Of a stretch of 64,000 nucleotides of DNA, positions 1-64,000 are shown piece after piece. Origin of the DNA: Cheiracanthium punctorium. Taxonomy: Eukaryota; Arthropoda; Arachnida; Araneae; Cheiracanthiidae. The number at the start of each line of letters is the position of its first letter. The stretch's first letter is position 1. The stretch is taken from contig JAWZYV010012533.1 of assembly GCA_038373885.1 (NCBI GenBank), forward strand, positions 162,267-226,266, in the 5' to 3' direction. The notes beneath the pieces were generated by a model, which ran no database searches, had not been told where the DNA came from, and saw only the letters and a list, made by a program, of their open reading frames with translations. The translations under genes were made by a program, and so were the position numbers.

Positions 1-207
1 CTAACAGTTACCAGAAAAATAAATTTCCGTAGCACTGCTTTAACGAATAAAAATCAATGATTTTTTACACATTTGATCGCCAAAGTGCCAACATACACCA
101 TTTTGCGAGATTTTTTTCAAGAAATCATTCGAAGCATTGAAATAACGCCAACCAAAATGGGAAATAGTAATCTATCACTCATATGGTTTGATCGCCAAAG
201 TACATCA
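1..207. other. AT-rich flank left of the palindromic element
   Basis: No gene is visible here. A short motif, TTTGATCGCCAAAGT, occurs twice, near 73 and near 188. The stretch ends at the target-site duplication of the palindromic element. Confidence 0.5.
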
Positions 208-213
208 GGCATC
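208..213. repeat. 6-bp target-site duplication GGCATC, left copy
   Basis: GGCATC lies directly outside the left terminus (AGTAGATAAATAAG) and is repeated exactly at 13813-13818 outside the right terminus. A 6-bp duplication is diagnostic of Polinton/Maverick integration; IS3EU elements also make 6 bp but have different termini. Confidence 0.85.
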
Positions 214-387
214 AGTAGATAAATAAGAGTTCTGCCCAGCCGGAGCCATGTTAATTCGCCGGAGCCTCCGGAGTCTCCGTTCGGATGCGTTCCCTAGGCT
301 GAGCGGGGAAGGGGGGCGTGGTCGGACCGGATGTGGGGAGCGGATGTTCGAAGGGTTGATAAGAATTTTTTTTCCTTTTTTTTTCAA

Positions 388-556
388 ATAAGGGGACTTG
401 TAATTTTTTTCAGATTGTGACATATTTTTTGAAATAAGGGGACTTGGAAAAATTTTCAGATTTTCACATATTTTACAAATAAGGATACTTGTAATTTTTT
501 TCAGATTGTGACATATTTTTGAAATAAGGGGACTTGGAAAAATTTTCAAATTTGAA
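388..556. repeat. Subterminal direct repeats, about 45-bp unit, left arm
   Basis: Four alternating units share AAATAAGGGGACTTG (one copy reads AAATAAGGATACTTG), followed by either TAATTTTTTTCAGATT or GAAAAATTTTCAGATT and ending CACATATTTT. The higher-order period is about 90 bp. They lie some 175 bp inside the terminus and are mirrored at about 13480-13648. Iterated subterminal motifs like these often bind a transposase, integrase or replication protein, but no such role is shown here. Confidence 0.7.
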
Positions 557-844
557 CGCACAACCTACAAAAGAATTCATAGGCTAATGATTGTTGTCCA
601 TTAGGCCGAGAATCCTTCAGGTATAAAATTGTAGGTGTATTGTGTTATACTTTAGTTTTGAAAATGAATTGGGACTTTGATTAATTTTTCGAAGTTTATT
701 TTTTTTATTTATTTAGTTTTCTTTACCATTTAGTAATAGAACCAATGCAAATTGAATAAATGTTGCTTAATACATACTTCTAATGTTTAGCTAATTTTTG
801 TATACTGATTATAGCATATATTTAATAAGTAACAGTTTACTAGA

Positions 845-1015
845 ATATTAAAGTAGGGTTTAGGATACCCATACATTTTCTACAAATTTCTTCTACTGTT
901 AGGGAAGTGAGAAAATTATACCATAGAACGATTTTACTACCTATAGTTTTTACAAATAATGATTTAGATAGTGTATGAACTTTTTTATCTAAACATTTTT
1001 TTTTTCTTAAGAGAT
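845..1015. repeat. Direct repeat copy 1 within the left arm
   Basis: A segment of about 130 bp beginning ATTAAAGTAGGGTTTAGGAT recurs at about 1462-1590 as ATTAAAGTAGGATTTAGAAT, so each arm carries it twice. A 61-codon open frame read on the minus strand here begins with TTG, not ATG, and looks like chance. Confidence 0.6.
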
Positions 1016-1440
1016 TTTTACCCAAGTTTTAATTTTAAGTTAAATAAGTAATTTTACAACAAATATTTTTTTAACCAACAGTTTTAATTTTAAGTTATAT
1101 AATTTTACTAAATATTTTTTTTAATCACGAGTTAATTTATTTTTTTAACCAAGTTTTAATTTTAAGTTAAATAAGTAATTTTACAACAAATATTTTTTTT
1201 ACCAACAGTTTTAATTTTAAGTTAAATAATCTTACAACAAATATTTTTTTAACCAACAGTTTTAATTTTAAGTTATATAATTTTACTAAATATTTTTTTT
1301 AATCACGAGTTAATTTATTTTTTTAACCAAGTTTTAATTTTAAGTAAATAATTAATTTTACAACAATTTTTTTAATCAAATGTTTTTAATTTATCAAGAA
1401 AAAAAAATTTAATCAAGAGTTTTAATTTTTTGTATACCGT
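1015..1440. repeat. AT-rich tandem array in the left arm
   Basis: Repeats of AGTTTTAATTTTAAGTTA followed by AATTTTACAACAAATATTT and AACCAACAGTT occur at roughly 60- to 80-bp intervals. The mirror copy is at about 12596-13020. No coding potential is seen. Confidence 0.7.
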
Positions 1441-1667
1441 ATTTTTGTTAAGTAGCCGTTTAACATTAAAGTAGGATTTAGAATACCCATACATTTTCTA
1501 CAAATGTAATCTACTGTTAGGCAAGTGAGAAAATTATACCATAGAAAGATTTTAGTACCTACAGATTTTACAAATAATGATTTGGATATAGTCTTATATT
1601 CTATTGCGAGAAAACCACTTTAACCATATATCCCCCAAAACTCAAGTTTTTGTATACGAAATGCATG

Positions 1668-1770
1668 AATACGCGTTAGAGCCCCTTAGAAAGTCCTCCT
1701 ACCAAGGCACCCCTCATCCTAGGCAGATACCCCCGCGTGCAGGTTTGCCTTAAAGCACAAACAAACAAAG
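1668..1770 (+). mobile_element. SINE 3'-end fragment carried inside the palindrome arm
   Basis: GTTAGAGCCCCTTAGAAAG and the following GGCACCCC and CCTAGGCAGA blocks align with the 3' body of the SINEs at 32350-32592 and 33061-33312. The fragment ends in an ACAAACAAACAAAG-type tail. The mirror copy is at about 12266-12368. It is a truncated copy without the tRNA-like head. Confidence 0.55.
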
Positions 1771-4276
1771 TATTTATCTAAACATTTTTTTCTTACCCAC
1801 ACATTTTTGATAAATTTTAGGCAACGATTATACTAGTTTATATTTTCTATAGATCAATTAGAGGGAAAAATTGCACTTTTAGTAATCCTACAAAATATTC
1901 TTACTGTATATCCCAAGTAGTATAACTTGATTTATAGAATTTCAATACGATACGAGTTAGATTGTTTATGTGCAACACTAATTTCAGTTTGACTATGAAA
2001 GCATAATTTTATACATGCATTAATATTTTTAGAGGTATGCACTTAACCTATTTTATAGAAAGGTGAGCATAACTAGCACAAACTTTTAGACTAGATAGTA
2101 CTATTGTTAGAAAGTTGAACTATTGGAAATAAAAATTGAAGATCCGTTTTAGTATACTGCATGTACATAAATATCTTTCAATACTTAGATAGTTTAAATC
2201 GCAAATCATTACTTAAACTAAAAAATACAAGGTTTTTACTTACGTGAAGGGAGATCGTGCTAAATCTTCTAGTCTCTGGACAAAGTACCAACATCTATAC
2301 GGCTAGCAAGACCGGAAAATCGAATAATGATTTAAAATACATTATCCCTAATTCCCGGTCCAACTAGCACATTTTCATTCATTCTTAATACCATCATATG
2401 CTGAAAATAGACATAATATATTGACACTAAAAACAAAATAACACATTTGAAGATATTAAACGCTTTAAAAGTAATTTTTTTTCTTATAACAATTTACCAG
2501 ATTCACAATACTATTTTATGTGGGATAAAATTAGTTAGCAATCGAAAATTTAATCTTAATTAGAATTTACTGAAATATAGATGCCATACATGCCTTATTT
2601 TCTATTAGGAGAAAGCCCTCAAAACCCAGTTTTCGTATACAAACTGCTTAAAGTACTTCTACCGATAATGCTATTAATATTAATTACACTGGATTACCCA
2701 CTTAAAATTTCGCAAAACACCAAAATACAGAAAAACATACATTAACAAAAAAATCACACTTAAAAGTACAACACATCAAAAGTGCAAACTATAAGAACCA
2801 CATAATTATTTTCAATTAGAATTACGGTATCAACTTATATGTAACTAAAATAATAGAAAATATTACACTTACCCTGTACTTGTACACGCGAGAGGTGAAA
2901 ATACTCACATAATTAACAAAAGAATGATTGAAGTAAAATCCACGTGCATATCCCTAGTACAGCTGATAAGAAATTGAGAGAGATAAGAAAGTGCCTTGAG
3001 GCTCTACAGAGCCGGTACAATAAGAGTTGGCCAGTTTGCCGATAAGATAAAACCAGGGAGGCTGTTAGGGGTATGCAATTGGGGACACGTGTTTCATTCT
3101 GCGTTCAAAAATGGGGACTTATGGATTAAGATGTTTACTACTTAAAAACATGATCTAATTTTTACAAACGCATTGGAACTTTGTAAAGGATATCTATTGA
3201 ACACGTATTAAATACATTATGATTATTCTTCTGATCGACATTATATCCTAAATTGAAATATCAAAGTTAAGCTACAACGATTAATATATTTTACGTAGTT
3301 TAGGAAAATAATGAATCATTAAATTAATTTCTGTGAAACAATTAGCAAAGATCATTATACTAAAGCAAATTATTTTTGTTAAGTTTTGATAAATAACAGT
3401 AATAAATTACAGGCATTGCAGATGAATGAGTATTCACGTATAAAATAGGTATTAAAATTATTGTTTAAAACAATTTTTAGAATAATAAACTAAAATTTTT
3501 ATTTAATAAAGTCATAAACTAAAATTATTAATGAAAACTTGTTAATAAATTAAACATATCAAAATTTTTACACTCAGTTTTTTTATATACTTAAATTTTA
3601 CAACGATATCCTTTTAATAAATTCATAAACTAAAACAATTTTTACAATAATAAACTAAAATATTTATTTAATAAATTCATAAACTGAAATTATTAATGAA
3701 AACCTGTTAATAAATTAAACTGATTACTCTAAAAGATAGCTAATCACAACATATATCAGAAAAAATATAAGCAATTATAATACCTGAAAAATACCGGACA
3801 ACACTCTTGTTGCATGCGGACAAAACATCTGTTTGCACGGCTAAAGTATTCTTGGGTATCCGTTGCAGGAGAACTTACCTACGCCCAACCTACAAACTCT
3901 ACAAATTTAACGGCAACTGGTTTTCTCTTATCAGGCATCGCAGATCAGATAGGAGATAAGGAAGTGACATGCGCAGAAGACACGTGATAGTGACGTGTGC
4001 AAATCTGTGTTGATTGAATATCCGCTAGGTTCGTTGGCAGGATATACATTGAGTGGCAACTCTCTGTAACAGGCTAAGACAAGTTATATGATGCAATATC
4101 TACTGGGTTGAGAAAGGTAGAGGGCGCTTGGGTAATCACGTGATTTTTTAAAGAATCAGTATAGAGACATTTTAGTTAGATAAAGTGGCCAGGTGTGTGT
4201 TGCGAGACTCTCTTTACACTGTGTGCGCCTATACTTAAGACGTGTGTTTTAATTGATTTTTCGCCGAGTTTCAAAA
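1771..4276. other. Left-arm region without a recognisable gene
   Basis: About 2.5 kb of AT-rich DNA lie between the SINE fragment and the gene. Near 3470-3720 a block of about 170 bp containing AATAAACTAAAAT and AATTCATAAACT occurs twice. Splice-like signals on the minus strand of this arm (plus strand of the right arm) are described in the findings. The gene's promoter must lie just before 4277, but I see no clear TATA box. Confidence 0.4.
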
Positions 4277-5797
4277 ATGTCTTTGCTTGAATACACTCCC
4301 GAGTTTTATACTCAAAGTGATGCGGATGTGTTGCTGCAAGAAATAATACAATTGCCTTTAGATGTAAAGCCTTTGCAAAGTAGTGAAAAGGAAATTTCCC
4401 CCGAGTTTTGTACTGAAAGTGATGTTGATGTGCTACAGCAAGAATTGTTTCAATTACCCCTGCAAAGTAGTGAAAAGAAAATTTCCTCGACCCGTAAAGT
4501 AATTACTTTTGCTGATGAAGGAATCAATTACAGTTTACCTGGAGCAACAGTCTCTGTTTACTCTTGGATACCCATTTTGCAAAAAATACGTGAAGATCTA
4601 CAGAAAGTGACAAATTATGAATTTAATATGGTGCAAGTGAACTTTGGGTCTGAAGAACAACCTAAAATGGAAGACGGCAACTACGAAGATTTTAATCTAG
4701 ACCTATCATCAGGTGTATGCATTCTAAGTTTTGGATCTAAACGAACTTTGGATTTTAAACCAGCGAACTGTGAAACCGCTACCATTAAATTAGAACATGG
4801 CTCAATGTGTAAGATATATCCCCCAACCAACAAACTTTTAACGCATGGTATTCCTTCTGAACCTTATGTGACAGACCCGCACATTAACCTAACATTTGCC
4901 AAAATGTACATTTATGAGCCTTCCCCGAAAAGGGCAAAGTTGGACGATTGGACGGATCATCTTTACCACAGCTTATATGCTTCTGTAAATAGTACATGGC
5001 ACTTGGAAAGACTTATCTACGTTTCACTTCACGATGAAAGAACTGACTTGAAGATCCATATTAGACAATTTATTCAGAATGCCCAATTAGACTATATACC
5101 AACCGGTCAGGGAGTCGTGATGAACCCTTCCACATGGATCGAATTTATTGTAAAACTATTAGATTTTAATATAGGTCATAGCAATAGCTCTTTTATTTGT
5201 AATAATCAATTATCTGTATTTAATGATGATGGAAAATGCATCGTACAACAAATTTACAAAACCGGAGATTCATTCACGTTAAATCCAATTTCCTTAACAC
5301 TTTTAAATGATCAAGTAAAAAAACTTTGCGAAATGAGAAATGAAATATTGGAATGCATTTTAAAAACGCTATATACGACGACCCTGCCTCATTTAATTTT
5401 AAAATTAAAGCCGCAAAAATGTAACCGCGAACCCCATTGTAATTACGATGAAGCTAAACAACAATTAATGGATATAGTACATCAGGAAATTTTTAAAAAC
5501 ATAGGCCGGGTTCAGGATCATCCTTCGCAAAGGATACATGCTTGCTCGAATAGAACACATGTTGATGAGAGAGAGGGTCTTATAAGTAGTAAAGCATGGT
5601 TTATGGTCGACATGTCGTATATTGCAAGAGAGATATGCGAGAACAAATGTACTTGTCATTATGACGGAGAATTTTTTTCAAACATTTTCATTGAAGACTA
5701 CATGAAGTATCTTCAAAATGTGCTATTTAATACATTTTTTCAACCGTTTTCAGATTTTACTAATTTCAAGGATGGCAAAACATGTGTAATTATGTGA
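4277..5797 (+). CDS. AlkB-fold pseudo-oxygenase-like protein with CaaX end, left copy (506 aa)
   Basis: The start is the ATG at 4277 (context AAAATGTCT); the frame opens 24 bases earlier at a TTG only. Residues about 8-40 and 42-70 are an internal tandem duplication (PEF-T-SD-DVL-QE---QLPL then QSSEK-IS). Residues about 74-210 resemble ALKBH2-type AlkB domains: a YSW-P-L segment, FNMVQVN, the strand ILSFGSKRTLDFKP, LEHGSMC, and THGIP followed by HINLTF. The Fe-binding H-x-D is replaced at the aligned place (GNY in EDGNYEDF) and both arginines of the usual RxNLTFR are lost (HINLTFA), leaving only the distal His, so catalysis is unlikely. PSPKRAKLDD at about 215-224 looks like a nuclear localisation signal. 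The C-terminal half is unrecognised, with Cys/His-rich patches near the end. The protein ends in CVIM, a farnesylation-type CaaX box. It is intronless and convergent with its twin. Fold assignment is by eye and moderately sure; function is unknown. Confidence 0.85.
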   Translation: MSLLEYTPEFYTQSDADVLLQEIIQLPLDVKPLQSSEKEISPEFCTESDVDVLQQELFQLPLQSSEKKISSTRKVITFADEGINYSLPGATVSVYSWIPILQKIREDLQKVTNYEFNMVQVNFGSEEQPKMEDGNYEDFNLDLSSGVCILSFGSKRTLDFKPANCETATIKLEHGSMCKIYPPTNKLLTHGIPSEPYVTDPHINLTFAKMYIYEPSPKRAKLDDWTDHLYHSLYASVNSTWHLERLIYVSLHDERTDLKIHIRQFIQNAQLDYIPTGQGVVMNPSTWIEFIVKLLDFNIGHSNSSFICNNQLSVFNDDGKCIVQQIYKTGDSFTLNPISLTLLNDQVKKLCEMRNEILECILKTLYTTTLPHLILKLKPQKCNREPHCNYDEAKQQLMDIVHQEIFKNIGRVQDHPSQRIHACSNRTHVDEREGLISSKAWFMVDMSYIAREICENKCTCHYDGEFFSNIFIEDYMKYLQNVLFNTFFQPFSDFTNFKDGKTCVIM

Positions 5798-5986
5798 TGT
5801 ATAACTAGTATTGCGATTGTAAAAAAATATATTAAAACCATTGTGATTATGAAGAAAAGGTATGCTTGCTTCTACAACAGTAGGATTTTACTCACTTGTG
5901 CATGCTTAGTTATAGAATACTCATTGAAAAGTTATTATTTTCTTAATTGTGTAAATAGTTTGTGTAATTTAAAATATATTTTTGTA

Positions 5987-5992
5987 AATAAA
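5987..5992 (+). terminator. AATAAA polyadenylation signal for the left gene
   Basis: AATAAA lies 190 bp after the stop codon, in TTTTGTAAATAAATAAG. It is mirrored on the minus strand at 8044-8049. Confidence 0.5.
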
Positions 5993-5997
5993 TAAGT

Positions 5998-8040
5998 TTA
6001 AATACGAAAACTTTTCTGTGTTTTCTTTATGTGTACATGTGTGTTGATTACTTGCAAAATAAAAATCTATAAAATTTTACTGCAGCAAAAAGTGGTAAAG
6101 GTAGCATACTTGGTCACGATTTAAGGTTCTCGTTTTATACTTATCTTTTATACACTACAAGGTAGAAAGTTAGAAATTTAACAAAATTTATTGAAGCATG
6201 TACTATGGAAACATTAATCTACCACATAGAAATAAAATGTTTTGATTAAAATCATAAACTTAAGTGTGATAGGTAAAACTGCGTTACCTAAGAATTCACA
6301 AAGTACTATTTTTTTATAAAATGAACTTAGCTAAAAAAGTTTGTCTGCATAATTTTATAACTTAATCGATTTTACAGGTTTTTCAAAAATAAAGTTAAGT
6401 GAGATAAAGAAACTTAGTATTTTTAAATAAAGATTTTTTGAGGTGTTCTTTAATGTAAAGATCTTACCACATTTTACTTGAAGTAACAGAATATTTTAAA
6501 TCAGACACTATGTTTTTTAAAACATCAGAGTATTAACTTAGCATATTTTTGTAATTTTTATTAAGTAATGGGCTTGAATATTTTTATGAGAAATATCCAC
6601 TAAGTGCACATGTTACACATTTTAGTGATTGAGATGGTTATGCTGACAAATTTTAAATAAATATGCTCTTACTTTTATACATGTTACTTGTTCAAACTAA
6701 GTATACTTTTGATTCTTGAAATAAACTAACAGATCTGTACTTTGAAAATTTTATTGAAGTGTTGAACTTTGGTATTTTTCGAATGTTACGAACTTGATAC
6801 ATTTTTTCTGAAGTGCTAGATATGTGAAATTGTCTTTTTAGAAACATTGAATTATTCAACTTAGTGCATTTCAGTTACTCTTTCAAGATAACGGACTTAG
6901 AATTTTTTACAAATAGCAAGCTAGTAACTTGCTAAACATGCTTGCAAATATTTTTAAATAACATTCTTAAAAATTATCAAAGTTGTAACTACTAGTTGTA
7001 ACTAATATTTTTAAATAATATATTAATTTGTTTATTTCTTTTTAGTAGTTACAACTTTGATAATTTTTAAGAATGTTATTTTAAAATATTTGCAAGCATG
7101 TTTAGCAAGTTACTAGCTTGCTATTTGTAAAAAATTCTAAGTCCGTTATCTTGAAAGAGTAACTGAAATGCACTAAGTTGAATAATTCAATGTTTCTAAA
7201 AAGACAATTTCACATATCTAGCACTTCAGAAAAAATGTATCAAGTTCGTAACATTCGAAAAATACCAAAGTTCAACACTTCAATAAAATTTTCAAAGTAC
7301 AGATCTGTTAGTTTATTTCAAGAATCAAAAGTATACTTAGTTTGAACAAGTAACATGTATAAAAGTAAGAGCATATTTATTTAAAATTTGTAAGCATAAC
7401 CATCTCAATCACTAAAATGTGTAACATGTGCACTTAGTGGATATTTCTCATAAAAATATTCAAGCCCATTACTTAATAAAAATTACAAAAATATGCTAAG
7501 TTAATACTCTGATGTTTTAAAAAACATAGTGTCTGATTTAAAATATTCTGTTACTTCAAGTAAAATGTGGTAAGATCTTTACATTAAAGAACACCTCAAA
7601 AAATCTTTATTTAAAAATACTAAGTTTCTTTATCTCACTTAACTTTATTTTTGAAAAACCTGTAAAATCTATTAAGTTATAAAATTATGGAAACTAACTT
7701 TTTTAGCTAAGTTCATTTTATAAAAAATTAGTACTTAGGGAATTCTCATGTAACACAATTTACCTATCACACTTAAGTTTATGATTTTAATCAAAACATT
7801 TTATTTCTATGTGGTAGATTAATGTTTCCATAGTACATGCTTCAATAAATTTTGTTAAATTTCTAACTTTCTACCTTGTAGTGTATAAAAGATAAGTATA
7901 AAACGAGAACCTTAAATCGTGACCAAGTATGCTACCTTTACCACTTTTTGCTGCAGTAAAATTTTATAGATTTTTATTTTGCAAGTAATCAACACACATG
8001 TACACATAAAGAAAACACAGAAAAGTTTTCGTATTTAAAC
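5998..8040. other. Centre of the palindrome, including the 48-bp spacer 6995-7042
   Basis: The two arms meet here with no open frames. The arms pair up to 6994/7043; the unpaired spacer is AT-rich and partly repeats the last arm bases (AGTTGTAACTA). A patch of clustered differences between arms lies at about 6275-6370 against 7666-7761, whereas surrounding sequence is nearly identical. Confidence 0.7.
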
Positions 8041-8043
8041 TTA

Positions 8044-8049
8044 TTTATT
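8044..8049 (-). terminator. AATAAA polyadenylation signal for the right gene
   Basis: TTTATT on the plus strand, the exact mirror of the signal at 5987-5992. Confidence 0.5.
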
Positions 8050-8238
8050 TACAAAAATATATTTTAAATTACACAAACTATTTACACAATTAAGAAAATA
8101 ATAACTTTTCAATGAGTATTCTATAACTAAGCATGCACAAGTGAGTAAAATCCTACTGTTGTAGAAGCAAGCATACCTTTTCTTCATAATCACAATGGTT
8201 TTAATATATTTTTTTACAATCGCAATACTAGTTATACA

Positions 8239-9759
8239 TCACATAATTACACATGTTTTGCCATCCTTGAAATTAGTAAAATCTGAAAACGGTTGAAAAA
8301 ATGTATTAAATAGCACATTTTGAAGATACTTCATGTAGTCTTCAATGAAAATGTTTGAAAAAAATTCTCCGTCATAATGACAAGTACATTTGTTCTCGCA
8401 TATCTCTCTTGCAATATACGACATGTCGACCATAAACCATGCTTTACTACTTATAAGACCCTCTCTCTCATCAACATGTGTTCTATTCGAGCAAGCATGT
8501 ATCCTTTGCGAAGGATGATCCTGAACCCGGCCTATGTTTTTAAAAATTTCCTGATGTACTATATCCATTAATTGTTGTTTAGCTTCATCGTAATTACAAT
8601 GGGGTTCGCGGTTACATTTTTGCGGCTTTAATTTTAAAATTAAATGAGGCAGGGTCGTCGTATATAGCGTTTTTAAAATGCATTCCAATATTTCATTTCT
8701 CATTTCGCAAAGTTTTTTTACTTGATCATTTAAAAGTGTTAAGGAAATTGGATTTAACGTGAATGAATCTCCGGTTTTGTAAATTTGTTGTACGATGCAT
8801 TTTCCATCATCATTAAATACAGATAATTGATTATTACAAATAAAAGAGCTATTGCTATGACCTATATTAAAATCTAATAGTTTTACAATAAATTCGATCC
8901 ATGTGGAAGGGTTCATCACGACTCCCTGACCGGTTGGTATATAGTCTAATTGGGCATTCTGAATAAATTGTCTAATATGGATCTTCAAGTCAGTTCTTTC
9001 ATCGTGAAGTGAAACGTAGATAAGTCTTTCCAAGTGCCATGTACTATTTACAGAAGCATATAAGCTGTGGTAAAGATGATCCGTCCAATCGTCCAACTTT
9101 GCCCTTTTCGGGGAAGGCTCATAAATGTACATTTTGGCAAATGTTAGGTTAATGTGCGGGTCTGTCACATAAGGTTCAGAAGGAATACCATGCGTTAAAA
9201 GTTTGTTGGTTGGGGGATATATCTTACACATTGAGCCATGTTCTAATTTAATGGTAGCGGTTTCACAGTTCGCTGGTTTAAAATCCAAAGTTCGTTTAGA
9301 TCCAAAACTTAGAATGCATACACCTGATGATAGGTCTAGATTAAAATCTTCGTAGTTGCCGTCTTCCATTTTAGGTTGTTCTTCAGACCCAAAGTTCACT
9401 TGCACCATATTAAATTCATAATTTGTCACTTTCTGTAGATCTTCACGTATTTTTTGCAAAATGGGTATCCAAGAGTAAACAGAGACTGTTGCTCCAGGTA
9501 AACTGTAATTGATTCCTTCATCAGCAAAAGTAATTACTTTACGGGTCGAGGAAATTTTCTTTTCACTACTTTGCAGGGGTAATTGAAACAATTCTTGCTG
9601 TAGCACATCAACATCACTTTCAGTACAAAACTCGGGGGAAATTTCCTTTTCACTACTTTGCAAAGGCTTTACATCTAAAGGCAATTGTATTATTTCTTGC
9701 AGCAACACATCCGCATCACTTTGAGTATAAAACTCGGGAGTGTATTCAAGCAAAGACAT
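8239..9759 (-). CDS. AlkB-fold pseudo-oxygenase-like protein with CaaX end, right copy (506 aa)
   Basis: Reverse-complement twin of the gene at 4277-5797, with the same 506 residues: tandem N-terminal motif, degenerate AlkB-like domain, KRAKLDD basic patch, unrecognised C-terminal half and CVIM terminus. The ATG is at 9759. The frame reads open to 9783 only through a TTG. The two genes point at each other, so their 3' regions share the palindrome centre, and read-through transcripts from either would be self-complementary. The complete absence of amino-acid differences shows either recent palindrome formation or continuing gene conversion between arms. Confidence 0.85.
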   Translation of the reverse strand: MSLLEYTPEFYTQSDADVLLQEIIQLPLDVKPLQSSEKEISPEFCTESDVDVLQQELFQLPLQSSEKKISSTRKVITFADEGINYSLPGATVSVYSWIPILQKIREDLQKVTNYEFNMVQVNFGSEEQPKMEDGNYEDFNLDLSSGVCILSFGSKRTLDFKPANCETATIKLEHGSMCKIYPPTNKLLTHGIPSEPYVTDPHINLTFAKMYIYEPSPKRAKLDDWTDHLYHSLYASVNSTWHLERLIYVSLHDERTDLKIHIRQFIQNAQLDYIPTGQGVVMNPSTWIEFIVKLLDFNIGHSNSSFICNNQLSVFNDDGKCIVQQIYKTGDSFTLNPISLTLLNDQVKKLCEMRNEILECILKTLYTTTLPHLILKLKPQKCNREPHCNYDEAKQQLMDIVHQEIFKNIGRVQDHPSQRIHACSNRTHVDEREGLISSKAWFMVDMSYIAREICENKCTCHYDGEFFSNIFIEDYMKYLQNVLFNTFFQPFSDFTNFKDGKTCVIM

Positions 9760-12265
9760 TTTTGAAACTCGGCGAAAAATCAATTAAAACACACGTCTTA
9801 AGTATAGGCGCACACAGTGTAAAGAGAGTCTCGCAACACACACCTGGCCACTTTATCTAACTAAAATGTCTCTATACTGATTCTTTAAAAAATCACGTGA
9901 TTACCCAAGCGCCCTCTACCTTTCTCAACCCAGTAGATATTGCATCATATAACTTGTCTTAGCCTGTTACAGAGAGTTGCCACTCAATGTATATCCTGCC
10001 AACGAACCTAGCGGATATTCAATCAACACAGATTTGCACACGTCACTATCACGTGTCTTCTGCGCATGTCACTTCCTTATCTCCTATCTGATCTGCGATG
10101 CCTGATAAGAGAAAACCAGTTGCCGTTAAATTTGTAGAGTTTGTAGGTTGGGCGTAGGTAAGTTCTCCTGCAACGGATACCCAAGAATACTTTAGCCGTG
10201 CAAACAGATGTTTTGTCCGCATGCAACAAGAGTGTTGTCCGGTATTTTTCAGGTATTATAATTGCTTATATTTTTTCTGATATATGTTGTGATTAGCTAT
10301 CTTTTAGAGTAATCAGTTTAATTTATTAACAGGTTTTCATTAATAATTTCAGTTTATGAATTTATTAAATAAATATTTTAGTTTATTATTGTAAAAATTG
10401 TTTTAGTTTATGAATTTATTAAAAGGATATCGTTGTAAAATTTAAGTATATAAAAAAACTGAGTGTAAAAATTTTGATATGTTTAATTTATTAACAAGTT
10501 TTCATTAATAATTTTAGTTTATGACTTTATTAAATAAAAATTTTAGTTTATTATTCTAAAAATTGTTTTAAACAATAATTTTAATACCTATTTTATACGT
10601 GAATACTCATTCATCTGCAATGCCTGTAATTTATTACTGTTATTTATCAAAACTTAACAAAAATAATTTGCTTTAGTATAATGATCTTTGCTAATTGTTT
10701 CACAGAAATTAATTTAATGATTCATTATTTTCCTAAACTACGTAAAATATATTAATCGTTGTAGCTTAACTTTGATATTTCAATTTAGGATATAATGTCG
10801 ATCAGAAGAATAATCATAATGTATTTAATACGTGTTCAATAGATATCCTTTACAAAGTTCCAATGCGTTTGTAAAAATTAGATCATGTTTTTAAGTAGTA
10901 AACATCTTAATCCATAAGTCCCCATTTTTGAACGCAGAATGAAACACGTGTCCCCAATTGCATACCCCTAACAGCCTCCCTGGTTTTATCTTATCGGCAA
11001 ACTGGCCAACTCTTATTGTACCGGCTCTGTAGAGCCTCAAGGCACTTTCTTATCTCTCTCAATTTCTTATCAGCTGTACTAGGGATATGCACGTGGATTT
11101 TACTTCAATCATTCTTTTGTTAATTATGTGAGTATTTTCACCTCTCGCGTGTACAAGTACAGGGTAAGTGTAATATTTTCTATTATTTTAGTTACATATA
11201 AGTTGATACCGTAATTCTAATTGAAAATAATTATGTGGTTCTTATAGTTTGCACTTTTGATGTGTTGTACTTTTAAGTGTGATTTTTTTGTTAATGTATG
11301 TTTTTCTGTATTTTGGTGTTTTGCGAAATTTTAAGTGGGTAATCCAGTGTAATTAATATTAATAGCATTATCGGTAGAAGTACTTTAAGCAGTTTGTATA
11401 CGAAAACTGGGTTTTGAGGGCTTTCTCCTAATAGAAAATAAGGCATGTATGGCATCTATATTTCAGTAAATTCTAATTAAGATTAAATTTTCGATTGCTA
11501 ACTAATTTTATCCCACATAAAATAGTATTGTGAATCTGGTAAATTGTTATAAGAAAAAAAATTACTTTTAAAGCGTTTAATATCTTCAAATGTGTTATTT
11601 TGTTTTTAGTGTCAATATATTATGTCTATTTTCAGCATATGATGGTATTAAGAATGAATGAAAATGTGCTAGTTGGACCGGGAATTAGGGATAATGTATT
11701 TTAAATCATTATTCGATTTTCCGGTCTTGCTAGCCGTATAGATGTTGGTACTTTGTCCAGAGACTAGAAGATTTAGCACGATCTCCCTTCACGTAAGTAA
11801 AAACCTTGTATTTTTTAGTTTAAGTAATGATTTGCGATTTAAACTATCTAAGTATTGAAAGATATTTATGTACATGCAGTATACTAAAACGGATCTTCAA
11901 TTTTTATTTCCAATAGTTCAACTTTCTAACAATAGTACTATCTAGTCTAAAAGTTTGTGCTAGTTATGCTCACCTTTCTATAAAATAGGTTAAGTGCATA
12001 CCTCTAAAAATATTAATGCATGTATAAAATTATGCTTTCATAGTCAAACTGAAATTAGTGTTGCACATAAACAATCTAACTCGTATCGTATTGAAATTCT
12101 ATAAATCAAGTTATACTACTTGGGATATACAGTAAGAATATTTTGTAGGATTACTAAAAGTGCAATTTTTCCCTCTAATTGATCTATAGAAAATATAAAC
12201 TAGTATAATCGTTGCCTAAAATTTATCAAAAATGTGTGGGTAAGAAAAAAATGTTTAGATAAATA

Positions 12266-12368
12266 CTTTGTTTGTTTGTGCTTTAAGGCAAACCTGCACG
12301 CGGGGGTATCTGCCTAGGATGAGGGGTGCCTTGGTAGGAGGACTTTCTAAGGGGCTCTAACGCGTATT
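12266..12368 (-). mobile_element. SINE 3'-end fragment, right arm
   Basis: Mirror of 1668-1770, including the (TTTG)n-like tail and the CTTTCTAAGGGGCTC block. Its presence in both arms means the SINE inserted before the inverted duplication, or was copied across by conversion. Confidence 0.55.
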
Positions 12369-12595
12369 CATGCATTTCGTATACAAAAACTTGAGTTTTG
12401 GGGGATATATGGTTAAAGTGGTTTTCTCGCAATAGAATATAAGACTATATCCAAATCATTATTTGTAAAATCTGTAGGTACTAAAATCTTTCTATGGTAT
12501 AATTTTCTCACTTGCCTAACAGTAGATTACATTTGTAGAAAATGTATGGGTATTCTAAATCCTACTTTAATGTTAAACGGCTACTTAACAAAAAT

Positions 12596-13020
12596 ACGGT
12601 ATACAAAAAATTAAAACTCTTGATTAAATTTTTTTTTCTTGATAAATTAAAAACATTTGATTAAAAAAATTGTTGTAAAATTAATTATTTACTTAAAATT
12701 AAAACTTGGTTAAAAAAATAAATTAACTCGTGATTAAAAAAAATATTTAGTAAAATTATATAACTTAAAATTAAAACTGTTGGTTAAAAAAATATTTGTT
12801 GTAAGATTATTTAACTTAAAATTAAAACTGTTGGTAAAAAAAATATTTGTTGTAAAATTACTTATTTAACTTAAAATTAAAACTTGGTTAAAAAAATAAA
12901 TTAACTCGTGATTAAAAAAAATATTTAGTAAAATTATATAACTTAAAATTAAAACTGTTGGTTAAAAAAATATTTGTTGTAAAATTACTTATTTAACTTA
13001 AAATTAAAACTTGGGTAAAA
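12596..13020. repeat. AT-rich tandem array in the right arm
   Basis: Mirror of 1015-1440, with AACTTAAAATTAAAACT units. Confidence 0.65.
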
Positions 13021-13479
13021 ATCTCTTAAGAAAAAAAAAATGTTTAGATAAAAAAGTTCATACACTATCTAAATCATTATTTGTAAAAACTATAGGTAGT
13101 AAAATCGTTCTATGGTATAATTTTCTCACTTCCCTAACAGTAGAAGAAATTTGTAGAAAATGTATGGGTATCCTAAACCCTACTTTAATATTCTAGTAAA
13201 CTGTTACTTATTAAATATATGCTATAATCAGTATACAAAAATTAGCTAAACATTAGAAGTATGTATTAAGCAACATTTATTCAATTTGCATTGGTTCTAT
13301 TACTAAATGGTAAAGAAAACTAAATAAATAAAAAAAATAAACTTCGAAAAATTAATCAAAGTCCCAATTCATTTTCAAAACTAAAGTATAACACAATACA
13401 CCTACAATTTTATACCTGAAGGATTCTCGGCCTAATGGACAACAATCATTAGCCTATGAATTCTTTTGTAGGTTGTGCG

Positions 13480-13648
13480 TTCAAATTTGAAAATTTTTCC
13501 AAGTCCCCTTATTTCAAAAATATGTCACAATCTGAAAAAAATTACAAGTATCCTTATTTGTAAAATATGTGAAAATCTGAAAATTTTTCCAAGTCCCCTT
13601 ATTTCAAAAAATATGTCACAATCTGAAAAAAATTACAAGTCCCCTTAT
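13480..13648. repeat. Subterminal direct repeats, right arm
   Basis: Mirror of 388-556, with repeated CAAGTCCCCTTATTT units. An open frame of 84 codons across them is a by-product of the repeat period. Confidence 0.7.
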
Positions 13649-13812
13649 TTGAAAAAAAAAGGAAAAAAAATTCTTATCAACCCTTCGAACATCTGGTCCG
13701 ACCACGCCCCCCTTCCCCGCTTAGCCTAGGGAACGCATCCGAACGGAGACTCCGGAGGCTCCGGCGAATTAACATGGCTCCGGCTGTGCAGAACTCTTAT
13801 TTATCTACTACT

Positions 13813-13818
13813 GGCATC
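13813..13818. repeat. 6-bp target-site duplication GGCATC, right copy
   Basis: Exact match to 208-213, immediately outside the right terminus ending CTACTACT. Confidence 0.85.
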
Positions 13819-14723
13819 TACTTGAAAAGGAGCAGTATTTTAAATTATTAACTATGTGTTAATGTATTTTATTCATCGTTAACTATGATGTACAAAATGC
13901 GAGAATTTCAATTACCTTAAATTTGGCGGAATTTCCCCTCACTTTAATCAATTTACTTAATTTGGTGAAAATTCTCAAGTTAGATCGCTTAAATTCGCCT
14001 TAATAACTGCTTTATTTCTGCACTAATCACTGCTAAATTAAAAAAATTAAAACTATAATAAAACCTACACTTGTTTTTAAAAATACTATTTCGGTACGCT
14101 CTCAGTAAATTGCGCCAAGTTTACAACTGTGCAAATCGGTAGAACCTACTACTTTCTCAAAATCGCCAAATCAGCAATTTTTTTCCTCCAAACTAAAAAA
14201 TATACATATTAGTCTCGGAAATCTCCGAATCCTTTATTCTTTTACACACAAAAAACATTGAATTCCTGCTCTGATTTCACATGAACGCAATATTTCAATT
14301 AAAAAATAACTTTGTAAATAATCTTAACAGGAAAAAATCATTATTCTTTTATTTTTACTCCAGGAGTCTAAATAATTTAATAAAATAGCCAAACATGGTA
14401 ACCTCGATGCTTATTTCTCCCTTTTTCGACTGCAGGGGTTACAATTGCGGAATTACGGAGATCAAAAATTTGCGTTTTTGACGGGGTTTTTATCAATAAC
14501 TTCTAAAATAATTCGAATTTCGAAATTTAAATTAGCGGAAGACCTTCCTCGGAATTTTCCGAATCTGTGGACACCTCGATCGAAACTCAACTCTCAGCCA
14601 TTTCGGAGGAGATGATGTTACACACAGACAGACAGACGCGTACAGATTTTAATAGTATAGAAGAAGATGAGACATTTAAACACTTTACTTTACAGCTACT
14701 GCAATTTGAATTTACCGTAGGCC
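13819..14723. other. Non-coding flank
   Basis: No gene is seen. At about 14600-14660 there is the interspersed-repeat-like tail CACACAGACAGACAGACGCG followed by TACAGATTTTAATAGTATAG. Several AATTTCGCC-like short words recur, but no ordered repeat is clear. Confidence 0.4.
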
Positions 14724-14726
14724 ATA

Positions 14727-15238
14727 TACTGTAAAAGCACTTATTTTCGCAAAAATGGAGATATTGGTGTATTCGCGATCTGAAAATTTCGCAAATTTTT
14801 GATGAGTAAAACCGAAAGCTAAAAAATCCCGAAACTACCTAAATATAGAATCCCTTTTACATAAGGCATTTTAAGAAACTTCCATTTGTCGGAAAAGTTC
14901 GTACACCCACCTCCCCATTTTGAATTGCTTCAAAGAACCTGATATAAATGCAAGTGAATGAGCTGCATTCTATTACGTACTATAACTATTCTAATTACGT
15001 ATTATTGTTTCCCATTCAAGGAATAGTTGTAGAGTATTCAACAAATAGTTGTAATAACGAAGTTGTTAAGAACGAGTTTGTAGCTGTTCAATGAATCATT
15101 AAATCTCGACTGATTTTTTATAGTTATTTGAAGCGAAAAAAGAAGCATTTCGCGAGGTTATAATTTTCACGATTACGACAGGCTCTCGAAAATCGAAAAA
15201 ATTAAAGCCTCGCGAAAATAAGTGCTTTTACAGCATAC
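14727..15238. mobile_element. Non-autonomous TIR element, about 0.5 kb
   Basis: The left end CTGTAAAAGCACTTATTTTCG is matched in inverted orientation by GCGAAAATAAGTGCTTTTACAG at 15213-15236. There is no coding sequence. The flanks (CCATATA left, CATACAA right) do not give a convincing duplication, so the family is not assigned. Confidence 0.6.
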
Positions 15239-15599
15239 AAAACCTTGTACATGACAAAACATAAAAAAATAGCAAGTATTTTATCAGAATTATTTTAAAG
15301 TAATGTCCACGTAACTCTGAAATTTTTAATGTGCACAGAGAATCACTTGATACAATTAAATCTAAGGCTTTTTTACTTCCTTGTACGTAGTATAAGGAAG
15401 TAATGTGATCCCGAAAAATTTTGGGGGCCAAATTTCGACGAAAAAACCGATTTCACTACCTCTAAATATAATTTTAAGAGTTTTTTCGATGCATCTCATC
15501 GTAAGCTAGCATGCACGATCATATAAACGCGTCTGCAACTCATCTTGACCAGTGGCGAGTCTATTGTGGCCAGTTTTTCCATGCCGTCTGTACGTACGT

Positions 15600-16310
15600 A
15601 TGTATGTAACTCGCATATCTCGAAAACTATTGGTCGTAGAATGTTGAGATTTGATATTTAGGATTGTTCTATGATCTAGTTGTGCACCTCCCCTTTTGGT
15701 CGCAATCGAATTGATAGTTTATGTACAGGACCGCCCAAAAGATTCGAAATACATTACGTTCTATGGGCCGAAATTCATTAAACTCGCATATCTCAAAAAC
15801 TATTACGCGTAGAATGTCGAAACTTCATATTTTGGATAGTTGTAACATCTAGTTGTGCACCTCCCCTTTTGGTTCCATTCCACTGGATAGTTTATCTACA
15901 GGACCTCCCAAAAGATTCGAAATACATTACGCTCTATGGAGCGAAATTCATTAAACTCTCATATCTCAAAAACTATTGGTCGTAGAATGTTGAAACTTTA
16001 TATTTAGGATTGCTGTAACATCTAGTTGTGCACCTTCCCTTTCGGCTCTATTCGACTGGATAGTTTATCTACAGGACCGCCCAAAAGATTCGGAATACAT
16101 TACGCTCTATGAGCCGAAATTCATTAAACTCGCATATCACAAAAACTATTAGGCGTAGAATGTTGAAACTTTATATTTAGATTGTTGTAACATCTAGTTG
16201 TGGACCTCCCCTTTCGGTTCCATTCGACTGGATAGTTTATCTACAGAACCGTCCAAAAGATTCGAAATACCTACGCTCTATCGGCCGAAATTCATCAAAG
16301 TGTTTTTTAG
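15600..16310 (+). repeat. Tandem array, about 173-bp unit, four copies
   Basis: ACTCGCATATCTCAAAAACTA recurs at about 15608, 15782, 15956 and 16127 (172-174 bp apart). Each copy continues with GTAGAATGTTGA, CATCTAGTTGTGCACCTCCC, CTGGATAGTTTATCTACAGG and CAAAAGATTCGAAATACATT. A more diverged partial copy follows near 16608. Confidence 0.85.
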
Positions 16311-16563
16311 AGGTATTTGGCTATTTCAAACGACTCAGAAGTGATATATGCTGTAAAGAGTTAGAAAATGAATTTCTCCATTAAAAAAAGTGTCTTTATC
16401 ATTTATAGTTCTTCTACAGGAACACTCAAAAGATTTCCAATACATTACGGTCAATGGCAATTTTAGGGGCATTCATCCATTTCAAGTACAATACCGTCCT
16501 ACCATATTAGTTAGCTAATGGTCCGACCACGGTCACGTGCCTCCCTCAAGAACTAAGCCAAAA

Positions 16564-16581
16564 GTCGCCAAGCTTGGCGAC
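16564..16581. repeat. 18-bp perfect palindrome GTCGCCAAGCTTGGCGAC
   Basis: Related TCGCCAAATTTGGCG sites follow at about 16820-16955. The same 18-mer recurs at 52569-52586, with a one-base variant at 51653-51670. Confidence 0.8.
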
Positions 16582-17589
16582 TTATGGTGTACCCGTGTGC
16601 ATATTTAACTCTCAAATCTCAAAAACTATTATGAAATTTCATATATAAGAATGTTGTAACATCTAGTTGTGCATCTCGATTTTTGGTTCCAATCTACTGG
16701 AGAGTTTATTTACAGGACCAACGAAAAGAATTTCAGTACTTTAATGTCTATGGACATCTTCAATATAATACAACTGTAGACAGTCATTGTTTGGTACATG
16801 CCCAAAATCTCGCCGTCTGTCCTCGACCTTGGCGAGTTTTGGCGAAATATCGCCAAATTTGGCGATAATCTGTCATTGTTTGGTTCATGCTTAAAATCTC
16901 GCCAAATGTCGTCGACATTGACGAGTTTCGCCAAAATATCGCCAAATTTGGCGCCAAATATTATTTCTTATTTTGTATAACTCTAAAACTTTAACCGGTA
17001 GAATTTTGAACTTTTGTGTTTTGGAACTATTGTAATATCTAACTGTTTTCAATATCTTTTTTGACAGCAATCGACTGAGAATTTATTTACAGGGTGAGCC
17101 AAATGACTTTAAATACATTGAGATGTGTGGATGCATTCAATTCATTGAAAGTCTGTGGTCAATGACTACTTTGGCTATCCCCAAAATCTCGCAGACTATC
17201 TCAAGTTTGTCGGCTTTTGGTGAAATATCGCCAAGTAAAATGTCAGAAGGAAATCTTTCAAATTGAACTCAGCCTGGCGATATCGAAATATTTGCCTAGA
17301 AATCGCTAAACCTTACTATTATTGATATTTTATCTCTTCCAAACAAATAAGTTTAGAGGAAGTGCGTCGAAAATATTTTTGATCTAATAGACGTGCAAGG
17401 AAGTCATGTGTTGGACACATCAGATTTTTTTTATATTTAGTACTCGCTCTATTTGAAAACTAAAAAGCATAATTATTATATAATTCATAGCGAAAGAAAT
17501 AAAGTAGAAAGATAACGACGCTCCCGGTCGGACCATTGCCTAACTATATGGCAGGAGGGTATTAAGCTTGAAATGGATAATGTCCCTAA

Positions 17590-17835
17590 AATTGCCATTT
17601 CAACATTCTACGTCTAATAGTTTTTGAGATATGCGAGTTTAATGAATTTCGGCCCATAGAGCGTAATGTATTTCGAATCTTTTGGGCGGCCCTGTAGATA
17701 AACTATCCAGTCGATTGGAACCAAAAGGGGGGGTGCACAACTACATGTTACAACAATCCTAAATATAAAGTTACAACATTCTACGACCACTAGTTTTTGA
17801 GATATGCGAGTTATATACATACGTACATACAGACG
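17590..17835 (-). repeat. Inverted copy of the 173-bp unit
   Basis: About 1.4 units of the 15600-16310 array in opposite orientation, ending in the same TACATACGTACATACAGACG flank that precedes the forward array at 15583-15606. Confidence 0.8.
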
Positions 17836-17924
17836 GCATAGAAAAACTGGCCAAAATAGACTTGCCGTTGATCAAAATGGGTTGTACACACATTTACAGG
17901 GATGTTAACTCCAACACCCGATTT

Positions 17925-18050
17925 GGGAGCACCCCGGGAGCAGAAAAAATTTCATTTGGGAACACCTCGGGAGCAGAAAAATTCCATTTGGGAGCAGAAA
18001 AATTCTATTTGGGAGCAGAAAAATTCCATTTGGGAGCACCTCGGGAGCAC
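17925..18050. repeat. Short tandem repeats GGGAGCAGAAAAATTCCATTT
   Basis: Units of about 21 bp alternate with GGGAGCACCTC. The overlapping open frames of 78 and 79 codons here arise from the repeat period and are not genes. Confidence 0.75.
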
Positions 18051-18307
18051 AAAAAAATACTTTCCGAGAGGAAAACTAAGATTCGAGATCAGAATTAACA
18101 TGATTTTGGAGAATAAAATTGAAGATTTAGGAACGCAATAAATGCATACAAGAAAAGCAAAGTTTGCAAGCAAACACCATTTGCTAAAAGCAAAACACTA
18201 TTTGGAAGCACTTTAGGAAAGCTCTGGGGAAAAAAAAGGGTGTATACAGGCTATGCTATCAGCAACTTGGTAAAAATAATACATGGATTTACATGGACGG
18301 AAGGAAT

Positions 18308-18328
18308 TTTGTGTGTGTGTGTGTGTGA
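18308..18328. repeat. (GT)n microsatellite
   Basis: About ten GT dinucleotides. Confidence 0.9.
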
Positions 18329-19648
18329 AACTGCTCTTTTTAATGGTTTTCATATAAATGCTAAATGGAAAGAGAGTGGGAAGGAAGTATTTCTTATATG
18401 CAATGGTACTTTTAATGCATGTTCGAAGGTTGTAAAAATACTAATATTTAAATGGTAGAATTAACATTTCTGCCGTTTTTATCATTCTAGAATTATGTAT
18501 TCAAAATTTAGTCTATTTTAAAATAAAGATTCTAATTACGGATATATAAATGAAATTCGTAACACATTCTGAAAAATTTGCGGACGCACTTTGGCTGAAC
18601 ACGGGCCCAGGGGAGTCGCCCCGTCTGCCCGCCCACCCCCTCTCGTAGAGCCTGCACACACACAAAAAGAAAAACAGTGGTGTAGTTTTAAGAAAAAAGG
18701 TTTAGGAACACTCGCAACTGAAGACTCAAAAATCATGCGTCCATGATGAAAAGTGAAGAACGCTTACTTTTGCTGACATAAGCTCGAATGAAAAAGTAGT
18801 GAGACGGCATCTCCCCGCTCATGATCTTCACGGGCCGAAAATGTCTAGCCCGGCCCGGCATTTAATCAAAATAAAAAATTCAGACCCGGTCCAGCTCGTA
18901 TATTAATCATGATTTAAGGAAGGGGGGGGGGGATCACAAGCCAATCGTTTGGTCTTGTCCAAATTTTAGGAGAGCAAAAATTTCCGGAAAGGCTCGATTT
19001 TGCAAGCGCAGAGGACCGTCTTTAAGAGTATACGCTTGTTCCGGTCCATTCTAGAAAATGCTGAGGTCAGCCCGTGCCTTGAATGAATCGTGCTGCAAAA
19101 GCCTGGGCCCGCACAGATCTCTACCCCCCGCGACTACACCACTGGCAGCAGATTTCCGGATTATTTTGAAATGAAATATTCTATTAATTCAGACAGCCTA
19201 GATTCTGATTTCTAAACCGGTCATGCTTCCAATTTTCATTCTTGCTACGGGCCGGGTCATAAACCGTGATTTTTTAGGGGCTGGGACGTCACCGTAATAT
19301 ACTGTTTTCTTTACGGACCGGTCTGGTTTAGATCAGGGGCGGCCCTGCGGTACATGACACCCACTCCACCCTGCAAACGTAGAAAAAGACGTCCCTTTTA
19401 CTTTTTTCAAAATTGCTTTTATGATTTTAAGTTGGAAATCGTGCCCCTTCATAAACAAAAAACGGTGCCCGTTGCAATGATTACTTGTTTGCCTATCTGG
19501 CCAGCCCTGATTGAGGTGACTAACAAAGCCCGACTGGTCCGATGCGGGGCGGGTAGAATGGCTTCGGAATGCAGCTTTCGTACGCAGTTTGAATCTTGCT
19601 TTACTGCACGCTTTAAAAGATAAATGAGCGTGGCAAAAATTTAACAAA

Positions 19649-19830
19649 GAGTCAAAATGACGTATTCGGCGCAGACCGGCGCAAAAATCGGCTAAAAGCG
19701 CAGTTCGGCGCAATATTTGTGTTTCGGCGCACCCTGAAAGAGTCAAAATGACGTATTCGGCGCAGACCGGCGCAAAAATCGGCTAAAAGCGCAGTTCGGC
19801 GCAAGAATTTGTGTTTCGGCGCAGCTCGGC
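19649..19830. repeat. 91-bp tandem duplication
   Basis: GAGTCAAAATGACGTATTCGG at 19649 recurs at 19740. Both copies contain several GGCGCA words and CGGCTAAAAGCGCAGTTCGG. Open frames crossing it are repeat artefacts. Confidence 0.8.
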
Positions 19831-20055
19831 GCAGAATTAACATCCCTGCATTTATATGAGCGTGCATGCTAGCGTGCAATGAGATGCATCAAAAAAATTC
19901 TTAAATTTAGAGGTGGTCAAAATCTGTTTTTCCGTCGAAATTTGGCCTCCTAAATTTTTCGGGATCACAACACTTTCTCTTCCTTATACTCCGTACAAAG
20001 AAGTAGAAAATCTGGAGTGACTTCACTCGAACACTTGATTTTTACATAGCGTTTA

Positions 20056-20158
20056 AATAGATTTGATGCATTTCAATCGGATGTAGTGTTCAGATGCTAG
20101 TGCATTTCAAATAATTTTAGTCTATAGACTGCAATGTATAGGGTTAAATTTGTAGCCC

Positions 20159-20195
<37 letters not shown>

Positions 20196-20736
20196 AGGCC
20201 TACACACACCAAAATCTGTACAAAATGTAAGACATTGACCTAATTTGAACTTAATCGAATGCATGCTATAGAAGCTACCGCTCTTTCAAGAATTTGGGCC
20301 GTAATGTTAGAACTTTATTGTAGCTCTGTACAAAAACTATAAACCCTACATATACCAAAATTTATACAGATTGTGTGACGGTGAGCTATAATATAAATAC
20401 CCAATTTGAACTTATATGAATGCACCATTTAGACACTAGTAGACTTTAAATGATTTGCGTCCGTAGACCGTAATGTATAAGAATTATTTATGCAACCCTG
20501 TGAACAAACTATCGGCTCCACAAACTAAACTCCATATAGGTCATGTGACCGTGACATACCCAATTTGCACTTAATCGAATACCAGCACACTTTCAAGAAT
20601 TTCCGTCCAAAACCCATAATGTTAAAGAAATTTTTTGTAGCCCTGTAAAAAAAAACTTAGTTCTACACACACCAAAATCAATACCGGTCGTGCGAGATTG
20701 GTCTACATATATAGTACATTTGAGCTCAATCTAATG
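20056..20736. repeat. Satellite-like array, left part, about 165- to 190-bp unit
   Basis: Four degenerate units share TGTAGCCCTGTAAAAAAA, ACACACCAAAATC, GACGGTG and ATTTGAACTTAATCGAATG. A (A)30 run sits at 20162-20191. The array resumes at 25154-25325 after the P element. Confidence 0.75.
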
Positions 20737-20766
20737 CCAGGGCTATAGAATTACAAGGGCTGGGTC
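20737..20766 (+). repeat. P-element left TIR
   Basis: CAGGGCTATAGAATTACAAG then GGCTGGGTCA; pairs with the right TIR. Confidence 0.9.
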
Positions 20767-21001
20767 ATTCCTTTGAGGGATAGCTTGCCGCTTTGAAGCA
20801 ACTGACCACCCCCACAGAGGTTGCTCGTGACGTCACCTGGTTCCCTCCGGATGGGAGATAAGAGAAAAAGAACTTTCTTCTGCATTTACACAACGCGTCA
20901 GTACTTACGAGAACTAGACGAGAGTTTTTTCTTTTTTGCGTATTATTGATTCACCAATAATTAATTTCTTAACTTTACCAGCATTAAATGCACTTTTAGA
21001 A

Positions 21002-23605
21002 ATGCCATCTTGTGCTGTTGCGACTTGTCGTAATACGTATCGCAATAAAGAAAAGAAAGTTTTATCATCGGTTTCCGCAAAACTTGGAATTGCAAAATGA
21101 ATGGGTCCGCAGATGTAAAAGAAAAGACAATGTTAACCCCAAAAATGCTCGAATGTGCAGCGAACACTTCGAAGAAAGCCATTATATTGATGACTTACAA
21201 AACAGACTTTTAGGTCTGCCTATGAGAAAAATATTAAAAGATACTGCTATTCCTACTGTTAATTTGCCTTCTTTTAAATTGGAAGAAAAAACAACTCCTA
21301 GATCAGAAAGGCAAAAAAAGAGGAAAGTTTTGGAAGATGCTTTCAGTAGACTAAGTAATTTAAGTCCTAAGAAAATACGATCAGAAGAGACAATAAATGA
21401 AGATGATGTAAACTTGAATGAAAGTTCGACGAAAGACAGTTGTAAGAACTGTGATGCGCTGGAAGAAGAAATCAGCAGTTTAAAAATTGAGTTAGAGTGT
21501 GCAAGAAGGAAATTAACAATATTAAAAAATGAAAATCGTCGTTCATTTAAAATCATGGCACAGAAATTAAAAAGAACCCTTCTGTATAAAAAAAACAAAG
21601 CATCTGAAATTGGGAAATTAAAAAGGAAAGTATGCATCCTGGATAAAGAGAATAGAAAATTAAAGAATCTGAAAGAAAATATAAAAAATGTACTTAGCGA
21701 AACTCAAATAGATGTAATTTCAAATCATAAAAAACCAAATTGGACAGCTGAAGACATATCAAAAGCCATCGTTTTAAGAGCCCTCTCATCTAAAGCGTAC
21801 GACTTTTGGAGAGAAAAAATTGGCGTACCACTGCCAAGTGCTAGCACCTTAAAGAGATGGTGCTCAAAATTTGAATGTTCACCAGGTATTTTGAAAGATG
21901 TGCTACTTCTAATGAAAAAAAATTCAGAAAATTTGACTGAAATGGAGAAGTTGTGCGTGCTAAGTTTCGACGAAATTCACATTGACTCAAGACTTTGTTA
22001 CGATTCTAAATTGGATGAAATACTTGGTCCTTTCAAAAAAGTCCAGTTTGTTCTAGTTAGAGGTCTAATTGCATCATGGAAGCAACCAGTATATTTTGAT
22101 TTTGATAAACTTATGAACAAAAGCCTTTTGCTTTCCATTATAGAAAAAATTGAATCGACTGGAATTCAAGTAGTAGCTATTGTGTCAGATTTAGGTGGTA
22201 GTCAGACACTATGGAAAGAACTCAACGTTTCTGAAGAAAATTCTTTTTTCTTGAGCCCCTCAAACCAGTCATCCAAAATATGGGTTTTTGCAGATATGCC
22301 GCATTACTTAAAATTGTTAAGGAATCATTACCTTGACAAAGGCTTCCTTCTAAGTGATGGCAAAATCCTTGACTCAAGGATTATTAAAAATGTTTTGGAA
22401 AAAGATAAAGAGGAAATAAAACTTTGTCACAAATTAAAACATCAAATGCTGACAGTTAAAGGCAATGAAAGGCAAAAAGTAGCTCCAGCAAAAACTTTAT
22501 TTTCTGCAACTACAGCAAACGCAATCAAACATTTAACAGGTGATGACAGGGCTTCCAATTTCTTTTTTATGATAAATTTTTTGACATAATGAATAGTAAG
22601 TGTCCCGAACCACCCAGTAATAAACCCATGAAATCAGCTTTCGGAATGAAAAGATACTATAACGACCAAGTATCAGTTCTGAATGAAGTAAGAAAAGAAA
22701 TTTCAGAACTTCGAATAATTGGGAAAAAAAGTTTGATGCCGTTTCAAAAAGGACTGCTAGTATCAATAAGCTCTCTTCAGGGACTGTATGATACGTTAAA
22801 GCCTTATGGAGTTAAATACATTCTAACTACGCGCTTAACACAAGATGTTCTGGAGAGTTTATTTAGCCAGATAAGAGGACTCGGACGTTTTAATGATCAC
22901 CCTTCTCCATCTGAAGTCATTGTCAGATTGAAGAGGTTGCTTTTAGCAAACAAGCTTCCAAGTTTATCTTCAAACGCAAATCATGTTGATTTGGTAGAGA
23001 AAGATTATGCTTATCTGACAAGTGAAATGCTGCAGAGTGCATTCGATTCAGATAATATTTCAGATGAACATGAGGAAACGTTAGATCTGGAAGACGAAAC
23101 AATTAATTTCGAAGATGTTTTTGTTTCATCCTCTTCTGTACAAGAAAAGTCAGAAAACAATTCTATCGTTCTCTCGGATAATGAAGAAGAAGCGCTTGCT
23201 TATATTGCTGGCTTCATAGCACAGAGAGAAAGAGAAAAACGTGGTGACTGTTCATTAGGGGAAATAACTAGAAATATTAAAGATGTACCGCCCTATGCCG
23301 AATGGATAATTAAATTATCAGCTGGAGGGCTTACGGTGCCGACTCCTTCATGGATGGAAACGGTTAGAAAAATGGACAGAATATTTCGTTCTACTCATGG
23401 AGAAAGTTTTCGCAAAGGCAGAGGTGTTGTAAGAAACATGGCACTGGAGCTTGAAAATCACTTTCCCCATATTCAAAAGAGTGCTATTCTGCTATTCGCA
23501 AGAATAAGAACATTCATAAGAATAAGACACTTAAATAGAACAGCTTCTCTAGTGTCAGCACGAAAAGCTTTTCAAAAAAATCAAAAATGGATTAAGTCGA
23601 AATAA
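21002..23605 (+). pseudogene. P-element THAP transposase, two single-base frameshifts
   Basis: Coding starts at ATG 21002 with MPSCAVATC, which supplies the first two THAP zinc ligands. Near 21045-21060 (AAAGAAAAGAAAG) the frame moves by one extra base to the long frame that holds FHRFP-like YHRFP, the CSEHF ligands and the AIPTV box. A leucine-rich coiled coil follows (about residues 148-230 of that frame), then a helix-turn-helix-like WTAEDISKA segment. The RNase-H-fold catalytic core has SFDEIH (Asp codon at 21969) and VAIVSDLGG (Asp codon at 22188), as in Drosophila P transposase. At 22575-22583 a run of six T needs one more base to pass into the second frame (22589-23605), which carries the third acidic residue in LTQDVLES (codon at 22853), FNDHPSP and the P-element C-terminal domain. 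No in-frame stops occur otherwise over 2.6 kb. Either a recently broken copy or two sequencing errors in homopolymer-like tracts. Confidence 0.92.
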
Positions 23606-25125
23606 GTTTCAGGTAATATAATTTGAAAATGTGATTTATTATATTTGAATGTTTCTAATTATTAATATGTTTTAAGTGTAAAAGGAAGTTACATTCCCAG
23701 ATCCAACCTAATTATATTAAGAATGATTGCAGACACAGCATTTATGTAGATATAATTTTTATAGTTATTTATAAACAGTAAAACTCGCTTAAGACTAATT
23801 TTATGAAAAACAAATCAAGTATTTTCAATATAAATACTGAAGAAATATCTTTTTACTTTATTAATATATTATAGAAAGTACTTATATAAATTGTTTTGCA
23901 CCCTTAAAAATTAGTTAATAAAGTAAAACAATAAATTAACTATTTTACATTAAATCTTTTTAAAAAATATCCGCTTTAAGCATTATTAAGCATTATTTCA
24001 ATCGATTTTACAGGGGAAAAAAAGTTTAGTTTTTGTGTTTTTATCGGCAATCTTCAATTGGTCTTTCGTTTCAAAAAAATTATCATTATTAACGCTTTTA
24101 ATAAGAGGGTGCAAAGTTTCTAGTCCTATTACAGCATCCGGAAAACTAAGAATTTCTGCAACTTCTTATTCAGTTTAGCTCATTTCTTAATTTTCTGTAA
24201 CCTCATGAATTTCATGCAATGTTAGAATTTCACTTGCCAATGCCAAGTTTTTCAGTCCTAAAAATTGATTTTTTCAAACAATAATATTAAAGGGAAAAAA
24301 AATTAAAAACAAAACAAAAACGAAAGTCACATGTAAGCACGCTCTGAATGTAAATTTAGAAGTGAAAAAATAAATAAATAAATAAATAAAAATAAAATAA
24401 AATAAAACATTTTAAGCGGGAAAGTGTTTGAGGTGGAACTTTTTAAACGGGTTGCTTTAACATTGTAAGAATAGGAAAAAATTGTGAACCGCAAATAAGA
24501 ACTTTTTAAGCGGGAATTTCTTAAATGGGTTTTACTGTTCATTTTTTAACATTTAATTTCTGATAAATCTTATTTTCTATTTCCCCCCATGTTTATTTTT
24601 TGTATGGTTGTGCTTCTGGTCTTAACAACGGGTACATTTTGAAGTTTACTGTAAATTGTTTTATTATCTATGTGTACATTCTCCCAAGAAACTTATTTAA
24701 GTTCAAGCCAAACTGCCTATCTTTTTCTGATAGGTATTAATACACACACACACACACACACATATACATATTGAAAGAAAGTTGGTGTATCATGTTTTAT
24801 TTTGAATGATTATTTTCTTTTATTTCTTTTTTTAGAAAACAATCCTATATTCATTACTTTATCTCAAAAACAAAATCTGACTTCTACTTGAATATATTTT
24901 TGAGAGCCTGTGTATATTATATATCACTAATCACAGAAGCAACTGTTTTGATTTTTCCTAAAAATATATCACACTAAATCTAAATGTCATAGATAACATT
25001 TTAAGTGAGAAAAATCTAATAAAAGTCATTGAGAAAACATTATCGCCTCGACTTCTCCCTAGCAAGCGGGAACCATACTACGTCATCAGTTATCCCCCCC
25101 TGTCTTCACTATTCGCAGGCGATTG
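23606..25125. other. P-element 3' non-coding region
   Basis: AT-rich, with AATAAA signals near 23920-23935 and a (CA)n microsatellite at 24741-24762. A nested TIR element occupies about 23776-24538. No open frame is credible. Confidence 0.6.
23776..24538. mobile_element. Nested TIR element inside the P element, 0.76 kb
   Basis: The left end CAGTAAAACTCGCTTAAG is matched by an inverted right end reading CAGTAAAACCCATTTAAG. Further AAGCGGG and TTTAAACGGG words lie near the right end. The CAGTAAAAC-type terminus is reminiscent of pogo elements, but no flanking TA duplication is visible, so the family is uncertain. Confidence 0.5.
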
Positions 25126-25153
25126 ACCCAGCCCTTGTGATTCTATAGCCCTG
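25124..25153 (-). repeat. P-element right TIR
   Basis: Inverted partner of 20737-20766, followed at once by ATCTAATGC. Confidence 0.9.
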
Positions 25154-25325
25154 ATCTAATGCACTGTTTAGACGCTAGAGCGCTTTTAAGGATTTCCATC
25201 CATAGGCCGTAATGTAAAACAATTTTTTTTTCAGCCCTGTAAAAAAACTATACACAATAAAATCAATATCGGTCGCGCGACGGTGGTTTATAATATTTAT
25301 ACCAAATTTGAGCTCAATCGAATGT
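25154..25325. repeat. Satellite-like array, right part
   Basis: Continues the unit interrupted by the P element (CACTGTTTAGACGCTAGAGCG through GAGCTCAATCGAATG). Joining it to 20736 restores one unit. Confidence 0.75.
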
Positions 25326-25589
25326 TTTCTTCGTTTGTGCCGACTCGATACAAAGAGTTCCTAAACTGGAAGTACGTGTATGAGTCGAACAAGAGCGGTG
25401 GAAGTTTTTTATTCTCTTACACTGAATTAACCCTCAGTACTAGCAACCGAAACGGGTAAGGTACAAAAAATACGCAAAGCTACGCAAATGTTTGGGAAAA
25501 TGGCATCGAGATTCTGAGAAGAAATAGAGTTCAGTAGTCCAAATGGTGAAAAGCTCTTCGTAAAAGAAGCGCTTCGGCTTCGTGAAAGG

Positions 25590-26890
25590 CTCTTGTCAAA
25601 CACAAGCGTCTAGCCCCCGCCGGATCTACTTTGGAACCATTCAATGCGCATGCTCGTAGACTTGCCTTCATACGGGGTTCAAAATTCGATCCGCTCAGGA
25701 AATGAATGGTGTCGCCATCTAGTGACTACTTTTGGAAACTTTGTATTTCTCATAATAATAAGAAATTTTGAAATATTTAGGATTAGCTTTGAACTTGTGT
25801 TTATTTTTCCTTTTGTATTATAAAAAAAATTCTTCAAATATTTATTCTTTCTGATGATCTTGGAATTACCAATTGCTTGTTAATTAAAATTATGTATTAA
25901 TTAATTTTTTACATAAGTTAATTTTTTTTATATATTATATAGTTTATAATTTTAGCAGATTTTGGAATATTTAGTTTTAAATAAGAATGCCCTCACACAC
26001 ACAATCTCGTTTTTATTTTTATATCCCAAATGTCCCCCATTCAGTGATTAATTTTGGAAACTTTGATTGTATTTCTCCAAAATAAAAAGAAAATATATCA
26101 AATAGTTATATTCTTTACTGATAATCTATAATTAGCAATATTGTAGCTGGTTAATATTCCTACATAAGTCAATTATTTTAAAAATAGTTTATTAAGTAAA
26201 TTATTTTAGCAGATTTCGAAATATTTACCATTGGCCTTGAACTTGTTTTTATAGCAGTTTTGTATTTGTGTTAAGTTAAAAAAAAAAATACTGCATATCA
26301 CCGCCTGCCCCCCCCCCCCGAAATTTAATTTAGCACGACATATCCCCTTTCAAAATTTTTTTCTGCCTACGGCCTTGGACATATATGCATTTTCTTGAAT
26401 TTTACGGGGGGTGGGGAGACTGCCCCCTCCTTTTGTCTGTATATAATATTTTATGTATTCTCCAATTTTATACAATCGGAAATTTGTTGAAAGATTATGA
26501 AAACTATCTTTACTTATTAGATGTTTTAGTTTAATCTTTCGAAATTTTAAAACATCTAACACAAAAATGAATTACAGCCGAACCTCGATTTAACGTACTT
26601 TGATTTGCACAAGCAATTGGTAATTCCAAGATCACCAGAAAGAATAAATATTTGAGGAATTTTTTTTATAATACAAAAGGAAAAATAAACACAAGTTCAA
26701 AACTAATCCTAAATATTTCAAAATTTCTTATTATGAGAAATACAAAGTTTCCAAAAGTAATCACTAGATGGCGACACCATTCATTTCCTGAGCGGATCGA
26801 ATTTTGAACTCCGTATGAAGGCAAGTCTACGAGCATGCGCATTGAATGGTTCCAAAGTAGATCCGGCGGGCGCAGGGGCTAGACGCTTGT
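25590..26890. mobile_element. Foldback element with 290-bp inverted arms
   Basis: The left arm, about 25592-25880, and the right arm, about 26610-26890, are near-identical reverse complements running from AAGCGTCTAGCCCC at the outside through ATGCGCATGCTCGTAGACTT and CATTCATTTCCTGAGC to ACAAGCAATTGGTAATTCC inside. The 730-bp loop contains a diverged second copy of the inner arm (about 26030-26130) and C-rich runs. No gene is seen. Confidence 0.8.
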
Positions 26891-27199
26891 TTCTCAAACG
26901 CTCGCGCCCCCTAGGGGGGCGTAGAGCGTTTGCAGGGAGGGCGCCAGAAAAAGAGACAAAGAGCAAACGATAATACATATTTTGAAAAATCATCTTATTT
27001 ATTCTCATTTTTACTCAAAAACATACCCATTTTCGCTTAAAATGTTTGTTCAAACTTTACTGATAACGTCATTTTTTTTAAAAAACAGGCGACTAAATGT
27101 TCACTGTTGAAAAATAATAAACTGAATATATGCTGAAAAAATATGGTGAGGGGGGTGGGGGAGGCGCGACGTTAAAAGTTTGGGAACGGCTGCTCTAAT

Positions 27200-28145
27200 T
27201 AAATTTAATGAGCTATTACAAATATACAAAATAAATGTTCCGAATAATTCCACTTGGATCCTAGGCAAAATTAATAGTGTGCTAAACGTAAAAGATATAA
27301 GTTTAGAAAACGGTCTAATGAATTCTTAATATATAAAAATAAATATGTGAAAGGCTTTACAGAAATCACTACCATAAAAAGCTTCAATGAAATGTTTCAT
27401 TAGCAATAAGATAATTTTAACCTCAAAAGTTTGCTGTGAGAAATCAAGCCTATTCATGAAGCACTGGCAAAATAAACATACTATATAACTAATAATTATT
27501 TAAAAAAATAAATAAATAATCACTGTGATAATAAGAAGTGTAAAAGAGTAAATAAACTCACCGAAAGAAACTGAAAAATTCACATTCCGAGAGCGATTCT
27601 GAACAATTTTATTCCAAGAACATTTTGGAGATGAATGAATTTTCCCGCGCTTGGAAATTATGTTTGGAAAGTTTGCACCTGCCTGCCTGGAGTTGTCATG
27701 GTGATTCCCCGCGTATGAGAGCACAAAGGGTGGTGCGTTTTCCCCCTCCCCCCCAAAAAAAATAAATAAATACAGAGCTTTATTATCATTCGGGACTTTG
27801 CCCAGGGCCCCGGCTCGAAAGGGCCCCCAATATCAAATGTTGTTCTGAAATATTCTTTTTTAAATCAAAATTGTATGACAAATAAAACAAATTTCATAAA
27901 TGGGGGCCCTTGCTGGTCATAATCAGGCTCTGAAAAATAAATAAAAGAGCGTACTTGACGTCAGCAATCCAGTTTCGTTTAGGACCTCGTCTCGTCTTTA
28001 CTTATTTCAGTCGGTGTTGGTTTTCGCGAATTCTATTTCTGTCTATACAGAAGATTTTTTTTTAAAGTTCAGCCCGGGCCCTCAGAAAACACGGGCCTGG
28101 AGAGAATCCCCCCCCCCCTCTCTCGACAGGCCTGACCCTGCCTCT
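27200..28145. other. Non-coding region
   Basis: No gene is seen. GTTTGGGAACGGCTGCTCTA at about 27178 resembles a hAT-type right end. A GGGCCC-rich degenerate repeat lies at about 27790-28135. Confidence 0.4.
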
Positions 28146-28665
28146 TGAACATGCAAAAGAATTCGAAAATCTGCATGTTTTCAAAGTGATGCAAGCCTGG
28201 CTTTCAGTATTTGACAGATAACATCATTAATAACTGTGTTGTTCAATCTAATAGTGATGATAGTACTGATGCAGAAGATGTACTCAATAAGGGATATACA
28301 ATTTCTCATACTGCTGCTCTACAGTCCATGTAAACTTTGCCAGATTATATAGGACAAAGAGGATTTGATTACGGTGACATTACTGCTGTTCGTAAAAAGT
28401 GTCAATGTACGACAAGAAATGAACAAACGTAAAACATGTGTCAATGTACGACAAGAAATGAACAAACAGAAGCAAAGACGCTTTACAGATTTTTTTGATC
28501 AGTAAATGTTGATAGGAAAACTTCTAATTTGATGATATACAGCATGCAAATGTAAGTAATTTTTATATTTCTGAACTGCTGTTGATTTTTTCTTTAATAA
28601 AAAGAAGTTTTCGGATAATCCGTGCGATCCTTCCTGGTGATTAGCCCGAATAAGGGAGTGCACTT
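28146..28665 (+). pseudogene. 3' end of a pogo/Tigger-like element with transposase C-terminus
   Basis: Broken frames read a Tigger-style C-terminal region: an EFENL-VMQAWL segment, then LTDNIINN, a run of acidic residues, YTISHTAALQSM and, near 28470-28505, KQKQRRFTDFFDQ followed by a stop. At least one frameshift (about 28213) and one internal stop (28330) are present, and a 34-bp piece (GTCAATGTACGACAAGAAAT) is tandemly duplicated at about 28397-28460. The segment ends with GGGAGTGCACTTTA at about 28652-28665, a Tigger-like TIR. Confidence 0.6.
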
Positions 28666-28956
28666 TATTTGAGTGGTCCCTACGGGTTCGTAAAAAGGCG
28701 CCTATTGTATTACGAGCACGAAGCCGAGTTCAGTTTTGGGAATTTATTTTGGCGTCAAATTTCGACAAAAGTCACCAAAATAGGCGACAGCTTGCGAGAC
28801 TTTGAACATAGCTCAAATAAAGATTGACCACAGACTTTTAATGAAGATGCCCATAGAACTTAATGTATTGAAAGTCATTTAGGTGACCCTGCATAAAAAG
28901 TACCAAGTCAATTGCAATTAAAAAGGGAGATGCACTGATGTTACAACACTCTTAAA

Positions 28957-29289
28957 AACAGTACACTCTTGATAATCCGGCAGTAGGTTAGTCCGGCACG
29001 TTCAATAATCCGGCACTCTTGAGGAACACTTGGAATATTGTCTTCCGATCCGCCGGCCACAGCTGATGTAAACAAGCACGCCTGCTCTTGTGTTTCCCTC
29101 CCTCTTTCGTCATTGTTTTCTAGTTTACCTAAAGTATTTTGCAGTGTATTTATCTAATGTACTACAATGTCGACCAAACGGAAACACACGACTTTTATCA
29201 AAAACAAGAGATCTTGATAATTTAGAATTTTTCAATGATCCGGGGCTTGTCTGGTCTCATATGTCGGATTAACAAGAGACTGCACTGTA
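28957..29289 (+). mobile_element. Tigger/pogo-derived MITE with the start of a transposase
   Basis: The left end CAGTACACTCTTGATAATCC and the inverted right end CAGTGCAGTCTCTTGTTAATCC form TIRs. Inside, ATG at 29168 begins MSTKRKHTTFIKNKRS and stops, like the N-terminus of a Tigger helix-turn-helix region truncated by an internal deletion. It is distinct from, but related to, the 3' fragment just upstream. Confidence 0.6.
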
Positions 29290-30788
29290 GAAATTTTCAA
29301 AATTCGAGTATAACCAATAATTTTGAGTTATGCGAGATGCATACATACTTACAGACGACATCATAAAACTCGTCACTATGGATTCACGGTCACTCAAAAT
29401 AGATCGTACGTGCATAGTAAGTGTATAAATTAAACACACACACGAACATTGAGACGTTACGGCGAAACTTGTGAAAGTAAATTTAGGAATGGTCAAAATC
29501 GATTTTTCAGTCATAATAGAAAAATTCAATTTGAGATTACAATACTTCCTTTGCTTTACTCCGTACTAAAGAGTAAAAGATGAAAATTATTAAAATTGAA
29601 ATTTTAACATTTACGATACGTTAATGATCTAAACATTTGTTATAAAGTTGAAGACTCTCTAAAAGTTATTTTTAAATAATGCTATTTAAATCGTTTTAAT
29701 TTTCAACTTTAAATGTTAAGTTAGTCTCAATGGAATGACCCAGATTTTTATTTATGAAATACATTCTTTCTTAGTTTAAAATGCTTTATTCGAGCTATCG
29801 AATGTGCCCTTAAAATAAGTTAAAAATAATACAACTCGCCACCTTTTCAAAAGGTGAGGGCGGCGAAGTACGAGTGGAATACCGTGTATGCACTAAACTC
29901 AACTCTTAATTTGCAATTCAAAGGTCTGACAAGAATTGCATAATAGCATAATCAAAACGGATGACTCTCGTACAGACACATCCTTGAGAGCATTGGGTTA
30001 GTTACAAAAAATAGATTGGCAGGATGAACTCGAAATACATAGACAAACCGAATGCTACTGGGCTCAGCCTTGAGTCCCGTTCTCAAGAGATCACTAAATG
30101 CCAGTGGTCAGTAACTGAACTATCACATTAAATTTTTCTGCTATTGAGAAAGTAAAACAACTTTTTATTTGTATAAAATACAAAAGTGAAATTCGCAAAG
30201 ATAGCACTTATTAGTTATTACTCTCTCTTTTTCTTTGAAAGAACAGAAAGTAGTCCTAACCATTTTAGACATCGCGCGCAATCAAATTGGGTTCGAGAAT
30301 GGATTCTTACCAAATGTTACAATAAAATATAAATATAAAAAAAAAATGCCATTCAGTTTAGAATGAAATAGTTATCTGAAGTGTAGGAATTTGATTATCA
30401 AAAATATGATAAATCTCTTTTAATAAATCTTGAGTGAATGAACGCCCCCCCCCCCCAGCTCCCATGTTATCGTTATAATTTACGTACTATTTTAATGTAG
30501 AAGCGGTTCGACACTAAAGTATAGTATCTTTCTGGGGCAGAAACCCAACCCCCCCCCCCCCACATACACACACAAAGAGAAGGAATTATATGGGCGCCCA
30601 TGAGTAAACGTCAACTTAATTATTCCAGTTTCTTTTTAATTACTCTAGATATTGATTCTCCGATATTTCCTTTCTCAGCAGAACAGATCATATAAAAAGA
30701 ACTTTCTATAAGTGTTGTACAGTACTGTTCTTTTTTTTCATTTATTTATTACTATTTAAAAGCATCAAATAACGATCTTAGTTCTAGC
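29290..30788. other. Non-coding region with repeat fragments
   Basis: The part to about 29580 is a diverged relative of the 15.4-20.0 kb element ends (ATGCGAGATGCATACATACTTACAGACG and a CTTTACTCCGTAC end). The remainder is AT-rich with C-runs at 30444-30456 and 30549-30562. No gene is visible. Confidence 0.45.
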
Positions 30789-30985
30789 CAGTGGCGGATT
30801 AATGCAAGTTTGTCGGGGGAAGGGGGCGGTTAGTTAGAAGATTGACATATACATCCACTTTATGGAAGTAAAATAGGAACTTTCATATTAATTTCTTTTT
30901 TCTCGGGAGGGAGCGGTCGCCCCCTCCGCCACCCCTTTAATATAACGACGGGGGGAAGCCCCTTCCCCGTCCGGATACGCGCCTG
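30789..30985. mobile_element. hAT-type MITE, about 0.2 kb
   Basis: The left end CAGTGGCGGATTAATGCAAG and right end GGATACGCGCCTG are imperfect inverted repeats of the CAGNGGCG-A type common in hAT MITEs. Flanks GTTCTAGC and GTTCCCAG match at five of eight bases, so the duplication is eroded. Confidence 0.5.
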
Positions 30986-32349
30986 GTTCCCAGTGAATTC
31001 AATAAGGAGTTTCATTAATTAAAATATATTTTTTGCGATTCAAAATCAAAATACTGTTATAAGGGAGCATTTTAAATCGGCTGTCCTGTCATAGCCTTTA
31101 GCGGACTCGCGGTTCTTTTCCCAATAAAGTAAATATAACGCAGAATATATTTTTAACATTTCAAATAATTATTTCGAAAACAATAGAAAAGGGTTACACA
31201 TAAATTCGTTAATGTCAAAAAAGAATGAAAGGAAAAAAGCAACTTAAAGCTTTTGTTGTTGCTGTTGTTATTATTATTAAAACTCAAATTTTTTTAACAT
31301 TCGCACTTCTATTCTTTTAATCGTACAAAACCTTTCTTCGCTTAAATGCTATACCTTTTCTTCTTCATAAGTACAGTATTACTTCTCAAATTCGGAATTT
31401 CTAGAATTCGGACGAAATTCGGCCTTAAAATTGACATTTATGCAACATAAGCCCGAATTTAAACAACACATATTTTTAGGTATGTTTAAAAGAAAATAAT
31501 CAGATTCTTTTATATACAAAAATTAAATATAGTTTATTATCCTTTAAAATTAATTTTTATAAAGTATTAATTTAGAAAAATCAACTTTTTATTTTAAATG
31601 TGTAGTGGCAAGTAGGGATGTAACAGATATCCGGCAACTCTCCGGTATCCGGCTGATTTTTCAATATCCGAAATATCATCGGATATCCGAATCATAACTA
31701 CCGGATATCCGGCTATATACTACTAAAGTTCTATCTATAATATACATGGGACAGGATGGAAAATTATATTTTAACATTCATGATAAAGTGATACATAAGA
31801 CAGAGGGATGTATTTTTTAACTGAAAAATCAGCAAATTTAACACTGGAAATGGATCATTTAAAATAAACACACAATTTCAACATTTGCTCAGTGGTTTTT
31901 GAGCACATTTATAACTAGTTAGTCTAATATTTAGAGTTGATTGCATGCTGCAAATGCCGCTCAGACATTTTTTGAACTTAAAAAAAAAAAAAAAAAAACT
32001 TAAGCACATCTCACGTAGTGTCCATGTGCAAATTTGGTGGCGATTTTCTCATCCTTTGGGGCTCTAGACTGCTGTTTATAGGGGAAGTTTAATTATAAGT
32101 ACTGTTTAAAGTATCATTTAAAAAATATGTGCATTCAATATATGCGATATCTCATGGTAGTCCCAGAAATAATGTAATTTTACACTCTCTGCACAGGGAG
32201 TTTCTCCGATATTTTTAATTTGCTCCAGAAGTCCGATAATTAGCAAAAACTTCGACTGCTCTGTCTTAAAAATTTATTTACAGAGGCAGGGAGAAATTTT
32301 CAATCTTCATCCGTTTTCTAAATGACAATCTTTTAGTGAGCAATCCTTT

Positions 32350-32592
32350 ATTGATGTTGTTGTGGGATTAAGGCCAATTATCTACACGAGGGATCTAGGT
32401 CGTGGGTGGGATGAACGTCTTTTAGGGGTCCTAACCCGTATTTACGCTAAGTTTCGGAGAAAACAACGGAAAGCTCTGAACGGTAAGGTCGGAGTTCGAA
32501 ACGGTCGGCGGACGCGACCTGGTTTCGAACAAGGCACCTTCCATCTACCAGTCCAGTGCGCAATGCACTATGCCACTGGTAGGGCCGTTCCT
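32350..32592 (-). mobile_element. tRNA-derived SINE, copy 1
   Basis: On the minus strand the head has an A-box-like TGGCATAGTGCATTGCGCA and a B-box-like TTGTTCGAAACC 40 bp later. The body TCCGAAACTTAGCGTAAATACG and GGGTTAGGACCCC is shared with copy 2. The tail is an ACAACAACA run on the minus strand. RNA polymerase III transcription is implied by the boxes. An 86-codon open frame over it is not a gene. Confidence 0.8.
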
Positions 32593-33060
32593 TTCTTAAA
32601 GTTTCCAATACCTAATGATTAAAAAATAACCCTTATTTTACATATTATGTTTTAATTGAATTTAGTTACTTAAATTCATTTATGATTTTCAGCAAGTTTC
32701 AATTGATTTTTAATGTTAAGTATACTTAAAATATGTACATTTAAAATGTGTTTGTGAAATATTTATTAATGAAAATTATAACAAGGTATTTTACTAGTTT
32801 AAAATAGTTGTTTTAGTTACTACTACAGCATTGTGTATGATTATCACTCCATTCATAAAGTACTTTGACTAATATTTTTTGTTGTTGTTTGTTTGTGTGT
32901 GTGTCGGAATGTCGAAATCAAGAGTAAAAAAGTGAAATTGTCCTAAAATTTGGAAATTAATGTTTGAAGTGATTTTTTTTATGAATTTGCCCTCCCCAAT
33001 TTTTTCCCCTTATGGTACCATATAAATTTTTGTACTGTGAAAGAATGCTCATATATTTTG

Positions 33061-33312
33061 TGTGTGTGTCTGTGTGTGTATGGGATTACGACCGATTAGC
33101 TCCGAGTGGGCTCTAGGTCGAAGGGTGGGGTGCCCTCCGTGGGGGTCTTTCTAAGGGGTCCTAACCCGTATTTACGCTAAGTTTCGGAGAAAACCACGGA
33201 AAACTCCGAACGGTTAGGTCGACGGACGCGCGATGGGACCTGAACTCGTGACCTTCACACTTCGCCTGTCTACCATTTCCAGTGATATAACCACTGTGCC
33301 ATGGTCAGGCGC
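33061..33312 (-). mobile_element. tRNA-derived SINE, copy 2
   Basis: On the minus strand: A box TGGCACAGTGG, B-box-like GAGTTCAGGTCCC, then the same body as copy 1 (GTGGTTTTCTCCGAAACTTA), ending in a CACACA microsatellite tail at 33061-33085. It has the same orientation as copy 1 and lies 0.5 kb away. Confidence 0.8.
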
Positions 33313-34076
33313 TCATATATTTTAGAAGCTAAACTATTAAACAGATCTATTTTGTTTTTTAACTTTTAATTTAAAAAAAATATTATTTTTGATTAAAGAA
33401 ATTTAATGCATAACCTGAAAAATTCTGTTTCATACCTGTATAAACTACAAAAAGGAAACATTACAATTTCATTATAAATATTTAAAAGAGATTTACTTTT
33501 TATTTATCAATAAAAGTAATTTAACTTAAAATAAAACTAAAAATGACAATGTAAATTAATATTAAATTATTAAAACAGAAAAAAAGGTATTAAACCTATG
33601 TTTGGAAAAAATTAATATTCATCTATCATAGGTATCTTATCAAAATAGATATCTTAAATAAATAAAAAAAAGTATGCATCGCCCTGTGAAAATAATCTGC
33701 ACTTATAGGTATATTAATAAATGTGTCAGGGTTAAAATTTATTTGCTTCTGCCCGTAAAAAGCCCGTTTATTTGCTTCTGCACAAATAAAAAGAATATTT
33801 TAACTTTTTACATTTTAAGTAACATTTCTTATGTACGTATATGTAAAGATATTTAGTTTTTTGTAAATTATAAGTCAATTATTAATAAATACTTTAATGA
33901 TGTGTGAAACATGTTTGCAATTTACTGTTCTGATGTCATTATATAAAAAAAATGAAAAAAACACACTAAATAACTAAATACATGTTTAGAGCCGGATATC
34001 CGTATCCAGCAACCAAAGGAGCTTTGGATATCCGATATCTGGCAAAGTTACTATCAGTTGCATCCCTAGTGGCAAA

Positions 34077-35897
34077 TCAGTAAGAATCATTAAAAGAAAG
34101 CAAGGTAACTTAACTATCATACAAAATAATACAAAAATCATACAAAATAATACAAATGGTAATCTATAAATCACCATTTTTTAAACAAACCCAAATTTAT
34201 AAATAGATTTAGATTGCACATTTACATTATACAATTCTATGGTATAAAATGTAGTAAGGTATTAAAGACAGTGAGAAAACTGCACACTCAGTTCTAGGCT
34301 TGCCTAAATTTTTGTTTGCAATGATTATTGAAGTACCAAGCAAAAATTTCCAAAGTTATGAAACATAAACCTTTATTAGACCTTATTTAGAAGTGCAACT
34401 CATCCATCCATTGATAATTAAAGAAACTGAAAAAATTATATTCAGAACACAGGAGATTACTGGAATAAATAACACAGAGGCTACCCCCTTTTATTATGGC
34501 AAGAAAAAAAGAAAGATAGGGGGTCCGGAGACACAGAACATCCACATTTAGAAAGAATGGGGCTGGAAAACTAAAATGTTGACAAATAATAAAGGGCCGA
34601 AATGTGGTATTGGGAGGCAAAATGTTGAAACTTAGAATGGGGAGGCAAACCGAAGAACTGCACCGACCTCCAATAACCCTAGCTACACCACAATTTTGAA
34701 TATTAAAAAAGTGGTGATTGTTGACAAATATAAAAATGTGGAAGCAGTGTAGAGTGCAAAAAGAAAGAAAAAGGACTGACATGTGCTGCGCCCTCCCAAA
34801 TCGATCTAGAGTCAGCATTGTCATGTATCCATTTCTTTAAAATTTTCCTTTTATTTCCAGAATGCTGAATGATGAGTAGAATAGTTTAATTTAAAAAAAA
34901 ATTAATTCGAAGTGTGCACTCTGGGAAATATGAGGTAAGAGATACTATAAGTACTAAGAGTGTTTGTCCCCGATTTAATGCAATAAATAAGACTGGGAGA
35001 ATGGGAGAAGTAACCGATGAGAAGGAAAAGAATGTGAATGAAACTTTGACAAGCCGATTGCTTTCGACTACAAAGGACAGAGTGGGGCAAGAAGAGTGGC
35101 AACCATCATGACGACTGATGGCAATTTTTTTAATTGTCACTTGACATTTAATCGCCATTGACAACCGCTAATTTTTACCTTTATCTACAGGGTGTATGCT
35201 GCACTTGCCCCATCTAGTGGGATAAGAGCATTTTTTGCCTCCATCTCTATTAATAGGTGCAGTAGGAATATGGAGGGGTTGGAGAATATAGAAATTTGAG
35301 AGTTTTCTAGAACTTTTCACAGAACTGAATTACCTCTTAGTTTTTGAGAAACTTTTTATGTGACAAAAAAACTCTTTTGTTAAAATGCCTAGAAACATTC
35401 TTTTTATTTTACTTACCTAGTTGGGTTAAATCCACCCCCCAGGTAGTTATATAATGAATGTGTTTTTGATAAAGCCTTTTTTTTTTTTTTTTTGAACATG
35501 ACATTTGGTGTATGCATTTGCCCCGCACCAACAAAACCAGGTGACAAGTGCACAACATCCCTTGCTTTTTTAAACATTAATAGATGTAAACAAAATAAAA
35601 ATGTAACTGGAAAGTATCAAAAAATGTAAAAGAGCTAATGAAAATCAAAACTATTAATCCACTTTTTTTCAATAAATGTTTTAAAAACCCTTGCAAGCTC
35701 TCTCTCAAAGGATAAATGACATGATCATAAAAATAAAATATGTCATACAGCAAAATCAGTCCATGGAAGCATAATTTTATAATCTGCATAAAGTATGATA
35801 AAACAAGAAAGATAAATCATGCCAAACGCATCGATTATAAAACACTTTCCAACACATCAGTATTATTAAACAATGTTTGACGATGTATTTTCTTTAA
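34077..35897. other. Non-coding region
   Basis: No supportable gene. Open frames at 34387-34824 and 34886-35164 have no recognisable domains and biased low-complexity composition. Confidence 0.45.
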
Positions 35898-36151
35898 CCC
35901 TCCAAGCGGCTGAGACGTAAAATCCCGTTCACATCATTCCAGTGCATCTATAATTTAAATTATTTATAACACCAAGGCATCATAAAATATAATTCGATAT
36001 TAAAGCTTATGGGTATTTTAGGAGTTAACTTTTTAATAATTACAAATTTCCCTATCAAAATTTTATTTTTTAAACAATTTTAAAGCTGCATGAAAATTTT
36101 GCAGTGAAAACAACTTTACATTATTTGCCCATTTCCAAGACGCTCAGAGGG
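35898..36151. mobile_element. piggyBac-type MITE, 254 bp
   Basis: TTAA lies on both sides (35894-35897 and 36152-36155). The ends CCCTCCAAGCGGCT and, inverted, CCCTCTGAGCGTCT form imperfect TIRs. TTAA duplications with CCC-starting termini are the piggyBac signature. Confidence 0.75.
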
Positions 36152-36559
36152 TTAAATCTGGTGAGATTTCGGAGATAAGAACGTTGTATTATCACTAAAA
36201 ATATTATCACTAATAAATACAGTTTTATAAGACCCTGTAATAATTTTTTTTTTCATCGTTTAACTGAAGAATGTAAAAATTTTATACTCATTGTCTTGTG
36301 CTGGAAATATATTAGTGTCCCTCAAATGCCACAGAGTGTGAGGTATTGGAATTCTTTTCAGTGTTCCTGTAGAACTATTAATAATACAGACAATATTTTC
36401 ATTTGACAGCATTATTCTGAGAGCCTTAATACAGGTAATATGCATTCCAACTTTTTTTTTTTTTTTTTTGTTTTTTTTGTTTTTGTTTTTTGAAAGAAAA
36501 CAACGAAAATATCTCTAAAATTCGTTTTTAAGAATGACTGCCCATAGAGTGAGGTATAT

Positions 36560-37368
36560 TTAAGGTGACCATACGTCCCGTTTTGAACGGGACAGTCCCG
36601 TTTTTAGGTAGCTTGGCCCGTTGTCCCCAAGCACAGCTTCGGGATACCGTAATGTCCCCTGCAATGTCCCATTTTTAGGAAGAGAGCAACCCACAGTAAC
36701 GATTTGAATAAAGGCCGCTAAAAATCTAAAATCATCCAACGGCAGTGTCCGTAAAAAAAAAACTGACCTCCCTCTCTCCCATCTCGAGACGCAAAGGAAA
36801 CACCGTGGGGATGTATTGTCTTTGTGTTTGTTCTTTTTTTGTTAACTGTTTCAATTTATTCAATTTTTATTTCTTTTTTTAAAGTCATGCTCCTCTTTTG
36901 CTTATTCCTCCCCCTCCTCCAATCTTCACTTTATTTTCCCTTTTCACTCTGGTTTTCTAAGAATTTTTTTCCTTCCGAATGACAACTTCCATTTTTTTGT
37001 GTGTCCTTTTGTTTACATTTCTCGTTTTCCTACCTTCCTGCCTTATGTCGAATGGTGTTTTTGTAGTCGAAGAGGAGCCTATCCCTTGTACCACCCGTCT
37101 TGCCATGTACGTCTTGCACTATTTTTTATAGTATATGTGTGTTTTAGCAAAGTTTTTTTTTTCATTTTATTTTGATATTAACATTAACACACAAGCTTGT
37201 TTGCACGTTTTCTTAACAACTAAAAGATACCCAGACTTGTAAATTCAGTCTCCCTATACTATTACCTTAAAAACAGTACATGTCCTGTTTTGAGAAAGAA
37301 AAAAAATGCATTATTGCCAAAAAAGTAATAGATGTCCCGTTTTGAAGGAAAAAATAAATGGTCACGTT
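36560..37368. mobile_element. Non-autonomous DNA transposon, 0.8 kb, 8-bp duplication
   Basis: AGGTATAT lies on both sides (36552-36559 and 37369-37376). The ends AAGGTGACCATACGTCCC and, inverted, AACGTGACCATTTATT match over about 12 bases, and GTCCCGTTTT words are iterated near both ends. An 8-bp duplication fits hAT. No coding frame is seen. Confidence 0.7.
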
Positions 37369-37441
37369 AGGTATATCAGATTTTTTTTTTCTCCTGCAAA
37401 TGAACTAAATGCTACTTACACTATTTTCAATAGGGTACATG

Positions 37442-37616
37442 CAGTGGCGTAGCCAGAAATTTTTCATGGGGGGGGGGGTTACGACTAGATGTAACTCACA
37501 TATATGTATATGCGTGTGTGAGAAGTGAGTAAAGAATATACATTTTGTATGACAAAAAATTCCTCATGGAGGAGGATTGTGACCCCCCTCTCTAACCCCC
37601 CTTGGCTACACCGCTG
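37442..37616. mobile_element. hAT-type MITE, 175 bp
   Basis: The left end CAGTGGCGTAGCCAG and inverted right end CAGCGGTGTAGCCAAG are TIRs. Flanks GGTACATG and GGCGCATG agree at six of eight bases. Confidence 0.7.
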
Positions 37617-37765
37617 GGCGCATGGTACTGTACATAGAAAAAACAAATTTTGCACATATCGATGTATATTTACGGCAGTTAGAACACTGGAGGGGTGGAC
37701 AACAGAACAGACAAACAAACCAAAATCATAAACACCACTCAAACTTGTTAGTAAGTTAAAAATAT
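37617..37765. repeat. Interspersed repeat tail
   Basis: TATTTACGG-AGTTAGA-CAC, GACAGACAAACAAACCAAAAT and CAAACTTGTTAG-AAGT blocks match 42555-42640. It is the same family as a larger degenerate unit at 42380-42640. Confidence 0.55.
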
Positions 37766-38490
37766 AAATATTCACCTTCAGGACTGGGGAGTAGCACGCT
37801 ACAAGTAGCGAAACTACAGTAGTCGCTACTTTTTTTTTTTAAATAGTTTGTAGTGTAGATCGCAACTTTTTAAAAAAAGTAGTGTAGTGTGTAGTGCGCT
37901 ACAAACATCAGTAGTTTGTTGCGCGTTTTGGAAGCTACTTTTTTAGCTATTTTTGCCGAGTCATCACTTCTGGCAATTGATCACGTGGTGCAATTGCTCT
38001 TTCTTCTGACTACAAGCATAGAACTGGAACTGATGCTTGAAAGAACACCCAATCCCTCCCCTCCCCTCCCTACGGGTGGGGGGGGGGGCTCGCTAATTGC
38101 GAGGACCGACTATATATCATGTCAGATTTGAAAGGATATCACCTAACAGGAAGTTCACGGAATACTGGACACTGAATGATTGGCAATCCTGATCCTGGCA
38201 AGTGGACACTACACTGTATTTATGGTGCAATAAAAAAAAAAGACCAAAGAAAATTAATGATGTTAAAAAAACATACAATTTACAGATATGTAAAATTCCT
38301 TTTCGAAAGCAAAAAGTACTCACTTTTATGCACAGAAATAGATATTTTAAAAATTCAAACCTTATATGGATTCAAACTTTCAAAAAAGTCAATTTTTATG
38401 GTCTAAACTTGATTCACTTGGGGAGAGCACATTCCCCCTCTGGATCCGCCAATGGGCCTTGCCTTAATATGAAATTAAATGCAGCTACTT

Positions 38491-39609
38491 CAGGGTGGCT
38501 ACAGAAATTGAGAAAAAAAAGTTCCCTGATTTCCCTGACTATCTTTATCAAATTTCCAGAACTAATTATATTTATATACATGCCATAATCTTTCATGTGA
38601 ATCACCATTGTGTATCATGCACCAACAGATGAATGCTTCATATTGGGAAATAAATAAGAGAAAACCACAAAAATACTTAATATTAATAAAATTGTAGTTC
38701 AATTTCATAAATCCAAACATGAAATTTAGTTGAAAACTAAAAAGACCGAGCCCGAGCAATATTATTTAAGTCAGAGCCCGAGCCCGAAATTGCAGCTAAA
38801 GATAAAAAAAATTCAATTACTTCATTGATAGAATACAATAAATTTTTCCGTTTGTGCAAATTAAGACAAATATAGTTGCAAACTCCCAATGCACTTTCTA
38901 ATTCTTTGTATCCCTCCTTTATCAAAAAATGTCGGATCTCATGACTAACTAAGGAATATAAACCGCCATTCTAAAATACCCAAAGAGCTTCACGCACCTT
39001 CTAGATGCCTGTGCCGCTATTTTTATTTATTTATCTTTTATAAGTACTTTTATTTTCCTCACAAATCACTTTTTAAAATCTGTTTCAAGCAGTTTGTTCA
39101 ATAAAGGAGAAATTTTTCATGAGCCCGAGCCCGAACACAATTGTGAATTACAGAGCCCAAGCCCGGTTCGGGATCAGGCTTGGGATGAGCCTGTCTCATC
39201 TCTAATTCACATGCGAAATTGATTCACATGTCGATATGATTCACAGATCCGGTTTCTAGTATGATCTGCATTTCAGAACGAGTCCAAATGCATGCGCTTT
39301 TTCGGATTCGTATAGTGATAGTACCTACATCACTTGAGTCTCGGATTCATATTTCTATGTTCTCGTATGATCTGTATTCTGGTTTTTGGATTCCTAAAAT
39401 GTCTGCATCAGTTGAGTATCGTATGATCCGGAACGGAGCCGCGAGTCAGATGCTGAGTGACAACTAAAAATGATCTAGTTTACTAGGCAAAAACGAAAGT
39501 TCCCTGATTTTTAAATATTTTTACAAAATTCCCTTATATTTCCATGATTTTTCCAGATCAATAAAGTACCCTGATTTTTCCATGATTTTCCTGATCTGTC
39601 GACACCCTG
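38491..39609. mobile_element. Nested TIR element inside the 37.8-41.6 kb hAT
   Basis: The left end CAGGGTGGCTACAGAAATTG and inverted right end CAGGGTGTCGACAGATCAGG are imperfect TIRs. CCCTGATTT words are iterated at both ends. No clear flanking duplication is seen. It itself contains a GAGCCCGAGCCCGA-rich segment (38744-39215). Confidence 0.6.
38744..39215. mobile_element. Third-level nested element with GAGCCCGAGCCCG repeats
   Basis: GAGCCCGAGCCCGA-type repeats occur at both sides (38745-38790 and 39121-39170). The right end, read inward, starts TAGAGATGAGACAGGCTCAT. The left boundary is unclear, so the element may be truncated. Confidence 0.45.
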
Positions 39610-40081
39610 TACTTTTTCTTTTACACTCTCTGTCAGAGTTGAGACATCAATGCAAATGCAAACTGTTCTAATTTTGATTTCTCTCTGTCAATAATATAGA
39701 TTAAAAATTCAAATATACTGAAATAATAATAAGAATAATAAAAATAAAACAATTTCCTCTGTAATAATTATCGTTGTCCATCACTAGATGAACTGGGAGA
39801 CATTTTTTGAATGGAGAACACTATGATTTGATCAATGTACAGTAAATTGAAATGCCATTTTTTACCCTGAGTAGTGCATTGTGTCTTTTGTTTTAAAGAA
39901 GAAAGAAAATTACAAATTTTTTGTCATTCCATGAAAATTTTCTAGCATGCTAAACTTGAGCGCCTTGTAGAAATAACCATTCCAGACAGTGCCGTATTTA
40001 GAGGTGTGGAGGCCCTGGGGCAACAAAGTAGTGGTGGCCCCATATTATTTCTCAAACAAGTTAAGAATTTTTTCAAAGACA

Positions 40082-40152
40082 AGTGTGGCTAAGTGGGTTT
40101 GCCATTAACTCATAGCCTAGAGGTTCAGGGATCGATTTCCGAGTTAGAAAAT
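40082..40152 (+). mobile_element. tRNA-like SINE head or tRNA pseudogene
   Basis: GTGGCTAAGTGGGTTTGCCA resembles an A box and GGTTCAGGGATCGATTTCC a B box, 45 bp apart. The arms do not pair into a good cloverleaf and no tail is evident. Confidence 0.4.
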
Positions 40153-41656
40153 CGATAGGAAATTTTATGTAAAGATGTCTATTTTGGGGGCCTCCTCTCT
40201 TGTGGAGGCCCTGGGCTGCAGCTGTGGTTGCCCTCCCCTAAATCCTTCCCTGTTCCCAGACTTAATATCCATAAGAGTTAATAATGCAAATGGATAAAAT
40301 ATTAAAATAAAAACTATTTTTAGTTATATAATCTTGCTCAAGTATATGTACGTAATTTTTTTAAAATTCAATGTCGGAAGTTTTGAAAATGTTTTATACT
40401 GCAAAAACGCAATAGCGGTCAAAAATATGCAGACCCTGATCATACTTAGATGGGGCCCCGGGGCAAGAGGTTATTTTGGGCCTCTATACTATTACAGGCA
40501 TTTAACTTATTTTTGATTGTTCGCTATTTTCCCAGCATAAAAATAAAACTTTTTAAATAATTCTAAAATTGAATTAAAAATTATCCATGTATTTATACTC
40601 ATTTAGAACAAGACTATGCATTTAAAATTGATTTTAATATTTTTAAAATCCATTTGTATTATTAGCGGATGAGTGCGCCAAGTTCCGCCTGACAGAAAAT
40701 TTTCTTTTCTTCATCATAATATAAAAAAAAATGCTAACTAATGGATATTTTGTATAAGTACATATGACAATAAGTTTTCAAGAACGCCTTTAATTTCTAT
40801 TTTATTGATCTAGTCTTAGAAACCTTTATCATTGAGTTAGAAGAACCGAAAATAAGTCTGAGCCTTTTTATTGTTACACAATTATGATATAGATATTATA
40901 AAGGAAATTTAGCTTAACAAAAATTATTATTGCAGTATACATAAATTTAATTTCAGGTCATTCGTCATAAATCACTAATTTGGTAAGTCATGAAAAGGGC
41001 CTTTTACTCATTAATTTTGATTTGTGCTCAAGAAACTAGAATGTTTGTACAACATGAAAGGGCTCTCAAAACGGGCCTTTCTTTCCGGTTCAGACATCCT
41101 TTTTTTTCTTTAACGTTTTTGGTTCTCATGATTTTTCTTATGCTTTCAGAGCTCACTTTCCCAATTTATTTTTATCATAGAAGTATTAAAACTTAATTAA
41201 TTTCAACAATACTTCAATAATTAGCAGTAGTTGTCAGTAGCGTATATAAGGCTTCCATTTCGGGGGGAGGTGGACGATTCAGTATTTTAAACATTATTGT
41301 TCTAAAGTTAAAAGAAATGTTTCAAAATAGCTCCTTTTTAATAATTGCTTTACATTTACGGAGGGGGCCCACCGTCTTCCTCAAATACTCCCCTGGTAGT
41401 TGTTTATTAGAGCAATAGTTTTATCTAAATAGGACATAAATATCCTTAAATATTAATGTAATGCAAACTGAATCTGTTAGCAAAATTTGTCTCCTAAAAG
41501 TAGAAAAAAAGTAGCGACTGCATTTCAAAAGTAGTGTAGCTAACTACATTTGTCAAAAAGTAGTTGTAGTTGTAGTTAACTCCATTTTTTGAAAAGTAGC
41601 TGTAGTTGTAGTTCGCTACAAAAAAAAAAGTAGTTTTTCCCACCACTGTTCACTTT

Positions 41657-43440
41657 ATATAACACAACAATATCGGACGAACATGCAGAGTGAGAAATTT
41701 ATTCTTTGAAGGGTGTCTAAAATTAATTTTCCACGTGCTAAAATCTAACCAATTTTGTTTAATTTTAAATAGCAGAATATCCCTAAAACTAGAAGTCAAA
41801 GACCGTTGTGAAGCAATTGCAACGGGTGCTGGAAAAAATAACATTTAACGAAAGCATGTCTACACTCAATATATTTCATTTTCGTCCTCCTAAAATAAAT
41901 TACTTCATATTCAATTTTTATCATATATACCAAAATCGAATTTCATGTACTTTTGATAACGTATGGAAACTCTTCGTATTTGAAAGATTTCGTTTTGATG
42001 TGAACATCCGAAGGAAATCATTTTATTAAAAAATTAAATAAATGAACTTATAAATCTGGAAAAAGCTATTAAGTATGACGTCAAAATGAAGTCACTGTCA
42101 TTTGCAATAGCTAATTTCGTTACTCAAATGATTAACTTTTTTGACTCTCGGAAATGAAATGTTGCTCAAAAGAGCGAAAAATCGCTTAAAAATGAGGGAA
42201 CAGGTGGATTTTCAGATTTTTAAAGTGGTGCAGGTTGTTTTCTATATTTTTATACATAATTGTGAAAATTTTCAAGCGGATCGTACAAACGGTGTAGAAA
42301 TTATTAGGCTTTTTGTCCTTGACATTGCAGTGTTTTGCGTGCATGGCGAAAAAAGTTTTATCTTGAAGTCAGGGATCAGTGCAACTATATAGTAAGGATG
42401 ATACGCTTTAAAGAAAAACTTCCCATAGAGCGCAATGTATTGGTAATATTTTGAGTGCTCCTGTAGATAAACTATAAATGCTACATAGACCATTATGAAT
42501 AGGAAAAAAGTTACTGTACATAAGAATAACACATTTCAATTTCGTCGAAATCGATGCATATTTACGGGAGTTAGAGCACGGATGGGCGGACAGACAGACA
42601 AACCAAAATCAAACACTTTTCAACCTTGTTGGAAAGTGTTAAAAAAGGAAGCTTTTGGTGGTGAATGTCATTGCTGTAGTGCAAATAATAAGCGATTCAG
42701 AGACAGTGTATGCTCTTATCCCACCTCATCCTATTGCAACCTTTATGTGAGATACTTTTCAAGAAGCTGAAGTTATCCTTTTAATTGTTATGAAGTGCAA
42801 TACATTAATGGCGCTGGTTAATTACGGAAAGGTTGAAGTCGTGAGCCGAAGGGTGCAAGACTGTTTGAGACCCATTCTCAGCATTGGGTAATTGGGTATT
42901 AGGCTAGTCCCAAGGCGGCTCGGGACACTGGCTTAGAGCCGTTATTGCGGAATCCTGACCGGTCTTCACTGGCTGGCAAACACTGGAGCGAGCTGTGAAA
43001 AACCTTGAGCCATTATGGCTGTCGGTGGAAGAAATGAGTCAAAATGCAGTTACATTATTTTATTGGGTGATTCGATATATCTTTCCTTGGCAGTTGCGGT
43101 CATGCGGAAAAGTCGCTGCTGGGCTGCATCAGCCCCTTTTATTAACTTTTGAGGTCATGCCACATGATCCATGCTTGTTGCAATTATTGGCAGATCCCAA
43201 AATCTGGGCAGCAGTTCTTCAAGGTTTGTTACGGCTTTTAAGATGCCAGATTGACTGGATGCGGGGACTGTCTACAAAATTACAAAGGAATTGCAAGGGA
43301 CCATGTAGTAATTGCAGTTTTTGAAAGCGGATTCCTTTGTTCCAACTGTATTTAAAACTGCGTAGTTCTAGAAATGTGGGATTTTAGCGGGTCTTTGATT
43401 TGTAATGTTTTATATATATATGGTAAAATCATACAAGCCG
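41657..43440. other. Non-coding repeats
   Basis: 42170-42300 is a diverged inverted copy of about 62190-62330 (shared AAAAATCGCTTAAAAAT and GTGGATT-T-AGATTTTTAAAG). 42380-42640 is an interspersed unit sharing its end with 37617-37765. Open frames in 42995-43324 show no known domain. Confidence 0.45.
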
Positions 43441-43453
43441 GTGCCCACCCCAT

Positions 43454-43519
43454 GTAAACATGGCGACAGTCGCTGGAGCTTGGCGACCGCCAAGCTCCAG
43501 CGACTGTCGCCATGTTTAC
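43454..43519. repeat. 66-bp perfect inverted repeat (32-bp arms, 2-bp loop)
   Basis: The arm GTAAACATGGCGACAGTCGC followed by TGGAGCTTGGCG is exactly reversed after an AC loop. It lies directly before the 75-bp minisatellite and contains the GCTTGGCGA-CGCCAAGC core seen elsewhere in the window. Confidence 0.9.
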
Positions 43520-43527
43520 TAGTCATT

Positions 43528-44128
43528 CTAGGCAACCAGTGGTCCGTTTTTAACTAAAAAAACCCCAGTGGATTCAGCAACCTAGTTGTACAGCTATCTA
43601 AACTAGGCAACCAGTGGTCTGTTTTTAACTAAAAAAACCTCAGTGGATTCAGCAACCTAGTTGTACAGCTATCTAAACTAGGCAACCAGTGGTCCGTTTT
43701 TAACTAAAAAAACCTCAGTGGATTCAGCAACCTAGCTGTACAGCTATCTAAACTAGGCAACCAGTGGCCCGTTTTTAACTAAAAAAACCTCAGTGGATTC
43801 AGCAACCTAGCTGTACAGCTATCTAAACTAGGCAACCAGTGGCCCGTTTTTAACTAAAAAAACCTCAGTGGATTCAGCAACCTAGCTGTACAGCTATCTA
43901 AACTAGGCAACCAGTGGCCCGTTTTTAACTAAAAAAACCTCAGTGGATTCAGCAACCTAGTTGTACAGCTATGTAAACTACGCAACCAGTGGACCGTTTT
44001 TAACTAAAAAAAAACAACAACAGTGAACTAAGCAACCTAGTTGTACAGCTAATGTAAACTGGGCAAACACTGGCCCGTTTTCAACTCAAAAAAACATCGG
44101 TGGATTAAACAACCTAGTTGTACACCTC
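43528..44128 (+). repeat. 75-bp minisatellite, about eight units
   Basis: AGGCAACCAGTGG begins units at about 43530, 43605, 43680, 43755, 43830, 43905, 43980 (CGCAACCAGTGG) and 44057 (diverged). Each unit also has CCGTTTTTAACTAAAAAAAC, GTGGATTCAGCAACCTAG and TGTACAGCTAT. The first six units are nearly identical; divergence rises to the right. Confidence 0.92.
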
Positions 44129-44279
44129 TTATAAAGTCAGTATGATTAGAATAGCACGTAAATAGCACTTACGAAAACATAAACACTTCAAATATCAATT
44201 TAAAATTCACATTAAAAACCTTAAACATCGAAAGATTCGTTAAAAAAGAACACTTACCTCTATTTTTTTGGTAAATAAC

Positions 44280-44560
44280 CGCTCAGAAATGTCCCCAACA
44301 CCCACCGGCTTATAACGTACTATATTTCTAACAAACACCCACAAATTCTTTTCTTATATTAACATAACACATTTCATTCCCTTCCATCAATAACGCAAAC
44401 AATTTCAAATTCCCAAACCTGACGAAACACGTATTCTTTATGGTTGCCAGTCACAACTACCACCGGCAGTTGGCAGTGCATCGCTCACTCTCGCGTCAGA
44501 TTGTTCGCCAATGATTTGTAAACAAACCATTGACATGTAAACAAGGCACCGTATACGGAA
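44280..44560. repeat. Interspersed repeat end shared with 53540-53700
   Basis: TTCTTTATGGTTGCCAGTCA, ACTACC-CCGGCAG, ATGTAAAC and CACCG-ATACGGAA-ATAG blocks occur in the same order at both places. Confidence 0.6.
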
Positions 44561-44579
44561 TATAGTCCATATATATATA

Positions 44580-45061
44580 TGTAATGTATAAAAATGTAAT
44601 TTGGGTTTTACTAGTTTGGGTATTGTTCAAGCGGGAACTTTCACTGTAAGTTTTGCTTTCCTGTCATACTTGCCACGTGCACTCTGGAGCTATGTTTTAT
44701 TTCTTTAGTTAATTACTAGACATCAGGCCGTCGATTCTGAGTTCTTTAGAGTGTACACGTGTCCTCACGCCTTTGTAATCCCGGATGCAGGTCATGTTCT
44801 TAAATGTATGTAATTCAATTAGACATAAGAGAGAGGCAGAGTTATGACCTAACAAACCACGTGGTGTGGTAAGCATAAATACCCCTACACCTCGAAAATC
44901 CAGGGACCTCTGCCACTAGATCTGCTTGATTAATCCACACAGATTTTCGTACCCGTCTCCCCTCCCCTCTTCTCACTCTATATTGTAACTTAAATGTAAT
45001 GTTCAATAAACCATATTACCTGCCTTAACTCTGGAACTTTACTGGAATATCTGACGTCTCA
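44580..45061 (+). mobile_element. Probable solo LTR, about 480 bp
   Basis: It begins TGTAATG and ends GACGTCTCA within an (AT)n stretch that obscures the target duplication. Inside are a TATA-like GCATAAATACCCC at about 44874 and a promoter-to-AATAAA spacing of some 130 bp (TTCAATAAACC at 45002), as in retroviral-type LTRs. No internal coding region flanks it. Confidence 0.5.
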
Positions 45062-47377
45062 TATATATCTATATATTGGGGATCACGTCATATGTACAGC
45101 AAAACATTTTTTCCAAATGAAAACCTTTATTTTATTTTCTTTCCAAACAAAAATGTTCCATTTTTCAACACCTTAGACATGCTTGAGAATTAACTTTTAT
45201 GTCCTCGTGTTAAATTTATGAGTAGTTTCATTATTTTCAAATGTTATTGAAAGTGGCACTGAAAATTCTGCTCAGGAACATAATTAGTTTATTTTAATGA
45301 TATCTCAGGCCCAGTTTTAAGCACCTGCAAGACACCTGTATATATTACGTTTTAGTTCAAGCATTAACATGCTTACATAAAAAAAGTCAAAGCACCATTC
45401 AAATGATATATATTGGGAAACCACAATAAACATACATTTTCTACAACCTGAGTCAAGCCATGAATTTATTATACAAAATACATTACTACCACAGTAAATA
45501 ACATACGGGATACCTCTGGCCCACCTCTGCTTTTGATCCATACTACAGAACATTTCAAAACCCCATATAAACCATACAAAATTCTATATTAATCCCAATT
45601 ATATGGCCCATGAGTTTACCAACATCCTGAAGTTTAGCCTGCGACTTCACTAACATTCTTATGTTTGGCCGGCAACTTTTCAAAGGTTGCTCATGCCTGC
45701 AATAAGCATACATTGTCCAACTAATAGTAAACCTAGTTTAATTAGTAAAAATGCAAGAGTTTCTTTTTTTTTTCCACATGCATGATAACTATAAAAGCTG
45801 ATCAAAATATGCTTGCTTAGGAATCATATCAACAAATTTCTTAAATATGATATATAAGTGAAAAAGATTATGGGGCGTTAGGCGATTATTCTTTATACTA
45901 AAAATATAGGATTATATTTTCCATAAAAATAATAAATTTGTCTTTCAAGAATTACAATTATTTTGCACAGATTAATGTATCTTGTTACAACTTGCAGCAA
46001 TTAGAAAGCTAAATATCTTCTAAATCTTTAGTACATAAATAAAACATTAATTCTCATTATCATAGTTTTGCTTTTTTTCTGGATGTACGCTTGCAGATAC
46101 TAAACTACGAAACATATCATACCTTTAAATAGGAGCAAAATAATGTATAATCACAATAAATAAAAATCTTGCTAAAATTATCGATCTAGATAATAATTAT
46201 GCAGCATAAATGTCTATCATAAACAGCAGGTTTAATACTCAGTCCATGGTAATTTAATGAACACAATTTTAACACTACATCAAAAACTACAAAACAAAAT
46301 AATTACCTGATAAATAAAACTCAAATATAATCTTCATTCTTTTCTGGCTGTTTATATATAAATATTACAATAGAAATACAGTCAAAAATTTCAATTCAAA
46401 ATACACAAGTTAAATACCGGCCGGAATAGCCGCTTAGGCTTACAGATGGAAGAGCATGTGTTAGGAGATACAGAACCCATCTGATTATATCAAAGTAATC
46501 GCTTAATATAAGCAGAAAACTTACCAGTGATTGATTATCATTTCGGGTTAATCACCGAAAAAACTAAAACGAAACCATTCACAACATATCTAAACTTCTG
46601 ATATTCTCTCTCGATACTTTGCATACAACCTCACAACCAATAGCAGATCTCTTTAACTAATGCCTCTCCCAATTCGAACCATTGCCACATTAAGACACAG
46701 AAAAGGTGAAAGTTTGTGTGCACAACAGCAACATAAATACTGCATTAGCAGCAACAATCCCAAACATTTTAAACATTTTTGCAAGATTCTTTTCCCCCTG
46801 AATCTCATCACTGCTTATTTGTTTTGTACAGATCCAAACAATGACATTTTTTTTTTTTTTTTTTTTTTTTTTTTGAGCCAGCTTTATAACTTATTCATTC
46901 TTCAGAGCACAGAATAGTTTTTGATCTGCCTAGCAACCGAGTAGCAACCTGTTTCTGCAGGACAAGCAGCAGAGTTCCAACTCACTAAGTTTTATACTAA
47001 CTACTGAAGAGCGGGAGAAACCAGTTTTACTCATAGATATAGGAATAGTGAACTAGATTGCGCACAAGGGGAGGAAACTTGTTGCCAGTGCACTTCCGGA
47101 GCAGACGACACGATAGTGGCAGAAAGACGAAAACGTCGCTGCTTACGACTGCTATGCAACAGCATTAATTTACATTTAAATACAGAATTGATGATTCGTT
47201 CAGAACCAAATTCAAAGAAAAAACATTTTGTTATGATATTTTGCTAGCTATTATTAGTTTATTTTTGCTGTTAGATGGTCTAAAAATGTAACACATTAAA
47301 ATAATCGATTAAATGTTTATTTTTGCACACAAGGAAAACAAAAACTTTTTCTGAACAAAGATGTGAACTGAAATTAA
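45062..47377. other. Non-coding region, possibly within or 3' of the THAP gene
   Basis: AT-rich with a poly(T) run at 46847-46874. A segment at about 47020-47130, read on the minus strand, matches 49705-49820 (CTTTCTGCCACTATC and ATTCCTATATCTATG), so it is repetitive. No coding exon of the upstream THAP gene was recognised. Confidence 0.4.
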
Positions 47378-47652
47378 CCCATTTATGCCTAGCGTCCCTT
47401 TTTTGGGACGGCATTTTCGCTATTAGTCGAAAACGTTATTTCTTTTCCTAGCCTTTATTCATGAGTATTGAGCCTCAACTCTACAAAATATTTTAACATG
47501 ACCAAGTAGGATGTTGATATTTCGATTTTTATGCATAATAATTTTAAAAGAAATCATCCCTTGTTCAAGAAGCTTACGTCAGAAATTTATCTATTATTTC
47601 TGTTATCAGTAAAAATCGAAGAAAGTCGCAAAAATATCCAGGCACAAATGGG
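47378..47652. mobile_element. piggyBac-type MITE, 275 bp
   Basis: TTAA lies on both sides (47374-47377 and 47653-47656). The ends CCCATTTATGCCTAG and, inverted, CCCATTTGTGCCTGG are TIRs. A CGTCCCTTTTTTGGGACG hairpin sits near the left end. Confidence 0.8.
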
Positions 47653-48415
47653 TTAAGTATCAATTGTGTATTGGAAGTACTAGGGTAAAAGACCGAGATG
47701 TCATAGATCTCGTAAGAGAAAACTACGTTCATATCAAGGGGGGGGAGGATTGTGCTTCTTGTTACATTTTAAGAAAATCATAATATTGTGGCATAGTTTG
47801 GTGATTGAGTTTGGATCTTTCTTTCCCTCGTAAATGTATTTCTAACGTTCTTGAGATTCAAATACGCCTTCTTCTACTTGGTGTTTTTTTTTTTTTTTTT
47901 TAAGCAAAAAGGCTATACTTAGGAAATTTTATCCCTTTTGAAGTGGAAGTCCAAAACGGGTTTTTTACACGTCCTATATATCTTAAAAAGAAACCGATTT
48001 CCAAAAAGTTATAATGTTACATTCTAAAAAAGTATTCGTGCAAGAGAGAAATTTCCTATATTTTAGATTTGTGAATAAAATTGAGTTTTTCAAAAACGCA
48101 CAACTTGAAAGAATTACGGAAATTTATTTATACATAGGCTAATTCATGTTCTATGATAAATAATTTTTAATATACAAAACCAACGTAGGAAATTTAATCT
48201 CTTGCTCGAATACTTTCTTTGGAGGGTGTATATTATCAATTTCTAAGGCATGAAATATACATATAAAGGCATTATATTAATTACTGTGCACAATAAAAAC
48301 TTTTTAAAAGCTTTTGCTGTTTTTTTTTCTTTCTTTTCTTTTGAGAGGGGGTGGGGTGGGGACAATATCCCATTCCCATTATCCCTCCCTAATAAGTACA
48401 TCGTTTAGAACTTAC

Positions 48416-49615
48416 CTTTTTCAAATGCTTTGGAAAATTAAAGATAGTTGGAACTACATCATCTTTTAGCAACTTCCGATTATGATTTGATTCAAAACAT
48501 TCAGCACTGAAGTGTTCTGAACAAATAAATGTATGTATATTAGGAACAAAATTATCTCTTTTTACAGCAGAAATCCATTTATTTGTCAATTCTTTATTAG
48601 ATAGTGGAAACCTAAACAATCAGAAAGTTATTAAAATCAGAAAGTCATCTAGAAAAATTAAGTAAAATGACAGTTTGCAGCATCGAAGCATTGCACAAAG
48701 CATGTGCACTTTTTGTGCACAACATTGCACAAAAAGCATCAGAAATAATCCTCCCATGATAACTTTGCTTGGCATAACTTAACTGTTTTATGGCTTTTTA
48801 AAAATACATTTTATAGTGTACTATTGTTTGTTCAGACAGGAATGTGTAAACTTAAACGTACATTCAATTAAAGCACTGATTTAATAGAATTTCAGTTAAT
48901 ATTAAAAATTGCGTCACCAGCCAGGTTTTTTTTTTAAAATTAAACTGTGGATTTGATACAACACTACAGAGCTGATATGCCTATTTCAAAAAAAAAGTTA
49001 AAATACTTACCATAAAACACTAACTTAATAAAGCTTACTTAAACAAAAGTATAAAGAAACATAAACAAAGAATCACGTTGAACTAAAAAAATGAATTTAA
49101 TATTAAAACTAGTAATTTTAAAAGTCGTTAAAAAATGCTCAAATGTGGAAAATCTAGTTAGAATAAATAAGATAAATTCAATATCCCCAATTTAAGAGTT
49201 ATTTTTGAAAAATTAATCATTTCCTGTAAAATATGATTAATAATTATTCGTAAAAAGTAAATTACGATGCTTTATTTATCTCATTTTTTATAGTTTAAGT
49301 GCCAAGTATACAATTTAAAAATAAGTATATATATCGTACGGTCAAATGTTTTAGGATTATATTTATATAGAAACATGAATTAAGCAATGTCTACTTTAAT
49401 TCAAGAAGGATGTGCAATATCTTCTCGAATTACTTTACAAAGTGAACGAAAAGCATAGGTAAATAGGAAATTTAAAAATACTACTGTTATTGAACATCAA
49501 TTGGTATTTGATTTTCAATACCACCAATTTCAAGCATTTATTACCTGTGAAAAGATATTCCAGATCCTTTCCTAAACCTGTTGGTGCAATTATACGCACA
49601 GCACGACTTCGGCAT
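48416..49615 (-). CDS. 5' exons of a THAP-domain gene (exon 1 49545-49615; exon 2 48416-48611)
   Basis: Exon 1 on the minus strand starts at ATG 49615 and reads MPKSCCAYNC, giving the first zinc ligands, to an AG-GTAATA donor at 49545/49544. Exon 2 begins after TTGTTTAG at 48611, restores an Arg codon across the junction, and carries RFPLS, NKWISAVKRD, FICSEHF and VVPTIF, then ends AAAAAG-GTAAGT (48416/48415), a perfect donor. The 89 codons make a complete C2CH THAP zinc finger with Trp, the C-x2-H ligands and the Pro of the terminal PT box. Known: THAP domains bind specific DNA sites and occur in host regulators and in P-type transposases. The spliced structure suggests a host gene or a domesticated one. 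The second coding phase ends at zero, so the next exon should begin in phase 0. It must lie at lower coordinates; I did not find it, so the gene's main function is unknown. Confidence 0.8.
48620..49540 (-). other. Intron 1 of the THAP gene
   Basis: About 0.93 kb, AT-rich, bounded by GTAATA and TTTAG. No other feature is seen. Confidence 0.65.
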
Positions 49616-49689
49616 GATAATGCTTAAAGTTAATTAAAAATAAATAAATAAATAAGATGCTGGACTAGTGGCGAAAATAACCATAAACC

Positions 49690-49835
49690 ATGATCAAGAC
49701 ACTGCTTTCTGCCACTATCATGGGCGATGCCACCGAAGATATTTGGCAACAAGAAAAACCTCTTACTAGTATACGGATGCGTGATCTAGTTATTCCTATA
49801 TCTATGGTTTTACTGTGCTGCTTTTCAGAAGTTCC
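49690..49835. repeat. Interspersed repeat copy upstream of the THAP gene
   Basis: Inverted match to about 47020-47130 (see there). A 73-codon open frame across it is not supported as a gene. Confidence 0.45.
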
Positions 49836-49839
49836 TCTT

Positions 49840-50400
49840 TCTAATCCCGACTATTTTTTCGTCAAATGTGCTGGCAAACAGTTGCCAATCGTATTCCAAA
49901 CCAATCAATAATTTCATGCGTTCAGCATTTATCTCGATGAAAAATCGCTCGTCTTGGCCAACCTCCGGGATAATACGTAAGTAAGTACCGATATATCTTT
50001 TACCGAAAATGACAAGAATTGAGAAACTTATCAACATACGTAGATGATGATGGTCTGTTAAGACTGAAGACAAAAATAACTTTCAGAAAAGATCTACCAT
50101 ATTTTCGAAAACCTATGATTTTACCTTCAGATCACCAAGTGATTAGGCGACTAATTATGAGTGAACATCGGAAAAAATCCCATGCAGGATCACAATTTTG
50201 CTTAATATCTTGAGAGAATATTAAATTGTAGGAAGACTATAAGGTCAGTAATATCAAAGTGCCCGGTGTTGCTTAAGACATGCAAAGCAGAATCTGACTG
50301 CTCCGACATCTTCACTACCTGAGAATAGGGTGAGAGATGCAACTGTGTTGGAGATAATCGGCGTTGATATGTGCTGGATTTCCGTTGACTTTAGCTCAAG
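49840..50400 (+). pseudogene. Degenerate BEL/Pao retroelement fragment (integrase zinc-binding region)
   Basis: From about 50030 to 50395, broken frames read a BEL/Pao-type segment: YVDDDGLLRL, a DLPYFRKPMILP stretch, RRLIMSEH, HAGSQF, then after stops and shifts a Cys-rich piece and LPENRV followed by an IGVDMCW-like step into the integrase core. Several in-frame stops and frameshifts make it dead. The preceding part, 49840-49990, closely matches 57160-57295 and may be LTR sequence joined by an internal deletion, but that is inference. Confidence 0.65.
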
Positions 50401-51469
50401 ATAGGAAATAAACTTATAATCACACAACTACGAAAATTTCCAGAATGTTTCCTCTAAAACTAGAATAAGAACTGACATTGAGATAAAATTTGAAAAGTTA
50501 TTTAATTTTTTAAAAAATATTATTAAATGACTTGACACTTTTTCAGAGAAAACGCTATTTTCTTGAATTTCGACCACGATTAGAAATAAATTTACGATGA
50601 TATAATTATGAGAATTTTCAGAATGTTTCCTCGGAAACTAGATTGAGAACTGACATTGAGATAAATTTTTAAACACAATTTAATTTTTTTTTATTGTGAA
50701 ATTTGGCACTTTTTCAGAGGAAAAGGTTTTTGATAAATATCAGAAATGAACTTATGATGCTAGAACTATGAAAATTTTTAGACTGTTTCCTCAGAAACCA
50801 TACTGTGAAGTGAAACAAATTTCAAATTTGAAAAGTTACTTCATTTTTTTGAAAAAAAAATATTAAACATGCCACTTTTTCGGAGAAGGCTGCTTTTCGA
50901 TTAACTTTCACTACAGATATAAAATAAACTTACATTCCTAGAAAAATGAAACTTTTCAGAACGTTTCCTCGGGAGCTGTACTATGGACTACTGCAAATTT
51001 AAAATCTGAATAACCAGTCAGTTTTCATAAAAAGAAAGAAGGAGAAATATTGTTTTTTAAACTCAATTTCAAAATTGGCTGACTAAAAAGTTTTCTTTCA
51101 AAAGTAACTTTGAAGTATAAATTTGGATCACTTCATAATGCATTTAAGAATGTTTTGGAGCCAAAAATGTACTGCATTTTACTTTTACAAATTTTATAAT
51201 TGAAACTCGTACTGGTTTATGAAACCTAATGAACATGACTTCTGATCAAGATCATTTAAAATAAAATTACAGTAGAAAAGTTACTGAAAAATTTATAATG
51301 GTTCTTTTGAAACTACTTTACAAAGTTTTGTGAACATTAAGTTTATAGGAGCAATTTAATTTTAAAAATAAGTAAATAAATGAAGATGATATTTCAGACG
51401 GAAATTCAAAGAATTTCAGCAGTTTTACCGCGTTTCAATCGAATTTCATTTGAAAAAATCTACTCGCGC
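50401..51469. repeat. Degenerate tandem repeats, about 180-bp unit
   Basis: ACTTTTTCAGAGAAAA-, TAAACTTA-GAT-, TTTCAGAATGTTTCCTC and ACTGACATTGAGATAAA blocks recur about four times between 50400 and 51010. No coding sequence is present. Confidence 0.6.
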
Positions 51470-52855
51470 TGATAAATTTTGCTTTTTGTTGCATCAAAAT
51501 CGGCCAATTAGAACCGGAGATACGGAGGTTTCGCTTTCCCATATGTTTTTCTATGGGCTTCTAGAAATCTCGAGAAATATTAGTCCTAGAGCTTAGATCT
51601 CTTCACTTTTGAGGACTTATTTTTGGCGCCAAATTTGGCGATATTTTGCCAAAAGTCGCCAGGCTTGGCGACTTTTTGGTCATTTGGCGCGATTTTCCCA
51701 ATGGGGCTTGGAAGTTGTTTTTCCTGCATTAAAAACGCATAATAACCTAACATTTCTCTTCTATGACGTAATCAAAATTCACGCTTTATGTAGAACCCTC
51801 GAGAAATTGACTTATCTGGAAACTTCTTGTACCTTCTGCGTCGGCTATTTATAGATTGAGTTGAACGCTCAATGTGTGAAGAGCTCTCAGTACGCTTGTT
51901 TTGTGTGAAATAAGTCCTCAAAAGTGAAGAGATCTAAGCTCTAGGACTAATATTTCTCGAGATTTCTAGAAGCCCATAGAAAAACATATGGGAAAGCGAA
52001 ACCTCCGTATCTCCGGTTCTAATTGGCCGATTTTGATGCAACAAAAAGCAAAATTTATCTATTTGAAGCGTAGAATACGAATTTTAAACCATTTTAAGCC
52101 CCAGAGCAGCGGGTTGCCCCGAAAATTCGTAACATTGCCCCCTTCCCAAGGACTGCACGTCCCGGGCAGTACAATCCCTAGTTAGGAGGTCACACAGGTA
52201 CCTACACTGTATAACACTTAACAAGATCTTAACAACATAATTCAAGCAACTTTAAAAACAGCTTCACAAAGCAAGCTAAAACACAGCTTCTATAGCACTA
52301 TCAGTTCACCCAAAACAAGCGTACTCAGAGCTCTTCGCACATTGAATGTTCAACTCGCAACTGACTCTTCGGGGCGATGCACGCTTCTATAAATAGCCGA
52401 CGCAGGAGGTACAAGAGGTTTCCAGAAAAGTCAATTTCTCGAGGGTTCTACATAAAGCGTGGATTTTGATTACGTCATAGAAGAGAAATGTTAGGTTATT
52501 ATGCGTTTTTAATGCAGGAAAAACAACTTCTAGGCCCCATTGGGAAAATCGCGCCAAATGACCAAAAAGTCGCCAAGCTTGGCGACTTTTGGCAAAATAT
52601 CGCCAAATTTGGCGCCAAAAATAAGTCCGCAAAAGTGAAGAGATCTAAGCTCTAGGACTAATATTTCTCGAGATTTCTAGAAGCCCATAGAAAAACATAT
52701 GGGAAAGCGAAACCTCCGTATCTCCGGTTCTAATTGGCCGATTTTGATGCAACAAAAAGCAAAATTTATCTATTTGAAGCGTAGAATACGAATTTTAAAC
52801 CATTTTAAGCCCCAGAGCAGCGGGTTGCCGCGAAAATTCGTAACAATATCTTGCA
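51470..52855. mobile_element. Nested inverted-repeat element with three copies of one module
   Basis: Module A (about 51478-51625) is GATAAATTTTGC through TCTCTTCACTTTTG; module B (51628-51855) has TTTGGCGCCAAATTTGGCG and a TATTTATAG end; module C (51856-51910). C-B-A recurs in inverted order at 52310-52850. A third copy of A, inverted, with a CCATTTTAAGCCCCAGAGCA extension lies between them at 51915-52110. Open frames of 81, 65 and 60 codons are repeated with the modules and are not supported as genes. Confidence 0.75.
52569..52586. repeat. 18-bp perfect palindrome GTCGCCAAGCTTGGCGAC
   Basis: Same 18-mer as 16564-16581; the mirrored module at 51653-51670 has a G in place of one A. Confidence 0.8.
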
Positions 52856-52859
52856 GACA

Positions 52860-53340
52860 TTTTAAATACTTTTTGGAATGAGCATCATAATCCATGAGTG
52901 TATCGTATTTTCCTTCTTTGTTCCAAAAAGCACTTCTTCGGAATAGAAATCTAATTAAAATCGACTACCAAAACTGTTTAACAACTTTCGCCAGGCATAG
53001 TCAAACTACACTTCACCTTTATAAATACCATTTGGAAAGTGTTTCATAATCTATGATGCAGGCGCGTAGCCAGGAAAATTTTTCGGGGGGGGGTATGAAC
53101 TTATATGTGTATAAATAGACGGAATTTCATCACTAATCCAAAAATTTCGGGGGGGATATATCCCGATATCCCCCCCCCCCTGGCTACGCCCCTGCTATGA
53201 TGTGTACCGTATTTTTTTTCACTGTTCTATAAAACACTTCTTCGGAATTAAAATCTATATTTAAATCGTCTACTAAAACTATTTTACAATATTCGCCAGG
53301 CGTTTTCTAACTATACACAAAATATATTTATTTATAATAA
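52860..53340. repeat. Copies of the 165-bp GCCAGGC unit, family of 58.1-59.2 kb
   Basis: Units contain CACTTCTTCGGAATAGAAATC, AAAATCG-CTAC-AAAACT, TTCGCCAGGC and ACTTCACCTTTATAAATA. A hAT MITE is inserted in the second. Confidence 0.65.
53059..53194. mobile_element. hAT-type MITE, 136 bp, perfect 8-bp duplication
   Basis: The ends CAGGCGCGTAGCCAG and, inverted, CAGGGGCGTAGCCAG are TIRs, each followed inward by a G run. CTATGATG flanks both sides (53051-53058 and 53195-53202) exactly. Confidence 0.88.
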
Positions 53341-54738
53341 ATTGTCGCATTTTGGCACCCAGTTTAGCGATCATTTATCAAAAATTGCAAACCTTGAGCG
53401 GCTTTCAACATTTTATTAACGACTCCCCCCCCCTCCACATTATATGGCAAACACATTTCAAAAGTGACTCGACGCGAAAATTGTACCAAATTCGTGTCTA
53501 CACAAAAAGCAAGGTTGAAATTAATAGCACTCTGGTGCTAAAAACGTCGCCAAGCGGTACACAATTCTTTATGGTTGCCAGTCAAAACTACCTCCGGCAG
53601 GGTACTTCACTCCCGCTGAACATCGCCCACGATGGCGACAGAACCAACACTAAATGAACATCAAAATGTAAACAGCACCGGATACGGAACATAGACCAGT
53701 TCTTTTTAGCTGTATGAATTTCGAAAAAAAATTAACAAATTGAACTTCGGAAATTTTAATGGCATTCAAATACTCTTTTGCGAAACGGCAAACAAAAACA
53801 AAATGTGTGCGTGGGATTAACACATTCGCATGCGTTAACATGATTTATTCAAAATTAAAGCATCGACGCATATGTACGTAAATTCAGAACTACAAAAAAT
53901 CTTAAAAGAATCGTTTTAACAAGCGAAAACAAAATGTACACATATGTGCTGTGTACTGTGAACGAAGATGTATAGGTGGTTTGATGTGCAGTTTTAAACG
54001 GTGACGTAAAAACTTCGCCAATATCCCTTGCAATGGACGATATCGATACGATGCTATTTCAATCACTTGTCGGTGGAAAATACAAATTTGAACTAATCAG
54101 ATTGAAACATAAAGTGTCAACTGAAACTACATTTTAAGTTGATTGGTTGGAGGTTACGTGTTGGCTGAAAAATGACGTCACACGGACACCGTCCATTTAA
54201 AAAAAATCAACTCTTCTGGTTATAGCATCTAACAAATATCGATTCAAGAGCTTATATGCCTCGTTAGAGCTCCTATTTTATTTTATGAAAACTATAAAAT
54301 TTAAGGACTATTGAACACGAGGTAAAGGAAAAAGATCACTAAACGAGCTGGCATTTAAAATAGCTATTTAAAAGTCATATTTTATGCTTGTTCATACATC
54401 ACAATCAGTGAGTGAAAAATCAATCATCCCCTGTTTTCTTACCCTTAGGGTTGGAATTTTTTTTCGAAATCTATATGGGACCAACTTCGGAGTATACTCT
54501 TTCCAATTAAAAAAAAAAAAATTATCAAAATCGGATTACTCTGTAAAAAGTTATGCGTGGTCATACATAAAAAAAAAATATATACGCGTCGACTTGAGAA
54601 CCTCCTCCGTTTTTCGTCGGTTAAAAATAAAGTACAACGAAAAGAATACAATGGTTTTTTAACCCTCCCACTGCTCCCTGGTGAGGAGGATTTTGGGAAA
54701 GATTAGTTGGTGTTGTGAAAAGTATTCTTAGAAAAGTC
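53341..54738. other. Non-coding region
   Basis: 53540-53700 is the repeat end shared with 44280-44560. The rest, including 92- and 68-codon open frames at 54384-54662, shows no recognisable coding signal. Confidence 0.4.
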
Positions 54739-54746
54739 ATGGGACA

Positions 54747-54994
54747 CAGTGGCGGATCCAGAAATTCTCTTTTGGGAGGGGCTAAATTTTGAAAAAAGCT
54801 TATTTCACCCAAACAAAATATACAATAAAGCAAAATTTTAGTCTAAACCAATGTAAAAACTTTTGGGAGGGGCTAAGTGATTAAAAAAGATCACTTTACA
54901 TATTCAAAGTGCATAATGAAGCAGAAAGTTACCCTTCAGCAATTTGTTTTTTTTGGGGGGGGCTGAAGCCCCCTAGCCCCTAAATCCGCTACTG
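54747..54994. mobile_element. hAT-type MITE, 248 bp, perfect 8-bp duplication
   Basis: The ends CAGTGGCGGATCCAGAAATT and, inverted, CAGTAGCGGATTTAGG are TIRs. ATGGGACA flanks both sides (54739-54746 and 54995-55002) exactly. Confidence 0.88.
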
Positions 54995-55089
54995 ATGGGA
55001 CACACAGGCTCTCTTTGGCTATGAAGAAATGGCTACGGTTTTATGTGACACACAGAATGGGTTATCAACTCACGTCCTCTGATTTATTT

Positions 55090-55251
55090 TTCAGAGACTG
55101 TTAATGAGTTGACACCTTTATCTCCAAATAATTTTTTAAATGATGCTAGTCACGCAAATGTGCCAAATTTTGATCAGATTGATGAACGTATTCTTAATTA
55201 GAGGTTAAAATATCGACAGAAAATAAATACTGACATCCGTAATCGATTCAG
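55090..55251 (+). pseudogene. BEL/Pao pol fragment, part 1 (end of integrase region)
   Basis: Reads ELTPLSPNNFL, as in the LTPxHFL motif of BEL/Pao integrases, followed by an in-frame stop at about 55198 and then KYRQKI. The reading frame continues across the inserted 1.65-kb element at 56904. Confidence 0.7.
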
Positions 55252-56903
55252 GGGCCCTAGCACGATCTTCTCGGAAACCTTTCCGAAGCGGAAAAACAAC
55301 CCTTTTCTCACTCATGACGTCACATTCCGAAAGGGCGTCAATTTGGTCTACCACGATGCTCTCGGGAACGTTCCGATATCGGAAACCCTGTCGGAAATTC
55401 CCCTTTTTTTTTCCCGGCACGGTAAATGCGAGTGAGAAGCTCTTTCCGCTTCGGATACAAGTCAGCGTGCGTGGTTATTTGTTCTGATGGTAGTTGTTTA
55501 CATCAAAATAATGGCCCAGTTTTAATTGTAGCAACTGTTGCACAACAATAAGATGCTAGAAGGGTTCATAGGAATCGAAATTCGATTCCTAGGTGTAAAT
55601 CCTTTGAATTAAGCGACGTCGAATTTATCAACAATTTTCGGTTGAATAAATCATTAGCATTCCAACTGATTCAAGAGTTTAAAAAATATTTAGAGCCTAG
55701 AACAATTAGAATATAATAATGCTAATTTTTAATGATATTTAAAATTTATAAAATAACAGTCTGCTTACCTTTTTCCAAGCTTTCACATTTTTAATAAAAC
55801 CTCCACTGCTGTTTAATATTTGTCCTAGAGATTTCAAATCCTCATTTCGTTTGCTGCGCTCTATGAAAACTGGAAAAGTTGTTTTCATTTAAGTAATGAT
55901 TTTTTTCCATTGCTTGGACGATAATTTCAATCTGATTTGTTTTTACTCGAATATTACCGTTTTTATTTTATAAGGAGGAGGCACGGCTTCAGGAAAATGC
56001 GGATTTCAATGAACTTTGGCATAATGGTCATAATGGCCATGTGAATATACTGAGTGTAAAATAAAGTTTATAAAAGGTATTAAAAAACTGTCAGCACTTC
56101 ATCAGAGGGTCGTAAAATTGTGAGTTGACTGTATATTTATTTATATATTTTTAAAATTTTATTTCTGCTATTCAAAGAATATTTTTTTACAATTGATGAT
56201 GCATAAAAATTAATACTCTTGCTGTTGCATCACGAACGGGTGACAGTTAGGGGAAAAATAGTCTGTCTGACAAAAATTAATGTACCTTAAAGAAATATTG
56301 AGTTTTGTGGGTGTTAAAAGTGATTTATTTTGAAAGTGTAAAATTCTGATGAATTAATTACCAAGATTCGCGTATTTAAAAAAAAAAAAAAAAAGTGCAG
56401 GAAAATATTGCGCAGCCCGGGGTTCGATCACATAACGCCCTAGTAATAGTCCCGTGTCTTACCGATTCAGTCACCGAAGCGCAACTAACTTTGCACACAA
56501 CTTACGATTAAAGTTTTGGTAAAGCGGTTCGAAAATCGATATTAATTTTTTTTTACTGTATTTGAGTACTGCGCATTAGTATCTTACACGTTGTATATTC
56601 ACATGGTATAACACAGCCAGAGATCGACTAACAAAATAAGACAAGACGTGGTACCTATTTAAGTACTCTGTCATAAACTTAAACTACGTGCTCGAATGCG
56701 GCAAAGAGTGCCTTGTTTTGATTGGTTGATAGCGTCCCCTTCCGATACTCTCGGAAGAGGCATAAAAATTCTCACTTCCATTAGTCGAAAACATGGTGGT
56801 AAAGTCAAAATGTGGGTATCGGATATTTATCCGAAGATTTTCAGTATCCGTGAGTGAGAACTATCCGTGACGGATGCTTTCCGATAAGATCGTGCTAGAG
56901 CTC
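55252..56903. mobile_element. Non-autonomous DNA transposon, 1.65 kb, in a BEL/Pao remnant; 3-bp duplication
   Basis: The ends GGGCCCTAGCACGATCTTCT and, inverted, GAGCTCTAGCACGATCTTAT are TIRs. CAG lies on both sides (55249-55251 and 56904-56906). Removing the element plus one CAG restores an uninterrupted coding stretch of the host retroelement, which fixes the borders. A 3-bp duplication and a G-rich start point to PIF/Harbinger, though that family usually targets TWA. TCGGAAA and TTCCGA words are iterated near both ends. No transposase is encoded. Confidence 0.8.
56403..56492 (-). mobile_element. tRNA-like sequence or SINE head inside the 1.65-kb transposon
   Basis: On the minus strand, GCGCTTCGGTGACTGAATCG then GTAAGACACGGGACTATTAC and TGATCGAACCCCGGGC give a D-arm-like and a B-box-like sequence at tRNA spacing. 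It sits beside an (A)17 run (56380-56395) that could be its tail. A weak cloverleaf makes a functional tRNA unlikely. Confidence 0.45.
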
Positions 56904-57125
56904 CAGATCTGAATATCTGGGACTTTTAATTCAAATGAACAATCCAACGAAACACACTCAAGTTAAAATTGACGATACTGTTCTCCTTGGAAGCGATAAT
57001 ACAAAGTGCAACGAGGGCCTTTGGGTGTTGTTACGGAATTACTTCCTGGAAAAGATAATAAGATTAGTACGTTTGAAAACAAGCAAAGGTCTGATTTTAA
57101 GACCCGTGCAAAGACCTTTTCGGTA
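56904..57125 (+). pseudogene. BEL/Pao pol fragment, part 2 (C-terminal domain after integrase)
   Basis: Reads SEYLGLL, then VKIDDTVLLGSDN, a GVVTELLPGKDNKI segment in a second frame, and LVRLKTSKGLILRPVQR back in the first: the conserved C-terminal tail of BEL/Pao polyproteins (DUF5641-like). At least two frameshifts are present near 57005 and 57060. The frame stays open to 57321 only by running into the following non-coding part. Confidence 0.75.
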
Positions 57126-57330
57126 CTTACGCATTATCCCGGCGGTCATTCCCGCCAAACTATTTTTTCGTCAAACGTGCTGGCAAACTGTTGCCAATCG
57201 TATTCCGAACCATCAAAAATTTCATGTGTCCGGTATTTATCATGGCGAAAAATCGCTCGTCTTGGCGGACAGCCGGGATAATACGAAACCTATAACGAAT
57301 CCCGTGTATTACGTTAATTAGTATTTTCCA
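57126..57330 (+). repeat. Probable LTR part following the BEL/Pao coding end
   Basis: CTATTTTTTCGTCAAACGTG through TCGCTCGTCTTGGCGGACAG and CCGGGATAATACG matches 49845-49985 at high identity. Its place directly after the pol C-terminus suggests a 3' LTR; its boundaries are not resolved. Confidence 0.5.
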
Positions 57331-57761
57331 CCTTGTGGCGACTTTTTAATTTCCCACGATTTTAAGAAATGTAAGTTTCTTTTCAAAGTTCAAAAATCTT
57401 AGTGCTCAAAAATCGCCAAGAGTAGCTCCCGCAAAAAACAAAATACTTTGAATTTTTATAGTAGTAAATTTTTAAATCAAAGCCTATTAACCTAACTCCT
57501 TTTTAAACTTATGGCGTCAAAAGGGCATCATTCTCAGTCGCGATATTTAACATGAATTCATGAGAGCAGGAGGAAGAAAAATAACTCGGCTGTTCGAGCC
57601 TCGTCAGGGGGAGATCCCCCTGAACCCCCCTAAGTTTTTAGTTTCATTATTGCCATATTAAAACGATATTAATTGACTTTGTCATTTTATCGCTCATCTT
57701 CCGCGTATTTCGCCCGGTAATCCTATGTCGAAATTTTTAAGAGTGTAACCTATTTATAGAA

Positions 57762-57955
57762 AAATACATGTGAAGTCTATTCTACAGCTTACGAAATATT
57801 GTAACAATAGATTAAAGCTGTTGTGAACTAATAGTATTTAAATATCTGTAAAAAATACATGTAAAGCATATTCTACAGCTTACGATATATTGTAACAATA
57901 GATTAAAGCTGTTGTGAACTAATAGTATTTAAATACATGTAAAATTATGTCGCTT
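57762..57955. repeat. Tandem duplication, about 98-bp unit
   Basis: AATACATGT-AAG and TATTCTACAGCTTACGA-AT followed by TTGTAACAATAGATTAAAGC occur twice. Confidence 0.8.
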
Positions 57956-58017
57956 TTTTATGTCGCATTTTTGGGACACATTTTTCAATAAAGGGTCTTA
58001 AGAGATAAAATGACGTC

Positions 58018-58690
58018 ATAAAAAAAAGTAAGAAAAATTTGAAACACTTTCAGATTTTAAATATGCATTAAAGTGCTATATATTAAAAGCGTATTATAAT
58101 TTATGTGTCGTCCCTAGTTTTCTTCCTTATTCCTTTAAGTTGGAAAAAGTATCATTATTCATGAGTGTGCCGTATTTTTCTTCCTTGTTCCACAAAGCAC
58201 ATCTTTCGAATCGAAATCTATCTTAAAATCGTCTACTAAAACTATTTTACAGTCTTCGCCAAGTATATTCCAACTATACTTCACTATTTTAAATATTGTT
58301 TCGAATGTACATCTTAATCCATGACTGTGCCGTATTTGTCTTTCTTGGGTTGATTCCTATTTTAACGCCCGACTCTCGCCAAGGTGACGATAATTCAACA
58401 TATGCAGTTACCACGATGATTTTTTTTGTATTTATGTGGCAATCCTAATTTAGAATTAAAATGGCAATTTGGAACAACATGTAAATATAGCAATCCGTAA
58501 CATTTTTATTTATTTTGGGCTGCCAATTAACGTAGTTTTAATAATTGTCTTCAAATTCCTTAACTGCTGCGTTTATCGCGTTATTATAATCTAATTTGTG
58601 CAAATTTGTTCACTTTAGTTTTCTAGTTCTTTTGGGAGAGTTGAAACTTGTGCACAATTCCTAGAGACCCATGACTGCAAAGCTCGCCAA
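58018..58690 (+). repeat. Dispersed direct repeat, copy 1 (about 0.67 kb)
   Basis: Aligns in the same orientation with 62560-63205 from GAAACACTTTCAGA through CGTCCCTA, CATTATTCATGAGTGTGCCG, GTTGATT and CAATTTGGAACAACATGTAA to TTTTGGGAGAGTTGAAACTTG. Non-coding. Confidence 0.8.
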
Positions 58691-58769
58691 AGTGCGGGGA
58701 TTTTTTAGGTTCATTAAGGGTGGGGGCGTTAAAATAGGAACTCTTTCATCATATATTCTTTCTCTATAT

Positions 58770-59260
58770 CAACTCTTTCTTGTATTATAAAACCCATCTT
58801 TGGAATCGGAATACATCTTAAAATCGCCTGCTAAAACAGTTTTAAAATCTTCGCCAGGTATATTCGAACTATAGGCATTTTCCAACTATATCGCGTAGAC
58901 ATTTTATATACTGTTTGGAATGGGCATCATAATGCATGAGTGAACGGTGTTTTCCTTCCTTGTTCCATAAAATTCTTCTTCGGAATAGGAATCTATTAAA
59001 ATCGCCTACTAAAACTGTTTAACAATTTTCGCCAGGCATTGTCAAACTACACTTCACCTTTATAAATATCATTTGGAAAGTGTATCATAATGTATGCGTG
59101 TACCGCATTTGTCTTCTCTGTTCTATAAAACACTTCTTCGGGATTAAAATCTATACTAAAATCGCCTGCTAAAACTATTTTAGAATAATCGGCGTTTTTT
59201 AACTATACTCAAAATATATTTATGATAAATTGTCGCGTTTTGGCACCAAATTTAGCGATC
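58770..59260. repeat. Further 165-bp units of the same family
   Basis: Three units of TTCCTTGTTCCATAAAA and AAAATCGCCT-CTAAAAC followed by TTCGCCAGG, as at 52860-53340. Confidence 0.65.
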
Positions 59261-61026
59261 AATTATGAAATATTGCAATCTAGAAGTTTCTTGTTTCGCT
59301 AGTAACAAGCTAGTAATATTTTCGCTAGTAATTATTCGCTAGTAATATTTTGTCAAAGCTTGATAACCTAATTAGGATTTCTAATGCATTTTTAAACGAG
59401 TGGCATCAAAATGATGTCATTTCATTTATGATACACCACTATGTTTACAGTTATGTCTATTGTCAGTATATAGATGTCACGTGATCACTATTATACACAA
59501 TCGGAAACTGGAAACGCTTTCTGAAGGTGAAAATTATCAAAAAGTCGAAAAAAAAACGACGAAAAAAAAAAAAAAAAAAGTCGTGGAACGATTGAGTTTT
59601 CAGAATTTTAAAGTTGATTACGGACTGTTCTATGTCGTTTTACGTATCTGAACAAAATTTCAAGAGGGTCAGTCGAACGGTATGGGAGGAGTTCCGTATA
59701 AACAAACTTTCACATTTATGCAATCGATTGGATTGCTTTCATTCTACAAAATATTTTATTGTATGTTCAAAGATGCTTTATTAAATGGCTTTGGGTTTGT
59801 AGGGAGCAGGGGCGTAGCCAGGGGGGGGGGGGGATATCGGGATATATACCTTGGCCCTTGGCAACGAAACTGAAGTCATTCTTGAAGTCGAAAGAAACTA
59901 AGACCATTAATCAGTGGCGCAGAGAGGGAGGGGAGCAAGGGGGAAATCCCCAGGGCCTCACCTTGTGAAGGGGCCCCGCTTTTGTTGTTTATATGTAATA
60001 CTTAATTGTGTGTTATCAATTTTGTAAAAAAAAAAAAGTCTAAATACAGATAATGTCCCCGGAAGTTTCAAATTAATTTTTGAGCGCAATTTCAAAAACC
60101 AGATAGAGCATAATCCACCAACTTGACAAAAACGAGGAGTGTTAGTGATTGAGTCTTCTTTTTCAAGAAAAGTAGACTTTGACGGTGTTATTCAACGGTT
60201 TGCCATGACTAAACCGAGAAAAGATTTATTTAACAAGAAATCTTTTTTAGGTTTGCCATGAGTAAACCTAGAAAAGGTTTATTTAACCAAAATATCTTTT
60301 TTATTTATTTATTTTTTGAGACACATCTTTAGTGTCTCAAACTTTCTCTGAGACTCTGAAAGACTTGAGAAATTTTGAACTTTCCACTTTTTTGGATTCC
60401 CGAAATTTTTTTGGCTGCCTGCTTGAATGGAAGTATGAATCAAAATATTAATTTTTTTCAATATTGAGGAAACATGCCATGCAAAAATGTTGTTAACGTT
60501 CCAAATACAGTTTCTCTATGGAGGTGATGGGGGGTGACGAAACCTTCAAAACAAAATGTTGGTATTTTTTAGAGCATGGATGTTTATTAAGGTATAATGC
60601 TTTTCAATTAATAATTTTAATTCTATTACTTATTCCCCAATTACTATTAATTCAAAGTTTCTTTAAATGATTAATAATTTTAATAAGGAATAAAAAATTC
60701 ATGCAGTACGACATAAAAGGGTTTCTGGATAGCAAAGATTTTATCCCCGGGACCCCGACTTGGCTCTCTGCCACTAATCACATCGGTTCCAGTTTTTGCA
60801 CGAAAACTAGCGGCACGAATCGATAAGTATACGAATACGCCTAATAGTATGGGCAACACTTGCATCCATAGGCTAACAGGATTGAACCCGAAACCAAAAT
60901 GCTCGCACAGCCAACATCAGCGACAGATACTCAGACCCATGCAGCCGTGAGGCCCAATACGTAAACGGTTAATAATTTTAAATAGAAATTCTATCAGAAT
61001 TTTTTACTTGCGCATTGAACATGAGA
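59261..61026. other. Non-coding region with repeat fragments
   Basis: Includes CGCTAGTAAT tandem words (59295-59350), an (A)18 run near 59562-59579, hAT-type ends CAGGGGCGTAGCCAG at 59807 and CAGTGGCGCAGAGAG at 59913 without clear partners, and a 60-bp tandem duplication (TTTGCCATGA-TAAACC, 60200-60300). No gene is seen. Confidence 0.45.
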
Positions 61027-61257
61027 TAAGGGAGCGTACCCATATTACGTGACCATTTAGAGAGGGGAGGGAGGTCTTCAAAATACTATGCTCAGTCACA
61101 GGATCGGGGACTTAGATTTTTGTTATGCGCCATATTCGAATATGGGTAGAAAAAGCGCGACATTTCTCTCGGCAAAATCGACTACATAACAAAAATCTAA
61201 CTATCTAAGCCTCCCCTTCCCCCTAAACGGGTCACGTAGTATGGGTACGTTCCCTAA
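61027..61257. mobile_element. MITE with 45-bp TIRs
   Basis: AGGGAGCGTACCCATATTAC then GTGACC on the left pairs with the inverted right end AGGGAACGTACCCATACTAC. An inner inverted pair, TTAGATTTTTGTTATG, lies about 45-100 bp in. No duplication could be assigned. Confidence 0.75.
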
Positions 61258-62559
61258 AGGGAAAGAAAATATGATAAAATTAAAACATAGTTTTAGAATT
61301 ACTAGTCACGAAAAATCATTGTTGGAAAAAGACAATTAGCACAAGCCCAGTAACCTTAATATTTTCTCTATTAAGATGACTATGAAGATCAAAGGATCTT
61401 TCAATACTAAATGTAAAATGATTAAAAAATATTTATGTTCTTTCTAATTAAAGTAAACAAATAAATAAACAGAGAATATTTTCGTAGAAAGGTCAGTTTG
61501 TATTCGATTTCTTATCTTTTTAAACTGTGAAAGAAAAATCAAAACGTCCTTCATTTGTACATTCTGTTTGATCTAGATATTGGATAACATTACGGCTGAG
61601 ATAGTATATTAAAATATTCTGTCAAAAGTATTCACAGACTTTTTAGGCCAAATTTTTATAAAAAGTTATTTTTAAATAACTTAAAATATAACTTAAGTAA
61701 CTAATTATAGTTTGTCGTTTACCATACTGTTTTTTGCACGGAAAAAATGCCTTGTTGATTCAACAAAAATATTTTTTTGAAATAGAGACAACCGAAATTT
61801 TGTTGAATCAACAAAACATTTTTTTTCAGTGTGGGAATGTGGCATGTAAATTCCGTTGAAGAACACATTTTGAAATAGGTATGTGGGTGGGAAAGACTCT
61901 CAAACTGTGCAGTCAAATGTCGGTTTTTACCTGTTTATTTAAAAATTTTGTCAACTGTGTTTGTTTCATTTTGTCAAATCTACCTAGAACAAAAACGGTA
62001 TCATAGTTCTCTATTTCAAAATCTTTCAACTAAGTTTGTAATTTTATCAAATCTACTAGTTTTTAGTTGAAAGTAAAGAAAGATTTACAAATTCTCCAAC
62101 TGGTTTTAAGTTCTTTCTAATCTACCACAATCTAATAAATAAAAACGAAAATTTGTTTGTTTGTGCGTTAGTTTGTTTGCCTGTATCACATGCAAATCCA
62201 AACCGTTTGACCAATTCGCTTGAAATTTTACTAAAATATGTAAAAAAGTACAAGGCAAATTTTGGTCAACTTTAAAAATCTCAGAATCCACCCGTTCCCC
62301 AATTTTTAAGCGATTTTTCGTAATTTTACCCTCTGTAAGCTCTCCCGATATCCAAATTTCTAAGATAGTGAGTCATGTGACGAACCATCTACATATGAAA
62401 GTTAGCTATCGTAAGTGAGTTCTACGTCTTTTTCATGTCAAGAATTTAAACTGCATTAGAAACGGCACATAAATTCTGTTATGAGACTTTGAGATGAAAA
62501 TTGCGCCACGAGCGTAATAATAAGCTTCCGTGGTATCCGAAAGTTTAGAAAATTAAAAA
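61258..62559. other. Non-coding region
   Basis: 62140-62450 is an interspersed repeat (GTTTGTTTGTGCGTTAGTTTG head) related to 42170-42300. A small inverted pair TTGTTGATTCAACAAAA is at 61752-61820. No gene is seen. Confidence 0.45.
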
Positions 62560-63205
62560 AAGGAAGAAAAGAAAAAGGAAGAAAATCTGAAACACTTTCA
62601 GAATTTAAATACGCACTAATAAAGTGCTATATATTAAAAGCGTATCATAATTTTTGTATCGTCCCTATTTTTCTTTCTTATTCCATTAATTTGGAGAGTG
62701 TATCATTATTCATGAGTGTGCCGTATTATTCTTCCTTGTTTCATAAAACCCATCTTTGGAATCGAAGTCTATTTTAAAATCGCCTACTAAAACTATTTTA
62801 CAATCTTCGCCAAGTATATTACAACTACACTTCACCATTTTAAATATTGTTTCGAATGCGCATCATAATCCATGAGTGTGCCGTGTTTGTCTTTCTGGGG
62901 TTGATTTCTAATTTAACGCCCCAACTCTCTCCAAGGTGGTGATAATTAAACATGTCTAGTATCAATGTCGATTTTTTGTATTTTTGGGGCAATCATAATT
63001 TAGAATTAACATGGCGATTTGGAACAACATGTAATTACAGCATTACGTTACATTTTTATTTATTTTGGGTTGCCAATAAATGTAGTTTTAATAATTAAGT
63101 GTCTTTAAATTCCTTAACTGGTGCGTTCATCGCTAATTTGTTCACTTTAGTTTTCATCTAGTTCTTTTGGGAGCGTTGAAACTTGTGCATAACTTCTAGA
63201 GATGG
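62560..63205 (+). repeat. Dispersed direct repeat, copy 2
   Basis: Partner of 58018-58690; roughly 85 percent similar by eye. Confidence 0.8.
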
Positions 63206-64000
63206 GGAAAAGCGTTATTTTCAAAGAACAGTTGTTCACTGTTCTCGTTCTTTTTTAAAGAACAGTTCTTTTTCCTGTTTTTTTGAGAACAGGTTTTTTG
63301 ATTTATCATAGCTTAATTATGACTATTTTATTCAATTTAAAAATGAAAATATACGTCCTTTTTAACATGTATTATGCTTTAATACAATTGTAAAATGTTT
63401 AAAAAAAACTTTGCAACCAATACACTGGCTTTCTTTAATCAAGTATATTAACAGTAATTTTTGGTAAAAATATTTTAATTATATTAACGTTCTATAATAT
63501 AGTGTTAAATATGCACATATTTGTAAAATCAAATTTTTTTTCTGATGCTTTTTATTAATTTTTGTTATCTTTACTCATAGCATGTATGTAAAAAGATATG
63601 GAAAAACTTCAATTCTAGAGAGAATAGAGAATTATTTAGGCCAGGCCTAATTTTCGATTACTTACCGGGGTGATACAATATTACTTACGTGAGTAAACAG
63701 TATTTGATTCTGAAAGCTCCTAAAATGACCCAATATTAATAACTGTTTCTTTTGATTAGACTATATTGCACAAAGCTTTGGAAGTAGCGGAATCAATAAC
63801 TTTAAAATACGTCGAAATAAAATATATTTTTTCTATCCATGAGGAAAAACTATCCAAACATAAGCATAACTAAGAGTTGTACCAGTAACAGCGCGAAGGA
63901 AGGATCTGTTTCAACTAATCCTTGAACTATCTGATACAATATGCCACGTGACTGCATGCCCTTTTGTTTTTCCTTCTTCAGCACTACTACAGTAAAAGAG
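63199..64000. other. Possible start of a hAT-like element running off the window
   Basis: TAGAGATGGGGAAAAGCG followed by repeated AAGAACAGTT and GTTCTCGTTCTTT words looks like a hAT-type terminus with subterminal repeats. No opposite end is visible before 64000 and no coding frame is present. Confidence 0.35.

What the first reader, a model, noticed from the sequence alone, without database searches (positions are those of the whole stretch)
208..13818. A Polinton-type insertion that is one giant palindrome carrying a single duplicated gene
Seen: 6.78-kb arms, a 48-bp centre, AGTAG termini and a perfect 6-bp duplication GGCATC. Known: Polintons/Mavericks make 6-bp duplications and start 5'-AG, but have TIRs of at most about 1 kb and a full set of replication and virion genes. 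Inferred: this is a non-autonomous, palindromic derivative or an undescribed relative that keeps only one gene and relies on integrase and DNA polymerase in trans. Protein-primed or hairpin replication intermediates could create such head-to-head dimers.
Basis: partly seen in the sequence, partly recalled or inferred. Interest (0 to 1): 0.88.

Follow-up and report, generated by a model that had tools for sequence, protein, structure and literature searches.

The report
Palindromic parasite of Maverick elements
A 13.6-kb piece of mobile DNA in what is probably a spider genome is a near-perfect mirror image of itself, carries the same ends as full virus-like Maverick elements in that genome, and is likely a parasite that those elements copy and insert.

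Summary
Window 214-13812 is a 13,599-bp palindrome (no arm difference from 343 to 6274; 48-bp centre) between perfect GGCATC duplications, with one 506-aa gene per arm. It belongs to a family: 698 matching ends in the 2.53-Gb genome, 0 for the reversed control. All 19 copies chosen for two intact ends have perfect 6-bp duplications; 10 of 12 read whole are palindromes. Arms of one copy agree better than copies do, and two copies mirror about other points. The same genome holds Mavericks with the same ends; one 16.8-kb copy has integrase, packaging ATPase, AlkB-PC4 and polymerase genes. A separate palindrome is built from a Maverick's polymerase end. The palindrome's gene is a conserved, diverged AlkB-PC4 paralogue that lacks iron- and 2-oxoglutarate-binding residues. 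Best reading: a non-autonomous Maverick satellite, likely replicated and integrated in trans, whose arms are likely rebuilt from one strand each cycle. Mobilisation in trans and the mechanism are inferred. Variable zinc fingers of the Maverick polymerase partly predict variable boxes in the ends; that is suggestive only.

The parts
208..213 (.). left copy of the 6-bp target duplication GGCATC
13813..13818 (.). right copy of the 6-bp target duplication GGCATC
214..6994 (+). left arm of the palindrome
   Evidence: arm alignment
7043..13812 (-). right arm of the palindrome
   Evidence: arm alignment
6995..7042 (.). 48-bp centre
214..227 (+). left terminus AGTAGATAAATAAG, one AGT unit shorter than the right
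13796..13812 (-). right terminus, reads AGTAGTAGATAAATAAG
239..247 (+). variable end box 1 (GCCGGAGCC)
   Evidence: sequence; family comparison
258..266 (+). variable end box 2, same letters as box 1
   Evidence: sequence
13776..13784 (-). box 1 of the right end (mirror position)
13757..13765 (-). box 2 of the right end (mirror position)
380..553 (+). tandem repeat of about 90 bp behind the left end
   Evidence: self-match 380-463 with 471-553
4277..5797 (+). AlkB-PC4 gene, 506 aa, left copy; catalytic residues lost
8239..9759 (-). AlkB-PC4 gene, right copy, identical protein

Best explanation
The element at 214-13812 is a palindrome that shares its ends and its 6-bp target duplications with full Mavericks in the same genome, and it is likely copied by their protein-primed DNA polymerase and inserted by their integrase in trans. 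Shown: the family, the palindromic state of most copies, the shared ends, and Mavericks that carry the enzymes. Inferred: a fold-back or template switch during strand-displacement replication turns one end-bearing piece into an inverted dimer, both of whose ends are that same end. Also inferred: because the displaced strand of such a dimer can pair with itself, each cycle rebuilds both arms from one, which would keep arms alike within a copy while copies drift apart. The one gene is a conserved paralogue of the Maverick AlkB-PC4 gene that lost iron- and 2-oxoglutarate-binding residues; it likely works by binding single-stranded or folded DNA and not as an oxygenase. Doubling may also lift a 6.7-kb monomer to near Maverick size, as packaging in their particles would require (speculative).
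For: Family of ends, 698 against 0 in the reversed control. Perfect 6-bp duplication in 19 of 19 copies chosen for intact paired ends. 10 of 12 copies read whole are inverted over 80% or more of their length; 5 of 6 further centres read are palindromic and the sixth, C7304, is cut by the end of the stretch. Arms of one copy differ by 0-0.63% in the gene (6 copies), copies by 1.2-4.7%. C7893 and C6183 mirror about other points. C14518: 9.7-kb palindrome with arms 99.2% alike made of a Maverick end plus polymerase. Polymerase: 52 scored copies, 18 of them open over at least 1,227 aa; 11 of 11 polymerase loci besides C3992 that were fetched have the window's terminal sequence beside the polymerase, 9 with the very end readable. 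C8968: full element with rve-chromodomain integrase, A32-type ATPase, AlkB-PC4 and polymerase. AGT-unit number differs between the two ends of the window element and of C8968, as jump-back priming proposed for Mavericks would allow (PMC8097293, passages). Gene: dN/dS 0.21-0.41 in 14 between-copy comparisons; lost residues.
Against: No movement, no extrachromosomal form and no enzyme-end contact was observed. C14518 has no matching duplication by eye. C5585 and C3992 have the same ends without being palindromes. C7304 and C1 have unlike boxes at their two ends. Outside the ends no nucleotide match to the one full Maverick read, and the two AlkB-PC4 proteins are only 34% identical, so the direct parent is unknown. 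Arm divergence reaches about 5% in C6183, and the cluster of 12 differences at 6275-6367 looks like conversion or recombination. Conversion between arms is not excluded. The polymerase ORF itself did not reach Pfam's polymerase model; the call rests on its homologues and on recalled motifs.
Confidence: 0.7

Rival explanations
1. Arm-to-arm gene conversion in the chromosome, as in sex-chromosome palindromes, keeps the arms alike; the palindrome formed rarely and replication does not equalise it.
For: Differences between the window arms are clustered (12 of them at 6275-6367), as conversion tracts leave; most copies whose centre was read share one centre sequence.
Against: Arm identity is graded from identical to about 95%, as expected if arms start equal at insertion and then decay; C7893, C6183 and C14518 mirror about other points, so the state arose more than once.
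Confidence: 0.25
2. An unrelated inverted-repeat or fold-back transposon whose own 506-aa protein moves it; the Maverick-like ends are convergent.
For: The protein is conserved and is the only gene found in the window arm.
Against: The shared end is 340-460 bp at 84-90% identity with a full Maverick, not a few bases; the protein resembles AlkB and not a transposase; the gene is missing from the palindrome C7893, which still has a duplication.
Confidence: 0.04
3. Assembly or sequencing artefact (chimeric hairpin read).
For: Perfect long palindromes are a known artefact; reads were not available here.
Against: The mirror stops at a target duplication with unlike flanks, recurs at 10 of 12 loci read whole with separate flanks, and arms carry private differences.
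Confidence: 0.01

Closest known systems
Polinton/Maverick elements, including adintoviruses (C8968 in this genome; PolB of Parasteatoda house spider adintovirus)
   Same: (AGT)n ends, 6-bp target duplications, near-identical terminal 340-460 bp; the (AGT)2 end motif is described for vertebrate Mavericks (PMC8097293, passages).
   Different: Inverted repeats span the whole element, against 46-1,447 bp in vertebrate Mavericks (PMC8097293) and about 340 bp in C8968; no integrase, polymerase or virion gene in the window arm.
Inverted-dimer deletion forms of protein-primed linear replicons (yeast killer plasmids, adenovirus defective genomes); recalled, no source found
   Same: Head-to-head dimers that need only one end of the parent.
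   Different: Here integrated, in many diverged copies, with a conserved gene of their own.
Virophages and other satellites (recalled comparison)
   Same: Likely dependence on a larger relative's enzymes.
   Different: No capsid or polymerase gene in the window arm; palindromic.
ALKBH2-type DNA repair dioxygenases
   Same: Fold match, E 4e-16 to ALKBH2 structures.
   Different: Aspartate and both arginines, and in the window also the first histidine, are replaced; PC4-like and C-terminal parts added.

Membership tests
Polinton/Maverick | 6-bp target-site duplication | tested here: met
   GGCATC in the window; 19 of 19 chosen pairs
Polinton/Maverick | (AGT)n terminal repeat motif | tested here: met
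   motif as in PMC8097293
Polinton/Maverick | ends shared with a full Maverick of the same genome | tested here: met
Polinton/Maverick | own integrase, protein-primed polymerase and virion genes (autonomous element) | tested here: not met
   one gene-sized ORF per arm, AlkB-PC4; so it is filed as a non-autonomous relative only
Polinton/Maverick | inverted repeats within the known size range | tested here: not met
   6.8-kb arms against 46-1,447 bp (PMC8097293)
Maverick satellite (mobilised in trans) | dependence on helper enzymes | not testable with these tools
   only inferred from shared ends and absent enzymes
Active AlkB dioxygenase | HxD...H iron site and two 2-oxoglutarate arginines (roles recalled) | tested here: not met
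   G, Y, H, H, A in the window against H, D, H, R, R in C8968
PC4 single-strand-binding domain | Pfam PC4 above its curated cut-off | tested here: inconclusive
   14.2 bits against 25; same weak match in the paralogue; PC4 structures at E 0.08-0.15

The most novel reading that the evidence does not exclude
A self-renewing class of Maverick satellites: whole elements that are one palindrome, rebuilt from a single arm at each cycle, carrying a dead version of a helper protein as their only gene, and matched to particular helpers by a lock-and-key in which zinc fingers at the front of the helper's polymerase read a nine-base box in the element's ends.
Probability: 0.35. Interest if true: 0.93.

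Novelty: new variant of a known kind. Interest (0 to 1): 0.86.

Why it matters
Maverick particles have not been observed (abstract of PMC8097293, listing), and their protein-primed replication is argued from sequence. A palindromic satellite family, with a further palindrome made from a polymerase end, would be a natural record of that replication and predicts linear fold-back forms that can be looked for. It would also show that animal Mavericks carry parasites with a conserved gene of their own. Variable end boxes beside variable polymerase fingers make origin recognition directly testable.

Tried and rejected
Structure of the 506-aa protein: AlphaFold with two sequences gave mean pLDDT 29.3, unusable; no fold search was made. 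Viral-contig scans: with the AlkB-PC4 protein 5 stretches matched a pattern and none encoded a relative; with the polymerase no stretch matched. A profile search found nothing beyond P0001.

Papers: ten searches. Polinton with AlkB gave 2 papers, seen as listings, neither with such an element in title or abstract start; no title or abstract start listed describes a palindromic Maverick family; bodies were not read. Passages only were seen of PMC11071296 (no AlkB, PC4 or palindrom- in the text), PMC8097293 (no AlkB, palindrom- or nonautonomous) and PMC6431247 (no palindrom-). The adintovirus paper asked for by DOI is not held. The library leaves out most subscription papers.

Rejected: artefact, and unrelated fold-back transposon (see rivals). 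The thought that the centre is a fusion of two termini was dropped by eye.

Finger-box code, kept as a lead only. All 20 loci: finger 2 with first box half, 46 of 100,000 shuffles as good; finger 1 with second half, 1,236; off-target finger 2 with second half 5,866, finger 1 with first half 6,353. Position-3 residue against middle base: 18 of 20 (135 of 100,000) and 15 of 19 (744 of 100,000). Over 14 distinct genotypes: 1,362 of 20,000 for finger 2, 8,017 of 20,000 for finger 1, that is, lost for finger 1. The 8 loci fetched after the idea was noted: 7 of 8 (2,880 of 40,320 permutations) and 5 of 7 (1,440 of 5,040), neither significant. The split of the box was chosen after seeing the first loci. 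Classes were merged by hand: GGGG with TGGG; one finger variant of C11539 and one of C983 with their nearest type; for L071 and C983 box 2 was used where box 1 differs. Of 52 polymerase loci 23 were looked at; C6803, C8479 and L077 were dropped because no box was readable, and C1418 had no readable finger 1. The residue-to-base code is recalled.

Full report
What is there. Window 214-13812 is a 13,599-bp palindrome between two copies of GGCATC (208-213, 13813-13818). The arms do not differ from 343 to 6274; they differ by one AGT unit at the tip, substitutions at 236, 301 and 342, a 13-bp indel at 328-340, a cluster of 12 at 6275-6367, two single changes at 6645 and 6955, and the 48-bp centre. 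Each arm carries one gene, 4277-5797 (+) and 8239-9759 (-), 506 aa, identical.

It is a family. The 14-base end occurs 159 times in the 2.53-Gb assembly against 67 for the reversed pattern; a longer pattern with up to two mismatches occurs 698 times against 0. From the 100 places that one search listed I took every pair of facing ends, 18 besides the window, 6.5-18 kb apart. By this choice the ends are intact. All 19 have a perfect 6-bp duplication, outside (AGT)2AG at both ends except the window's left end (one unit) and C1834's left end (first unit reads ACT). Eleven pairs and the window were read whole: 10 of 12 are inverted over 80% or more of their length. The two others are C5585 (6.7 kb, one gene copy, two RING-finger genes, 242-bp inverted repeats) and C3992 (18.2 kb, about 1.8 kb of inverted repeat, a polymerase inside). 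Of six further centres read, five are palindromic and C7304's is cut by the end of the stretch; C8332's centre was not read. Eight of the ten palindromes are 12.2-15.9 kb; C6183 is 8.3 kb and C7893 6.5 kb, the latter without the gene, and both mirror about other points than the window.

Arms move together. In the gene the two arms of one copy differ by 0, 0, 0.13, 0.20, 0.53 and 0.63% in the six copies with both arms comparable; different copies differ by 1.2-4.7%. Between-copy dN/dS is 0.21-0.41 in 14 comparisons among six intact sequences, two of them the arms of one copy. The protein is therefore conserved.

The full relatives are in the same genome. The polymerase inside C3992 has 52 scored matches (of 797 candidates, 52 scored); 18 of 52 have an open frame of at least 1,227 aa without a stop. 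Its listed relatives (best 120 of 6,928) include genes of Larinioides (64%), Araneus and Uloborus and the PolB of Parasteatoda house spider adintovirus (51%); some carry PF03175, which this ORF itself did not match. All 11 further polymerase loci fetched with flanks have the window's terminal sequence beside the polymerase's C-terminus; in 9 the very end is readable. One full copy, C8968, is about 16.8 kb, with duplication CACGAC and two AGT units at one end and three at the other, read by eye. It carries an integrase with rve core and chromodomain, an A32-type packaging ATPase, a sub-threshold adenovirus-protease match, an AlkB-PC4 gene, and the polymerase; three ORFs between integrase and protease and one behind the ATPase matched no Pfam family and are capsid-module candidates by position only. 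Its inverted repeats are about 340 bp. The window arm matches its ends only: 1-459 at 90% on the integrase side, 1-342 at 84% on the polymerase side.

The gene. The window protein matches ALKBH2 structures (E 4e-16), with a weak PC4-like stretch behind. The C8968 protein has the same layout, is 34% identical and matches AlkB far better (Pfam 1e-23; ALKBH2 structures 1e-37). At the iron and 2-oxoglutarate positions (roles recalled) C8968 has H, D, H, R, R; the window G, Y, H, H, A; and P0001, a protein 53% identical to the window's on an unnamed contig, H, Y, H, H, A. Loss of the aspartate and both arginines is thus shared by the two, while selection keeps the protein. I infer a DNA-binding role. 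The only structure model was unusable.

How palindromes may arise. Centres differ between copies, and C14518 is a 9.7-kb palindrome built from a Maverick's polymerase end, arms 99.2% alike, with the polymerase match starting at the same residue on both sides. By eye it has no matching duplication, which I cannot explain. Two further inverted polymerase pairs (C13468, C9435) were seen in the list and not examined. A protein-primed replicon needs only its end, so a template switch at any point would give a molecule with two copies of that end; and a palindrome's displaced strand can pair with itself, so both arms would be copied from one. This is inference. End repeats of varying unit number fit jump-back priming, which PMC8097293 (passages) proposes for Mavericks with the same motif. 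That paper gives intact sizes of 12.7-24.6 kb and inverted repeats of 46-1,447 bp: the arms here are far outside, the doubled length inside. Size selection by packaging is a speculation.

End boxes. In 49 readable ends of the family, a nine-base box stands before ATGTTAA and returns, more or less exactly, behind it. Over 22 distinct pairs the mean shared run is 7.8 bases against 4.7 in shuffles, 0 of 2,000 as good; three distinct pairs (6 ends) share only 4-5 bases. Box 1 fits three first halves (GCCG, TGCG, GGGG or TGGG) by five second halves in 49 of 49. Seventeen of the 19 copies have like boxes at both ends, counting C3992 and the window, which differ elsewhere in the stretch; C1 and C7304 do not, nor does the full Maverick C8968. 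The polymerase begins with three C2H2 fingers, the first two of which differ between copies at contact positions. Finger type partly predicts box type over 20 loci, but held-out and de-duplicated tests are weak, so this is a lead. The window's box GCCGGAGCC also stands at the ends of polymerase loci C6739 (L072) and C1418.

Verdict. Added here: a family, full Mavericks with the same ends in the same genome, repeated formation of palindromes, a gene that is a catalytically dead paralogue of a Maverick gene, and a possible origin code.

Noticed in passing
window 20738-25153: Element with 30-bp inverted ends and an 8-bp duplication (ATCTAATG or TCTAATGC) holding long ORFs 21000-22589 and 22547-23605 that I read as a P-element-type THAP transposase (recalled; no family search was run).
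   Followed up: partly
window 43528-44124; 15608-16299 with 17598-17896; 51471-52845: A 75-bp tandem array, a ~173-bp tandem array with an inverted copy downstream, and a nested direct and inverted repeat.
   Followed up: no
window 25613-26873: Inverted repeat of about 268 bp at 97% identity, arms about 730 bp apart.
   Followed up: no
L025 3930-4430 and 4698-5198; L022 5119-5502 and 5935-6465: Two RING-finger genes travel with the AlkB-PC4 gene in non-palindromic copies C5585 and C3992 but were not seen in the window arm.
   Followed up: partly
L034 and L035 (C7304); L009 and L010 (C1): Copies whose two ends carry different boxes, as if recombined.
   Followed up: no
C11076, C13468, C13968, C2211 and others in the list: A second polymerase subfamily at about 80-82% identity, some with intact frames, including an inverted pair on C13468.
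   Followed up: no
L081 7284-7875, L082 1765-2265 and 3009-3643: Tandem repeats of unknown role on both sides of the AlkB-PC4 gene and before the polymerase of the full Maverick.
   Followed up: no
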